64,000 nucleotides of DNA, from NCBI RefSeq assembly GCF_002234675.1, contig NC_019865.2, forward strand, positions 31,523,945-31,587,944, read 5' to 3'. The notes under the pieces are model-generated. The model was not told the DNA's origin. It saw nothing but the letters and a program-made list of their open reading frames with translations, and ran no database searches. The stretch comes from Oryzias latipes. Its lineage: Eukaryota > Chordata > Actinopteri > Beloniformes > Adrianichthyidae. The position numbers were made by a program, and so were the translations under genes. This document shows, one piece after another, positions 1 to 64,000 of this stretch (position 1 is the stretch's first letter; each line of letters opens with the position of its first letter).

Positions 1-1296
1 TGCTGCAGATGGAGGGGGGGGGGCACTTTTTTACACGACTTTTAACATATTTTACGACAGAGTTTAATAATAATGGGTGTTAAAATTATTTTAGAAATAT
101 TCAAAGTGTTCAGCTACCTTTGCCTAAAGGCTTCACTGTGGCCTACAAATGCATGGAAGCATTTTGTTATGTGTCTTAAGCGTCAATTGCCCCTGTTGCA
201 TTTCTCTTAGAAATGATATTCTTGCTGGTATTTAAGATAATCGACATTTTCAAATGTTCTTTTATATTTAAACTATTTTAGGATTAAAGCAAAAAAAAAA
301 AAGCAAATTCTTGTTTTGACCCAGGTATTTCATTGCGATGTTGACTCTGTGTAACTGGAGTGTCACTTCAACCACAGCAAACCAGCAAAAAGACAGTGCT
401 GGACTTGTTGCAAACGCTTTCTAACCCACTCCTTCCTCTGACAAATCACAGACTGATGGAAATGAAGATGAGGAGTAGAAGTGACCAAGAGGGGATCAAA
501 GTATTTCTTGCAGCTTTGCATGTCTCCAGTGGTTTGTCTGTCCAGACAGGGATGGATTGCATCTCCTTGCAAAATGTAAATTGGTTACCAGCAAATCCTC
601 TGAGATGGGTAACTTGAAGAGATTTGAGGTGTGGAGGAAAAAGCCCTCCACTGATTTCTTGTAGCTTCAGCTGATTTCCTGTATGTGATCCCGTCTGGTC
701 CTCAGTTCCATAGTAGTTTAAAAAGTCCTGGCTGTAGTGACGCAGCTGGAGGTTCTTCTGTTTGCTGTCTTGTTAGACAGTGGCAGACTCAGAAAGGCTA
801 CAAATGTCTGACAATCAATACAGTTTGGTATTTATTTAATATGTTCCACCATTCAAGCTGCATTCAGTTTTCCATCCAACACCACTTTGTTTGGTGAAGG
901 AGAACAGGAGAACATGCCGGTCAATGAAATGGCAGAACTTTCGATAATGAAGTTATAACTTTGGACATGAACTTGTTTCCTCCTAAAAAAGAAAAAATAC
1001 AATAAACGTCTTTCAAAGAAAATGTCTTGAAGCTGTTGAGAAGCTGAAATTGGTTGTCATACTTCCTCAGTTTCCTGGCACTCAGACACCAGCAGAGTGC
1101 ACTGATCTGAGTCTGTTCTCAGACTTCTGGAAGCTGCTGTCTCAGTCGTTTTGTTCCGTAGATTTGAAGCCTCAAAGGAGAACCAGGACTTCCAGCTGAG
1201 GTTTCAGATTCCTGGTCTAGAAAGACGAGCTTCTTTAACATGACTAGGCCATTTTAGACCAGCTGAGGCTGCTTGTTTCTCAGCCTGCATGAATGA

Positions 1297-3906
<2,610 letters not shown>

Positions 3907-3920
3907 GGGCCTGCTGTTGT

Positions 3921-3949
3921 GGGCGGGGGTGGGGGTGGGGGGGTGGGGG
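3921..3949 (+). promoter_or_regulatory. G-quadruplex-forming run just after the rhoa stop codon
   Basis: Fifteen bases past the rhoa TAG lies a run of five G tracts (3 to 7 G each) separated by single C or T bases. It satisfies the G3+N1-7 pattern on the sense strand, so it could fold in the mRNA 3' UTR. Folding and effect are inferred. Confidence 0.6.
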
Positions 3950-4979
3950 TGAAAATCAAAGCAGGAAGAAAAACCGAAAAGAGACAGGAAATGTGTGGGT
4001 CAGGGGTCGTCCTCTAGTGCTGCCACAGTCCCGGGTTCAGAAGAGCCCAGAGGGACGGCCCCTCACATCCTGCACTTCCATCTTATTGGCTGGGGTGCGG
4101 CGTTCTTCCATCTGGTGCTGCAGTCCGGATAGCCTCCCAGTCCGGCCCCCAAATGAACTGAAGATGGTCAGAGTGCTGTTACTGGAGCTGCACCAGAACC
4201 AGTTTGGAGCATGCTGATGTGGGTCCAAACGGTTCTGCTGTGAGCTCAGCCTGACCGGGCTGCAGCACTGGATGGAAAGAACCGCAGATGTTCTCCTGCC
4301 TTGTTGCCTGTTTGAATTCTGTGCCTGTTTTCTGTTCGTCCGTCTAGCGTCCTACACACCGCGGGGTCATTTCCTGTCGCCTCTAAGCTCTGAAGAATTG
4401 GTTTTTCCTTTTAGTTTCCTGTCCAGATCCTTTGGACCAGCCTCTCATGTGGGAATTTCATATTTGATGTTAACTTGACTTGGGTTTGACTCCTGAAAAC
4501 ACGAGGACAGTGCGGGCTAACCCACCTGGCTTCAGAGCTCCAGAAGAGGACGCTCTCGTCTGTGGGCCGGCTGCAGCGCTGCGCTAACCACGCCCACCCA
4601 TCATCACGCTCAAACCTCAGCGTTTGACATCCACAGCCTTGGAGCAGCCCAGATGCTAACATGTGCATCCCAGAAGACGCCGGCGTCCGGACACGAGGGG
4701 AGGTCCTTCCTGAGCCAGTCTGGAATGGAGTTGGACGGTTGGTGGTGGACTGGTGGAAGCGTGTCTCCTCCAGGACTACTTTGAGCGCGTCCTGCAGGTT
4801 TGAGTCGAGCGCGTTCTGTGGGAAGACGAGGGAACCCAGCGCCTCGTTCTGACAGGCGACCTCTGCTGGCGCTCGCGTCTGCTTCCATTCAGGTGCAGGT
4901 TTATGTCCCGTTTTACTGTTTGCACAAACATGGAGACCAAGAGTCAGCGTCCTTGTATACTTTGAAGGCTCTCTGAAAG

Positions 4980-6184
4980 TATGGAGAGAAATTAGACTCA
5001 GTCAGATTTGTGCATGCGTAATTCTTGATTTGTGCGTAAATTAGGATTTGTGTATGCATATTCTTGCTTTGTTCGTGCGTAAATTAGGATTTGTGCATAA
5101 ATTTGGATTTGTGCGTGATTTGTTACTCACATAATACGTTTTGTGTATAAGTTAAAAAAATATAAAATGAAAAAAATACAAAATGCAATTTACGTATGCA
5201 CAAATTAAGATTACAACAGCTTGAAACTACTTACACACACACATCTTTAAAAACACGCACGAATCCCTTGTTACGCACACACAAAGCCAAAGTTACGCAC
5301 GGATCTACCGTGAGACTGTTTTCACGTCTCACAATTTCGTCCGTAAATGCTGCGTTTAAATACCAGTGGAATGCTCGGTCATTAGAATTTTCCTATCAGC
5401 CTTCCCTTCTAAACGTATTTCCTTCAGTGGGTGTAGCAGGGCTTAAAAAAACTTTAAAGGAAAATAAAAATTATTATCTGATAATATGACGTTCACTTTT
5501 AAACGCTAATATATATGTTAAAAGTATATTATTCTCAGAGACACCGAATTGATACAAAATGCGTAACAGGAACGACCAGTAGGGGGCACTGTTTTTTTCT
5601 TCCGGAAAAATCAAAGGCAGTCAGACTGAGAGAGTCACGGGTAGAATGGCGGCCCATCTCGGTGGTCAGCGCCCCGAAGTAAGTAGCCTCTATGTTCAAC
5701 ACTAACATCTACTGTCTTCATGTATTGATTGAGTCATTGTCTGGATACCTTTAGAAGGGAAGGCTGATAGGAAAATTCTAATGACCGAGCATTCCACTGG
5801 TATTTAAACGCAGCACTTACGGACGGATTTGTGAGACGTGAAAACAGTCTCACGGTAGATCCGTGCGTAACTTTGGCTTTGTGTGTGCGTAACAAGGGAT
5901 TCGTGCGTGTTTTTTAAAGATGTGTGTGTGTAAGTAGTTTCAAGCTGTTGTAATCTTAATTTGTGCATACGTAAATTGCATTTTGTATTTTTTTCATTTT
6001 ATATGTTTTTAACTTATACACAAAACGTATTATGTGAGTAACAAATCACGCACAAATCCAAATTTATGCACAAATCCTAATTTACGCGCGAACAAAGCAA
6101 GAATATGCAAACACAAATCCTAATTTACGCACAAATCAAGAATTACGCACGCACAAATCCGACTGAGTCTAATTTCTCTCCATA
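4980..6184. mobile_element. 1.2 kb foldback DNA element with ~434-bp terminal inverted repeats
   Basis: Left arm 4980-5413 and right arm 5750-6184 are near-perfect reverse complements around a 336-bp unique loop. The ends read TATGGAGAGAAATTAGACTC. The flanks carry TGAAAG on both sides (4974-4979 and 6185-6190), which fits a 6-bp target-site duplication. No transposase is encoded, so it is non-autonomous. The arms are built from degenerate repeats of 'atttgtgcgtaaattagg'. The family is not recognised. A 2-bp TA duplication is an alternative reading of the ends. Confidence 0.85.
5576..5678 (+). promoter_or_regulatory. promoter/first-exon-like segment in the foldback loop (CTCF-like site, ETS-like site, ATG exon with donor)
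   Basis: The loop contains, in order: CCAGTAGGGGGCACTG (5576-5591), which matches the vertebrate CTCF core consensus at every position; CTTCCGGAAAA (from about 5600), an ETS-type site common in housekeeping promoters; then ATGGCGGCC at 5646 opening an 11-codon frame (MAAHLGGQRPE) that runs into a strong GTAAGT donor at 5679. This is the layout of a TATA-less promoter plus first coding exon, possibly captured from a host gene. No downstream exon was found, so function is inferred. Confidence 0.45.
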
Positions 6185-6249
6185 TGAAAGGGCTGTTTGT
6201 AACATGTTTTTGTGTTTCTGATTTCATCTTTTCTATGTAATCTAAAGGA

Positions 6250-6255
6250 AATAAA
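6250..6255 (+). terminator. candidate distal poly(A) signal of rhoa
   Basis: AATAAA in the sequence that resumes after the foldback element. It is the first canonical signal outside that element downstream of the rhoa stop codon. Confidence 0.4.
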
Positions 6256-6579
6256 TGTATGCAGGTCTGTGCTGACCTTTACTGACCTCCAGTTGAGGGT
6301 TAAACTCCGCCGTGTCCATGGAGGCTCTCACTAGGCCCAGCTGGGTGGGAATGAAGTTTGGTTTTCATTGGGTTTGTGGAGAAAACTGTCACATCCGTCC
6401 ACGTCCTCCTTTAGTTTCTGCTGGTTCTTCTGCAGAGCACGTTCAGCCGTAACGGTGTACTAAAACTTCTATCATATTTGAAAGGAACCGTTTCAGACTT
6501 TTGAGTAAATTTAGTTAAACTTTGTGGGTTTTTCACCCGTTATTGATGACTTTTGAGATGTTTGTTTAACTGCAGTTGA

Positions 6580-6770
6580 CTGAACAGAAGTGTTGGGACC
6601 ACAGATCTGATACAGGGAGGAGACGAAAACCTTACTGCACTAACTCTAGGAGTCCTCTCCTGTGGGTCCCTGAAGAAGTCTTTGGGGCAGCTGCTCATCT
6701 CACCGCTCACGTTCTCGTGTGGATTAAGGTCCTGAGATTCAATTGACCAACCCAGACGATCCAGAACCAA
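6580..6770 (-). pseudogene. Tc1-like transposase scrap
   Basis: The reverse strand reads WSIESQDLNPHENVSGEM, a decayed form of the Tc1-family catalytic stretch that normally resembles WPxQSPDLNPIENxWG. No terminal repeats were found around it. The rest of the spacer between the convergent rhoa and Nudix genes (about 6280-7592) shows no gene. It includes TTTATT at 6968-6973 and 7480-7485, candidate reverse-strand poly(A) signals for the Nudix gene. Confidence 0.5.
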
Positions 6771-7592
6771 AGTTCTGCTCTCTAACAGATGATCATTATC
6801 TTGTTAAAACACCTAAAGCGTCTACACTTCTTCACATCAGGTTTCCTCACAGCCAAACTGTCTTTACGTCTTTTCTGTGGAGTGACTCTGCTTCCCGTCA
6901 ACAGCGCTTGAACTCATACCTGCCTTTGTTAAAGGACAACAAGAAAATCTATTTGTTTATATTGAGGTTTTATTTAAAAGCTATAGTTGATTTAATCAAA
7001 TCATACAAACAGGGACATGCATACCAAAGCAGCTCCTTCCTGCCGGGTTCTGGTTAGAGAAAAACAGGCCAGAATGGTTGAAGGTCTCAGAGTCCTGGTT
7101 GAACAGAATCGTTCTGTATCCAGAGACTGAATCCAAGTCGAGGAAGGGACACTTGATTGGATGAATCCAGACCAATCAGCAGGAAACCGCTTGTCTGTGA
7201 TTGGCTGGTTTATAGAATATTCGTAAAGCTGAGCTCAGTTGAGAATTGAGATTAAATGAAAGAGATAAAAGAGAACATATCTGAAAATGGTTGCGTGAAA
7301 TAACCCAATATTTTTAACAAAGGCCACAAATGCAAAGAATTATTTTGGAACCAAAGAAGGCGATTCGGAAAACCCTGACAGGATTTATCAAACAAACGTG
7401 GCACTTTTTAATTCTAAACTTTTATACTAAACTGATCATTTTTATGGAGTGTAGGAAGTTTTTACTTCAAACCCATGACTTTATTTCTAATTTTAGTGGC
7501 ATAAATATTGTTTTCATTAGGTTCTCTGGTTCAACTTCTTGCATGCTGCTCGACGGCACGTCAACAGACGCAGAAGTGTCCGGTCCTTCGCT

Positions 7593-10500
7593 CTACAGGG
7601 TTTGATGGAGTCCTGCCACAAACTCCTGATAATGCGGCTCTGAGAGGAAAAGGAAAGCATCAACAGACTGATCCCTGCCGTCTCCAGCTGATCCTCTGAC
7701 TGAACTCCGCCACAAACCTGTATCCGGCTCCACCAACGAGTGTCGGATGAGGAAGTCTAACACCACCATGGCAGAGTTGGGTTTGAAGTCATCCGTTGCC
7801 AGCAGCTCCTTCACCTGGAACACACAGATGATGATGCATTCAATGACCACTTTCAGATCAGGGAGACACCAACTCACTCCAGAAGACTGACCTTTTCTAT
7901 TGGCAGCAGATAGAAATCTTGCACTTCCCCATCCCCAACTCTGGGTCTGAACCCAGCCGGAACTTCCAGGTCAAAGACAAACTGGCTCTCGGGGAACACC
8001 CCCTCTTCATCCTCGTATGTGTAGCTTGAAGAAAACAGTCCAGGTCTCAGGGTCAGTCTCTGGTACCCTCCTCAGCCGTGGGTGAAAGTTTTAAACCAGA
8101 GCACCATCATGGTCATGTGCAATGAGTTCTATCGCTAGAGGAGACATCACGTGGTTCCTCATGGGAGGAGAGCACCGCCATCTTGCTAAGGTCAAGTCAC
8201 TGCTGCATTTCATTGCATGTGAAGACATTTTTTGCAAAATGCCAGTTCATGGTGCGGGTTTCAACTGCCAAAATCGGAGAAATTAGTCCACGAAGGAGGA
8301 AGGCATAACATTTCACAGGTAAGGACTATATTTTTTTCCTTTTAATGCTGCAGGAGCTTCATTAATCATACACATGTTGACATGCATGATGCTGCAGGGC
8401 TATTATCACCATGCTGGATGATGTACGTATAATTTGCTGTCAACATAAATGTAAACTTTATTTTGTTAAACCTATATACAGTATACTAGGACTGGGCTAT
8501 TATAGTAATATAGATTTATACATTTCTGATTCTTGCAGGTTTCCAATGGATTCAGACTTCAGGAAAAAGTGGGGCCTTAGCAATAAAAAGAGTTAACCCG
8601 GATGGATCACTGTGGTTACCAACTAGTAATACTATAGCGATATAACTCATGTGCATGCTCGAATTTTTAAGCTGCCTTCGTGGAACATAGGAATTCTACG
8701 TTATGTAACTGGAAAATAATGTTTTTCTGTGCTAGACAGAGATGAATACCTTTGTCTGTACTCCCATCCGGCTTGTCTGTCCTCTACTTTTTGAATGGGT
8801 TGGGTGGATGGATGAATGGGTGGATGGATGGGTGGATGGATGGATGGCTGGATAGATTAATGAATGGATGAATGAATGGATGATGATCAGGGGTTGACAT
8901 AGCCCAGAAATTTGCACTGGCCCACAGGGCCAGTAGTTTTTGAAACTTACTGGCCCTGCCTGAAAGTTACTGGCCCGACACCGCGCATAGCGGGACCCAC
9001 CGCTCCGCAGGTGCTTGCAACTTTAGGGGGGTCCGGGGGCATGCCCCCCCGGAAACTTTTAATATGGTGCAATTTGGTGCATTCTGGTGACATCACTTAT
9101 TTTTCTACACTTTTCAATGACTGAAAATAGACCATATCAAACTTAAATCTGCTCTAGTCTGTTTCAGATGTTTAGAAGAGAGCACTGCAGTGTAGTAGGT
9201 AACACTAGTTCAGAAGTTTTCATGCTGCTTCTAACGGCAAATATCGCAATAAATCATAAACCTTAAATGTGTTAAAACAATCTAATGGCAGCTTGAACCA
9301 TTTAACGAATCAAATAAATCCCTTAATGCATTTGATCAATCGGATGGACGCCTTCACATTGTTGACCAATCAGATGGAGCCCTGTTATGTTAGATGTTTG
9401 TAACCTATGTCAACGTGGGTCATTTGGAGTATAATTTTTAAACCGGGAATGGTTATTTGGTTATTTTGCTGTTTGTTTATATACCACAAATTATATCGTT
9501 ATCGCAATTTTAATCTCTATCGCATATCGCGAGTTTTCCTCATATTGTGCAGGTCTAACTGAGATCATTCAGCTAACTAGAAATATTTACTGCTTACAGT
9601 GTTGTAAAGAAAAACAAAATTAAGTAGTTTAACATTCTACTGCATTTGAGTCTGAGATTCAGGTATTTGGAGTTGCCTTTGATTCTTTGACATTCAGCTT
9701 AAAGCTTAGTGGATACAGTTTCATCTTCAATGCATTCATTAAATATCTTGCTGTCCATACTATTAATTATACCCATTACTCCATCTAACATATTCCTATC
9801 TATTCCTGCCATGTCTTCCACATTTCTGACATGCTTCAGTCTCTCTTCAGTGACGGTGTCGGATTTATAATCAAATGTAATAATAACCCACTGGCTTGTG
9901 CCTTCGTTGTTGCTGTTTAACATTGTTTTGTATTGAATTGTTACATTCAATAAAGTTTGAAAAAAAAAGTAGTGAGCGCGTGCCGCGTGGTGCTCGGCAG
10001 TGAAAGCCGCGCGCGCGCAGGCGGGAGAGAAGGAGAAGTGATCAAAGGTTTCCCATAGAAACCCTTGAAGTCTGAACACAGGACTAGCAGAAAAACTAAA
10101 TTATGAAGCCGAGGTAAATCTACACGTTTTTCGCAAAATTTACTTTATTGAAAAAGGTGAAGAATATATAAACCGTTAGATATTTTAGTGGCCCCAGCGG
10201 ACAAGTGAAAAGTAAAGTCTTGTGGTCCGCACTGCTCGAAAAACAGGACCGGGCCAGCGGACAAATGGCTATGTCGAGCCCTGATGATTGGATGAATGGA
10301 TGGGTGGTTGGATTAATGAATGGATGGATGATGATTGGATGAATGGATGGGTGGATGAATGAAAGGATGGGTGGATGGATGAATGAATGGATGGGTGAAT
10401 GGGTGGGTGGATGGATAAATGAATGGATTGGTGGATGGATGAATGGATTGGTGGGTGGATGGATGGGTGGATGGATGGGTGGATGGATGAATGAATGGAT

Positions 10501-12333
10501 TGGTGGATGGATGAATGGATTGGTGGGTGGATGGATGGGTGGATGGATGGGTGGATGGATGAATGAATGGATGGGTGAATGGATGAATGGATTGGTGGAT
10601 GGATGGATGAATGAATGGATAGGGGGATGGATGGATGGATTAATGGTCTGTTGGTTGCATGGATTGATGAATGGATGGGTAGATGGATGGATGGATAAAT
10701 GGGTGGATAAATGGATGTATGGATGGATAAATGGATGGGTGTATGGATGGATGGATGGATAAATGGATAGATGAATTAATGGCTGGATAAATGGATGGGT
10801 GGATGGATGAATAAATGGGTGGATGGATAAATGGACGGGTGGATGGTTGGTTGGGTGGATAAATGGATGGATGGATGAATGGATGGGTGGATGAATGAAA
10901 GGATGGGTGGATGGATTGATGAATGGATAAATGGGTGGATGGATGCATAAACCATGTTAACTGGACATTTAGGATGATTGTTTCATGGATGCTGAGGTGG
11001 TTCTTGTGTTTGCATGACCCAGCTCACCTGACAGTTGCTGCAGGTCGAGCGGTCATGGCAGTGTCTACTGGGACACACGCTTCCTCCTGGCACTCTTTCA
11101 CCAGAGTGTGTTTGATGCCGACACCTGCAGCCAGTCCACCAGCCGCCTAACAAAAGGCAGAGTGACGACATTCGTGCAGTTGAAAATTCTGCGAAGGCTG
11201 GATCCTCCGGCCACATCTGTACGTCAGCCTTCGTTTGTTGTGCTTTAAACTAGGGTCTGAGCTTCCCACCATGTTGTCCAGCAGTCCAGGGTACGTCTGC
11301 TTGGTGCTGGAGCGCCGTGCCAGCCACATGCTGACTTCTCCGCCGTCACTGACGGTGTACGCGTTCAAGTGCACCCCATATCGTTTCACCCCAAAAAGAC
11401 CTGCAATGAAGCAGCAGTCAGTTGGGCCCGCACCCCCCCCCCCCTCACCGCATCAGCAGAACGTACTGGTAGCTGCTCGTTCCATCCACATCACTGGGGG
11501 GTCCGAGAATCTGGGCATCACGCTGTACCTCTGAGAATTCAGAAAGAATTCAGCTGCAGCACAAACATCCCACTCTTTAGTGGGGAAAGACCGGGATTCA
11601 GCTCAAAACCTTTCAGGAAATCAAGATGTTTCTGCTTCAAAGGGAGGATGTTTTTTAAAAAAAGAACCATTTAAATTTTAGCCGTTGGGTTAATGGAGTT
11701 AATAAAGTGTCAGTAAGTGGTGCAGTATCCTCTTTTGTCACGTTGTAAACTACCATCAAAAAAAGAGAAGAAGAAAACATTTGTAAAACCTGGTGGCATT
11801 AAAATGAATCTGTGGATTTTGAGTGGAGATCAGTATGAATGATCTTTCAAACACCGTCCTTGTCCCCTCTGACTCGGGATGAACTTTTTTGTCAATTGTG
11901 AACAAAAACAGGATGAAAGGTGTTTCTCTGCGCATGCGCGCGCATCTGACCTCATCCCTCCATCCTCTGAGGCAGGTCAGAGAGTCCTCCTGCCTGAGGG
12001 CCAGCAGGACCTCGTGCACAGCCTCCGACCTGCCCTCATACGAGTCCAGACTCTGGCACAGGGACACAGCGCCCCCGCGCGGCGCGGTAAACACCTGCGG
12101 GTACCGCGACAGGAGCGACGCGACGTGGGGTCGAATCCAGCCAACCTGCGCGCCGTCCACCTCAAACCTGAGGCAGCTGGCCCGGCAGGAGCCTGAGGAC
12201 ACACGCACGACTGTTACAAGACAAGCCAGACTGCAACAGTTCGGCTCGGTTCAGCTCAGATACCTGTAGAGTAAAAGTTGTTCATTCGGTTGAGCAGATG
12301 GAGAACCCGCTCAGACCAGGACGCTGCAGCCAT
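7593..12333 (-). CDS. Nudix hydrolase, DUF4743 / thiamine pyrophosphokinase-related type (8 exons)
   Basis: Family knowledge: Nudix enzymes cleave nucleoside-diphosphate-linked substrates. This subfamily pairs an N-terminal DUF4743 region with a C-terminal Nudix domain, and plant and fungal relatives act on oxidised thiamine diphosphates. Exons, 5' to 3': 12333-12264, 12192-11951, 11530-11467, 11400-11270, 11146-11028, 8024-7892, 7814-7718, 7639-7593. Phases join to 300 aa. Seen: [19 protein letters not shown] (N-terminal half), [33 protein letters not shown], Nudix box [20 protein letters not shown] (172-191), [31 protein letters not shown], and VVLDFLIRH near the end. The canonical first Glu of the Nudix box is Val, which I believe is usual in this subfamily. 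The short last intron (7717-7640) is inferred from GT/AG and phase. No clear mitochondrial leader is visible. Confidence 0.9.
8798..8887. repeat. (GGAT)n-type tetranucleotide array, left part
   Basis: Runs of ggatggatgggtggatgaat variants in intron 5 of the Nudix gene. The array is interrupted by the hAT-like element and resumes after it. Confidence 0.85.
8888..10283. mobile_element. non-autonomous hAT-like element inserted in the GGAT array
   Basis: Ends are CAGGGGTTGACATAGCC on the left and the inverse of CAGGGCTCGACATAGCC on the right. The CAGGG...CCCTG termini suit hAT. The flanking 8-mers (ATGATGAT / ATGATTGG) share only the first 5 bases, and the repetitive target blurs any duplication. 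Near the left end lies the GGGGGGTCCGGGGGCATGCC block common to many fish repeats. The interior reverse strand at 9699-10079 is open for 126 codons, but it does not look like hAT transposase. It could be a captured fragment or chance. Confidence 0.65.
10284..10950. repeat. (GGAT)n-type array, right part (~670 bp)
   Basis: Imperfect 4-bp and compound 12-20 bp units of ggat/gggt/gaat. Open frames on both strands are simple-repeat artefacts (WMDGWMNE or HPSIHPSI patterns). Together with the left part, this array makes up nearly all recognisable repeat in Nudix intron 5 outside the hAT-like element. Confidence 0.9.
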
Positions 12334-12650
12334 GTCGGCCTGTAGCGCACCGACAGCCAAGGTTTACGCACAGCCTGAGAGGAGCACAACGCCGCTGATA
12401 GCAGCTCGAACTGCGCATGTCCCGGGTTTTTTTCTATAGACTTTATTGAAAAACTTCTCATCACAACGGAGACGCTTCGGGCTACAAAGGTCACGAAAAC
12501 GGGAAACCTCCCGAAACCTGCTCCATGGAAAGGCTCGGAAAACCTTTCTCCTCCGTTCAAACACCGCGGTCAAGTGAGCCGACATCTGCGGAAGTGCGGT
12601 CTCGCTAGCCGTCTCTGACTTTGCATGCGCGTTTACATCATAGTTTACGG
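12334..12650 (-). promoter_or_regulatory. CpG-containing promoter candidate of the Nudix gene
   Basis: The 300 bp upstream of the reverse-strand ATG at 12333 are rich in CpG relative to surrounding AT-rich DNA and contain no TATA box that I can see. Placement is by position and composition only. Confidence 0.35.
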
Positions 12651-12958
12651 TCCACACCCCCAGCGAGCTAAAAAGACGGTATGAAGCGCTAATATCACCC
12701 ATGTCACAGTTACCCATCATCAATTAACATGGACTGTGCTCAGAAATCAATGAGAGCTGGTATAAAGTGATAATGCATACTTCGTCTGACATTAACCCTT
12801 ACATATTACTTATTTATTTGGATGCATGCACATGTATATACATTTTCATTCATGACTAATTATCCAAAGTTTGATACATCTCTGTTGATTGTTTTTCTGC
12901 AGTTTGACAGAGAAACAATCACTCCAGCTCCCCGGGGTGCTTCCAGATTCCAGTTGGT

Positions 12959-15895
12959 TCGTCTCTGCTCCTGTACTTGGTCATGTACTTTGTTTCTGCT
13001 CCTGTGCTTGGTCGTGTACTTCGTCTCTGCTCCTGTACTTGGTCGTGTGCCTTGTCTCTGTTCCTGTACTTGGTCGTGTACCTTGTCTATGCTCCTTTAC
13101 TTAGTCATGTACTTTATCTCTGCTCCTGTACTTGGTCGTGTACCTTGTCTCTGTTCCTTTACTTAGTCGTGTACTTTGTCTCTGCTCCTTTACTTAATCG
13201 TGTACTTTGTCTCTGCTCCTGTACTTGGTCGTGTACCTTGTCTCTGTTCCTGTACTTGGACGTGTACCTTGTCTCTGCTCCTTTTTAGTTAGTCGTGTAC
13301 TTTGTCTCTGCTCCTGTACTTGGTCGTGTACCTTGTCTCTGTTCCTGTACTTGGTCGTGTACCTTGTCTCTGCTACTTTACTTAGTCGTGTACTTTGTCT
13401 CTGCTCCTGTACTTGGTCGTGTACCTTGTCTCTGTTCCTGTACTTGGTCATGTACCTTGTCTCTGCTCCTTTACTTAGTCGTGTACTTTGTCTCTGCTCC
13501 TGTACTTAGTCGTGTACTTTGTCTCTGCTTCTGTACTTGGTCGTGTACCTTGTCTCTGTTCCTGTACTTGGTCGTGTACTTTGTCTCTGCTCCTGTACTT
13601 GGTCGTGTACTTTGTCTCTGTTCCTGTACTTGGTCGTGTGCTTTGTCTCCGTTCCTGTACTTGGTCGTGTACTTTGTCTCTGTTCCTGTACTTGGTCGTG
13701 TGCTTTGTCTCCGTTCCTGTACTTGGTCGTGTACCTTGTCTCTGCTCCTGTACTTGGTCGTGTACTTTGTCTCTGTTCTTGTACTTGGTCGTGTACTTTG
13801 TCTCTGTTCCTGTACTTGGTCGTGTACTTTGTCTCTGCTCCTGTACTTGGTCGTGTACTTTGTCTCTGTTCCTGTACTTGGTTGTGTACTTTGTCTCTGC
13901 ACCTGTACTTGGTCGTGTTCTTTGTCTCTGTTCCTGTACTTGGTCGCGTACTTTGTCTCTGCTCCTGTACTTGGTCGTGTACTTTGTCTCTGCTCCTGTA
14001 CTTGGTCGTGTACCTTGTCTCTGTTCCTGTACTTGGTCGTGTACCTCGTCTCTGCTCCTTTACTTAGTCGTGTACCTTGTCTCTGCTCCTTTACTTAGTC
14101 ATGTACTTCGTCTCTGCTCCTGTACATAGTCGTGAACTTTGTCTCTGCTCCTGTACTTGGTCGTGTACCTTGTCTCTGTTCCTGTACTTGGTCATGTACC
14201 TTGTCTCTGCTCCTTTACTTAGTCGTGTACTTTGTCTCTGCTCCTGTACTTAGTCGTGTACTTTGTCTCTGCTCCTGTACTTGGTCGTGTACTTTGTCTC
14301 TGTTCCTGTACTTGGTCGTGTACTTTGTCTCTGCTCCTGTACTTGGTCGTGTACTTTGTCTCTGTTCCTGTACTTGGTCGTGTACTTTGTCTCTGCTCCT
14401 GTACTTGGTCGTGTACTTTGTCTCTGTTCCTGTACTTGGTCGTGTACTTTGTCTCTGCTCCTGTACTTGGTCGTGTACTTTGTCTCTGTTCCTGTACTTG
14501 GTCGTGTGCTTTGTCTCCGTTCCTGTACTTGGTCGTGTACCTTGTCTCTGCTCCTGTACTTGGTCGTGTACTTTGTCTCTGTTCTTGTACTTGGTCGTGT
14601 ACTTTGTCTCTGTTCCTGTACTTGGTCGTGTACTTTGTCTTTGCTCCTGTACTTGGTCGTGTACTTTGTCTCTGTTCCTGTACTTGGTTGTGTACTTTGT
14701 CTCTGCACCTGTACTTGGTCGTGTGCTTTGTCTCTGTTCCTGTACTTGGTCGCGTACTTTGTCTCTGCTCCTGTACTTGGTCGTGTACTTTGTCTCTGCT
14801 CCTGTACTTGGTCGTGTACCTTGTCTCTGTTCCTGTACTTGGTCGTGTACCTCGTCTCTGCTCCTTTACTTAGTCGTGTACCTTGTCTCTGCTCCTTTAC
14901 TTAGTCATGTACTTCGTCTCTGCTCCTGTACATAGTCGTGAACTTTGTCTCTGCTCCTGTACTTGGTCGTGTACCTTGTCTCTGTTCTTGTACTTGGTCG
15001 TGTTCTTTGTCTCTGCTCCTGTACTTGGTCGTGTACCTTGTCTCTGTTCCTGTACTTGGTCGTGTACTTTGTCACTGTTCTTGTACTTGGTCGTGTTCTT
15101 TGTCTCTGCTCCTGTACTTGGTCGTGTACCTTGTCTCTGTTCTTGTACTTGGTTGTGTACTTTGTCTCTGTTCCTGTACTTGGTCGTGTACTTTGTCTCT
15201 GTTCTTGTACTTGGTCGTGTTCTTTGTCTCTGCTCCTGTGCTTGGTCGTGTACTTTGTCTCTGCTCCTGTACTTGGTCGTGTTCTTTGTCTCTGTTCTTG
15301 TACTTGGTCGTGTACTTTGTCTCTGCTCCTGTACTTGGTCGTGTACTTTGTCTCTGCTCCTGTACTTGGTCGTGTTCTTTGTATCTGTTCCTGTACTTGG
15401 TCGTGTACTTTGTCTCTGCTCCTGTACTTAGTCGTGTACTTTGTCTCTGCTTCTGTACTTGGTCGTGTACCTTGTCTCTGTTCTTGTACTTGGTCGTGTT
15501 CTTTGTCTCTGCTCCTGTGCTTGGTCGTGTACTTTGTCTCTGCTCCTGTACTTGGTCGTGTTCTTTGTCTCTGTTCTTGTACTTGGTCGTGTACTTTGTC
15601 TCTGCTCCTGTACTTGGTCGTGTTCTTTGTCTCTGTTCTTGTACTTGGTCGTGTACTTTGTCTCTGCTCCTGTACTTGGTCGTGTACTTTGTCTCTGTTC
15701 TTGTACTTGGTCGTGTACTTTGTCTCTGCTCCTGTACTTGGTCGTGTACTTTGTCTCTGTTCCTGTACTTGGTCGTGTACCTTGTCTCTGCTCCTGTACT
15801 TGGTCGTGTACCTTGTCTCTGTTCCTGTACTTGGTCGTGTACCTCGTCTCTGCTCCTTTACTTAGTCGTGTACTTCGTTTCTGCTCCTGCTCCTA
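12959..15895. repeat. 31-bp minisatellite (~94 copies) with an 806-bp higher-order unit
   Basis: The unit is TGTACTTGGTCGTGTACTTT + GTCTCTGCTCC (31 bp), with variants GCTCC/GTTCC/GTTCTT, TACC/TACT/TTCT and AGTCG/GGTCG. The distinctive variant GTACATAGTCGTGAACTTTG occurs at about 14123 and again at about 14929, exactly 806 bp (26 units) apart. Neighbouring variants repeat in the same order, so a 26-mer block has been duplicated. Because 31 is not divisible by 3 and the unit lacks stops in all three frames, long open frames appear in every + frame; I do not regard them as genes. The array lies between the divergent Nudix and gmeb2 promoters. Confidence 0.95.
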
Positions 15896-16130
15896 CACTT
15901 GGTTGTGGGTCCTGTCTCCCCTGATGTTTCTTCGTTGGAATCCGTTTTTTAGGAGTTTTTCCTGACTGAGAAAGAGGGTCTAAGGGCAGGGATGACCAGT
16001 TTAGTTTAGTCTGTTTAGTTTAGCCATTAATTATTAAATTCTATGACTTTATGTTCATTACGATTTCATGTTCTTATACAATTACTGCTTGAAATAAACC
16101 ATTTTCAAATCCAAATCCAACCTTTTGTGA
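15896..16130. repeat. dispersed fish repeat tail adjoining the minisatellite
   Basis: The stretch CCTGTCTCCCCTGATGTTTC, then AATCCGTTTTTTAGGAGTTT and GAGGGTCTAAGGGCAGGGAT, is the inverse of a block at about 20985-21060 in gmeb2 intron 3. It ends with an AATAAA-containing AT-rich tail. The minisatellite therefore appears to have grown within or beside one copy of this dispersed repeat. Confidence 0.7.
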
Positions 16131-16229
16131 TGTTTTAATACATCGAGACACACCTTTAGTGATAAGTGTGATAACGTTTGAGGAAATGTCTGATAGAAGA
16201 ATTAGAAATGAATTTGATCCTAAAATCCA

Positions 16230-16400
16230 CCAAAAGGAGAAAGCACAGACTCCGCCTGTGGACGTTCGCCGCCCAGACTGTAGGGGGCGCTCGTCTGGCT
16301 CGGTGGTCGCGTGTGTTCAGTGTCAGTCAGCAGAAGAAGAGCGAAAGCGCACTGCACGGAGTGGCTGCAAACATACGGGCAGTAAATTAAAATGTTGCGT
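16230..16400 (+). promoter_or_regulatory. gmeb2: candidate gmeb2 promoter / 5' UTR exon
   Basis: CpG-rich island-like stretch about 0.9 kb before the gmeb2 ATG exon, including TGTAGGGGGCGCT (16279-16291), which resembles a CTCF core. The ATG exon has an acceptor at 17267-17269 (TTCTAGCAG), so a 5' non-coding exon must lie upstream, and this is the best candidate. A (CAT)n run lies at about 16980-17010 and a (TG)n run at about 17229-17247, before the acceptor. Confidence 0.4.
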
Positions 16401-17291
16401 CAAGATTTAAAGAGTTTTTTCGTGTTTTAAAGTTTTACAGAAACAACAGAAAGACTGTAGATAAATGGGTTCATGCTGACGTATTTGGTCTGGACTGGTT
16501 TAAGCTCACTTCACTACAAGCTAGCATCCAAACACAAGAACTAACAGGTAACCAATGATATTTACATTTATTTTAGTTATATATATATATGTGAGAATGT
16601 AGAATTGGCAGTTAAATCCTTCAATTTGAAAAAAGTTTACAAAATCAGAAGGATATTTTCTCTTTGATCTGGTTTGGCCGCAAATATATTTTGACGGTGA
16701 AAGTTGGCAAACATAATGAACCGAGTTCAGTCAGTTTAGTCAGTAATACAAACCAAATAATCGAAGAACAGAAGATATTTGAGACATTTGAGGCGGCTGG
16801 GATTTCCCTGATCTGACTGTCAGATCCAGAAACTCTTATAGATGCAAGGTCAAGATCTTAAAGAATCTTTTAACGAAAACAACAATCTAACAGTTGAAGG
16901 TTTTTGTAAGAAGTTAGAATTTGAGTTGTGAGCCTCCATAAAGGTCCCGGCTGCTCCTCCTGTCTGACTGAACCCCAGTCACCATCATCATCACCATCAT
17001 CATCATCATCATCTTCCTCTCTGCTCCTGACTCTTCATCAGTCTCTAACATGGCTGCTCTTATTCGGCCTGTAATTCTGAGAAGGTTGTCATGGTGATGA
17101 GTGTCAGACGCACACATCCCTGCCTGGCTCAGAGGCATCAGCGTCCAGAACAGTGTTTGTTCACAAAAGACGGAGAATCACGAGGAAATGGCTTTGGTTT
17201 TAGAGGTGATGATCACTTCACATTTCTCTGTGTGTGTGTGTGTGTGTTGTTTTTGAGGCTTTCTAGCAGGGACAGAGCGGCGCCGTCCTGC

Positions 17292-20200
17292 ATGGCTGCA
17301 TCAGACGTCGGCATGAGTGAGGTGGTGATCGTCACCCTTCCAGAGGCCGTGGAGCTCCCGTCGGTGGTGGAGGAGGACAAAGCCGTGCTGGTGACTGCAG
17401 AGCTGGCACCTCAGGCTGGGTAACACACACTCCACATGTGATGGCAGCGTCAGAACCCCCTCACACATGTGAACCCCAGAACCGCCTCTCTGAGCCTTTG
17501 ACCTCTAACTGATGATCTACAGGAAGACGTGGATGTCAGTCATTGAAGAGCAATGTTTGGTTTCTTCAGTGGTTAGCTGAGGATTCAAACCTTCTCACTC
17601 CTATTAGACGGTCACTGTGAGGACAGAATGAGCCGAATAATGGACGTAGTGCTTTTAAATGACGCTGACATTCACGTGAAAGCAACCATTGGGTAAAGTA
17701 GAATATTGAGAACATACAAATGCATTATTCCTGAAGTCTGGCTCACTGATATTCATGGACGGCAAGCCTAACTAAGAATGTTTGACCTCCTTAGACCTGG
17801 GGCCTCATTTATAAAACTTTGCGTAGGATTTGCGTCAGAAGTGGCGTACGGATGAAACATAGGACGTGCGTACGCACAGAAATATTCGGAGTTATAAAAC
17901 CGTGCGCACGCACATCCTACGCATCTTTCCCTTAATAAATCACAACCAATTCTAAATGCAGCGCAGCTTTTGCGGCCTCATGACACGCCCATAGTTGCCC
18001 ATAAATAGTCCGTGAAACGCCCACAAATGAATATTCATTGATTGTGAAATCATGGCAAACACAGAGAGAAAATCAAAAAAACGTAACTTCACTCAATGTG
18101 AAGTAGAAGTTATCGTTGGCGAGGTGGAAAAGAGGAGAATAATGTTGTTTGGAGGGCACAGTGTGGGCATTACTAATGCCAAAAAGGCACTTGAGTGGCA
18201 GACGGTGGCAGACGCCGTAAATGCTGTAGCCTCACAACCTCGGACCGTGGCCGAAATAAAAAAGAAAAGATCGGACATCAAAGTCGAGGCAAAAAAACGT
18301 CTAGCGCTGAACCCCCCCCCCCCCCCCACACACACACACCCGTGTCTGCCACGGGTGTGTGGGGGGGGGGGGGACACCGGAGCTGACCCCTCTTGATGAG
18401 AGACTGGCGGCTATTATTGGGGAATCCCTATTAAGTGGAGTGGTGACTGAGGCGCAGGGGAACACCGACGCGCCAGATGCACCGGGTGACACACCCCCAA
18501 AAGCTCCAACAGATGTGTTCACTCCGAATTCTTCCATTTGCCACATCTTCTAAGAGCGCAAGATCAGCCATTGTGCGTCATTACGCATTGTGATGCGGCA
18601 TTTTATTTCCCTCCATTTAATTACATCTGACAAGCTACAGATGTCCGTAATAATCGACGTGGAAAAGGGAAATTGATCAGCAAATGTAATTTCTTGTTGC
18701 TTTCTGAATGGTTGAGACATACGTCATACATTGTTTTATCAAAAATAAAACAAACTAAAGGCATATGCATGAATACCACAATTCCATAGCTTATGAAGAA
18801 ATGTTTTACTATGAAAACAACTTTCCCCAGTGGACAATTAATGCATCTCTCTCTATCTATACATCTGTCTGTCTGCACCTATATCGTCTCCTCCAGACGG
18901 ACACATTAACGAGAATATCAGTTTTGTACATTATTTCGTTCTGTTAACTATATTATTTATGAGGATGAATTGCACTACATGCCAATATTGCAGAACATAT
19001 TTCACTTTTCTTTTTGCAAATATGTGTTCATTTGAATTTCTGTTGTAATTTTCGTTTGATTTTTTTGTTTGTTTCACTGCTGATCGATCAAACGGGTGTT
19101 GGTGTAGCTGTTAATTGTAAGACTTTCTTTGTGAAGTCTTCATGTTATTTATGAGAGGAAGTATTGTCATTTTCACTTTCACGTGTTTCTTCCATCTGCC
19201 GACGGTGTCGCCGTTTCTCATTTCACCCGTTTTTGTGCGTGCGCCTGGGTCAGAGCTTGCGTGAAGGACCGCACATTTTCCCGTCAAGTTTGCTTTTTAT
19301 AAATATCAACTATTGCGTAGAGAGTGGCGTACGCCTTCTTTTGTGCGTACGCAACGTTTATAAATGAGGCCCCAGGTGTCCACATGTGTGGACACCTCAG
19401 TCTTCTTTACGCAGATCCTGTGATACACGTGTTGGGTGTTAGCTTTAATATTAGCGAGGGTCTTAAGAGGTTAAAGTGGAGAACGGAGCGCTGCCAGAGG
19501 GTTTGCGTTTGTCTGCACCTCTGTAGATAGAAATTCAACTTCAAGCATGTAGTTTCTCAGAGCACTTTGAGGCAAACTTGTTTCTCTGTTGTTGGTGTAA
19601 CCCTTGTGCTATCCTAGGCACTTCAACGTTGGGAGTTGGGTCATCTAGACCCACTAGACAGTGCTCTAAACCTTTTTTCTTCAATGATTTGTGATCTTCA
19701 CTGGTGTCCATGGATTACATGAACTCCTCTTCACCTTGTGTGTCAATGTAAGGGCGGGATCGTCTGGACCCCATAAGATAGCACAAGGGGTAAACCTTTG
19801 GTTTGGATCACCAGAATGTTTTAAAAGAGTTTACAAATATTCCTCAATTTAAAAAAATGATGTAAATTAATCTTCAAACGATTCAAATATATTCTCTTGA
19901 AGAAGATTAGAGAAGTTAAAAGGAGCCATTGTGAGAAGTTTCTTGTATGATGTTGGGTTGATGACATTTGCAGCAGGTCGGTCACAGGTTTTATTTTCAT
20001 TAGTGTTAACTGAAGTACACAACCTAGCTGAGGTTGTGTACTTTCATGAAACTATGAAAAATTCGAACCAAAACGTAAAAGAAACAAACATTTCTTTCTT
20101 GAAAGTGTTCGTAAAAGCATTCTTTGAAATGTTCATCTGTTGTATCTGCATGAAGTGCCATTGAGCAAACGGACAACGTACTGTAGAAACGACCTGAAGC

Positions 20201-23200
20201 TGTTAGCATGCGGATTCCACACGCGACGCTTCCAAGAGCTGAGCTGCTGTTTCCAGCACAACAGTTGGTCCTCTGTGTGTTTGGTCTGAAAATGATGAGT
20301 TCATACACTGAGTATCATCAAATAAAAATGCTTTTTATTAAGAAAAGTTTCAAGATTGTCTTCCTGAGGAAAACCTGTGTTTTGTCAGGGAGGACGTGCT
20401 CACCGTGGCGCCCGTGGAGGCCGAGGCCAGCGACGCAGCTTCTCTGTCAAAGGAAGAGACGGTCATCGGTAAGCTGCTTCCTCTGAACGTGTCTGCCGTC
20501 TGTTCCAGGATGTTTCCTATCCTCTGGCCTGCTGTGAACTGACTGCCCTCTTTTCCTGACTGCAGTGAAGTTATCGGAGGAGGTGGACGTGGAGGCTGAC
20601 GTCTTCTACCCCATCACCTGTGGGGACGCCAAAGCCACGCTGGTGTGGAAGAAGTTTGTGTGTCCTGGGATCAATGTGAAGTGTGTGCAGGTACTCTCTC
20701 TGTGAAAGGCTTTTCTACGGTGGCCGAGAACCGCCATTGCAGCAAAAAAAAAGGAACTTCAAAACAAAACACGGATGCAAAAGTTTCCTTTTGTTTGTAG
20801 TTACTTTTTTGGTTTTTCAATTCAATTTTTTCAATTCAGTTTTATTTGTATAGCCCAAAATCACAACAACAGTCGTCTCGATGGGCTTCGAAGTAAAACA
20901 TGAAATCAAAAGGATCATGAATACAAAGAGTTCAATAGAAAAATACTAAAATGAACTAACAAACTGACTAAGCTATACTGGCATCCCTGCCCTTAGACCC
21001 CCCTTCGCGGTAAGGAAAAACTCCTAAAAAAACGGATTCCGGAAAAAAGGAGAAACCTCAGGGGTGCCCACATGAAGGAGGGATCCTCCCCCAGGACGGA
21101 CAGGCGATTTACCAGAAATCTTAGAGAAGAATTAACTTATCTAAATCTACAACTACATATATAAAGTCCAGCAGACAAGCTTCATCCAGCCGTGGTTGTG
21201 GGGACAGTCAAAGGCGCGAGTCGAGCCGGAGACGGGAACCACAGCCAGGTGTAGAACAGTAGTAGAGCTGAGCCAGAAACGAGGTCAACGGTCAGGAACT
21301 GGAGCACGGATGAGCCAACTGGAATCTGGAAGCACTCCCACTCACCTGGAAGGGAGAGGGAAAGAGGGACAATACATGAATCGCACTGTACCAGACAAAG
21401 GCATGGAGAACTAAAGGATGAATAATGATCAAGAATAGAGGAGAGAGGAAGGGTAGAAGTAGATGAGAAAAGAGGACAGAACCCCAGAGCACCATAGTTA
21501 CCCCAGCTTCAACTTCTAGCAGCCTTTTAAAACAAATAGTTATTGTTATTAAGTTTAATTTAAACACATTAACATTATGTTAAATAATCTCTGAATACTA
21601 GCTAGTCTGATAAAAAGCCTGTCCAAAGAGGAATGTTTTCCGTCTAACTTTGTTTGCAGTTACTTTTTTGTTTCAGTTGTTTTTTTTGGCCCAAAACTGT
21701 GGATTGATATTTCTGCCACCACGTTGCACACAAAACTTTCTTAATGAAAATATTAAATATTTGATTTTCAAATTTTTTTCTTTTGCTTTCAAATTTTTCT
21801 TTTGCTTTCAAAAATATTTTTGCTCGCAAACCATGTTTTTGCGTGCGTTGTGTCACATCTCGTTTTTTTCCTATCTTTGGTTTTGCTGACCACTCTGAGT
21901 GCGACTTACGCTGCATTTCCACTGCAGGTCTTGATGCCCAAATCCGATTTTCTGACTATATCCGATTTTTTTGACGACCCGCTTACATCATCTTTCAAAA
22001 GTGACCCGTATGCGATTTTTGCATTTACACTACACAATGCTGAAACTATCAAACGTAGACGTTCTGAGGACTACGTAGCAGCATTTCCGCCTTCTGCGGA
22101 CCTCCTTCAGACTTTTGTGTGACTGCGGTTGTCATGGAGGCAACGCAGCGACGGAAGGAGGCGTTGCCTTGGGCGCTCCAGAGGGGAGAGTAAAAAGGAG
22201 GGCTGCTCGGCCGGCTTATGTGCTTTCTCTGAATTTTGAATGAGGAAGTGTTTGCAGACGTTGTGCTAACAGTTTGATCCAAGTGTTGAACCTTTCCTGC
22301 GTGATGACTTTTCTTTTTCCGACCGTGGTCAGAAACGCACAGGAGATTTTCTCCAGGGCCGAAGGCGGATTCACTTTCGGGGTTCACTTTCCCGTTCTGA
22401 ACCCTCCGCCTCCAGAGTGGGTTAAGAAAAGACTCCACACACACACACGTACGCGCGGTCCCCATCATACACGCCCCCACTCCGCAACAACACAAACAAA
22501 GATATAACCGGCTTCTAGCCTGTTCCATAGCAACGGTGTCCAGCTTGATTAGTTACCGTTTGCGTCCCGACCGGGACCGGGACGGAAATAACAGCGGTTT
22601 ACGACTACAGTCTGAAGCCTGAGGCTGAAAGGTAACACGCTGACAGCAAAATCACCACAAAGGCACCTATAATAAGTCATGTGATCTCAGTTGGTGGTGT
22701 CCTGAGTTGACGTCACTGACGTACGACTCGCATTTACTGGGGAATATCCGATTTGTCTGCTTACATGGCACACGCAAATGCACGTATCCGATTCGTATCC
22801 GATCTATTTCCACATATGAATGAGGCCTGAATCCGATCTGAGAAAATCAGAACACAGCCACAGCCAAAAAGGTTTTGACATGCGTTGTGTGTCATCTCAC
22901 TTTTTCCTATCTTTGATTCCTTCTGACAGTTTCAGTTTAGCGTTACAAAGCTGCCATCAAACAGCTGCTGATTGGTCCAGATTCTAACCAATCAGGTGTC
23001 TGTGTCTGGTATTGACGGTGGTTGGAGGCAGACATGGACTTTGTGTCGATTCTGTTCTATCGGGGTTCTGCCGTCTTCAACCAGTCTGGCTCGTTTCTCT
23101 CAGAGTTAAACCCAGAAGGAGCAGCAAAGCAGCTAAAATGAAACAGGTTTTGTATTTATTCTTGTCTGTGTAGAGACCAACGTGTTTAAAATGTCTGCAG

Positions 23201-26200
23201 CAGAAAAAAAAAGCCGGGCTCCGACTCTGTCCAGCAGGAAGTAACACTTTTTAAGATTTGTATCTGAAATATTGTTTTATTTTAATTAATAAATGTTGAA
23301 ATTTTTATTTTATTTTTTTTATTTACCCAGGCTGTGTCCCACCAAGGTGGGGTAGCCTAGACAAGGCACACAATTTTAGCTCCCTCTGTCTCTTCCCCAA
23401 ACCCTCCTCCTTCAGTGTGTGAGTGCGTGTGTGTATGTGCGTGTGACTGGTCTGAGGCCTGGTCTAAGCCACACCACACTGCACCAGGGTCAGCTGCACA
23501 CTCCAGTGTGGGCACCTCCACAGCAGGGCCTCAGCCAAGGCTGGTTTCCCCTTGCCGCTTCATCCCAAGACCAGACCTCTACCACACCCATCCATTCATT
23601 CATACACAATCTCCCTCCACCCATCCCTGTCCTGAGCAGCCTCTCTCCCCTGCACCACAGTCATCCCTCTTGCATTTAGCGCTCTTTTTACACCCTCTGT
23701 CCATCCCATTCGCGGTCTTCCTCTCATTCTCACTCCACTCACATCAGATTCATATACCTTTTTCACCAAACGCTCCCTTTCCATTCTTTCAACATGGCCA
23801 AACCATCCCAGTGCCTTTTGCTCTGCTCTATAAGCCAACTCTCGCATCACACCAGTTCTCTCTCGGATGACTTCATTTCTCTGACGATCCATACGCGTCA
23901 CACCACAGATACTCCTCAAACATCTAAAATAAATGTTGAAATATTAAGAGAAAATAGCTTTTTTTTAATGAGTAATTTTTTTTAAAACTTTGGACAAACG
24001 CTCACGAGTTCTAAAACATAAGACCAATTAGCAGCTGTTTGATGGCAGCTTTGTCAGACTATACGGAAACTAATGTTAAGGAAAAAGGGAGATGACACAC
24101 AACGCATGCGAAAACGTTTTTGGCTGTGGCAGTTATGTCACGCTAAGTCGCGCCCAGAGGAGGATCAAAGATAGGAAAAAAGGAAAAAACCGGGATGTGA
24201 CACAACACATGGGAAAACGTGTTTTGCAAACGCCAAAAAAAGTTTTTCAAAGCAAAGAAAAATTGAAATAAAAAAAAATTTGAAAAGCAAATATTTAATA
24301 TTTCGTTTGCTACTTGAGTTTTGTGGGCAACGTAGTGGCAGAAATATAACTCCATAGAAAACCACCATTGCACAAAGAAAGTAACTGCAAAACAAAAAAG
24401 CGATGCAAAAGCTTTCTTTTGTTTGCAGTTACTTTTATTTGCAGTTACTTTTTTTGTTTGCAGTTACTTTTTTGTTTGCAGTTACTTTTTTATTTGCAGT
24501 TACTTTTTTGTTTGCAGTTACTTTTTTTGCCCCCAGTTACTTTTTTATTTGCAGTTACTTTTTTGTTAGCAGTTACTTTTCTGTTTGCAGTTACTTTGTT
24601 TGTAGTTACTTTTTTGTTTGCAGTTACTTTTTTTGTTTGCAGTTACTGTTTTATTTGCAGTGATTTTTTTTCTTTCCAGTTACTTTTTTATTTGCAGTTA
24701 CTTTTTTATTTGCGGTTACTTTTTTATTTGCAGTTACTTTTTTGTTAGCAGTTACTTTTTTGTCTGCAGTTACTTTGTTTGCAGTTACTTTTTTTTCTTT
24801 GCAGTTACTTTTTTGTTTGCAGTTACTGTTTTATTTGCAGTGATTTTTTTTTCTTTCCAGTTACTTTTTTATTTGCAGTTACTGTTTTGTTTGCAGTTAC
24901 TTTTTTATTTGCAGTTACTTTTTTGTTTGCAGTTACTTTTTTATTTGCAGTTACTTTTTTATTTGCAGTTACTTTTTTTCTCTGTTACTTTTTTGCTCTG
25001 TTACCTTTTTATTTGCAGTTACTTTTTTTTCTCTGTTACTTTTTTATTTGCAGTTACTTTTTTGTTTGCAGTTACTTTTTTATTTGCAGTTACTTTTTTG
25101 TTTGCAGTTACCTTTTTATTTGCAGTTACTTTTTTATTTGCAGTTACTTTTTTATTTGCAGTTACTTTTTTCTCTCTCAGTTACTTTTTTGCTCTCAGTT
25201 ACTTTTTTATTTGCAGTTACCTTTTTATTTGCAGTTAATTTTTTTGTTTGCAGTTACTGTTTTATTTGCAGTGATTTTTTTTTCTTTCCAGTTACTTTTT
25301 TATTTGCAGTTACTTTTTTATTTGCAGTTACTTTTTTGTTTGCAGTTACTTTTTTTCACTGTTACTTTTTTTCTCTGTTACTTTTTTGCTCTGTTACTTT
25401 TTTATTTGCAGTCATTTTTTTTGCCCTCAGTTACTTTTTTATTTGTAGTTACTTTTTTGTTAGCAGTTACTTTTTTGTCTGCAGTTACTTTGTTTGCAGT
25501 TACTTTTTTTCTTTGCACTTACTTTTTTTGTTTGCAGTTACTGTTTTATTTGCAGTGATTTTTTTTTCTTTCCAGTTACTTTTTTATTTGCAGTTACTTT
25601 TTTATTTGCAGTTACTTTTTTGTTTGCAGTTACTTTTTTTCTCTGTTACTTTTTTTCTCTGTTACTTTTTTGCTCTGTTACTTTTTTATTTGCAGTTACT
25701 TTTTGTTTGCAGTTACTTTTTTATTTGCAGTTACTTTTTTATTTGCAGTTACTTTTTTTTCTCTGTTACTTTTTTATTTGCAGTTACTTTTTTGTTTGCA
25801 GTTACTTTTTTGTTTGCAGTTACCTTTTTATTTGCAGTTACTTTTTTGTTTGCAGTTACCTTTTTGTTTGCAGTTACTTTTTTATTTGCAGTTACTTATT
25901 TGTTTGCAGTTACTTTTTTGTTTGCAGTTACTTTTTTTAAGGGAGCCAGTTTAGCTCGTGCTGGTTTGCGGCGCCTTCCGTCCGTGAAACCAGGGTTCGA
26001 CTCCGGGCTGCTCCCTGTTCCCTTCTCTACCTCTGTACCGGTTCCAAGCCCGGTTTGAGAAGGTTGCGTCAGGAAGGGCATCCGGCGTAAAACATTGCCA
26101 AGTTTACCTTGCGACTTGTTCGCTGTGGCGACCCCTGATGGGAGAAGCCAAAAGTGGAAGACTTATTTGTTTGCAGTTACTTTTTTGTTTGCAGTTACTT

Positions 26201-29200
26201 TTTTGTTTGCAGTTACTTTTTTGTTTGCAGTTACCTTTTTATTTGCAGTTACTTTTTTGTTTGCAGTTACTTTTTTTCTCTCAGTTACTTTTTTGCTCTG
26301 TTACTTTTTTATTTGCACTTACTTTTTTGTTTGCAGTTACTTTTTGTTTGCCGTTACTTTTTTTGTTTGCAGTTACTTTTTTATTTGCAGTTACTTTTTC
26401 ATTTGCAGTTATTTTTTTTCTCTCCGTTACTTTTTTGCTCTCAGTTACTTTTTTATTTTCAGTTACTTTTTTGTATGCAGTTACTTTTTTTTATTTGCTG
26501 CAATGGCGGTTCTCGGCCACCGTGCTTTTCCGCATGTCAGATAAATCGATACAGTGAATGTCAGAACACCGGGTTCATGAAACCTGAGGAAAACTGCGGG
26601 CCTGTGGTGGAAACACTCCACCTGTCTGATGAACGACAACAAGCTCCAGTGTGTTGCTGTGTGTGATGCTGATGTGCACATCTTTGTCGTCTCTGCAGTT
26701 CAACGAGCAGCTCATCAGTCCCAAAGAGTTTGTGTGTTTGGCGGGAAAGTCCACGCTGAAGGACTGGAAGAGAGCCATTCGGCTGAACGGCACCATGCTC
26801 AGGTCAGAACTCCTTCACGGACTGCAGCTTCACAGAAAAACGCTTACAAGTTCTGATGGAGCTAAATCCTCTGTTCAGGTCTTCAAGGTCTGCTTTAGTC
26901 ATTTCTAAAGGCTGCAGATGCAGAGATGCTGCTGCAGTAACATCCAGTTCTCCTGCTTTTATACTAGCTACAGTTTTCTAGGTCACCAAAAACACTTCTT
27001 ATACCGTGGTCCGGGTGAATCCTGGATGAATCCTGGATTCTGATTGCCTGCTGGGTTTGCATTAAAAATGATAATCCACAGTGATAACCACACGCCTAAG
27101 AAAGTAGTTCTGGCCACATATCTTAAATGTTCTGTATCACTGCGCCGGCTTCTTTAAAACAAACTTCATCTTCTTCATCTGGACAAAAACAAGCGGTAAG
27201 GGGAGAACTTTCTCTCTGATCTGATGCTTTATTTAACCTTGAAGACCATCGGCATAGATATCGCTTTCCTTTGTCGCTGCAGCTGAGGACCACGCCGGCT
27301 GAGCTGCAGCACGTAACAAATAATCCGCTTTTTGTGAAAATGCAATCTAAACCGAAATAATGACAACAATAAAGGACTAAAAACTGGTTGAATATGTCTT
27401 TCTTTTGTACGTGACCATGTTATAAGCGGGTTAATGAACCCCCACGACGTGTGTTAATTTTGATAATGCACACTTTGAAGGCCATTAAGCCTTACATCCA
27501 AAATGTGTAAGAGCTGGAAACAGACGGTTTTCAGTCGCTGCTCTGGTTTGGAGGCTTCAGGTGAGGTGTTGGTACACAGAAGAGTCTCCAACAGCTCAGT
27601 GAAGGGGATTTAAGAGATGCTGCAGCTGCTTGTTCTTCGGTCCTGTTCTGAACGTTGGAGTACATTTAGCCTCATAAATGCAGGAACAAAATCCATGTGT
27701 GCATCAGGTACGGTGGCCCTGAGGGTCAAATCACATCAGGAAAAAAAAACATTAAAGATCATCATAATTAAAAATGTAAAACAAATAATGAAAGAAGCAT
27801 CAGATTTTAGAATTTAAAGCAAAATTCCAGAAACCCAAACTGAATTTTTAAAAGAATGAAACAAAATAGAAAGGAAAAGTTTGGAAAAGCAAAAGTCATT
27901 TCCAGAGATCAAAGTAAAATGTTGAAAAAAGAAAATAGAAGAAGAAACTGGAACAGGTAGGTCCGATGGGACGATGACCTTTGTTCACCTTTTCTACTGG
28001 ACGTTATTTGGCTTTGTGACATTTTCAGACAGTTTCTTTAAGCTGCTGACCACGCCCACCACCAGAGTTTAGCCATTGATCAATCAAGCCAGAGTTCAGG
28101 TAGAACCTCCTCCTGCTTTCCTTCTTCTTCAAACTTAGACGTTATCATCCAGTCAGAGACATCCCATCGTACCCTCCAGTTCCAGCTTCTTCTTTTGTTT
28201 CATTTTTAACTTTTCCATTTCTGGAAACGGCCTTTTTGTCTGAAATCTTTTTTTCTGTGGTGTTTTTTGGAATTTTGTTTCTGCTTTCTAAAATGTAATG
28301 CTATTTTTTCCTGTTTGTTTTGCTTTTTCATTGTTGTGATCTGTCTTTTGATTTGCTTTGTGTGATTTGATGAGGGATTCGTACTTCAGGCCACCATTAA
28401 AAAGACTCCCAACAAATATTAAAAAAAAAAAAATCTTTATTCCAAACATTGAAATGAGGAAGGAACATAGAACAACCAAACAACCGCAACCGTTTGACAT
28501 GATGAAACCTGGAAACCTAACATTTCCTTTCAAAATAAGAGTCCGGCGTAGGCACAAGTGTTAGCAGGGTTTTCCTTCTCTCACTGAGTTCCTTACCAAC
28601 CATACAGATTGTAAAAGTGGACTTTCCGCTGCTGCAGCTCTTTAATCACTTGAGACGGAAAACGTCCCTCTGAGCGGCTCCTAACATTCCCATCTGGTTC
28701 TGGTTTCATAGGAAGATCATGGACTCTGGTGAGCTGGACTTCTATCAGCACTCTAGGGTCTGCTCCAACACCTGCCGCAGCACCAAGATAGATCTGGTGG
28801 GAACTAAGGTATCCCTCTGCAGCGATCAGTCGGACGTGCTTTCTGCAGCCTCGTCCTCCGCTGACCGTGAGTCTGTGACCTCCTCCTATCCCAGCATCCT
28901 TCACACACCAGCTGGACTCCGGGGTTCTACCCGGATGTCTGTTGTTCAGTGCTGTGCATCAAGTGTGTAGTCGGTTAAGCACCAGACTAAAGGAAAGCTG
29001 CAGACCCACAAACACCCATGCAGACCCATGCAGACCCATTCAGACATATGAAGTCACATGTAGACCCATGAAGACACATGTAGACCCATGAAGACACATG
29101 TAGACCCATGAAGACACATGTAGACCCATGCAGACCCATGCAGACACATGTAGACCCATGCAGACCCATGCAGACACATGTAAACCCATTCAGACAGATG

Positions 29201-32200
29201 AAGACACATGTAGACCCGTGAAGACACATGTAGACCCATGAAGACCCATGGAGACCCATGTAGACCCATGGACACATGTAGACCCGTGAAGACACATGTA
29301 GACCCATGAAGACACATGTAGACCCGTGAAGACACGTGTAGACCCGTGAAGACACATGTAGACCCGTGAAGACACATGTAGACCCGTGAAGACCCATGTA
29401 GACCCATGGACACATGTAGACCCATGAAGACACATGTAGACCCATGCAGACACATGCAGACCCATTCAGACAGATGAAGACACATGTAGACCCATGGACA
29501 CATGTAGACCCTTGAAGACACATGTAGACCCATGAAAACACATGTACACCCATTCAGACAGATGAAGACATATGTAGACCCATGAAGACACATGTAGACC
29601 CATGGACACATGTAGACCCATGGACACATGTAGACCCATGTAGACACATGTAGACCCATGTAGACCCACGTGGACCCGTGAAGACACATGTATACCCGTG
29701 AAGACACATGTAGACCCGTGAAGACACATGTAGACCCGTGAAGACACATGTAGACCCGTGAAGACACATGTAGACCCATGTAGACCCGTGAAGACACATG
29801 TAGACCCATGTAGACCCATGAAGACCCATGTAGACCCATGGACACATGTAGACCCATGAAGACACATGTAGACCCATGAAGACACATGTAGACCCATGCA
29901 GACCCATGCAGACACATGTAGACCCATGCAGACCCATGCAGACACATGTAAACCCATTCAGACAGATGAAGACACATGTAGACCCATGCAGACACATGTA
30001 GACCCATGCAAACACATGTAGACCCATTCAGACAGATGAAGACACATGTAGACCCATGAAGACACATATAGACCCATGGACACATGTAGACCCATGAAAA
30101 CACATGTAGACCCATTCAGACAGATGAAGACATATGTAGACCCATGAAAACACATGTAGACCCATGGACACATGTAGACCCATGGACACATGTAGACACA
30201 TGAAGACACATGTAGACACATGTAGACCCATGTAGACCCACGTGGACCCGTGAAGACACATGTATACCCGTGAAGACACATGTATACCCGTGAAGACACA
30301 TGTAGACCCGTGAAGACACATGTAGACCCGTGAAGACACATGTAGACCCATGAAAACACATGTAGACAAATGTAGACCCATGGATACATGTAGACCCGTG
30401 AAGACACATGTAGACCCATGAAGACCCATGTAGACCCATGGACACATGTAGACCCGTGAAGACACATGTAGACCCATGAAGACACATGTAGACCCGTGAA
30501 GACACATGTAGACCCGTGAAGACACATGTAGACCCATGTAGACCCATGAAGACCCATGTAGACCCATGGACACATGTAGACCCATGAAGACACATGTAGA
30601 CCCGTGAAGACACATGTAGACCCATGTAGACCCATGAAGACCCATGTAGACCCATAGACACATGTAGACCCATGAAGACACATGTAGACCCATGAAGACA
30701 CATGTAGACCCATGCAGACCCATGCAGACACATGTAGACCCATGCAGACCCATGCAGACACATATAGACCCATGCAAACACATGTAGACCCATTCAGACA
30801 GATGAAGACACGTGTAGACCCATGAAGACACATATAGACCCATGGACACATGTAGACCCGTGAAGACACATGTAGACCCATGAAGACACATGTAGACCCG
30901 TGAAGACACATGTAGACCCATGAAAACACATGTAGACCCATTCAGACAGATGAAGACATATGTAGACCCATGAAGACACATATAGACCCATGGACACATG
31001 TAGACCCGTGAAGACACATGTAGACCCATGAAGACACATGTAGACCCATGGACACATGTAGACCCATGAAGACTCATGTCGACCCATGTAGACACATGTA
31101 GACCCATGGAAACATGTAGACCCATGTAGACCCACGTGGACCCGTGAAGACACATGTAGACCCGTAAAGACACATGTAGACCCGTGAAGACACATGTAGA
31201 CCCATGAAAACACATGTAGACAAATGTAGACCCATGTAGACCCATGGATACATGTAGACACACACGGACCCACGTGGACCCTTGAAGACACATGTAGACC
31301 CATGCAGACCCATGAAGACAGATGTAGACCCATGCAGACCCATGAAGACAGATGTAGACCCATGTAGACCCACGCCATCTTTATTTCATAGATGATATTA
31401 TTTCATTAGTTCAAATGTTGGTTGAAAATAGTCAAAGTCAGATCAAACTTGTGTCGTCTCCTCCTGCTTTCCCTCTGTCTGTCTCATGACATGTGAAGCC
31501 CCGCCCCTGCTCTCTCCTGGTAGGTATATTTGTGCGTGTGTGGGTGGGGGGGGTCACATGTGGCTGTTTTTTGATCAGCTGACTTAAGTGAGGCGTGTCT
31601 CTTGGATTTGGACCTGTAGTTGTTCAATTGATAAGAATATTTTCTCTCAAATGACAAGAAGTTAGATCTGCTTTTTACCCAAAAGACAGTTTACTGAAAT
31701 GAAACCAACAATTTATTCCTGTTCTGTGTGTGTGTGTGTGTGTGTGTGTATATTTGTGTGCGTGTGTGTGCATATGTCTGTGTGTGGGCGTTTGTGTGCA
31801 TTTGTGTGTGTGTGCATGCGGTGCTTGTGTGTGTGTGTGTGTTGCAGTGAACGGAGCCGCTGCATCTTTGTCAGAGGGGATGGAGGAACCCTCAGAGTGG
31901 GTCACAGCGATTGGAGGTGATCAGCTTCACACACACACACAGACAGACTCACACACATAGGCACACACACAGATTCACACACTCACACACACACACACAC
32001 ACACACCCTCACACACACAGGCATAACGCGCCGCATTATGGGAACAGGCAAACATCCTCAGTGTGTGTGTTGGTCCAGAGGACTCGGTGACGTTCTGGCG
32101 GGCTGTGAAGGAGGCGGGTCTGCTGGAGGAGGTGGTGGAGGACTTTCAAAAGGAGCTGCAGGAGGTGTTGAAAGGTCTGCAGGAGAGGGTGTATGATCCT

Positions 32201-34876
32201 CCTCTGCAGGTGAAAGGTCAGACTCTCTCTCTCACACAGTTGACAATATGGTGGTTTCACAACATCTGCAGCAGAACCTGTAGAGCCACACAGTACTTTT
32301 CCTGTTTGGTTTGACAGGAAAACTGCGGCACCGTTGCTGTTTCCTTATCCTCACTGTAGTATGCTGTCAGTCAGTAACACACATGTTGTAAATGCTAAAT
32401 GGCGTATGCCTGTCTAGCCCATCAAAGCCTGATGGCGGCTCTGCTAGCCTTCCAGCTGTTCTATATTTGATGCATTTTCAGCTCAGATTGTTGTAATTAG
32501 TTAACAAACATTTTGATACAGTCTATATCCTTAGTTCTACTATACACTCCAAAATTCTTCTAAAATCAAACATTTCAAGAAAAAATATCTACTGGCCCTG
32601 TAATCACTTATTATTTACAGGATATATGGAACCAGAAACTACGACAGAGTTTTAGGGCCACCAAAAAAAAAAAAAAAAAAATTAAAATTATGAAATTTTA
32701 TTTTATGACTTTTATCTTCGTAAATTTACGAGATAAAAGTCATAGATTAACAAGGAGAAAACACCAAAGTTGTCCGTTTATCGGAGCATCGCTTGAAGAT
32801 GAAAGATGTGGAGCCTTTTGTGAAGCTTTATTTTCGGATTATTATAGGTTTAAAACAAAGAGATTCTGAACCTTTGGCGACTCAAAATCAGATTATTGTC
32901 AGTGGAGCCGGTTTTCCGGGGTTCAGTGTCAGTAAAGCGGACTTTCATATGTAAAATAAGGAGCTCAGAGACACGTTTGGGTGCAGAGGATCGCTGCAGC
33001 TTTTATTCTCCTTTTCATTCACAAACCCTGAAGTTCATCTGTCACCTTACGTCATGAACCTGTCATCAGATCCGAACACCAATGCGGAAGTAAACATCCC
33101 GTTATATCATCAAACAACAAAGATGAATGAAAATAGTCTATTATATTAGCATTAGAACATTGAAAATGCCAAAAATAGTGCTCCTCCTCCTCAGACGGAA
33201 GCGTCACACAAACGTAGAGATCTTGTCTTTGGTGGAGGAAGAAAGGATTGAAGTGAAAAGCTGCAGGGACACCGATGGCTTCATCGGGCTGCAGGGATCC
33301 TGCAAACCAACCATCAATAAATAAAACTTTAATAAATTGTAAATCAAACAAATGAGCTTCCAGATATTTGGAACGTTCAAGTTCATTCAGCTCACATGTT
33401 CAACTGAGTTTAGTCGGTCTGCTCTGTTGCTGCGCGGCGTTCACCTGCTGCTCTGCATGCTCACTTCCACTTAAAATCGTAAATTTACGAGTTTTTTTCT
33501 CATAAATTTTCGAGTTTTTATCTCCTAAATTTACAAGATAAAAACTCGTAATTTTACTTTTTTTTTTTTTTTTTGGTGGCCCTAAAACTCCTTCGTAAGA
33601 AACACTTAAGTTCATTTCTGGTTGAAAATACGGGCTGTGTAAAAAGTCACAATGTTAGGTCATGAGCTCCGTACTTTAAAACGAATAAAAATAAAATTCT
33701 AAAACACACAGAATGCCCTCAACCCCCCCCGACCCTTTGCACCCATCAAACACAAACGTAAAGGGACACGTGAAGAAAACTCAGAGGTTGTGTCTGAATA
33801 CATTCACTGTTTTTTAGTGCTGTCTGAAACTACAACTCCAAAATCCACAGTCCTAGAAATTTCCCAGAAGTCTCTGCGTAAAAGCAGTGTGCATCCATGC
33901 TCACTAGATCAGTGAACATAGACCACAATGCATTGCGTTTGAAATTTTTTTGGAAATTCTCTGATGTGAGCGGTTCCACATCAGGTCACGTCTTCCTCCT
34001 CTGGAGGTTCCTGATCTGAAGCGTGTTTCTCTTCCTGCCGTTCAGCACACGCTTCTTCTTCCCAGATGCGGTTCTACTCAACAACATAGTGCAGAACTTC
34101 GGCATGTTGGACCTGGTGAAGAAGGTTCTGGCGAGTCACAAAAACCAGATGGACCACTACAGGGAGCAGTACACGCGCAGCCTCGTCGGTCAGTCCTGAA
34201 CCGTGAGGGGGCGTGGCCGCGTGCTCAGGTTGGGTTGTGATGGTGGAGGGGGGGCCGCTGACGGTTTGTGTGTCTCACCTGTGCAGCTCTGGAGCAGCAG
34301 TGTGACGAACACAGGAAGCGGGCCAAAGAGCTGAAGAGTAAATCGCAGCACCTGAACAACGTCCTGATGACCCTCACGCCCGTCACCCCCCCACCCGCTC
34401 TCAAGCGCCCCCGGCTGACCCGTGCCGTTTCTGGCCCCGCCACCATTGGTGCCGCTCCCACCCAGATCACGCTCCCTCTCAGCCAGCTGAGCGGACTGCC
34501 GCTGGGAAAGGTTCTGACCATGGCAGGAGGCCAGCCAGGCGCCAGCCTCGCCGGCTACACCCTCCTGACCTCCCCGCTGGCCGGGTCCGAGCTGGTGGCC
34601 GACGCCTCCAACGTCGCCCTCCTGTCGCCGGGTCAGGAGGGCGCAGCCGGCGCCGGCTGCTCCGCTTCCTCTGCAGCTTTCGTGAAGATGCTGGGACCCC
34701 AGTTCCAGCTGGTCACACTGCCTTTCGCCGCCTCACAGGGCGCCGCCGTGCAGCATCAGGTCACCGGCGTCATGGTGGACGCCATGGAAACAGCTGCTGA
34801 GGAATCACAGGAGGAAAGCCTGCCTGATGGAGAGAACGAAGGTCAGCCAGATGAGGTGGGGGAGGAGCACCAGTGA
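17292..34876 (+). CDS. gmeb2: glucocorticoid modulatory element-binding protein 2 (SAND domain; 9 coding exons)
   Basis: Nuclear DNA-binding protein that binds GME elements as a heteromer with GMEB1 and tunes glucocorticoid receptor output (family knowledge). Coding exons: 17292-17419, 20389-20468, 20566-20690, 26699-26802, 28712-28866, 31848-31916, 32079-32216, 34066-34188, 34287-34876. Phases join to 503 aa (human about 530). Seen: acidic N-terminus; SAND domain about 80-162 with FYPITCG, WKKFVCPGINVKC, SPKEFVCLAGKSTLKDWKRA (KDWK at 132-135) and MDSGELDFYQH; CSNTCRSTK; a GMEB coiled-coil region (TFWRAVKEAGLLEEVVEDFQ, LLNNIVQNFGMLDLVKKVLA); LEQQCDEHRKRAKELKSKSQ; KRPRLTR; and an Ala/Gly/Pro-rich tail ending acidic. 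LEQQCDEHR and the KRPRLTR context favour GMEB2 over GMEB1. The exon 5 donor (28867, GTGAGT) was chosen by strength and phase. Exons 6, 7 and 8 are each divisible by 3 and phase-neutral. Confidence 0.95.
17796..19376 (+). mobile_element. Myb/SANT-encoding DNA transposon, copy A (Harbinger-like)
   Basis: Terminal inverted repeat CCTGGGGCCTCATTTATAAA at the left, with its inverse at the right end. Inside are repeated ..GCGTACGC.. motifs near both ends and a broken Myb/SANT-like frame. There is no DDE nuclease frame, so it is non-autonomous. A near-identical copy lies at 43418-44977. No TWA target duplication typical of PIF/Harbinger is evident, so the superfamily is inferred from the Myb protein alone. 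It sits in gmeb2 intron 1, same strand. Confidence 0.75.
18052..18553 (+). pseudogene. transposon Myb/SANT-like DNA-binding protein, frameshifted
   Basis: Opens MANTERKSKKRNFTQCEVEV and continues through ..VEKRRIMLFGGHSVGITNAK.. and ..ASQPRTVAEIKKKRSDIK.., a Myb_DNA-bind_5-type trihelix as in PIF/Harbinger second proteins and TSNARE1/NAIF1-like host genes. The frame breaks in a C-run/G-run palindrome (18311-18372) and the conserved C-terminus TPLDERLAAIIGESLLSGVV continues in another frame to 18553 (..SSICHIF stop). Confidence 0.8.
19601..19790. mobile_element. TTAA-type MITE, copy A
   Basis: Ends CCCTTGTGCTATC and GATAGCACAAGGG. The interior is the same as the copies at 40280-40484 and 43098-43302 (..GTTGGGTCATCTAGACCCAC..). 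The flank here is an imperfect TAA. Copy B shows TTAA on both sides, so the family is probably piggyBac- or Kolobok-like. Located in gmeb2 intron 1. Confidence 0.75.
20013..20043. repeat. perfect 13-bp hairpin with 5-nt loop
   Basis: AAGTACACAACCT (20013-20025), loop AGCTG, then AGGTTGTGTACTT (20031-20043). In gmeb2 intron 1, about 350 bp before exon 2. No function recognised. Confidence 0.75.
20815..21640. repeat. dispersed fish repeat inside the 5.8 kb element
   Basis: Begins TTTTATTTGTATAGCCCAAA and continues through CATCCCTGCCCTTAGACCCC, ACTCCTAAAAAAACGGATTC and a 3' part with AGGAGAAACCTCAGGGGTGC. Its block at about 20985-21060 is shared, inverted, with 15896-16000. Boundaries are approximate. 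Confidence 0.6.
21905..22850. repeat. unclassified interior of the 5.8 kb element
   Basis: Contains 'tgcatttccactgcaggtc', 'aaatccgattttctgactatatccgattt' and, near 22750-22850, inverse motifs (atccgatt, gaatccgatctgagaaaatc). This suggests a further small DNA element nested here. No protein is recognised. Confidence 0.4.
23303..23927 (-). pseudogene. 5'-truncated LINE, C-terminal reverse-transcriptase ORF end
   Basis: Reverse strand (23919-23596) reads GWFGHVERMERERLVKKVYE, then GRPRMGWTEGVKRALNARGM and a short tail, the C-terminus common to a fish non-LTR retrotransposon family. It is flanked by an exact 15-bp direct repeat AATAAATGTTGAAAT (23288-23302 and 23928-23942), a target-site duplication. 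The A-rich 3' tail lies at the left side, as expected for reverse orientation. Confidence 0.85.
24420..25938 (+). repeat. 18-bp tandem array AGTTACTTTTTTRTTTGC, main block
   Basis: About 80 imperfect units of AGTTACTTTTTTATTTGC or AGTTACTTTTTTGTTTGC, with CTCTG/CTCTC-containing variants. Each unit reads as a U-rich tract followed by TTTGCAG|TT on the gmeb2 sense strand, which is the shape of a 3' splice site. It is amplified from the subterminal sequence of the surrounding element. Long open frames (..FLFAVT..) are repeat artefacts. Confidence 0.9.
25941..26160 (+). mobile_element. tRNA-derived SINE splitting the 18-bp array
   Basis: The head (about 25941-26015) starts GGGAGCC and ends GCTCCC, which pair like an acceptor stem. 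A B-box-like GGTTCGACTCC lies at 25994-26004. The body continues with AGGAAGGGCATCCGGCGTAA and GCTGTGGCGACCCCTGATGG, a 3' tail shared by fish SINEs and their partner LINEs. It lacks a good cloverleaf anticodon arm, so it is not called as a tRNA gene. Confidence 0.75.
26161..26495 (+). repeat. 18-bp tandem array, distal block
   Basis: Same AGTTACTTTTTTGTTTGC units resuming after the SINE (about 18 copies). It ends at the right terminal repeat of the 5.8 kb element, about 200 bp before gmeb2 exon 4. Confidence 0.9.
28985..31376. repeat. 20-bp minisatellite (about 120 units) in gmeb2 intron 5
   Basis: Unit TAGACCCATGAAGACACATG and 10-bp-register variants (gacccatgtagacccatggacacatg, ..attcagacagatg..). 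CATG recurs about every 10 bp. Block variants such as TTCAGACAGATGAAGACA recur at irregular longer intervals, so higher-order structure is present. Reverse-strand frames up to about 420 codons (GLHVSSRVYMCLHGST) are artefacts of a stop-free 20-bp period. Confidence 0.93.
31722..31847 (+). repeat. (TG)n tract forming the 3' splice-site region of gmeb2 exon 6
   Basis: About 125 bp of TG-rich sequence ending ..CTTGTGTGTGTGTGTGTGTTGCAG directly at the exon 6 acceptor. UG repeats in this position are binding sites for TDP-43 and CELF proteins (general knowledge; CFTR exon 9 is the known case). Confidence 0.85.
31927..32008 (+). repeat. (CA)n tract just after gmeb2 exon 6
   Basis: CA-rich sequence starting 10 bp after the exon 6 donor and complementary to the (TG)n tract before the exon. 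CA repeats in RNA are typical hnRNP L sites. Confidence 0.85.
32647..33590. mobile_element. non-autonomous TIR element in gmeb2 intron 7
   Basis: Ends GAGTTTTAGGGCCACCAAAA and its exact inverse, followed inward by A/T runs and inverted 'taaatttacgagataaaa' motifs. Length 944 bp. The flanking 8-mers CTACGACA / CTTCGTAA match at 5 of 8. No transposase is recognisable in the interior. Family unknown. Confidence 0.7.
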
Positions 34877-36430
34877 GGGGGAGGACAGCTGCCCCCCACT
34901 ACCCAGCTCCTGCTGAACTGTCACTCAAGCTGCAGAGATGTTTGTGTGTGGGGGGGGTGTCTGATGTGTGTTTGTGTACAAATTTACTCCATGACCCTCC
35001 GTGTTATTAAACCTTCAGTTCTCAGAGCAGCCGGTAGATGTTGGACTCCTGAAAGGTCCGGCAGGGTTCTGGGCAGCAGAACCGGACTCACGGTATCTGT
35101 GCTTCCAGCTGCAGGACGCTTTCCTCTGCTCCTTCACCGCCAGAACTGAGCAGAACTGCACCGAGTCCTCAGCAGTCCCAGAATGCTCCTTGGTGTGGAG
35201 AGAGAGCTCCTCTTTTTATCGTGACCCGATCAGATTCACTGCAGCCGGGAACAGAGACCGGTGTGACCAGAACAGCCTTCTGGACCACCAGACCTTCCAA
35301 CTGGTTTTTCCTGATACCTTTGTAAGATTCCCTCAGATGGAGAGAACTTCTTCTTCTAGTCCTTTTTTAAGAGTAGAAACAAAGAAAGGAGCTTCCTCAC
35401 ACTCTCCTGCTGTGTCACCAGAGGATCTGCAGACATCAAACTGTTTGATCGTTCTCTGACGTTTGCAGTAGAGTCAGTTGTCCCGTCAGTGTGAGCAGGA
35501 GGACGCAGCTCCAGTCCCAGAGGGGACAATGTCAGGAAGGTTCTGGGTCATCTCCTCAGGTTCTGCTTTTTGTTACTCACCCATCAGTTCACGTGTGAAG
35601 AGAAGTGAACCAGAAGAGCGCCTACAAATAATTCTGGAAGCCTGCTGTTTCACGTCCCACTCCCATCCTCCTTTGATCTATTTTCAGAGTCTTCCCAGTG
35701 GTTTCATTCAAATTATGCTCTTTTAGCCCAAATCAGAAAAGGTCTTCTCCATGTTCTGAACATGGAACCACCTCTGAACCCAGATCCAAGAGTCACAGCA
35801 GAACTTCAGTCATGAGACGTGTTGCTACAGGGAGGGGCTCCCGGGTCTGACCTGCAGGTCTTCAGGGTTCTCACCAGTTCACTTCTGGTCCAGGAACTGC
35901 CTGTCAGGCAGACAGACACATCACCTCAAAGTCCTGACATGAACCAGCAGTCTGTCTGCCTTCCTGTCTGTTTGCCTTCTTCTTTGTCTGTCTGCCTTCC
36001 TCTCTGCCTGCCTCTCTGCCTCTCTGTCTGTCTGTCTTCCTTTCTGTCTGTCTGTGTTTCTGCCTTCCTCTCTGCCTTCCTGCCTGTCTGTCCTCTGAGG
36101 TCAGCTCCACACATAGATTCTGTTATAGATCTGGGATGTCTGTGAGCAGAGATGCAGAGTGAATGTCTGCGTTGAGGCTGATGTTCTGAGTCTGACTGCC
36201 TTCATCATTTGTTGAAGTCTTCCTCAGGTCAGTGGTTTCACTCTCATGATTCAGATCAGGATTTCAGTCTCTAAGTCCACGGCTGACTTTGGATTTTCAC
36301 AATGCAGACTGAGGACAAACAGGAAATGAAACTTTTTGTGGAAATGATGACGGCACACTTGAGTCAGTGAGTCTGGATCTGCCATCTGACATTTCAACTT
36401 TTAATGTGTAGAAATAAAGGATGAAGAATT
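34877..36430 (+). other. gmeb2: gmeb2 3' UTR
   Basis: No coding sequence follows the stop. AATAAA at 36413-36418 is the likely poly(A) signal. A CT-rich simple repeat (CTGTCTGCCTTCCTCTCTGC variants) occupies about 35945-36100. Confidence 0.55.
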
Positions 36431-36604
36431 GATACACAACAGTGAGGTCCACTTCTTCATAATCTGAGGTTAGAACAGCAAACCCTTCCTGGAAGCGCAG
36501 CAGACCTTTGGGCTTCCACAAGAGGGCGCATCAGGCTTTCCCTTTGCTCCAACCAAAGTCCACATGTTGAGCTGAAGCTGCCCCCTCTTTTGTTTGGTCT
36601 AGTC

Positions 36605-36776
36605 CAGGGGTGGGCAATTCCAGGCCTCGAGGGCCGGTGTGTCTGCATGATTTCCAGATAGTCTTGCCCTACTCATGGCTGATTACCTGGTTCAGGTGTG
36701 TCCAGCCAATTAGAACATGCCAGAGCAGGGTATGCTGGAAAACATGCAGGAATGCGGCCCTCAGTGCCCACCTCTG
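36605..36776. mobile_element. 172-bp hAT MITE with perfect 8-bp target duplication
   Basis: Begins CAGGGGTGGGCAATTCCAGG and ends GTGCCCACCTCTG. GTCTAGTC is exact on both sides (36597-36604, 36777-36784). Internal GAGGGCCGGTGTG is the usual fish hAT-MITE signature. Confidence 0.92.
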
Positions 36777-37236
36777 GTCTAGTCAGTGAAGTCGTGTCCG
36801 CTTGAATGGGATTAAACGGACATCAGCACGGATTTCAACTGACTGTTTCGGATTATTCTGGGCCAGTCCTGTTCTCAAACTCCCTTCAATTCCTGCCGCG
36901 TTTCCGTTTTTACGCCTCTGACTCAGAAAGAAATGCAACTCAAAAAAGCAACTCAAAAATAATTTATTTTGTCAACCAAAAACTCCATATGTACAATTGA
37001 CAAAGCATGAAACAGCCCGCTTGGATGAGACGCGTCGGGGTTCTAAAGTGCTGCTTCCAGTCCGTACTAAAAAAGGTCAAAGCAACATTTCTACCGGACA
37101 ACCGCGAACGGGTCGATTCTGGTTAACGGGACGTAAGGATGAGGTGCAGATGGTTTACGCTGGAGCGGGTCAGGCGCGCACAAACTCCTCCAACAAACGG
37201 ACATTTCCAGTCAGCCGGCGCAAGTTCTGCGAGTGT

Positions 37237-38281
37237 TCAGTTCGTCTGCAGACTAGGCTCATCGTAGGAGTAAACGGGCTCCTCCAACGAGCGCACGGAG
37301 ATCTTGAAGTGGCGGCGCAGAAAGCCCCCGTACCTCTTGTCCCACTTCAGGTTGTTCAGCTTGGGCCGGACCCTCCGCATGAAGCCGCCGTAGCGCTTCT
37401 GGAGCTCCTCGGGCTCCTGGCTCTCCTGCTCCGCGGAACTACTCCGCTTTGATTTGGGACCGAACTTGCGTAAAAAGCCGCCGTAACGTTTCACAGAGCT
37501 GTGCAGGAGTCGCTCCTCCTCCGCGGAGTCGTCCGCGTACTGGGGCGCGTCCGCGTCTCTGGCGTCCAGCCGCTTTAGCCAGTCCTCGTACTTTCTGGGC
37601 AGCGTGGCCGCTTTCTGGATGTAGTTGTCGCGCCATGGAGACGACTTGAGGATCTTGTTCTTGTCGATCCGCTTGATGAAGCCGCCGTAGCGCTTGACCA
37701 GGTCCGCCTGCTGGCTCTCCTCCGCCTCCGCAGCCACGTCCTGGGTGAAGTCCGCCAGCCGCGGCGTGGGCTCGCAGCTGTCCGTGTCGCACTCCTCACT
37801 GCAGGACTGTTCGAGACAGACACACACACACGCATGAGAACTGACGCTTCTGTGCTGTCTGTGTGTTCTTTGTCTACTTTGCGCTCCCTGCCTTTACACC
37901 AGAAATGCCCCTAAAGTGAAAGATTAAGTCTGCTTCCTTCTGCGCAGAAACCCCCAAATTCTAAGATTTATTTTCTTTTTTTTATTAAGCTGATTGTAAC
38001 CCCTAAACTCAACGGTGTCACACGTGCACATCCATTTATATTTCCATGCGCAACAAGTACAAATGATTTCTTCTTTGCGCAATCACACATCAGAGCTCTG
38101 CACCTGTACCACAGGTGGTTGGAGTCTGCTCCTCAGTTCTTACCAGGCTGCCGAAGGCGGCGTCGGAGCGAAGCATCTGCTCCGCGCATCTCTGACACAG
38201 AGACGAGCAGTCCGCGTGGATGGAGGGCGGCAGACTCAGCATCAGCACCAGGACATACCACTCCATCTTCACCCGATCCAT
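37237..38281 (-). CDS. pdyn: prodynorphin (opioid peptide precursor; 2 coding exons)
   Basis: Secreted neuropeptide precursor; peptides act mainly on kappa receptors (family knowledge). Exon 1 is 38281-38144, exon 2 is 37806-37237; they join in phase 0 to 235 aa. Seen: signal peptide (hydrophobic WYVLVLMLSL, likely cleavage after SIHA, residue 23); six N-terminal Cys (25, 29, 32, 48, 52, 57) as in opioid precursors; four cores bounded by KR: YGGFI at 86, YGGFLRKFGPKSKR at 154 (neoendorphin position), YGGFMRRVRPKLNNLKWD at 185 (dynorphin A position) and YGGFLRRHFKISV at 205 (dynorphin B position). Acceptor at 37807 chosen because it gives the expected Cys spacing. Another ATG at 38266 could also start the signal peptide. 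Odd: Ile in the first core, Met and an NNL insertion in dynorphin A. Confidence 0.96.
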
Positions 38282-38283
38282 CC

Positions 38284-38760
38284 CTGACGCACACAGTCAA
38301 GTTTAACAGCGGGCCCCGTGATCCTGCGGGGGGAAGGCCGGACAGTTAGAGGCTTAGCGGACAGCGGGGGCTGCAGCGTCTAAACCTTTTTATAAACTCG
38401 ATTCGATCTGTTCTATCCGACAAGAAGCAGGCGCTTTAACAAAACAGCCTCCACTGCGCGCAGAGTGCTGCGCTGCGTAAGGGCAAGCAGGCTTCCTCTC
38501 AAACTGAAAGAAAAAGAACCAAAAATTGAGCTTGAATCAGACTGAAAAGTTCAAACAGAAAGTTCAGAGTTGGTACCTCAGGAGTTGGGCAGAAACTTCC
38601 AGATGGATTTAGTCTCAGAGGTGCATCTATCGTTCACCAACTTCCTCTTCTCAGACCACCTCTCGCTCTTCCTGCGGCTCCTCGTACCTGCTTTTATTTG
38701 CAGAGCCCGGACGTGTCATTGGTGTAGCTTCCATCAGTGGACCAATGGGAAGGTTTAGAG
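38284..38760 (-). promoter_or_regulatory. pdyn: pdyn 5' region: UTR intron, TATA-like box and CCAAT boxes
   Basis: An acceptor (GCGTCAG) lies just before the pdyn ATG on the reverse strand, and a donor-like GAG|GTACCA lies near 38573-38578. A 5' UTR exon at about 38578-38668 is therefore likely. Upstream are GCAAATAAAAG (about 38691-38701, TATA-like) and two CCAAT motifs (about 38717 and 38742), one joined to TGACACGT. Transcript start is inferred. Confidence 0.5.
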
Positions 38761-40275
38761 GCCTGCTGCATTAACTACCCCACCGCCTCCCCGCTTTAGG
38801 AGGTTTTAACAACGCCCACACATCCCCAGCATCATCAGTCCATCTCTGGGGCATCTGGACTGTAAATCACACAGACCCCAGCCTCTTTATTTCACAGCGA
38901 GACGAAAGGGAAAAGAGTTGACTTAAAGACAAATCAAAGGAGAAACACAGTGATCGTGACAGGAAACGGACAGAAGCAAAGATGGAGAGCTGATCTCCAG
39001 GGAGACTGCAGAAGTCATGACTGCCTGTTGGAGAATATTCCAAATTTCTCCGTGATGTGAACCCTTCCTGAACATACAGTGTGATCAGTTTCTCTTGTGA
39101 GTGGGGAAGGATTTCTTACCTGAATGGTCTGAAACCTGATTGATCAAATGAATCTTTTGATGTCACACATTTTTACACCAAATCTTCTAAAACTTGGAAT
39201 GTGCTCGGAAACATCTTCAGCTTCACGCAGAGATTGTGTGAATGTGAACGGCGGCTGCAGCCTGACACATGCACAGTCTCAGGGGACTGAAGTTCCGACC
39301 AAAGTGACGTCTTTCTGTCCTCCTTTGCTCAGTGGCAGCCTGGGTTTCTGTGCAGGTTTGTCAGGAAAACACGCTTGGATAAAAACATTAATCATGAGTC
39401 ATGCTCACTCTGTGCACGACTGTTTTGTGACCCTCTTGAGTGCAAAGATATGACAAAAATGGCAACATACAGAAATGGTATATGACCTGACTCGTAATAT
39501 TCACCGTACCACTTGGGTCTGTTCTGACTCCAGTCCTTGTTCTTCCTTGTATGGTCTTCAGCCTTTATTTGCTATAATTCAATAAAGAAGGTGGTTCGGT
39601 CCTCCTTTCTTACTGGCTTTGGGCTGCAGCGTAGCTCCAAAGTCTTCTCTGCCTCTTCCAGCCCATCAATTCTGTGCCTGATCCTCAGCTTGTCAAGAAG
39701 CTTCCTCTGTTGACTCTATTGATCATCCTGTATAGAGATGAAATAAAACGCACTCATCTACATGTCCAGATTTTCTCCTTATTAAAATATAAACTACACT
39801 GTTTGTGACCTGAATAACCTACAGTAAGTGTACTCTATACCTCTTTACTGGATGGAAAATGCTCTACAGCGCAATAAATCAATTGGATTCCACTTCTATT
39901 TTAATTCAGAAGTATTATGAAAATCTATTCTACAGTTCATTAAAGGCTAAAGGTACTGGCACAATAATAACTATCAGGTTATTAATATCATCTTTTATCT
40001 GTTTGGTTTGTATTTTTAAAGTTGTCACTTGGTCTGAATGTGTTCAGATCGTTCACATCATCAGACTCCATCACTTCAAAGCAAAGGTTTCATTGCTGCG
40101 ATGCTCAAGGCTTTTGGTCATTTTGAAGCATGATAAACTACCTCAACATGTCCAGTGAGATGTCAGTGTTAGCATTAGCATACTGTGGCTACACCAACTC
40201 CAGCTACAACAAAGAAAAAGGGAGACCCAGTTGAGCTTCCTGTTATCCTCCCAGAGTTGTAAAACTGATCCAGAG
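38761..40275. other. intergenic, nothing recognised
   Basis: Between the pdyn promoter and the first TTAA MITE of this region I see only short unsupported open frames and AT-rich sequence. Confidence 0.5.
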
Positions 40276-40279
40276 TTAA

Positions 40280-40484
40280 ACCTTGTGCTATCCTAGGCAC
40301 TTTAATGCTGGAAGTTGGGTCATCTAGACCCACTAGACAGTGCTCTGAACCTTTTTTCTTCAGTGATTTGTGATCTTCACTGGTGTCCATGGATTACATG
40401 AAATCTTTCCATCTTTATCCACCTTTGTCATGGTGGGTAGAACATTCAATGTAAGGGTGGGGGTCATTTAAGATAGCACAAGGG
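40280..40484. mobile_element. TTAA MITE, copy B
   Basis: Same family as 19601-19790. Exact TTAA on both sides (40276-40279, 40485-40488). Ends ACCTTGTGCTATCC and GATAGCACAAGGG. Confidence 0.88.
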
Positions 40485-40707
40485 TTAAATAAATGGGAAA
40501 TGTCTGATTAGACTGAAATAACAGAAGATCATTTTGCAGTGCAGTAAGAAAAGAACGGGGGCATGGGGTGGAGGTGGACTGCAGGGCTCTGAAGACTGAA
40601 GGGAAAGCAGCATTAGAACAGAAAAGTCTAAATAATAAGCAGGCATGGGTTTTCTGTGTGTGGAATTAAATGCATCTGGTCAGATACAGAGCATCTATCT
40701 GTAGCAC

Positions 40708-40741
40708 AAACCGTGTCCTCGCTGCATTAAGGACACGGTTT
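40708..40741. repeat. perfect 12-bp hairpin with 10-nt loop
   Basis: AAACCGTGTCCT (40708-40719), loop CGCTGCATTA, AGGACACGGTTT (40730-40741). Context unknown. Confidence 0.7.
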
Positions 40742-41149
40742 GTCCTTTTCCTTTCAGACAAACACAAAGTCAGAACGGAGAGCTATAAACAAGACCAAAC
40801 CACGGTCAGTTGGACCTTCCGGCTGTAAGGCTGGATAAAACATAGCAATCTGTGGGTGGAAAACAGGAACTTCTCTGCTGGACAGTGTGTGCAAGAAATG
40901 AGGCAGGCAGCAACAGGCAGAGGCAGGAAACATGACCAAATAAGGAAAGGATGTCAAAAACAGGAGCGACTGTCTGGGCTCTTCGCCTGTATGTTCAGTA
41001 GCATCACTAAAGCAGGAAGTGATCGATACAGTTCCAGAAGATGGAAAAAACAAGACTGGGATGTTGTTCTGGGATCGAACGTGAAAGCTGAACCAGAGGG
41101 AGTAACCACCTGAGGTCAGGAAACTGGATTTTCCCTCATTCAGGACTTC

Positions 41150-42300
41150 ATCTTTTCATCCAGACCTTAAGGTCAGTCCAAACACACTCTCTCTACATAC
41201 ATCTATTCTGGGAAGGCTGTCCACAAGGTTTATGAGTTTTTTCTAGGAATTTCTGACCATTCTTCCAAAAGGTCATTGGTGAGGTCACACACTGATGTTG
41301 GTGGAGAAGGCCTGGATTTCAGTCTCTGTTTGAATTCATCCTAAAGGTGTTCTATGGGGTTCAGTTCAGGAAAGTCCAGTTCATCCACACCAGACTCTGT
41401 CCTCCATGTCTTCATGGACCTTGCTTTGTGCTCTGATGCACAGTCATGATGGAAGAGGAAGGGGCCGCTACAAACTGTTCCCACAAGGATGGCTGCATGG
41501 AATTGTCCAAAATGTTCTGGTATCCTGAAGCATTCAGAGTTCCTTTCACTGGAACTAACGAGGCCAAGTCCTGAAAAACAAGCCCACACCATAATTCCTC
41601 CTCCTCCAAATTTCACACTCAGCACAATGCAGTCCCAAATGTACCGTTGGCCTGGCAACCTCCAAACCCAGACTCGTCTATCAGATTTCCAGATTTAACA
41701 GTGTGATTCATCACTCCAGAGAAGGCGTCTCCACTGCTCTAGAGTCCAGTGGTGGAGTGCGTTACACTGTATCAACGCTTTGCATTGCACTTGGTTATGC
41801 ATGGCTTGGATGCAGCTGCTCGGTCATGGAAATCCATTCCCTGAAACTCTCTGCATGCCGGACTTGGGCTAATCTGAAGGTCACATGACGTTTGGAGCTC
41901 TGTAGCAACTGACTGTGCAGAAGGTTGGTGACCTCTTTGCACTATGTCCTTCAGCATCCTCTGACTCCTCTTCATCAGTTTATGTGGTCTACCACTTGAT
42001 GGCTGAGTTGTTTTTGTTCCCAAATTCTTCCATGTCTTTCTGATAGAGCTGACAGCTGACTGGAAGATTTATTAGAGAGGAAACTTCACCACTGGATTTG
42101 TTGCACAGGTGGCGTCCTATGACAGTTCCACACTGGAATCCACTGATCTGCTGAGAGTGACCCATTGTTTCACAAAGGTTTGTAAAAACAGTTTGCATGC
42201 CTGAGTGATCATTTTAGACACCTGTGGCCAGGCCGAGTGGTTATTACACCTGATTCTGATCTTTTAGATGGCTGAGCCAATACTTTTGGTAATATATTGT
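41150..42300 (-). pseudogene. degenerate Tc1-like transposon
   Basis: Reverse strand: N-terminal DNA-binding region remnants (about 42198-41772), then FGGGGIMVWACFSGLG, GTLNASGYQNILDNSMQPSL, FLFHHDCASEHKA and LNPIEHL (about 41658-41341). These are the order and motifs of a Tc1/mariner DDE transposase, now in several frames. The right end resembles a Tc1 terminus (CCAATACTTTTGGTAATATA). Exact termini were not resolved. Confidence 0.8.
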
Positions 42301-42499
42301 GTATGTATGTATTTCTTTATCTTTTTTTATTTATGACTAAATATCTTGATTTGATAAGGGTCAGGGGTAGATTTAATTCACACTCCTCAAAATAAGTTAG
42401 AGATATTGTGAAAAACTCAGTGGATGTCATGAAAGGATGAAAAGATTCAATTGGATCAGAACCGGATTAAAAAAACTATTTGTAAAACTATAAAATTAA

Positions 42500-43025
42500 T
42501 TAACTAAGTCAGGATGGGATTATATAAATTCATTTCTTCCCGCTCTTTTTCACGCAATAATGACATGACTTGAAGGATTGACAGACCCAGACGCTGAAAT
42601 CCAGAGAGAGGACAAAGATAGGTGAAAGGTAAGAAATGGGTTTTATTTTCCTTCCAGGAAAGTTGGTGTGACTTGGTGGGCAGCTGGAGAGGAAAGCGGC
42701 TTGTGGCGTGGCTGGAGGTAAAAGCGCGGCTTGGCAAAGCTTGAGGGTTCCACCGGACTGCTGGAGAACTTGAGCTGACATCAACACTGGGGACTCTTGG
42801 AGGCTGGAATCCTGAGACAGAGAGAGGCAGGTTAAGCACAAGGCCAGACTTAAACAAGAAAACATGAACTAGACTTGAGACCAGGTAGAGTCACCATAGA
42901 GGGTAACGAACTGGCGTTGGCTAATGGGTCTGGATCTCCTTAAGAGCAGAGCAGGTGATGAGGTGAATTGGTCCCAGTGGAGTCAGGAGCAGAGCAGTAG
43001 GGGGAGGGGGAGGAGACTGACAGGC
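42500..43025. repeat. dispersed repeat fragment
   Basis: Contains 'gggttttattttccttcc', repeated 'ggcaggttaagcacaaggc'-type text and 'gagcagagcaggtgatgaggtgaattggt', which read like a retroelement tail seen often in fish DNA. Recognition is from general familiarity only; no open frame supports it. Confidence 0.35.
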
Positions 43026-43097
43026 ACCATAACAAATAAATCGAACTCCACTTGACTTTAGTTAAAGATCACTGTATTTAATTAAGCACATGTGTAA

Positions 43098-43302
43098 CTC
43101 TTGTGCTGTCCTAGGCACTTTACCATTGGGAGTTGGGTCATCTAGACCCACTAGACAGTGCTCTGAACCTTTTTTCTTCAATGATTTGTGATCTTCACTG
43201 GTGTCCATGGATTACATGAAATCTTTCCACCTTTATCCACCTTTGTCATGGTAGGGAGAACACGTCAATGGAAGGGGGGGGTCATCTAAGATAGCACAAG
43301 GG
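43098..43302. mobile_element. TTAA MITE, copy C
   Basis: Third full copy of the family. Right flank TTAA at 43303-43306; the left flank has TAA (43095-43097) and end variant CTCTTGTGCTGTCC. The interior is nearly identical to copy B. Confidence 0.83.
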
Positions 43303-43417
43303 TTAAGGGTGAATGTTAAATGTGCTCTGTTAAATGGTTTCTACTTACTTAAGGATGCTGTCATTTTAACGAACATTGAAGAAATGGAGTTTTCCTTTAA
43401 AACAGGGGTCTCAGACT

Positions 43418-44977
43418 CCTGGGGCCTCATTTATAAAACTTTGCGTAGGATTTGCGTCAGAAGTGGCGTACGGATGAAACATAGGACATGCGTACGCACA
43501 GAAATATTCGGATTTATAAAACCGTGCGCACGCACATCCTACGCATCTTTCCCTTAATAAATCACAACCAATTCTAAATGCTGCGCAGCTTTTGCGGCCT
43601 CATGACACGCCCATAGTTGCCCATAAATAGTCCGTGAAACGCCCACAAATGAATATTCATTGATTGGGAAACCATGGCAAACACAGACAGGAAATCAAAA
43701 AAACGTAACTTCACTCAATGTGAAGTAGAAGTTATCGTTGGCGAAGTGGAAAAGAGGAGAAAAGTGTTGTTTGGAGGGCACAGTGTGGGCATTACTAATG
43801 CCAAAAAGCCACGTGAGCGGCAGACGGCGGCAGACGCCAAATGCTGTAGCCTCACAACCTCGGACCGTGGCCGAAATAAAAAAGAAATGGTCGGACATCA
43901 AAGTCGAGGCGAAAAAACGTCTGGCGATGCATCGCCAGAGTGTGTCTGCCACGGGGGGGGGGGGGACTGGCACCGGAGCTGACCCCTCTTGATGAGAGAC
44001 TGGCGGCTATTATTGGGGAATCCCTTTTAAGTGGAGTGGTGACTGAGGCGCAGGGGGACACCGACACGCCAGGTGCACCGGGTGACACACCCCCAAAAGC
44101 TCCAACAGATGCGTTCACTCCGAATTCTTCCATTTGCCACATCTTCTAAGAGCGCAAGATCAGCCATTGTGCGTCATTACGCATTGTGATGGGGCATTTT
44201 ATTTCCCTCCATTTAATTACATCTGACAAGCTACAGATGTCGGTAATAATCGACGTGGAAAAGGGAAATTGATCAGCGCAAATGTAATTTCTTGTTGCTT
44301 TCTGAATGGTTGAGACATACGCCATACATGGTTTTATCAAAAATAAAACAAACTAAAGGCATATGCATGAAAACCATAATTCCATAGCTTATGAAGAAAT
44401 GTTTTACTATGAAAACAAATTTCCCCAGTGGACAATTAATGCATCTCTCTCTATCTATCCATCTCTCTCTGTCTGCACCTAGATCTGCTCCGCCAGACGG
44501 ACACATTAACGAGAATATCAGTTTTGTACATTATTTCGTTCTGTTAACTATATTATTTATGAGGATGAATTGCACAACATGCCAATATCGCAGAACATTT
44601 TTCACTTTTCTTTCTGCAAATAAGTGTTCATTTGGATTTCTGTTGTAATTTTCGTTTGATTTTTTTGTTTGTTTCACTGCTGATCGATCAAACGGGTGTT
44701 CATGTAGGCTGTTAATTGTAAGACTTGCTTTGTGAAGTCTTCATGTTATTTCTGAGAGGCAGTATTGTCATTTTCACTTTCACGTGTTTCTTCCATCTGC
44801 CGACGGTGTCGCCGTTTCTCATTTCACCCGTTTTTGTGCGTACGCCTGGGTCAGAGCTTGCGTGAAGGACCGCACATTTTCCCGTCAAGTTTGCTTTTTA
44901 TAAATATCAATTATTGCGTAGAGAGTGGCGTACGCCTTCTTTTGTGCGTACGCAACGTTTATAAATGAGGCCCCAGG
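43418..44977 (+). mobile_element. Myb/SANT-encoding DNA transposon, copy B
   Basis: Same CCTGGGGCCTCATTTATAAA ends and interior as copy A at 17796-19376, with only scattered differences across 1.56 kb. It is inserted in the left terminal region of a hAT MITE. Confidence 0.78.
43674..44149 (+). pseudogene. transposon Myb/SANT-like protein, copy B, frameshifted
   Basis: Starts MANTDRKSKKRNFTQCEVEV. Relative to copy A it lacks 2 bases near 43836 (gacgccgtaaatg versus gacgccaaatg), which shifts the frame within the DNA-binding domain. The later parts (NAVASQPRTVAEIKKKWSDI; TPLDERLAAIIGESLLSGVV) continue in other frames after a second break in a 14-G run (about 43953-43966). Confidence 0.8.
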
Positions 44978-45105
44978 TCATGAGGGCCGGTCTCCTGCTG
45001 GTTTCAAGAAATTACCTAGATCAGGTGAGTTTAGCCAATTACCAGCTTCAATGGCAGTCTAGTTGAAAACATGTAGGAGGTGGGCCCTCAATAACTGGAG
45101 TTTAA

Positions 45106-46048
45106 GATAGATAGATATAGATAGATATAAACTTTATTAATCTCCCAAAGGAGAAATTCAGGTGTCCGGTAGCAAAACACACAACAAACAACAGCAAAAA
45201 GACAGTTCACAAAATAATATCAGTTCATATCAGGCAGGTTCATTAAACAGCCTGATAGCTGTAGGGACAAATGAGTTCTTAAAGCGCTCTGTCCTGCAGC
45301 GCAGTGAAAGGAGCCTATTACTCTGTGAGCTCTTCTGACCAGACATCGTGTTGTGCAAGGGATGTCTGGGATTGTCCAGGATGCTCTGAGTCAAAGCCCT
45401 CATCCTCTTCTGCAGCACAGATCCCAGAGAGTCCACCCTCCTCCCGATCACAGATGCACATCTCTTAATCAGTCTGTTCAATCGAATGCAATCCCTTGTG
45501 GTCATACGGCCACCCCAACATACAACCCCATAGAAGACAGCACTCGCCACAACCGACTGATAAAAGAGGAGCAACATGTCAGTACATAAGTCAAAGGACC
45601 TCAGCTTTCTCAGGAAGAACAGCCTACTCTGCCCTTTCTTATACAGAGCATGAGCCTGCTCCGACCAGTCCAGTTTGTGGTCAAGGTGCACACCCAAGTA
45701 CTTGTAGGAGTCAACCACCTCGATTCCCCCACCATCGATGATCACTGGTTGGTGGGAGGGCTTCCTACTAAAGTCAATAATCATCTCCTTGGTCTTTGAT
45801 GTGTTCAGCACAAGACCATTGTCCCCTGGAGGTGAATCTGGTGATGAGCTCCCTGTACTCACTCTCATCCCCTCCCTTTACACATGCCACAATAGCAGTG
45901 TGGTCCGAATACGTCTGGACATGACAAGCTGCAGATGCATAATTAAAGTCAGCAGTGTAGAGTGTGAATAGAAAAGGCAATAGTACAGTTCCCTGTGGTG
46001 CTCCGGTGTTGCTCATCAATGTCCCAGATACACAGTCTCCTAGTCGGA
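45106..46048 (-). pseudogene. 5'-truncated L2/CR1-group LINE with GATA-repeat 3' tail
   Basis: Reverse strand: APQGTVLLPFLFTLYT, then YSDHTAIVACVKGG (the YxDD active-site box reads YSDH, so inactive); after a frameshift LNTSKTKEMIIDFSRKP, YKYLGVHLDHKLDWS, LRSFDLCTDMLLLFYQSVVA and a typical tail FVPTAIRLFNEPA (stop at 45230). The 3' UTR ends in (GATA)n at 45106-45126. The 5' end is truncated directly at a telomeric repeat run. Confidence 0.88.
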
Positions 46049-46072
46049 CCCTAACCCTAACCCTAACCCTAA
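46049..46072. repeat. interstitial telomeric repeat, (CCCTAA)4
   Basis: Exactly four perfect CCCTAA units on the + strand (TTAGGG on the reverse), located at the 5' junction of the truncated LINE. TAAGA occurs at both outer junctions (about 45102 and 46070), a possible short target duplication. Confidence 0.95.
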
Positions 46073-46986
46073 GACCTAAAACATAAAACATTCAGTCAGT
46101 ATTTTGCTGCAATAAACTTTAATGGTAAAGTGTAGAATGAGGATCTTTTCAAATTGATCTTAACAAATAATTAAGTTTTTCCTTTGGTGGCAGGTTTGGT
46201 TGTCAAAGTTCTGGATTGTTGAAAGACTGTCTTGTTGTAGTAACACTACTTTAAAATTAATAGGTAAAATTTGTTCAACAAATTGTACGTTGAAGTGGTT
46301 CAGTTGGTCAGACTGAACCACAGTTCTGGAGGGAGGGTTTATAGAGTCACACCACGATTTTATCTGTCTTCATTCCCATGGCAACCAGGGAGTCAATTGT
46401 GTTAAATGGAGCATAGAGTGAATGCTGCATGAAAATAATTTCATTTCAAGTGGTGCCATTTGTACAATGACTGGAAATGTTCAGTTAGGAACGTCACACA
46501 TCTCATGCAGATAGTTCTGACACTCTAGGGGACTCCAAAGTGAACAAAATAGCTAGAAAATTAGTCTGCATTACTTTTATTCTGGAGCAATGTGTGTGTG
46601 CATGCTGTTAAATATTATTGGATCATCTGATTGCTGATAAGTCTAAGTGCTCCATGTCTTTTTTGATCTTTTCATTATAGTACCCATTCTTTCCTCTGTC
46701 ACTGCATGAAACATTTGAGCTGCTGTTGAACATGGAAAATCCTTTGAGGGCTTCCCTTTGATTACTGAGATCGCCATGTTAGCCTTTGCCTAAAACAGGC
46801 AGTCCATGGATTTGGCAAACAGGTCTTCAGCGATGTTTTTCTGTATCTCACATATTTAAACACATACCATGATCATGAACACAAAACTAGGTTCAAGAAC
46901 CCACACAGAATAACATCTGAGCAAAATCAATGCAGTCTAGACTCATGTTTTCAACAACCACCAACCTGCAGTCTGTAAGCAGAGCT

Positions 46987-48086
46987 GGGGGGTATTCCAG
47001 GAAGCATGTTTAAACTAGTCTGACTTTAAGCCTGAACTCTGGCTGAAATCCGCCTGAACTTGCTTACTCTGGGCATGTCGGTTCCAAAAGACCGGATATG
47101 AGTTGGTGTAATTACGCTGGACTTGGTAACCCTGGGTTAATGCACGTGCACGGCGTGTACATAAAGACATTCTCAATGGATCGCCGATTTATGGAGTCAC
47201 CATGAAAACGCGTGGTAAAAAAAAAAGAGAGCGCTATACTTCAGTGAGACAGAGTCTGAGATTTCAATGACGGTGTATGAAGATTATACGTCCATCAAAA
47301 AAATAATACTGCTGCATCATCAGCAAAAGAAAGAGATTCTGCTTGGAGAAAAAGAACGGACAACTTAAACGCACGAGTTTCTGATCTTATTTCTAATTAC
47401 ATTGTGATGTATATATATATATATATATATATAACTCATCATCCTCTCCTTCCCTCTCACTCATGGTGCAGAGACTTGAGCAAAGTAGGACAAAATAACT
47501 CGGCAAAACACGGCAAAACACTGTAAAACAGCTAAACAGCTATACTCATTTGGTCAAAAAAACACACTTAAACCCAAATCCGTCCAGACAGGCAAAGGGA
47601 ATGGTATATCCCACAATCCCTTGTGGTACCAATCTAACAGCAGCACCAAAGTTACATCTACTTAATTGAATTAATTTGAATGAAAGTAAAATAACTGTCT
47701 AAAACTACGAGTTATTTTTAAGCTAACTTAACAAAAAAAAGATTTATCTTAACTGAAGCAAATAATTAAGTTAGATCAAAGTAAAAAAGTTTATCTTTCC
47801 AACATCCATACGTGGTCTTATCACCCTATGACGGTGGAAAAAGTATTATCTGAGCTTCTTCATCCACTAAATCATCTTCAAATGGACACGCCATGCTGCT
47901 TCACCTCTCTGTAAACAAACTAACCTTCAACTAAACCTGCTCCACACCAGAGCATGAGTTGCCATGGCAACTAGACATACCCTGAAACATACCTCCATTT
48001 CTGGAACAGAAAGCTGAGGTTATCAACTTCCTTAGCCTCAAATTTACTGTGGGAGCTAGCATAACCTGCTTTCTGGAATGCCCCCC
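46987..48086. mobile_element. Harbinger-like TIR element, copy 1
   Basis: Left end GGGGGGTATTCCAGGAAGCA; right end is the inverse ..TGCTTTCTGGAATGCCCCCC. At about 47175-47370 lies a decayed frame whose nucleotides (ATGGATCGCCG.., GAGACAGAGTCTGAGATTTC, GACGGTGTATGAAGATTATA) resemble the Myb-like protein of fish Harbinger elements. An (AT)n run follows at 47408-47433, then a block (47436-48060) shared with 52485-53110 and, more weakly, 58676-59060. DNA from 46073 to 46986 shows nothing recognisable. Confidence 0.65.
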
Positions 48087-48149
48087 AGCACTGTAGGTCC
48101 TCCAACACAACACAAACTGAACAAAACAACCAACCAGGCCCATAAACTG

Positions 48150-48415
48150 TTCCCAAATGTCAGCTGCTCCAAACTGTTCGGATCACAACACAAACCCTCT
48201 CCCCTCTTCACATCACACCCGTCCTGCTGCTGCTCCACTGGGTACAAGAGTCTCATTGGATTCCCTACAAAATCCTTCAAAGCCCTCCATAACCCGGCCC
48301 CTCCACATCTCTCTGACCTTATCCACTCCCAACCGCTCCCTCAGGTCATCCTCCTCCCTCCAGCTGGTTGTACCCACCGCTCCGTTTCATCTCCATGGGG
48401 GGCAGAGTGACTGGA
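48150..48415 (+). pseudogene. LINE reverse-transcriptase C-terminal fragment
   Basis: Forward frames contain relics of the ..HWLPV..RI.FK.. / ..FKALHNPAPPHLSDLIHSQP.. tail region found near the C-terminus of fish LINE ORF2 proteins. Short, frameshifted, without terminal features. Confidence 0.5.
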
Positions 48416-49074
48416 CCAGCAGTGTTGCCAGATTCTGCGGTTTTACACCCAATTGCGGAGAAAATTTGATTTGGCCGTTTTTTTTTTGTTTTTGTTTTTT
48501 TAACTTGTCCTGTCCAACAGCTAGGCAGGGAGATGAGAGCTGAGGGCCTCTTGTGTTGGACATATTTTACTTTAACAAGAGGGGTTATTAATCTTCAGAC
48601 AATACCAAAGGTATGACTGAATAAACCCCTTTTGTAATTGAGGCCAAACTTTATTCATTTCAACCATGTTTGAAAATCTTTGGTGTTGGACCAGACGGAA
48701 AAGGAAAGAAGGGAAGAAGAGAGAGGGATGTTAGAGGGGGGGGGGTGATAGTGAAAGGGGGGGGTAAGACCATGAAGCAGCATAGAGCAGACAGGTTTAC
48801 TGGTTGTTTATCATTATGGTACGGTTCAAATGTGGTACAAAAAGGGCGGGGCCTGTTCGCACACACTCAAATGTTATCAACACACCTGCTAGCTGCAAAA
48901 AATGTTCACATGTCAACATGTACACAAAACAGATAGTGTTCACGAACGCATACCTATGCCTTTAAACCAACTAGTGTGAAATCTTTCATTCATTCAATCA
49001 TGCAAACTATTAGTGCAAAGGTGAGCTAACACCTGTGCTCAGGTGAGTGTTTATGTTCTTCTAAAATGGATGGT

Positions 49075-50926
49075 GGAATGTAAAAAGAAGGAGGAGGAAC
49101 GCCCAGCCACCCCCACACCCAGACCCCCGCCACAGCAGCAGCGGCAGCCGGAATTCCCCCAACGCCACACGGGAACAGGCAGGGAACAACCGCCCCCCGG
49201 GCGACCAAGACCGCCACCCAGGCCAGGGCCAGCAGGACCGCCGCGAGGCCCACAGAGCCAGAGAGCAGGGAGGCGCGGAGGGAAAGAGAGCGCCGCCCCA
49301 GCCCAGCCAGGAAAGCAGCCCCCCCGCCGCGCCGGAAGAGCCCAACGCAGGGCCCCACCGGAGAAGGACGCCCACAGCCCCAGGCGAGCACCCCACCACC
49401 ACCCAGGAGTTCCGGGCATCCCCCCGCCCCAACCCCAGGTACGAGCCAGGACCCCCCAAGGGAGACCCGCTCCGCACTCCAGGCAGCCACCCACCCGGCC
49501 CACGGTTGGTCCAGGGAGGAGCAAGGCAGGGGCCCGCCGCTCCCGCCCAGGAGGGGGGAACCCCTGGGAAAAAAGGGTGGCCCACAAGGGGTGTTATAAA
49601 TATGGCCCGACCAGGCTCGGCCACTGTTGGAAGTTTGGCGGGGCCCAGCGCTCAGGGGCAAGGACCAGGACCCACCCCCCAGGGACACGAACACCCCCGG
49701 CTCAGGTGTAATATGAACCCCCCCACCGTGCGGAGAGAGCACCGCCGGGCCCAGGGAGCCGGCACCCAGGGGACACGGCCCCCACCAAGGAAGGGGTAGG
49801 GGACAGATGGACCCAGGTCCCACCTTCCTTGCAAAATGTGTGTGCATGTATGTGTGTTTGAGAGGGTGTGTGTGTGCATGTGTGTGTGTTTATGTTGGAA
49901 TGTATATATTGAAGGGGGAGGGGTGTGTGTACTAAGGGGGGTGCAGTTAAAATTTGCGAATAGGGCACTAAGGGGACATCTCCTGATTACTCACAGTGAT
50001 GTCCCCTCACCCTCCCCACCAAGGGGCCCTAAATGTCTAAGGTGCGGTTAAAATTGGCGGGTAGGGTGCCAGGACGACATCTGCTGCTTGCTTGCAGTGA
50101 TGTCCAAGCACCCCCCCTACCAAGGACCCTACATGTCTAAGGTGCAAATAAAACCGAAAGAGGGGGGGCCCACTCCATACGGCAACCATAGGAGGGGGGC
50201 CACTGCCAAGTAGCCCCCCCCCAAGGCGCATCGCAGGCTAGAACCCCCACCCCCTCACCCTAATATGAGGTTATATGAGGAAGGGGGTAAGTTGGGGACA
50301 ACTGGTAGACTGTCCCCCGGTGGTCAAACAGCTGTCCCCCAGCCCCCCCCCTCAGCAAAGGGGCCAGGGCCACCCAGTCCAGGGGCCCCACCCCCGGAGG
50401 CGCCAACACCCCAGGCCCGGCACCACCCACCCCACACAGAAAGCGTCGCCCCCCCCGGAGCAAACCCATGCCCCCACCCCCAGACGCCGGCCCTAGAGGA
50501 GCTCTGGTCAGGCCTTGACGGGACCGAGGAGGCCAACCGGCCGAGGCAACCACTGATTGCCTCAGCGGAGACCCCAACCCGTTAGCCCCCCCGACCCGTA
50601 CCAATAATGGCCCCCCCTCCCCCCCAGAACGCCCCCCACAGGACAGGGCCGACAAGCCCCCCACCCCACCCCACCCCAGACCCCGCAGCCGAAGCGGATG
50701 ACACCCAGAGCGACCGGGGGCCCCGAGAGGGTTGTCCCGTCCCGTCCCAGAGCCAGGGAAGGGCCGATCCCAGCCCAGGTGCAGATGGGCAGCCCATCCA
50801 GCGCCGCTGGGGCCCCCCCCCGAGCAGGGCCCCCCGCCAACCCCCCCCAGCACAAGCAAAGGGACCACCCCCCCCAAGCCAAGCCAGACCACCACCCCAC
50901 CCCCCCACCACGCACCCCCACACCCA

Positions 50927-50930
<4 letters not shown>
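49075..50930. repeat. GC-rich, C-run-rich block next to a LINE
   Basis: About 1.85 kb of very GC-rich sequence full of CCCC runs, clearly different from the AT-rich surroundings. It includes a tandem of about 120-bp units (about 49940-50150) with the motif CTAAGGTGCGGTTAAAATTGG and GATGTCC. Open frames on both strands (up to about 270 codons, Pro/Arg or Gly/Trp rich) reflect composition. It is probably part of the same retroelement as the following LINE or a satellite carried with it; that link is inferred. Confidence 0.55.

Positions 50931-50931
<1 letters not shown>

Positions 50932-50985
<54 letters not shown>
50932..50985. repeat. (TA)n run
   Basis: About 27 TA dinucleotides separating the GC-rich block from the LINE coding remnant. 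Confidence 0.95.
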
Positions 50986-50987
<2 letters not shown>

Positions 50988-50997
50988 CTATATATAC

Positions 50998-52052
50998 CCT
51001 GCAGGAATAATAAGATGGCCAAAGGAAGAGATACAGACCACGGATGTTAAGACACGAAAGCTCCTTACCATGCATGGAGGGTTCCATCCCAAATCCAGCA
51101 CCCTGAGACTGTATGCTAGCCGCAAGGAAGGAGGCCGAGGACTAGTGAGCGTAGAAGCCACTATCCAGGATGAAACATCCAAGATCCATGAGTACATCAA
51201 GCTCAAGGCCCCAAATGACAGTGTGCTCAGTGAATGTCTCAGGCAATGGACAGCAGAGGATACAGTGCTGGAGGACAGATCCTCATGGGAGGACAAACCC
51301 TGCATGGGATGTACCACCGGACCATAACTGAAGTGGCTGATATCAAGAAGTCCTACCAATGGCTAGAAAGGGCTGGCCTACAGGACAGCACCGAAGCGCT
51401 CATCCTGGCAGCCCAGGAATAAGCCCTGAGCACCAGAGCGATAGAGGCTCAGATCTACCACACCAGACAAGACCCAAGGTGTAGGCTGTGCAAAGAGGCG
51501 CCTGAAACAATCCAGCACATAACTGCAGGGTGTAAGATGCTGGCAGGGAAAGCATACATGGAGCGCCATCAAGTGGCTGGAATAATATACAGGAACATGT
51601 GTGCAGAATATGAACTGGAAACCCCAATGTCAAAATGGGAAACACCTCCGAAGGTGGTAGAGAATGAGAGGGCAAAGATCCTGTGGGACTTCCAGATCCA
51701 GACTGATAGGATGGTAATGGCGAACCAACCAGACATTGTAGTGGTGGATAAAGAACAGAGGAAAGCCGTTGTGGTTGATGTGGCAGTGCCAAGCGATGGG
51801 AACATCAGGAAGAAGGAACATGAGAAACTGGAGAAAGACCAGGGACTCAGAGAAGAACTGGAGAAAGCCTGGAAAGTGAAGGTGACAGTGGTGCCTGTGG
51901 TAATTGGAGCACTCGGGGCAGTAACCCCCAAGCTGGAGGAGTGGCTACAACAGATACCTGGAAAGACCTCAGACCTCTCAGTCCAGAAAAGCGCATTGCT
52001 AGGAACAGCTAAGATACTGCGCAGGACCCTCAAGCTCCCAGGCCTCTGGTAG
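50998..52052 (+). pseudogene. non-LTR retrotransposon, C-terminal part of ORF2
   Basis: Three frames in series: AGIIRWPKEEIQTTDVKTRK and GGFHPKSSTLRLYASRKEGG (to about 51327); GMYHRTITEVADIKKSYQWL (to 51422, stop at TAA); then RLCKEAPETIQHITAGCKML and, from 51537, ILWDFQIQTDRMVMANQPDI, TPKLEEWLQQIPGKTSDLSV, GTAKILRRTLKLPGLW, stop at 52052. The conserved Cys/His pattern C..C..H..C (from the LCKEAPETIQHITAGC part) fits a terminal zinc-binding motif. This C-terminus is shared by an abundant fish LINE family. 5'-truncated and frameshifted. Clade not assigned. Confidence 0.85.
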
Positions 52053-52439
52053 AGGACCCGAGCTTGGAGGAGAAAACCACCCGCGGAGGGTGAGAGGGGC
52101 GTTTTTTTTATATATATATATAGTATATATAACTTATCCAATTTTGCCAACTTAAATGAATTGCTTCTATTGGCAACAAGTAAATGAGTTAAATTTATTT
52201 TACCTAATTTCCTACGTCAATAAAACTCAATAATTGTTTATACAACTCAAATTTACGTATTTATCTAACTAAATGTCATATTACTCCAATTCAATTAAGA
52301 TTTTTTTCCATGTTAATTAATAATTCTTAAACTCTCATATGTTTAAGTTTGAGCCGGCAGACATACTCATTTGTATATAACATTGAAAAGAACAGAACAA
52401 CATGTGCTGTTTATAGTATATAAATTGATTTAGGAATTT

Positions 52440-53129
52440 TCCAACATTGTCATTGCAGTCTTACACAGTAGAGGTGCTATATAAACTCATCATTCTCTCT
52501 TTCCCTCTCACTCATGGTGTAGAGACGTAAGCATAGTAGGACAAAATAACGCGGCAAAACACAGTAAAACAGCCAAACAACCAAACTCATTTGGTCAAAA
52601 ACCCACAATTAAACCCAAATCCGTCCAGACAGGCAAAGGGAATGGTATCCCAGAACCCCTTGCGGTGCTGCTCTAACAGCAGCACCAAAGTTACACCTAC
52701 TTAATAGAATTAATTTGAATGAATGTAAAATAACTGTCTGAAAACTACGTGTTATTTTTAAACTGACTTAACAAAAAAATGATTTATCTTAACTGAAGCA
52801 AATAATTAAGTTAGACCAGAGTAAAAAAGTTTCTCTTTCCAACATCCATATGTGGTCTTATCACCCTATGAAGGTGGAAAAAGTATTATCTGAGCTTCTC
52901 CATCCACTAAATCATCTTCAAATGGTCACGCCATGCTGCTCCACCTCTCTGAAAACAAACTTCAACTAAACCTGCTCCAGACCAGGTTATGTTCAGAGCA
53001 TGAGTTGCCATGGCAACTTGACATCCCCTGAAACATACCTCCATTTTTGGAACTGAAAGCTGAAGTTATCAACTTCCTTAGCCTCAAACTTACCGTGGGA
53101 GCTAGCATAACCTTTCTGGAATACCCCCC
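52440..53129. mobile_element. Harbinger-like TIR element, copy 2 (right half)
   Basis: Near-identical to 47436-48086 (ACTCATGGTG.AGAGAC, ..CCGTCCAGACAGGCAAAGGGAA, ..ATGGTCTTATCACCCTATGA) and ends in the same inverse terminal repeat TTTCTGGAATACCCCCC. The matching left half and left TIR are absent here. Confidence 0.65.
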
Positions 53130-53365
53130 AGAAGGATGCTCTGTCCAGATGTTTGTGTATTTGTTGGTGTGAGGGTCACTGAAAGAGGAATGTTGAGATA
53201 CAAAGAATTACCAGTTAAATACTGTTGGATGAATAGTGAAATATTCAGTTTTTACCATCATAAATCAGACGTCCGACGAGTCGGTGCCTCACCAGCATCT
53301 ATCTCATCGCCCGTCACTGAGTAGTAGTGTGTGTCAGAGAGAGGCAGAGAAAAGAGTGAGAGAGT

Positions 53366-53404
<39 letters not shown>

Positions 53405-54727
53405 CGTGTGTATGAGATGAGAGAGAGGTGCCTGTGTGTGGAGGGGGTATCTGACCTCCAGGGTATCTCTATGTTAACTCTGGCTAAGCTGTATTTGATG
53501 TGTGTATTGAGGGTGGACACTTTCCTTGAAATAAACACAAGTACAATACTTATGTCACCCTGCTTAAGTTACTTAGTTATTTTTTCTCTTTTATTTAGTG
53601 TAATTTTCAGTTTCGCCACTGGTGGCAGTCCACATTTAACATGTTGTTTTTTTTGGATTTGCCAGGAGTAATCATCCTGTCATTGTTTTTATCTTTGACG
53701 TCTTTTCAACTTTTCTCAAAGTACAGCGTCAGAGGAAAAAAGACTTGAGCGAGGTAAAGAGGGAAAAAAAACAAACTGAAATTAATTGGGGTTTTTAAAA
53801 CTGTATTTGTTCTAAGTTTTGGAAAAAAACTCACTTCCAACAGTTAGTGTACCCAGGAAGAAAAATCTGGTTAAAGAGCTACGTTGGACTTTGATGACTT
53901 TGTGGAGAAATACGTTACCTGGGTGAGTGGAAATATCGCATTTGATGTCGGATAAACCTGCTATATTCACTGGTGATGTGTATTGATTTATTTGAAAAAA
54001 CAGTGATTTGCAAACCAAATATTATAGAAAAAAACCAGTTGAGGTAACTATGGAAATATGTGATCAGTATTGTAATGTTCTGTTAAGTTTAATGCACAGA
54101 GTCTCCTCAGTTGGCCACGTGTTGCAGGCTAGATGCACAGTAAGCTAGTTTTGACTTGTTTTTTGCATACATGTTAAGTTATATCATTTTGGTGTGTATA
54201 TTGAGTTAAATTCTTGAAAAAAAGGAAAATGACTGAAGTAATGTTAAAAGGACAATATATATGGACAATATTCAATGATTTTCTGCACATTTGTGTAGAC
54301 TGTTTTTTTTCCTTTGTGCACATCTGGATCCCCGACCTTCCTTCGGTCAACTCATCTACTCCATCATCATTCCGTCCTCTTACCTCCTTGGTTCATCTCA
54401 TCTCATCTACTGTTTGGACATTAAGTGGGTTACCTTTATTTTTTTGAGTGCACTCAAAGGGTTATTTATTTTATTCTAAAGAACAGAGAAAGTTGGACTC
54501 AGATTTTAAGTTTTCTTTTTGAGATCTCAATTTTATTTGAACCTCCTTTTCATGTCAGTGGCCACTTGTTTTGTTGTGAAGTGTTAAATATAAGAAATTC
54601 ACTCAGTTCTGTTGACTGTTATTTTGTGTTATTTTATTACCTAAAACTAAGTATTATTTTTTCTGGTTCAACTGTAAATGATACCACTTCTTTGGGGTGG
54701 AATATTCCTAGCTAAATACTGGAATAT
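53130..54727. other. AT-rich region, possibly 5' LTR body of the gypsy element
   Basis: No gene recognised. Contains an (AG)n run (about 53363-53402). If the ~100-bp repeat at 54728-54826 is the end of a 5' LTR, part of this stretch would be its U3/R, but the LTR start was not identified because the 3' LTR is truncated to its last ~100 bp. Confidence 0.35.
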
Positions 54728-55098
54728 ATGACAATAAACAATCTCCTCATTGAACTTAGACTTAGAGTAACTCCATTTGAAGTTATTTAGAGCTGTCAGA
54801 CACAGCAGCACCACCTAGGGGTTACATAAAGTGGCGAGCTAGCCAGGAGATTGTTGCAGCATTTATATTTGACACCACCTCAGTTTTTGATAACTGCTTG
54901 TACGTTGTTTACAAAATGAACATTTGTAATTAATTTGATTTGCACGGGCCTAGTTGTCTGTATGTAACAGGCATAAGTGATGCTTATACTGACACTGACA
55001 TTGCTGCTTATTTTAAAGTCAATGGGGATATTAAGAAAATAGTAAGAGTCCCTGATGACCCAGATCAGCCCTAAGGCAGAGTTCTTATTGAGTATGCT

Positions 55099-56590
55099 AT
55101 GGAGCGAACAGTATCAAGACTTGATCCTGCACAACTGGGCAATCAACCGAGCCCTAATGATCCAGATGGTACTTGGTATGTCAAAACCATTCGCGAAGTA
55201 TGTCAAGAGGAGCTGGGAAGAGAGTTGGCCCAGGGGTGTCTAGCTGAATTAAGCTCCCTTGCAGGTACTAGTAAAACTAGCTTTTGGGATGCTTTGCAGC
55301 CTGAAGGGCAAAAAGCCCAGCCTGATTTTGTCCTTCCTTCAAGTCCAGATACTCACCTTCACTCTCCTGATCAGCTTGCTACTACCATAAGCAAAGAAGG
55401 TGAGGCTCGTGTGCTAGGTGCAGTTCGGTCTAACGCCACCAAGGAAATTCCACAAAATCCAGGCGTTCACAATATTCCATTGAGTGCTGCTACAGATGCT
55501 CCCATTTTTGATGAAGCCACTGTGAACCCCCCTTACGTTCAAAAGGTCATTGTGGAGCACTTTATTCGAAATGACTCATCAACCTCCAGCTATAGCCAAA
55601 GCCGGATCAGAACTTTCTCTGGGCGGGTGCCAAAACCAAACGGCGAGGTTGATTACGATGCCTGGCGCACCCAGGTAGACTTGCTTCTCAGCGATCTGTC
55701 ATTGTCTGACTTCCAAAAAGTCCGAAGAATTTTGGAAAGCCTTCTTAGCCCAGCTGCTGACATTGTCAAGCCACTTGGGACAAATGCAGCTCCCCAGACT
55801 TATCTCAGTCAGCTTGATTCTGCATTTGGAGTTGTAGAAGATGGTGAAGAGCTATTTGCTACATTCTTAGGCTCCAACCAAAATTCAGGTGAAAAACCTT
55901 CCATCTACTTAAACCGTCTACAAACTCTTCTGACTAAAGCCATATCTAGAGGGGGAGTCTTAGCTACTGAATCAGATAAATATTTGCTTCGGCAATTTTG
56001 TAGGGGCTGCTGGGACCAAAGTCTAATAGTTGGCCTCCAGCTTGAGAAAAGCAAATCTGCCATCATTCCCTGAATTATTGCTACTTTTGAGGACAGAAGA
56101 AGATCGAAGAGCAGCCAAAATCGATCGCATGAAGAAGCATCTGGGAAGCACAAAGGCCGCAACACACATGCATTCAGTCTTAAGCATGCCAGTAATTGAA
56201 AATGAACCAGCCACAGCAAAGAAACATGACATTAGTTCAAAACTCGAAAAGGAAGTGGCAGAGCTCCGCAAACAAGTGGAAAAGCTAACACAAGAAGGGA
56301 GAAAGGAGCAGAAACCAGAGAGGGTTCAAGTTAACCTCACGAAAGGTGAACTGTCCATCCAAAGTGAACATTTAGTTGCTCATGCTTTAAACAGAAACCC
56401 AGTTGCTGAAACACCTACTCCACCTAGGCCTTGGTTCTGTTTTAAGTGTGGAGCAGATGGACACATTGCAGCAAAATGCAGTTTTGAAGCCAATCCTGGC
56501 CTTGTCCGACGAAAGAATGCAGAGATCAGAGACAAGAGAGATCAATTCTGGGCCCAACATGCAGCCCACATAACATCTTTAAACTGGTAG
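55099..56590 (+). pseudogene. PNMA-like Gag with one frameshift
   Basis: First frame 55099-56073: N-terminal part, then FSGRVPKPNGEVDYDAW (about residue 175), the capsid-like region also found in the domesticated PNMA and ZCCHC12/18 proteins. The frame ends early. The continuation (FPELLLLLRTEEDRRAAKID, a Lys/Glu-rich helix, and zinc knuckle CFKCGADGHIAAKC, C-x2-C-x4-H-x4-C) is in the next frame, 56030-56590. The switch lies within about 56040-56075. A single-base indel is more likely than programmed frameshifting because it splits Gag itself, before the knuckle. Confidence 0.85.
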
Positions 56591-56601
56591 AGGCTGCTGC
56601 C

Positions 56602-57591
56602 GTGGGACGACCGGGAGCTGAAGACCAAAATCAGATAAGTCCCATAGCAATGACTCTTAGTGAATGTTTCCCAGAACACAACAATGAGCCGAATGTTAAA
56701 CTGCCTCCTGGACTTGTAGGTCCCCGCTGTACCTCTAAAGTCACTGTAGGAGACGTAACATGTGAATCCATTCTTGACACCGGCTACCAAGTAACAACTA
56801 TTTCAGAAACTTTTCACTCTAGGCACTTGTCAACCCTACCTATTCAGCCAATACACCAGCTTCTCGAGGTTGAAGGTGCTGGAGGACAGTCAGTGCCTTA
56901 TCTTGGTTATGTCGAAGTCCTTCTAACTTTTCCTGAGAGTGTAACTGGCACCAAAGAGCAGTTATCTGTTCTTGCACTCATTGTTCCAGAATGTCACTTT
57001 AACAGCCGAATTCCAGTTTTGGTAGGCACCAATGTCTTGTTACAGCTCTACCAATGTGGGGTTAGTCATGACAAGTTCCAGTTTCTTAAGAGGTCAGACA
57101 GCATTGCTCTTCTGCTCCAGCATGTAGTTCAGGTGCATAAGAGTGAAACTAAGGCCTGTCTGGTGAAGTTACATGGGGAGAAGCCCATTACTATTCCAGC
57201 TAGACATAGAATGTGCCTTTTTGGAGATGTTGGAGTGGGAAAATCAAATCCCCACACTTCTTTTGTCCTTGAACCCCCTGAGCCTTCATCTTTGCCTGGA
57301 GGGTTGTTTCTCCAGTGCGCGCTAATTAACATTAACACTAAAGCCTCAAGCAAGATTCCTGTTGTCTTAAGTAACACCACAGATCACAATGTTACCCTGC
57401 CCTCAAAGTGTATCATTGGAAGAGTATCTGCTGTACAGAGTGTAATGACCTCAACTTCTACGCTGCTTGCTGATTCTCATACATCAGTTGGCAAACATTC
57501 ATTCAACCTCAGTGAGTCCCCAGTGCCTGAGGAGTGGAAACCATGCATTGTAGACAAACTCAACTCGATCCCTGAAGTTTTTTGCAGCTAA
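56602..57591 (+). pseudogene. retropepsin-type aspartic protease domain and linker
   Basis: Contains the catalytic ILDTGYQVTTIS motif (D-T-G) near residue 58, followed by flap-like and IPVLVGTNVL segments typical of gypsy proteases, then a linker to RT. The frame closes with a stop at 57591 just before the RT frame, so the Pol polyprotein is broken here. The original start is unlikely to be this ATG. Confidence 0.8.
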
Positions 57592-58195
57592 TGATCTTTC
57601 TTTTGGCCACACTTCTGCAGTAAAGCATCATATCCGTTTGCAGGATGAGACACCCTTCAAAGAGCGATCGAGGCCCATACATCCCAGCGATCGAGAAGCT
57701 GTTAGACAGCATCTCCGAGAACTGCTGGATGCAGGGATTATAAGAGAATCCGAGAGTCCATTTGCATCACCAGTAGTCGTTGTAAAGAAAAAGAATGGGC
57801 AAATTAGGCTGTGCATCAACTATAGAAAACCTAACACTCGTACCATCAAAGATGCGTATGCCCTTCCCAACATTGAAGAGACCTTTTCAGCCTTGAACGG
57901 AGCTAAATGGTTCTCAGTGATGGACTTGAAGTCTGGTTATTACCAGGTGGAAATGGCAGAGGAAGACAAACCAAAAACCGCATTCACATGCCCATTAGGT
58001 TTTTATGAATTCAATCGTATGCCACAGGGCATCACAAATGCACCCAGCACATTCCAACGCCTTATGGAGAAATGTGTTAGTGACTTGCATCTATGCGAAG
58101 TTCTGGTGTTTTTAGATGATCTTATTGTCTTCTCCCAGACACTCGAAGAGCATAAGGCGAGGCTCATGAAAGTGTTGTCGTCTAAAAAGCTATGA
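57592..58195 (+). pseudogene. gypsy reverse transcriptase, truncated
   Basis: Seen: SPFASPVVVVKKKNGQIRLC, DLKSGYYQVEM, FNRMPQGITNAPSTFQRLM and the active site FLDDLIVFS (usual YxDD-type box as F-L-D-D). The frame stops within the thumb because the element is deleted into its 3' LTR. Confidence 0.9.
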
Positions 58196-58439
58196 CATTA
58201 AACAATCTCCTCATTGAACCTAGACTTAGAGTAACTCCATTTGAAGTTATTTAAAGCTGTCAGACACAGCAGCACCACCTAGGGGTTACACTTACTATAC
58301 TGTTGTGTTGTAGGGAGAGGAGTGTGTTATGGAAAATAAAATATGGCTTTAATTGCGTGTTTGTGTGTGTATGTCTTGGCAGGTCAGTGTGTGGTGTGGC
58401 TCTTTGACTCTCACAATGAAAAAATACGGCTCTTGGTGT

Positions 58440-58527
58440 CAAACTTGTTCGCCACCCCTGGTCTAGTGGGTTTCGATGACCCAACTCCCAATGTTAAAGT
58501 GCCTAAGATAGCACAAAGGTTACCTTG
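58440..58527. mobile_element. partial TTAA MITE in inverted orientation
   Basis: CTAGTGGGTTTCGATGACCC.. AAGTGCCTAAGATAGCACAAAGGTTACC is the inverse of the left end of the family at 19601, 40280 and 43098. It abuts ..CGCCACCCCTG, which looks like a hAT terminus. Confidence 0.65.
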
Positions 58528-58659
58528 ACACATTTTTCTAAGGTTTCAACCAATGGACCTTGTGATTTCCATATCAAAGACATGAGTGACCCAGCAATGT
58601 CAAGGCAGGAGCTCACATGTCATGAACTTTGTCTTTAATATTGGGACATACAGTGACGC

Positions 58660-59095
58660 ACAAGGGTGTTGGTCATCATCCTCTCCCAAACTCTAACTCA
58701 TGGTGCAGAAAGAAATAAAACATAACAGGTTAAATTACTAATTAAAACAGAGTAAAACAGCTAGACAACAAAACCCATGGACAAAAACTCACACTTAAAC
58801 CCCAATCTGCCCAGATAGGCAAAAAAAATTGTATCCCACAATTCCTTCCGCTCCCTTACGTTATGATGTTATGACGTCATGACGCGTTGACAGCTTCACA
58901 CCAAAGTTACACCAACTTAATTGAATTACGTTGATTGAAAGTAAAATAACTACTGTATGTCAGACAACTATGTGTTATTTTTAAGTTGAATGAACTCAAA
59001 AAAATGATTTATTTTCACCAAACTAAATAATTAAGTTAGATTGTTGTAAAAAAGTTAATCTTTCCAACTACAGCCCAAATACTCTTTTTAGAGTG
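58660..59095. repeat. diverged third copy of the 47.4/52.5 kb repeat
   Basis: Shares CATCATCCTCTCC..ACTCATGGTGCAGA, AACACAGT/AACAGAGTAAAACAGC, ACTTAATTGAATTA and AATAATTAAGTTAGA in the same order as 47436-47810. It ends in CTCTTTTTAGAGTGC, a common fish MITE end. Confidence 0.6.
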
Positions 59096-59274
59096 CATAT
59101 CAGGAGGCCTTTTTTATGTTGGAATTTTTTCTTTCCTTTACAAATGGACAATATGTTGTCCTAATTACTCAGTGCTATTAGTGTTCAACTTTTACTTGTA
59201 AGCTCATTAACATAATGATAATGGGTTTTAAATGATTACATTCAACTAAAAAGTGACGGAGGGCAGAATCAAAC

Positions 59275-59433
59275 AGCAATTAAAGCTACAAGTAGCATTT
59301 AGCGGGCCCGAGCACGTGCCATCGCCTGGCACGAGCGACCGCCCCGTGAGCAACGCCCTGCTCGAGCCATTCTCGTTGTTTTTTCTTGTCCATTCTGGAG
59401 CTCCAAGATAATGTTAATATGACAGCAGCCTGT
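59275..59433. repeat. head of a dispersed fish repeat (GCGGGCCCGAGCAC type)
   Basis: AGCAATTAAAGCTACAAGTAGCATTTAGCGGGCCCGAGCACGTG is the opening of a very common teleost repeat whose tail, ..TTCCGGTAGAATAATAATAA, closes this window. The piece here is cut off by a 27-G homopolymer. Confidence 0.55.
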
Positions 59434-59460
59434 GGGGGGGGGGGGGGGGGGGGGGGGGGG
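59434..59460 (+). repeat. 27-G homopolymer
   Basis: Uninterrupted G run. Such runs are prone to slippage and assembly error. Confidence 0.95.
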
Positions 59461-59714
59461 ACTGTAATCTGTTTCCTTAAAGGACAAAGACTTATGCATA
59501 TAGCATGAAAAAAATTCTTAAATCTAAGCCTCGTTTAGACCTGCTCAATTTCTCATCAAGTAGAAGAAGGTTTTTATCAGATTAAGAAACAAGCAATGAT
59601 GATAATTGCTATCACTGTTCCTAAGAATGAGAACAATAGAACTTATTCAATTTCCACTACAATGTCTAGATGAGTGTCAGCTATGTCTGATAACTTGGCC
59701 AATTAGCTGGACCG

Positions 59715-60255
59715 GGATCTTGCAAAGTGCAGAGGGTTTACGTCCAGTGTGATGAGTCTGTGGACGGCAACAGTACAGCATAGCCTTTGGTTTCCGCAAG
59801 AGAAGAACTCCTGACACATCTGCCCTAACAGACAACTACAAGAGGAGTTGAAATGTATAACACGGTGAAGGAGTTTTTGTGCAGAAAAAGGTACCATTAG
59901 AAAAGCCAGTAGCAGTGACTGCAGACAGGTTTCATCACTCACTGTAAGCTGTAAAGCTGACCCAGACTTTCCAAAATGTCTGCATTTCTGCTGCTTCATT
60001 CACCAGTAGGCCTTATGTGCAGAAGTGACTGGCTCTGGACACATAATGACTCCTATTGTGAAAATCATAAAAAAAACCTCAGCTGCAAAGCAAAACAGAA
60101 CAGGATTTTTAAGGTGCTATTGGTGGAGATATCTGCTGAATATGGTGAATATGAATATGGTGAATCTGAACTTGTATTCTTGACTGACATTACTGGAAAA
60201 CTAAACCACTTGATCTGCGAGCTGCAAGACATTGGCAAAACTATATTTTTTTATT
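59715..60255 (+). pseudogene. hAT transposase relic (GTF2IRD2/ZBED-like group)
   Basis: In shifting forward frames: VQCDESVDGNSTAQ, then REELLTHLP and TTRGVEMYNTVKEFF, DPDF-type and CLLHS/LCAEV-type stretches, and finally LLVEISAEYGEYEYGESELV with FLTDITGKLNHLICELQ. This is the order of blocks in hAT transposases related to GTF2IRD2, EPM2AIP1 and ZBED. The usual W-L-S block between EYGE and FLTDIT is deleted. Multiple frameshifts; no terminal repeats found. Confidence 0.75.
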
Positions 60256-61640
60256 GACCAGCCTGCCTGAGCCAGTGTTTTTCTTGTGGGGATCTTTTCT
60301 GCCAGGGCTTGCCGGCTTGGTCAGTGGATGTTGCTGCAGTTGTCTCCCTTGCTGGGACAGCTGGAGTTAAACACAGCAGCTCACGGCTCTGAAGTGGACC
60401 CCGTTGCTGTCCCAGTCTGGATGGGCACTGTGGTGATGTTCCAATGTTCAGGCTGGCTCCTGGTATGAAGAGATTCCCAATTACCATTTCCTAACCGCAG
60501 AGCCAAGGATGTGTTTACATGTTTAGGTCAAAAATGTGATGAACAGCTTCATGTTGTCTATTGATGTAAGTTTAAACCTAAACATGTTTCCCTGTTACTA
60601 ATCCAGTTGATATGGTTCTCCATCTGTGTCTAGGTGATAGAAAAGCATTTTTTTATATTTAGAGCTCCAAGCAAACAAAAAGTTGTCTATATAAAAGAGC
60701 TTTTACAATTGTGCACTTTTAGCAGGTCTCTGAATACATGTGACCAATGTATGGTGGATTTTCACAGACTTTGTTTAAAACTGAAGGTGACAGAGACTTT
60801 GGAGAAGTGGCTACATTATTCTGGACTTCTTTGTTTCATCCACAGAAGAGTAAAATATGTGATTGATTTTAAAAAAGCTGCTGAAAAATGTATCTTTTTA
60901 AAATTGCAATTTCTAATTTGGGTTTTACATTTTGTGTTCCATTTTTTGTGATTTTATTAGAAAGATTTGTTATTTATTTGGTGTTTAAAGGTGGTACATA
61001 TTGTATATACACAATCTTCTTAGAGACATTTGCTATATGTTGTGTTTGTTGTCATTGTAGTTTAATTTTATTGGATGTATTGAAAGGAAATGAAAAGAAG
61101 TTGCAGCATTGATTAAAAAAAAGCATAAAAGAGACATTTACTGTCTGATGTTACATCTGTAGGAGTGTACTGAGGCTGGGTTTTGTTTTGGAGCACATTC
61201 ATATGTTTTGTTTGTAAAAAAAAAAAAATAGATAAAATATAAAGTTAATTGTATTTTGGATGAATAAAAAAGCAATGATTAGTGCTAAGGATGTATAAAA
61301 GACAAACAAAACAAAGGAAAATGCTGTATTTTAGTGTTGAACTAGGCTTTCTAACTGTTCTACTTTCTGTCTGTCACTCCTGGCTAATTTACATGTGAGC
61401 ACACAGCCGGGGGTTGGGGGGGGGCTAACTCCACTCCTGCAGCAGGGGAGACTGATGAAAAGCTTGAGGATGTAAGATTGAATAAATAAAATCCTAGAGT
61501 TGACCAGTTCATTTTATAAATGTAAATATTTTTTATTTTGGTGCTGATAAACTAAACAGAAGTTATGATAAAAATATTTGCTTGAGTCAAAATGTCCAAA
61601 AATTTGCTTTTAGCACAATAGGGTGATTAAGGTGGTTAAA
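60256..61640. other. no recognised gene
   Basis: AT-rich sequence with unsupported short frames (the longest, 60634-60951, has no motif I recognise). It may include more of the hAT relic. Confidence 0.4.
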
Positions 61641-61649
61641 TGTTTCTCC

Positions 61650-64000
61650 TACGTATAGTGCTGCTTTTCAAACGTGGAGCTTTGTAGGACGCATCTAATT
61701 CTGAAATCTCAGCTTCCTGAGACAAACGGCTGATTTCCTATAAAGCTTGATTATATGACTGCAACGGAATCGACCACTTCCTGTTTGGCAGTGCCTTACG
61801 CAGGCACCGTCAGATGTACAGCCATGAAACTTGAGATGATGAGAGAAGAGCCTTCTGAGTATCTCCAGTTTTAATTTCATGCACATCGGAAAAAGCACAT
61901 AGAAAATACAGGGCAGAATGTGCCCCATGCAATAACTAGGTGGCGCTATAGAGTTCGTCCAAAGTTGTCATATCCATGGGTTCAGAATGGAAGTTTCATC
62001 ATATCCATTGAAATTCAGTGAGATTGGACAAGGAATGTGCACATGAGAGCAACATTTGTGTGCATGGCGAGACGCCCAACTTTGCCGCTCTGTCAAGACC
62101 ACACCCCCGCATTGAAAGTTATGGCTTTTTATCAGAGTAAACTTCAATGGTTTTTCAACAGGTGGACGTCATTTTGAGGTGTGTCGGCTCATCCTACTTG
62201 GAGCAGTGATGCTCCAAGTAAAACATGTCATTTCCTGTTGCCAACAGGTGGCGCTACACCTGTTTCGGATTTTTCGACTGCAGAGGTGTTCAAAGTCAGA
62301 CTACAATCATGCACAACAAATTTGGATCAGATTAGATTATTTATGGCTGAGTAATGGCCATTTTTCTTTTCATGGCGTGATTTCGAAACAACCTCAAATT
62401 TTGACGCGCCGCCACGGTCACAAACAACCGTAAAAACTTAAAAGCTTCGCAATTTAAGATTGGACATGTGTTTAGTTTACAAAACCAAAGTTTGGAGTCA
62501 TTGTTCAAAAATCTCTAGGAGGAGTTCGTTCTAGAACGAGGCCTGCAAATGACCAAAATACAGCAAAAATGACATATTGACATCAATATAGCAGACTTCC
62601 TGTGCAACTGACAGCTTGGTACCAAGAGACTTTTTTGTAGGTTTTCATCTGATGAACATGTCCTGTAAAAATCAAGCTTGTATGTTAAAGAACATGGCGG
62701 GGCTCTCAAAAACAAACATGGTAGGTGGCGCTATTGAGCCGTTTTTGTTCACCCATGCAAGTGCTGTATATCTAAGTTGGATATATTTATGAGGCATCTC
62801 ATTCTGAAATCTCAGCCTCGTGATACAAACGGCTGATTTTTTATGAATTTTTAATTATCTGACTGCAACGCAATCAACCACTTCCTGTTTGGTGGTGGCT
62901 TGAGCAGGCACCGTCAGGTGTACACCCATGAAACTTTAGACGATGAGAGAAAACCCTTATGAGTATCTCCTGCTGTAATTTTTAGAATGTCGGACAAAGC
63001 ACAGAGAAAAGATAGGTCAGAATGTGACATAAAATGTATTTGTCAATATCTAGGTGGCGCTATGAAGTTCGTCCAAGATTGTCATATCCATTGGTTCAGA
63101 ATGGAAGCCTCATCACCTCTATTGAATTTCAGTGAGATTGGACAAGGAATGTGCACGTGAGAGCAACTTTTCTGTGCATGGCGAGACGCCCAACTTCACC
63201 GCTCTGTCACGACCACACCCCCGCATTGAAAGTTATGGCTTTTTATCAGAGTAAACTTCAATGGCTTTTCAACAGGTGGACATCATTTTGAGGTGTGTCG
63301 GCTCATCCTACTCGGAGCAGTGATGCTCCAAGTAAAACATGTCATTTCCTTTTGCCAGCAGGTGGCGCTACACCTGTTCTGGATTTTTCCACATCTGATG
63401 TGTTCAGAGTCAGACTACAATCATGCATATCAATTTTGGATCAGATTGGATTTTGCATGGCTGAGTAATGGCCATTTTTCTTTTCATGGCGTGTTTTCAA
63501 AATGACCTCCATTTTCGACGCGCCGCCACGGTCACAAACATCCGTAAAAACTTAAAAGCTTCGCAATTTAACATCGGACATGTGTTTAGTTTACAAAACC
63601 AAAGTTTGGAGTCATTATTCCAAAATCTCTAGGAGGAGTTCGTTCTAGAGCGAGGCCTGCAAATGTCCAAAATGAAGCAAAAATGACATATTGACCTCAA
63701 TATATCAGACTTCCTGTGCGAGTGACAGGTGGGTCCTTTCAGACTTTTTTGTAGGTCTCCATCTGAAGAACATGCCCTGTAAAAATCAAGCTTGTACGTT
63801 AAAGCGTATGCGGGGCGTCGGGACAAAAGTCACTGTAGGTGGCGCTATCGAGCCGTTTTTGTGCGCCCATGCCAATCTCCTATAAAATACGAAATTTTTC
63901 GCGACTCCTGATGTGTGTGCCAAATTTGGTGAGTTTTGGGGTATGTTAAAGGCCTCAAAAAGGCGACTCTTCCGGTAGAATAATAATAATAATAATAATT
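61650..64000. repeat. tandem duplication (period about 1,114 bp) of a dispersed fish repeat
   Basis: Two copies, about 61650-62760 and 62762-63880. Landmarks are TCATTCTGAAATCTCAGCCT-like text, CCACTTCCTGTTTGG, AGTGAGATTGGACAAGGAAT, AGGTGTGTCGGCTCATCCTA (62176 and 63290), TTCGACGCGCCGCCACGGTC and GGTGGCGCTAT.GAGCCGTTT. The second copy ends with GGTGAGTTTTGGGGTATGTT, TTCCGGTAG and an (AAT)n tail reaching the window edge, the 3' end of this repeat family. Short frames inside are not genes. Confidence 0.85.

Follow-up and report, generated by a model that had tools for sequence, protein, structure and literature searches.

The human interferon-induced 6-16 gene reportedly carries a minisatellite that supplies multiple splice donors, and these are said to be used. 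Antisense Alu elements contain cryptic acceptors that are repressed by hnRNP C (PMC3629564). Tandem repeats within DNA transposons are described from the foldback transposon Tetris of Drosophila virilis, which has TIR-220 repeats and 8–10 bp duplications and for which Mutator was suggested by its authors (PMC4079207), and from Galileo, whose tandem repeats hold extra transposase binding sites (PMC3688188). Fungal IS3EU elements are characterized by 6-bp duplications, inverted repeats of more than 30 bp and termini of the form TAYGG..CCRTA (PMC12730594); term searches in four other papers (PMC3706591, PMC7599744, PMC2836005, PMC5718144) gave no mention of IS3EU.

Here we describe a locus of Oryzias latipes, contained in a window of 64,000 nucleotides (the whole stretch of DNA that was analysed), where intron 3 of a GMEB-type gene holds, on its sense strand, the whole of an array of acceptor-like 18-bp units (Table 1). 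Our preferred explanation, which we think very probably correct, is that the array derives from a transposon, that its likeness to 3′ splice sites is incidental, and that exon 3 is spliced to exon 4 over it.

Table 1. Features of the GMEB-type gene, the transposon and the array within the window.
Feature	Position	Strand	Remarks
Exon 3, GMEB-type gene	20566..20690	+	First half of SAND domain; donor CAG|GTACTC
Left target-site duplication	20710..20715	+	CTTTTC
DNA transposon, fitting IS3EU type	20716..26524	.	5809 bp, TACGG...CCGTG; later insertions inside
Left terminal inverted repeat and subterminal stretch	20716..20771	+	
Inner inverted arm, left	21649..21872	+	73.7% over 232 columns to 24181-24396, inverted
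LINE-like insertion	23288..23945	-	Flanked by 18-nt near-duplication AATAAATGTTGAAATTTT / AATAAATGTTGAAATATT
Inner inverted arm, right	24181..24396	-	
Second copy of the element's left end	24357..24436	+	82% over 83 columns to 20726-20808
Minisatellite, first block	24429..25936	+	18-bp acceptor-like unit
SINE-like insertion dividing the array	25938..26160	+	Flanks are a shared variant stretch starting ACTTATTTG
Minisatellite, second block	26161..26495	+	18-bp unit; reaches right terminal inverted repeat
Right terminal inverted repeat and subterminal stretch	26469..26524	-	
Right target-site duplication	26525..26530	+	CTTTTC
Candidate branch point A (CTGAT) of true exon 4 acceptor	26672	+	26 nt from AG
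Exon 4	26699..26802	+	Second half of SAND domain; acceptor score 5.99; donor CAG|GTCAGA at 26803

The first-pass annotation had reported two blocks of an 18-bp unit, TTACTTTTTTRTTTGCAG, on the plus (sense) strand and about 100 copies of it, and both statements hold: wrap-around alignment yields 103 units of at least 13 nt, 70 of them exactly 18 nt long, and the two blocks are one array, cut by an inserted repeat. Its claim that every unit has CAG was too strong, since only 84 of the 103 units end in CAG (86 in AG). There are 39 unit types, the commonest two being present in 24 and 18 copies. The array ends 203 nt before the true acceptor at 26698|26699, close to the 200 nt first given, and the acceptor does read CTCTGCAG|TT. 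This repetition is beyond chance, since GCAGTTACTTT occurs 56 times and TTTGCAGTTAC 61 times within the array, and outside it each is found once per strand in the window, always inside the same transposon. When conservation is counted over 105 rows (with partial units), just two of the 18 columns are less well conserved than the A of AG (88 of 105), and the G is retained in 101. The longest exact run of unit types is 5, a length that 200 shuffles also reach (mean 3.1) and which is not strong enough to indicate higher-order repeats. Two further large arrays lie nearby in the window, 31 bp x 94 and 10 bp x 240.

That the unit belongs to a transposon end, as had been proposed, is borne out by the inverted repeats, the target duplication and the presence of the unit or its core inside related ends. 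Facing ends at 20719 and 26521 show 0 mismatches over the 28 bases searched (100 shuffles, mean 0.00), and blastn aligns 20717-20769 with 26523-26469 at 87.5% over 56 columns; the inverted repeats are thus longer than 30 bp, and the 6-bp target duplication is perfect. These features fit IS3EU, a superfamily of Repbase. With respect to TAYGG..CCRTA, the left terminus (TACGG) fits and the right (CCGTG) is one base off, its last base being G, against an A in the 14 others of the 15 paired copies; 14 of the 15 start with TA and 14 finish with TA. The duplication is perfect in 11 of these copies, has one mismatch in 2 and is absent from 2 (L044, L054), in a 6-bp register that was picked after viewing 8-bp comparisons of the copies. 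An 8-bp duplication (GCTTTTCT/GCTTTTCC, 7/8) was rejected because the copies show one of 6 bp and the terminal T/A lies inside the element; the first leads, hAT, P, Zisupton and Mutator, fell together with it. Exact scans found 0 matches to the inverted repeat in viral contigs, and 0 to the unit pair in viral and in bacterial/archaeal contigs.

The insertion that divides the array is presumably a SINE; ARAGORN found no tRNA in 20600-26800. The other insertion may be a LINE, and a Pfam search gave no match. A palindrome of the unit lies at 24378-24435, within the second copy of the left end. Seven Rfam matches, all under gathering scores, were rejected, five of which cover the palindrome near 24347-24485.

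Genome-wide, at least 97 matches to the element's ends were found at up to 3 mismatches, compared with 0 for a reversed control. Closer examination covered 54 ends in 39 loci, the window included, a few of which (e.g. L012) came up solely under a looser mismatch limit than in that search; pairs were chosen by eye from neighbouring opposite matches, and the 15 leave out L045/L046, two ends lying 16 kb from each other. Two copies of 8.76 kb, L043 and L048, have matching ORFs (the L048 counterpart was judged by eye), and the 272-aa ORF of L043 contains an integrase core domain (PF24764, E 8.1e-24), the feature of an autonomous IS3EU member. The core AGTAACTGCAAA, with no more than 1 mismatch, is present in the first 150 nt inward of 16 of the 54 ends, and none of 385 control pieces has it on either strand. 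When up to 3 errors are allowed, the units counted within 600 nt number 7-22 at 4 ends and 0-4 at the other 50, the same search giving 1 on the plus and 3 on the minus strand of the other 57.9 kb of the window; these counts per end are not a random sample, since L009, L011 and L012 were included because they matched the array. The unit resembles a short motif that certain ends of the family have close by. Its amplification to 103 units in the window and to 23-30 in another copy probably took place separately, and the arrays of C13 and the window have only two exact unit types in common, which suggests separate growth.

A history consistent with these observations would begin with a non-autonomous IS3EU-type transposon jumping into an intron of about 193 nt. 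Its right end, like those of some relatives, would have carried a short motif rich in A, AGTAACTGCAAAYAAAAA, directed inward from the terminal inverted repeat and most likely a contact site for the transposase; that role is a guess, since 38 of the 54 ends, including the window's left end and those of L043, L047 and L048, are without the motif in the form searched. The motif may then have been amplified to about 103 tandem copies, through unequal exchange or through slippage in replication, and the SINE-like insertion would have divided the array afterwards. The array-bearing end faces the exon, so that on the sense strand the motif reads as a U-rich tract followed by CAG, and hence the array resembles a 3′ splice site.

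Intron 3 measures 6.0 kb, of which the transposon makes up 5.8 kb, and would be 193 nt without it. On protein alignment the exon 3/exon 4 junction is correctly called, since the joined peptide aligns across it to the SAND domain of GMEB1 (PDB 1oqj, E 3e-34) and also matches Pfam SAND. The gene had been named gmeb2; its SAND matches uphold a GMEB-type identity, gmeb1 or gmeb2. Retention of intron 3 brings a stop at the fifth codon past exon 3. Upstream of the true exon 4 acceptor the previous AG is 49 nt away. The gene is presumably still expressed.

The acceptor likeness is strong. Scored with matrices of general splice-site frequencies (not MaxEntScan), 84 of 91 array AGs lie above the true exon 4 acceptor and 71 reach at least 8 bits, compared with 85 of 3993 other plus-strand AGs; the set of 91 takes in one AG from the insert beside block two, and other analyses count 90. 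By this matrix, the units thus score as good 3′ splice sites rather than near background, and equally good scores come from only 453 and 523 of 20000 shuffles for the two main units. For 85 of the 90 array AGs, the AG's own AG-free zone offers a UNAY A 12 nt or more upstream, and in 57 of them this A lies at 15 nt. Hence the earlier reading stands in part, for its acceptor-like scores and its origin from a transposon end; the cryptic exons bounded by the array that it envisaged are rejected because there is no good donor in or after the array, where, again by such a matrix, the best of 164 array GTs scores 2.5 and none of at least 5 occurs after 23489 until the exon 4 donor. Titration of U2AF or PTB in trans by a single intron is unlikely on general grounds. 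A literature search combining minisatellite, cryptic splice acceptor and intron gave no match, from which we do not claim absence from print.

Other readings of the locus differ in what they make of this likeness. An ordinary minisatellite born in the intron and unrelated to the transposon would be in keeping with the two other large arrays nearby, but this one adjoins the right inverted repeat of an element whose duplication is perfect, and related copies elsewhere have the unit or its core inside their ends; we consider such an origin very improbable. Recursive splicing, with the array cutting the 6-kb intron stepwise, would suit sites that resemble acceptors but requires AG and then GT, and is excluded within the array, which has 0 AGGT; we give it next to no credence. 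It is possible, on the doubtful side, that hnRNP C, PTB or a similar protein on the U-rich units keeps U2AF off, as with antisense Alu elements; such active silencing is compatible with an incidental likeness and would be the reason why it has no effect. hnRNP C guards against Alu exonization and drives U2AF65 off continuous U-tracts, but its strongest sites have at least nine U (PMC3629564), against six in the standard unit.

There is also a small chance that the array has a real effect in cis. As decoys, its units might load U2AF and U2 snRNP and delay or divert the splicing of intron 3, unit number tuning gene output and the products, a retained intron or a 5′-extended exon 4, being destroyed by nonsense-mediated decay. 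The low rank of the true acceptor speaks for this, as do the stop after exon 3 upon retention and the fact that all 90 array AGs, if used, bring a stop before the exon 4 donor. Against it, no good donor pairs with the array, so that the exon to be defined would by arithmetic be about 320 to 2400 nt long; strict yUNAY serves only 5 of 90 array AGs; and the AG spacing, 18 nt for 56 of 91, mostly leaves some 15 nt from branch point to AG, near the lower limit for that distance. We regard the decoy as unlikely. Equally hard to favour, and distinctly improbable, is a joint reading in which the end motif, amplified to about 100 copies, is a compact cassette of branch point, U-tract and CAG that holds U2AF and slows intron 3 splicing or diverts it to decay, output being set by unit number and by end pairing, with the inverted repeats looping the array out and limiting damage.

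We judge the likeness incidental because the true acceptor comes with a branch-point candidate of its own and a clean stretch free of AGs, because the array AGs are mostly 18 nt apart with no good donor behind them, and because RNA pairing between the element's two matching ends could leave the array in a loop. The duplex of the two ends is computed at -74.9 kcal/mol, compared with a mean of -17.6 and a minimum of -44.0 for 300 random pairs. We infer that the array probably has no effect on splicing.

With about 86 acceptor-like units, most of which outscore the real acceptor, some 200 nt from an exon, the locus is a natural test object. Should its splicing prove normal, it illustrates the firmness with which cells pass over look-alike acceptors that have neither a donor nor a proper AG-free zone. 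The locus further represents an IS3EU-type end motif that has given rise to minisatellites in at least two copies within one fish genome.

The array is like the 6-16 minisatellite in that tandem units each resemble a splice site, the difference being that those are donors and these acceptor-like. Antisense Alu elements are alike in presenting, from an intronic transposon, a U-tract and AG resembling a 3′ splice site, whereas the window array has about 86 AG-ending units and no good donor (PMC3629564). Galileo, foldback-like and of the P superfamily, likewise has tandem repeats within long terminal repeats, but belongs to another superfamily (PMC3688188). Long inverted repeats built from tandem units at both ends, which would mark a foldback element, are not seen, about 103 units lying at the right end and few at the left. 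In Tetris, too, internal tandem repeats of a DNA transposon seeded longer arrays, whereas the window copy has 18-bp units, mainly at one end, and a 6-bp duplication (PMC4079207). From IS3EU, compared here through an account of fungal families, the window copy differs in ending CCGTG and in its approximately 103 tandem units at one end (PMC12730594), and also in that no transposase was found in it by a search in which the L043 protein was not a query. It shares with IS3EU the 6-bp target duplication, the initial TACGG, inverted repeats that reach about 30 bp or exceed it and, in its long relative L043, an integrase-core protein (PMC12730594).

Two copies of GGTGGCCGAGAACCGCCATTGCAGCAAA face each other in the window without a mismatch, at 20719 and 26521, and enclose everything that the first-pass annotation had described as an array of decoy-like 3' splice sites, while the true exon 4 acceptor lies outside them. 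From the window flanks alone, an 8-bp duplication with one mismatch was a candidate for the insertion footprint; comparison with other copies overturned it, placing the start of the element, a DNA transposon, at TACGG and its target duplication at CTTTTC, 6 bp and perfect. The host is a GMEB-type gene, in which the GMEB1 SAND domain is matched across a phase 0 junction of exons 3 and 4 (1oqj, E 3e-34; Pfam SAND also), and subtraction of the element and one target duplication reduces intron 3 to 193 nt. The element contains two inner arms in inverted orientation, another copy of its left end immediately before the array, and stretches that look like later insertions.

Coordinates of the element, its array, the host intron and a related copy (window positions unless a locus is named)
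Feature	Position	Strand	Length	Remark
Intron 3	20691-26698		6008 nt	
Element (DNA transposon)	20716-26524		5809 bp	
18-bp unit array, block 1	24429-25936	+		
18-bp unit array, block 2	26161-26495	+		
C13 copy	L009, 4483-5293		817 bp	largely 18-bp array between two inverted repeats

Across 734 Mb in 25 contigs, the inverted repeat was matched 97 times with at most three mismatches, and its reversed control never. Fifteen paired copies range from 113 to 9362 bp; 6-bp duplications are perfect at 11 and carry one mismatch at two, and none was found at the other two (L044 and L054). Two 8.76-kb copies (L043 and L048, in opposite orientation as fetched) have matching ORFs, including one of 133 aa that had no Pfam match and that we take to be reminiscent of a HECT ligase. 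A 272-aa ORF of L043 contains an integrase core domain, and the near identity of the ORFs in these two copies suggests recent movement of IS3EU-type copies. Fungal IS3EU elements are described, in the part of the source consulted, as duplicating 6 bp of target and carrying inverted repeats longer than 30 bp, with termini TAYGG..CCRTA (PMC12730594). The element is provisionally filed as IS3EU-type, with the last base of the window copy deviating. Elsewhere in the window, two similar ORFs (18031-18396 and 43653-43982) presumably resemble a Myb/SANT-like transposon protein, and ORFs at 55075-58195 presumably resemble Ty3-type gag and reverse transcriptase.

Wrap-around alignment to TTACTTTTTTRTTTGCAG recovered 103 units that are 13 nt or longer, bearing out the unit count and location first reported; TTAC begins 95 of them, AG ends 86 and CAG ends 84. 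The claim that every unit has CAG does not hold, a subset ending in CTCTG. A stretch of about 44 nt is shared on both sides of a SINE-like insertion between the blocks (25893-25938 and 26160-26206). SINE duplications are usually shorter, and the array has perhaps blurred this one. Two further arrays accompany the gene: a 31-bp unit (94 copies, 12961-15889), pyrimidine-rich on the + strand and upstream of an apparent early coding exon at 17292, and a 10-bp unit, ACCCATGTAG (about 240 copies, 29014-31372), between apparent later exons.

Do the units function as acceptors? Acceptor (Shapiro-Senapathy-type) and donor matrices were built from approximate frequencies and scored in bits. On this approximate scale the 91 AGs of the array interval have a median of 8.78, with 84 at or above 6 and 71 at or above 8, against 215 and 85 of the 3993 other + strand AGs; the acceptor of exon 3 reaches 7.30 and that of exon 4 reaches 5.99. 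The splice-site likeness first proposed is therefore upheld as a matter of score, and the height and number of these scores are the strongest evidence against regarding it as incidental. AGs reaching 5.99 number 0 of 138 on the - strand of the 18-bp array, 1 of 17 (+) and 0 of 511 (-) in the 31-bp array, and 0 of 211 (+) and 2 of 3 (-) in the 10-bp array. Because 453 and 523 same-composition shuffles of the two main units, out of 20000 for each, scored equally well, the likeness is uncommon, yet not extraordinary for a T-rich unit. A UNAY adenine lies at least 12 nt upstream, within the AG's own AG-free zone, for 85 of 90 array AGs (at 15 nt in 57); the stricter yUNAY occurs in only five of the 90. 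Column conservation gives no hint that acceptors are under selection: only two of the 18 columns are less conserved than the A of AG (88 of 105 rows), while TTAC stands at 97-103. The G of AG, on the other hand, is retained in 101 rows, and the test is weak because recombination can homogenize units.

Our doubt about a splicing role rests in part on donors, stops and the true acceptor's own AG-free zone. Among the 164 GTs of the array the highest donor score is 2.5, and between 23489 and the exon 4 donor at 26803 the approximate matrix finds nothing that reaches 5, so an array acceptor could only extend exon 4 a long way at its 5' end; a stop codon would be met from all 90 array acceptors. The true acceptor has a candidate branch point, CTGAT, at 26 nt and is preceded by 49 nt free of other AGs, so by the AG-exclusion rule the array would fall outside its scanning zone. 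Predicted RNA pairing of the element's ends (-74.9 kcal/mol) is stronger than in all 300 random pairs, which average -17.6 and go no lower than -44.0; that of the inner arms is -188.7 kcal/mol, the random pairs serving as control for the ends alone. Such end pairing would draw the outer splice sites together and loop out the array, a capacity common to any inserted element with inverted ends. We consider it likely that the acceptor likeness is incidental; a real cis effect, whether on the rate of splicing, on intron retention or on decay, is improbable.

The unit or its core also occurs at other ends of the family. Read inward from the element's right end the unit is CTGCAAAYAAAAAAGTAA, with core AGTAACTGCAAA. 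With at most one mismatch, this core stands in the first 150 nt inward of 16 of the 54 ends examined (39 loci, window included) and in none of 385 control pieces searched on both strands. In the form searched it was not found in 38 ends, including the window's left end and the ends of the long copies L043, L047 and L048, and these count against a universal role. Allowing three errors, 50 ends have 0-4 inward units within 600 nt and four have 7-22 (window right end, 16; L009, 22; L011, 8; L012, 7), the last three counts being selected, as those loci were chosen through matching the array; the remaining 57.9 kb of the window gave 1 and 3. The opposite end of the L009 copy shows 16 units of the same L009 array, seen from behind. 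That array has 29.4 (TRF), 30 (fuzzy match) or 23 (splitting) copies, and because only two exact unit types are common to the window array and its 23 split units, the two probably grew separately; later homogenization could leave equally few. Locus L010 (C14) carries 204 copies of a different, CAG-containing 18-bp unit, TGTCTGCAGTCACCTGTC (2454-6182), and the family's inverted repeat was not found in the 9 kb fetched there. Repeats of comparable kind are described, in the portions of the sources consulted, as holding extra transposase binding sites in Galileo (PMC3688188) and as seeds of satellite arrays in Tetris (PMC4079207), and by analogy with these precedents the 18-bp unit is a probable transposase contact site.
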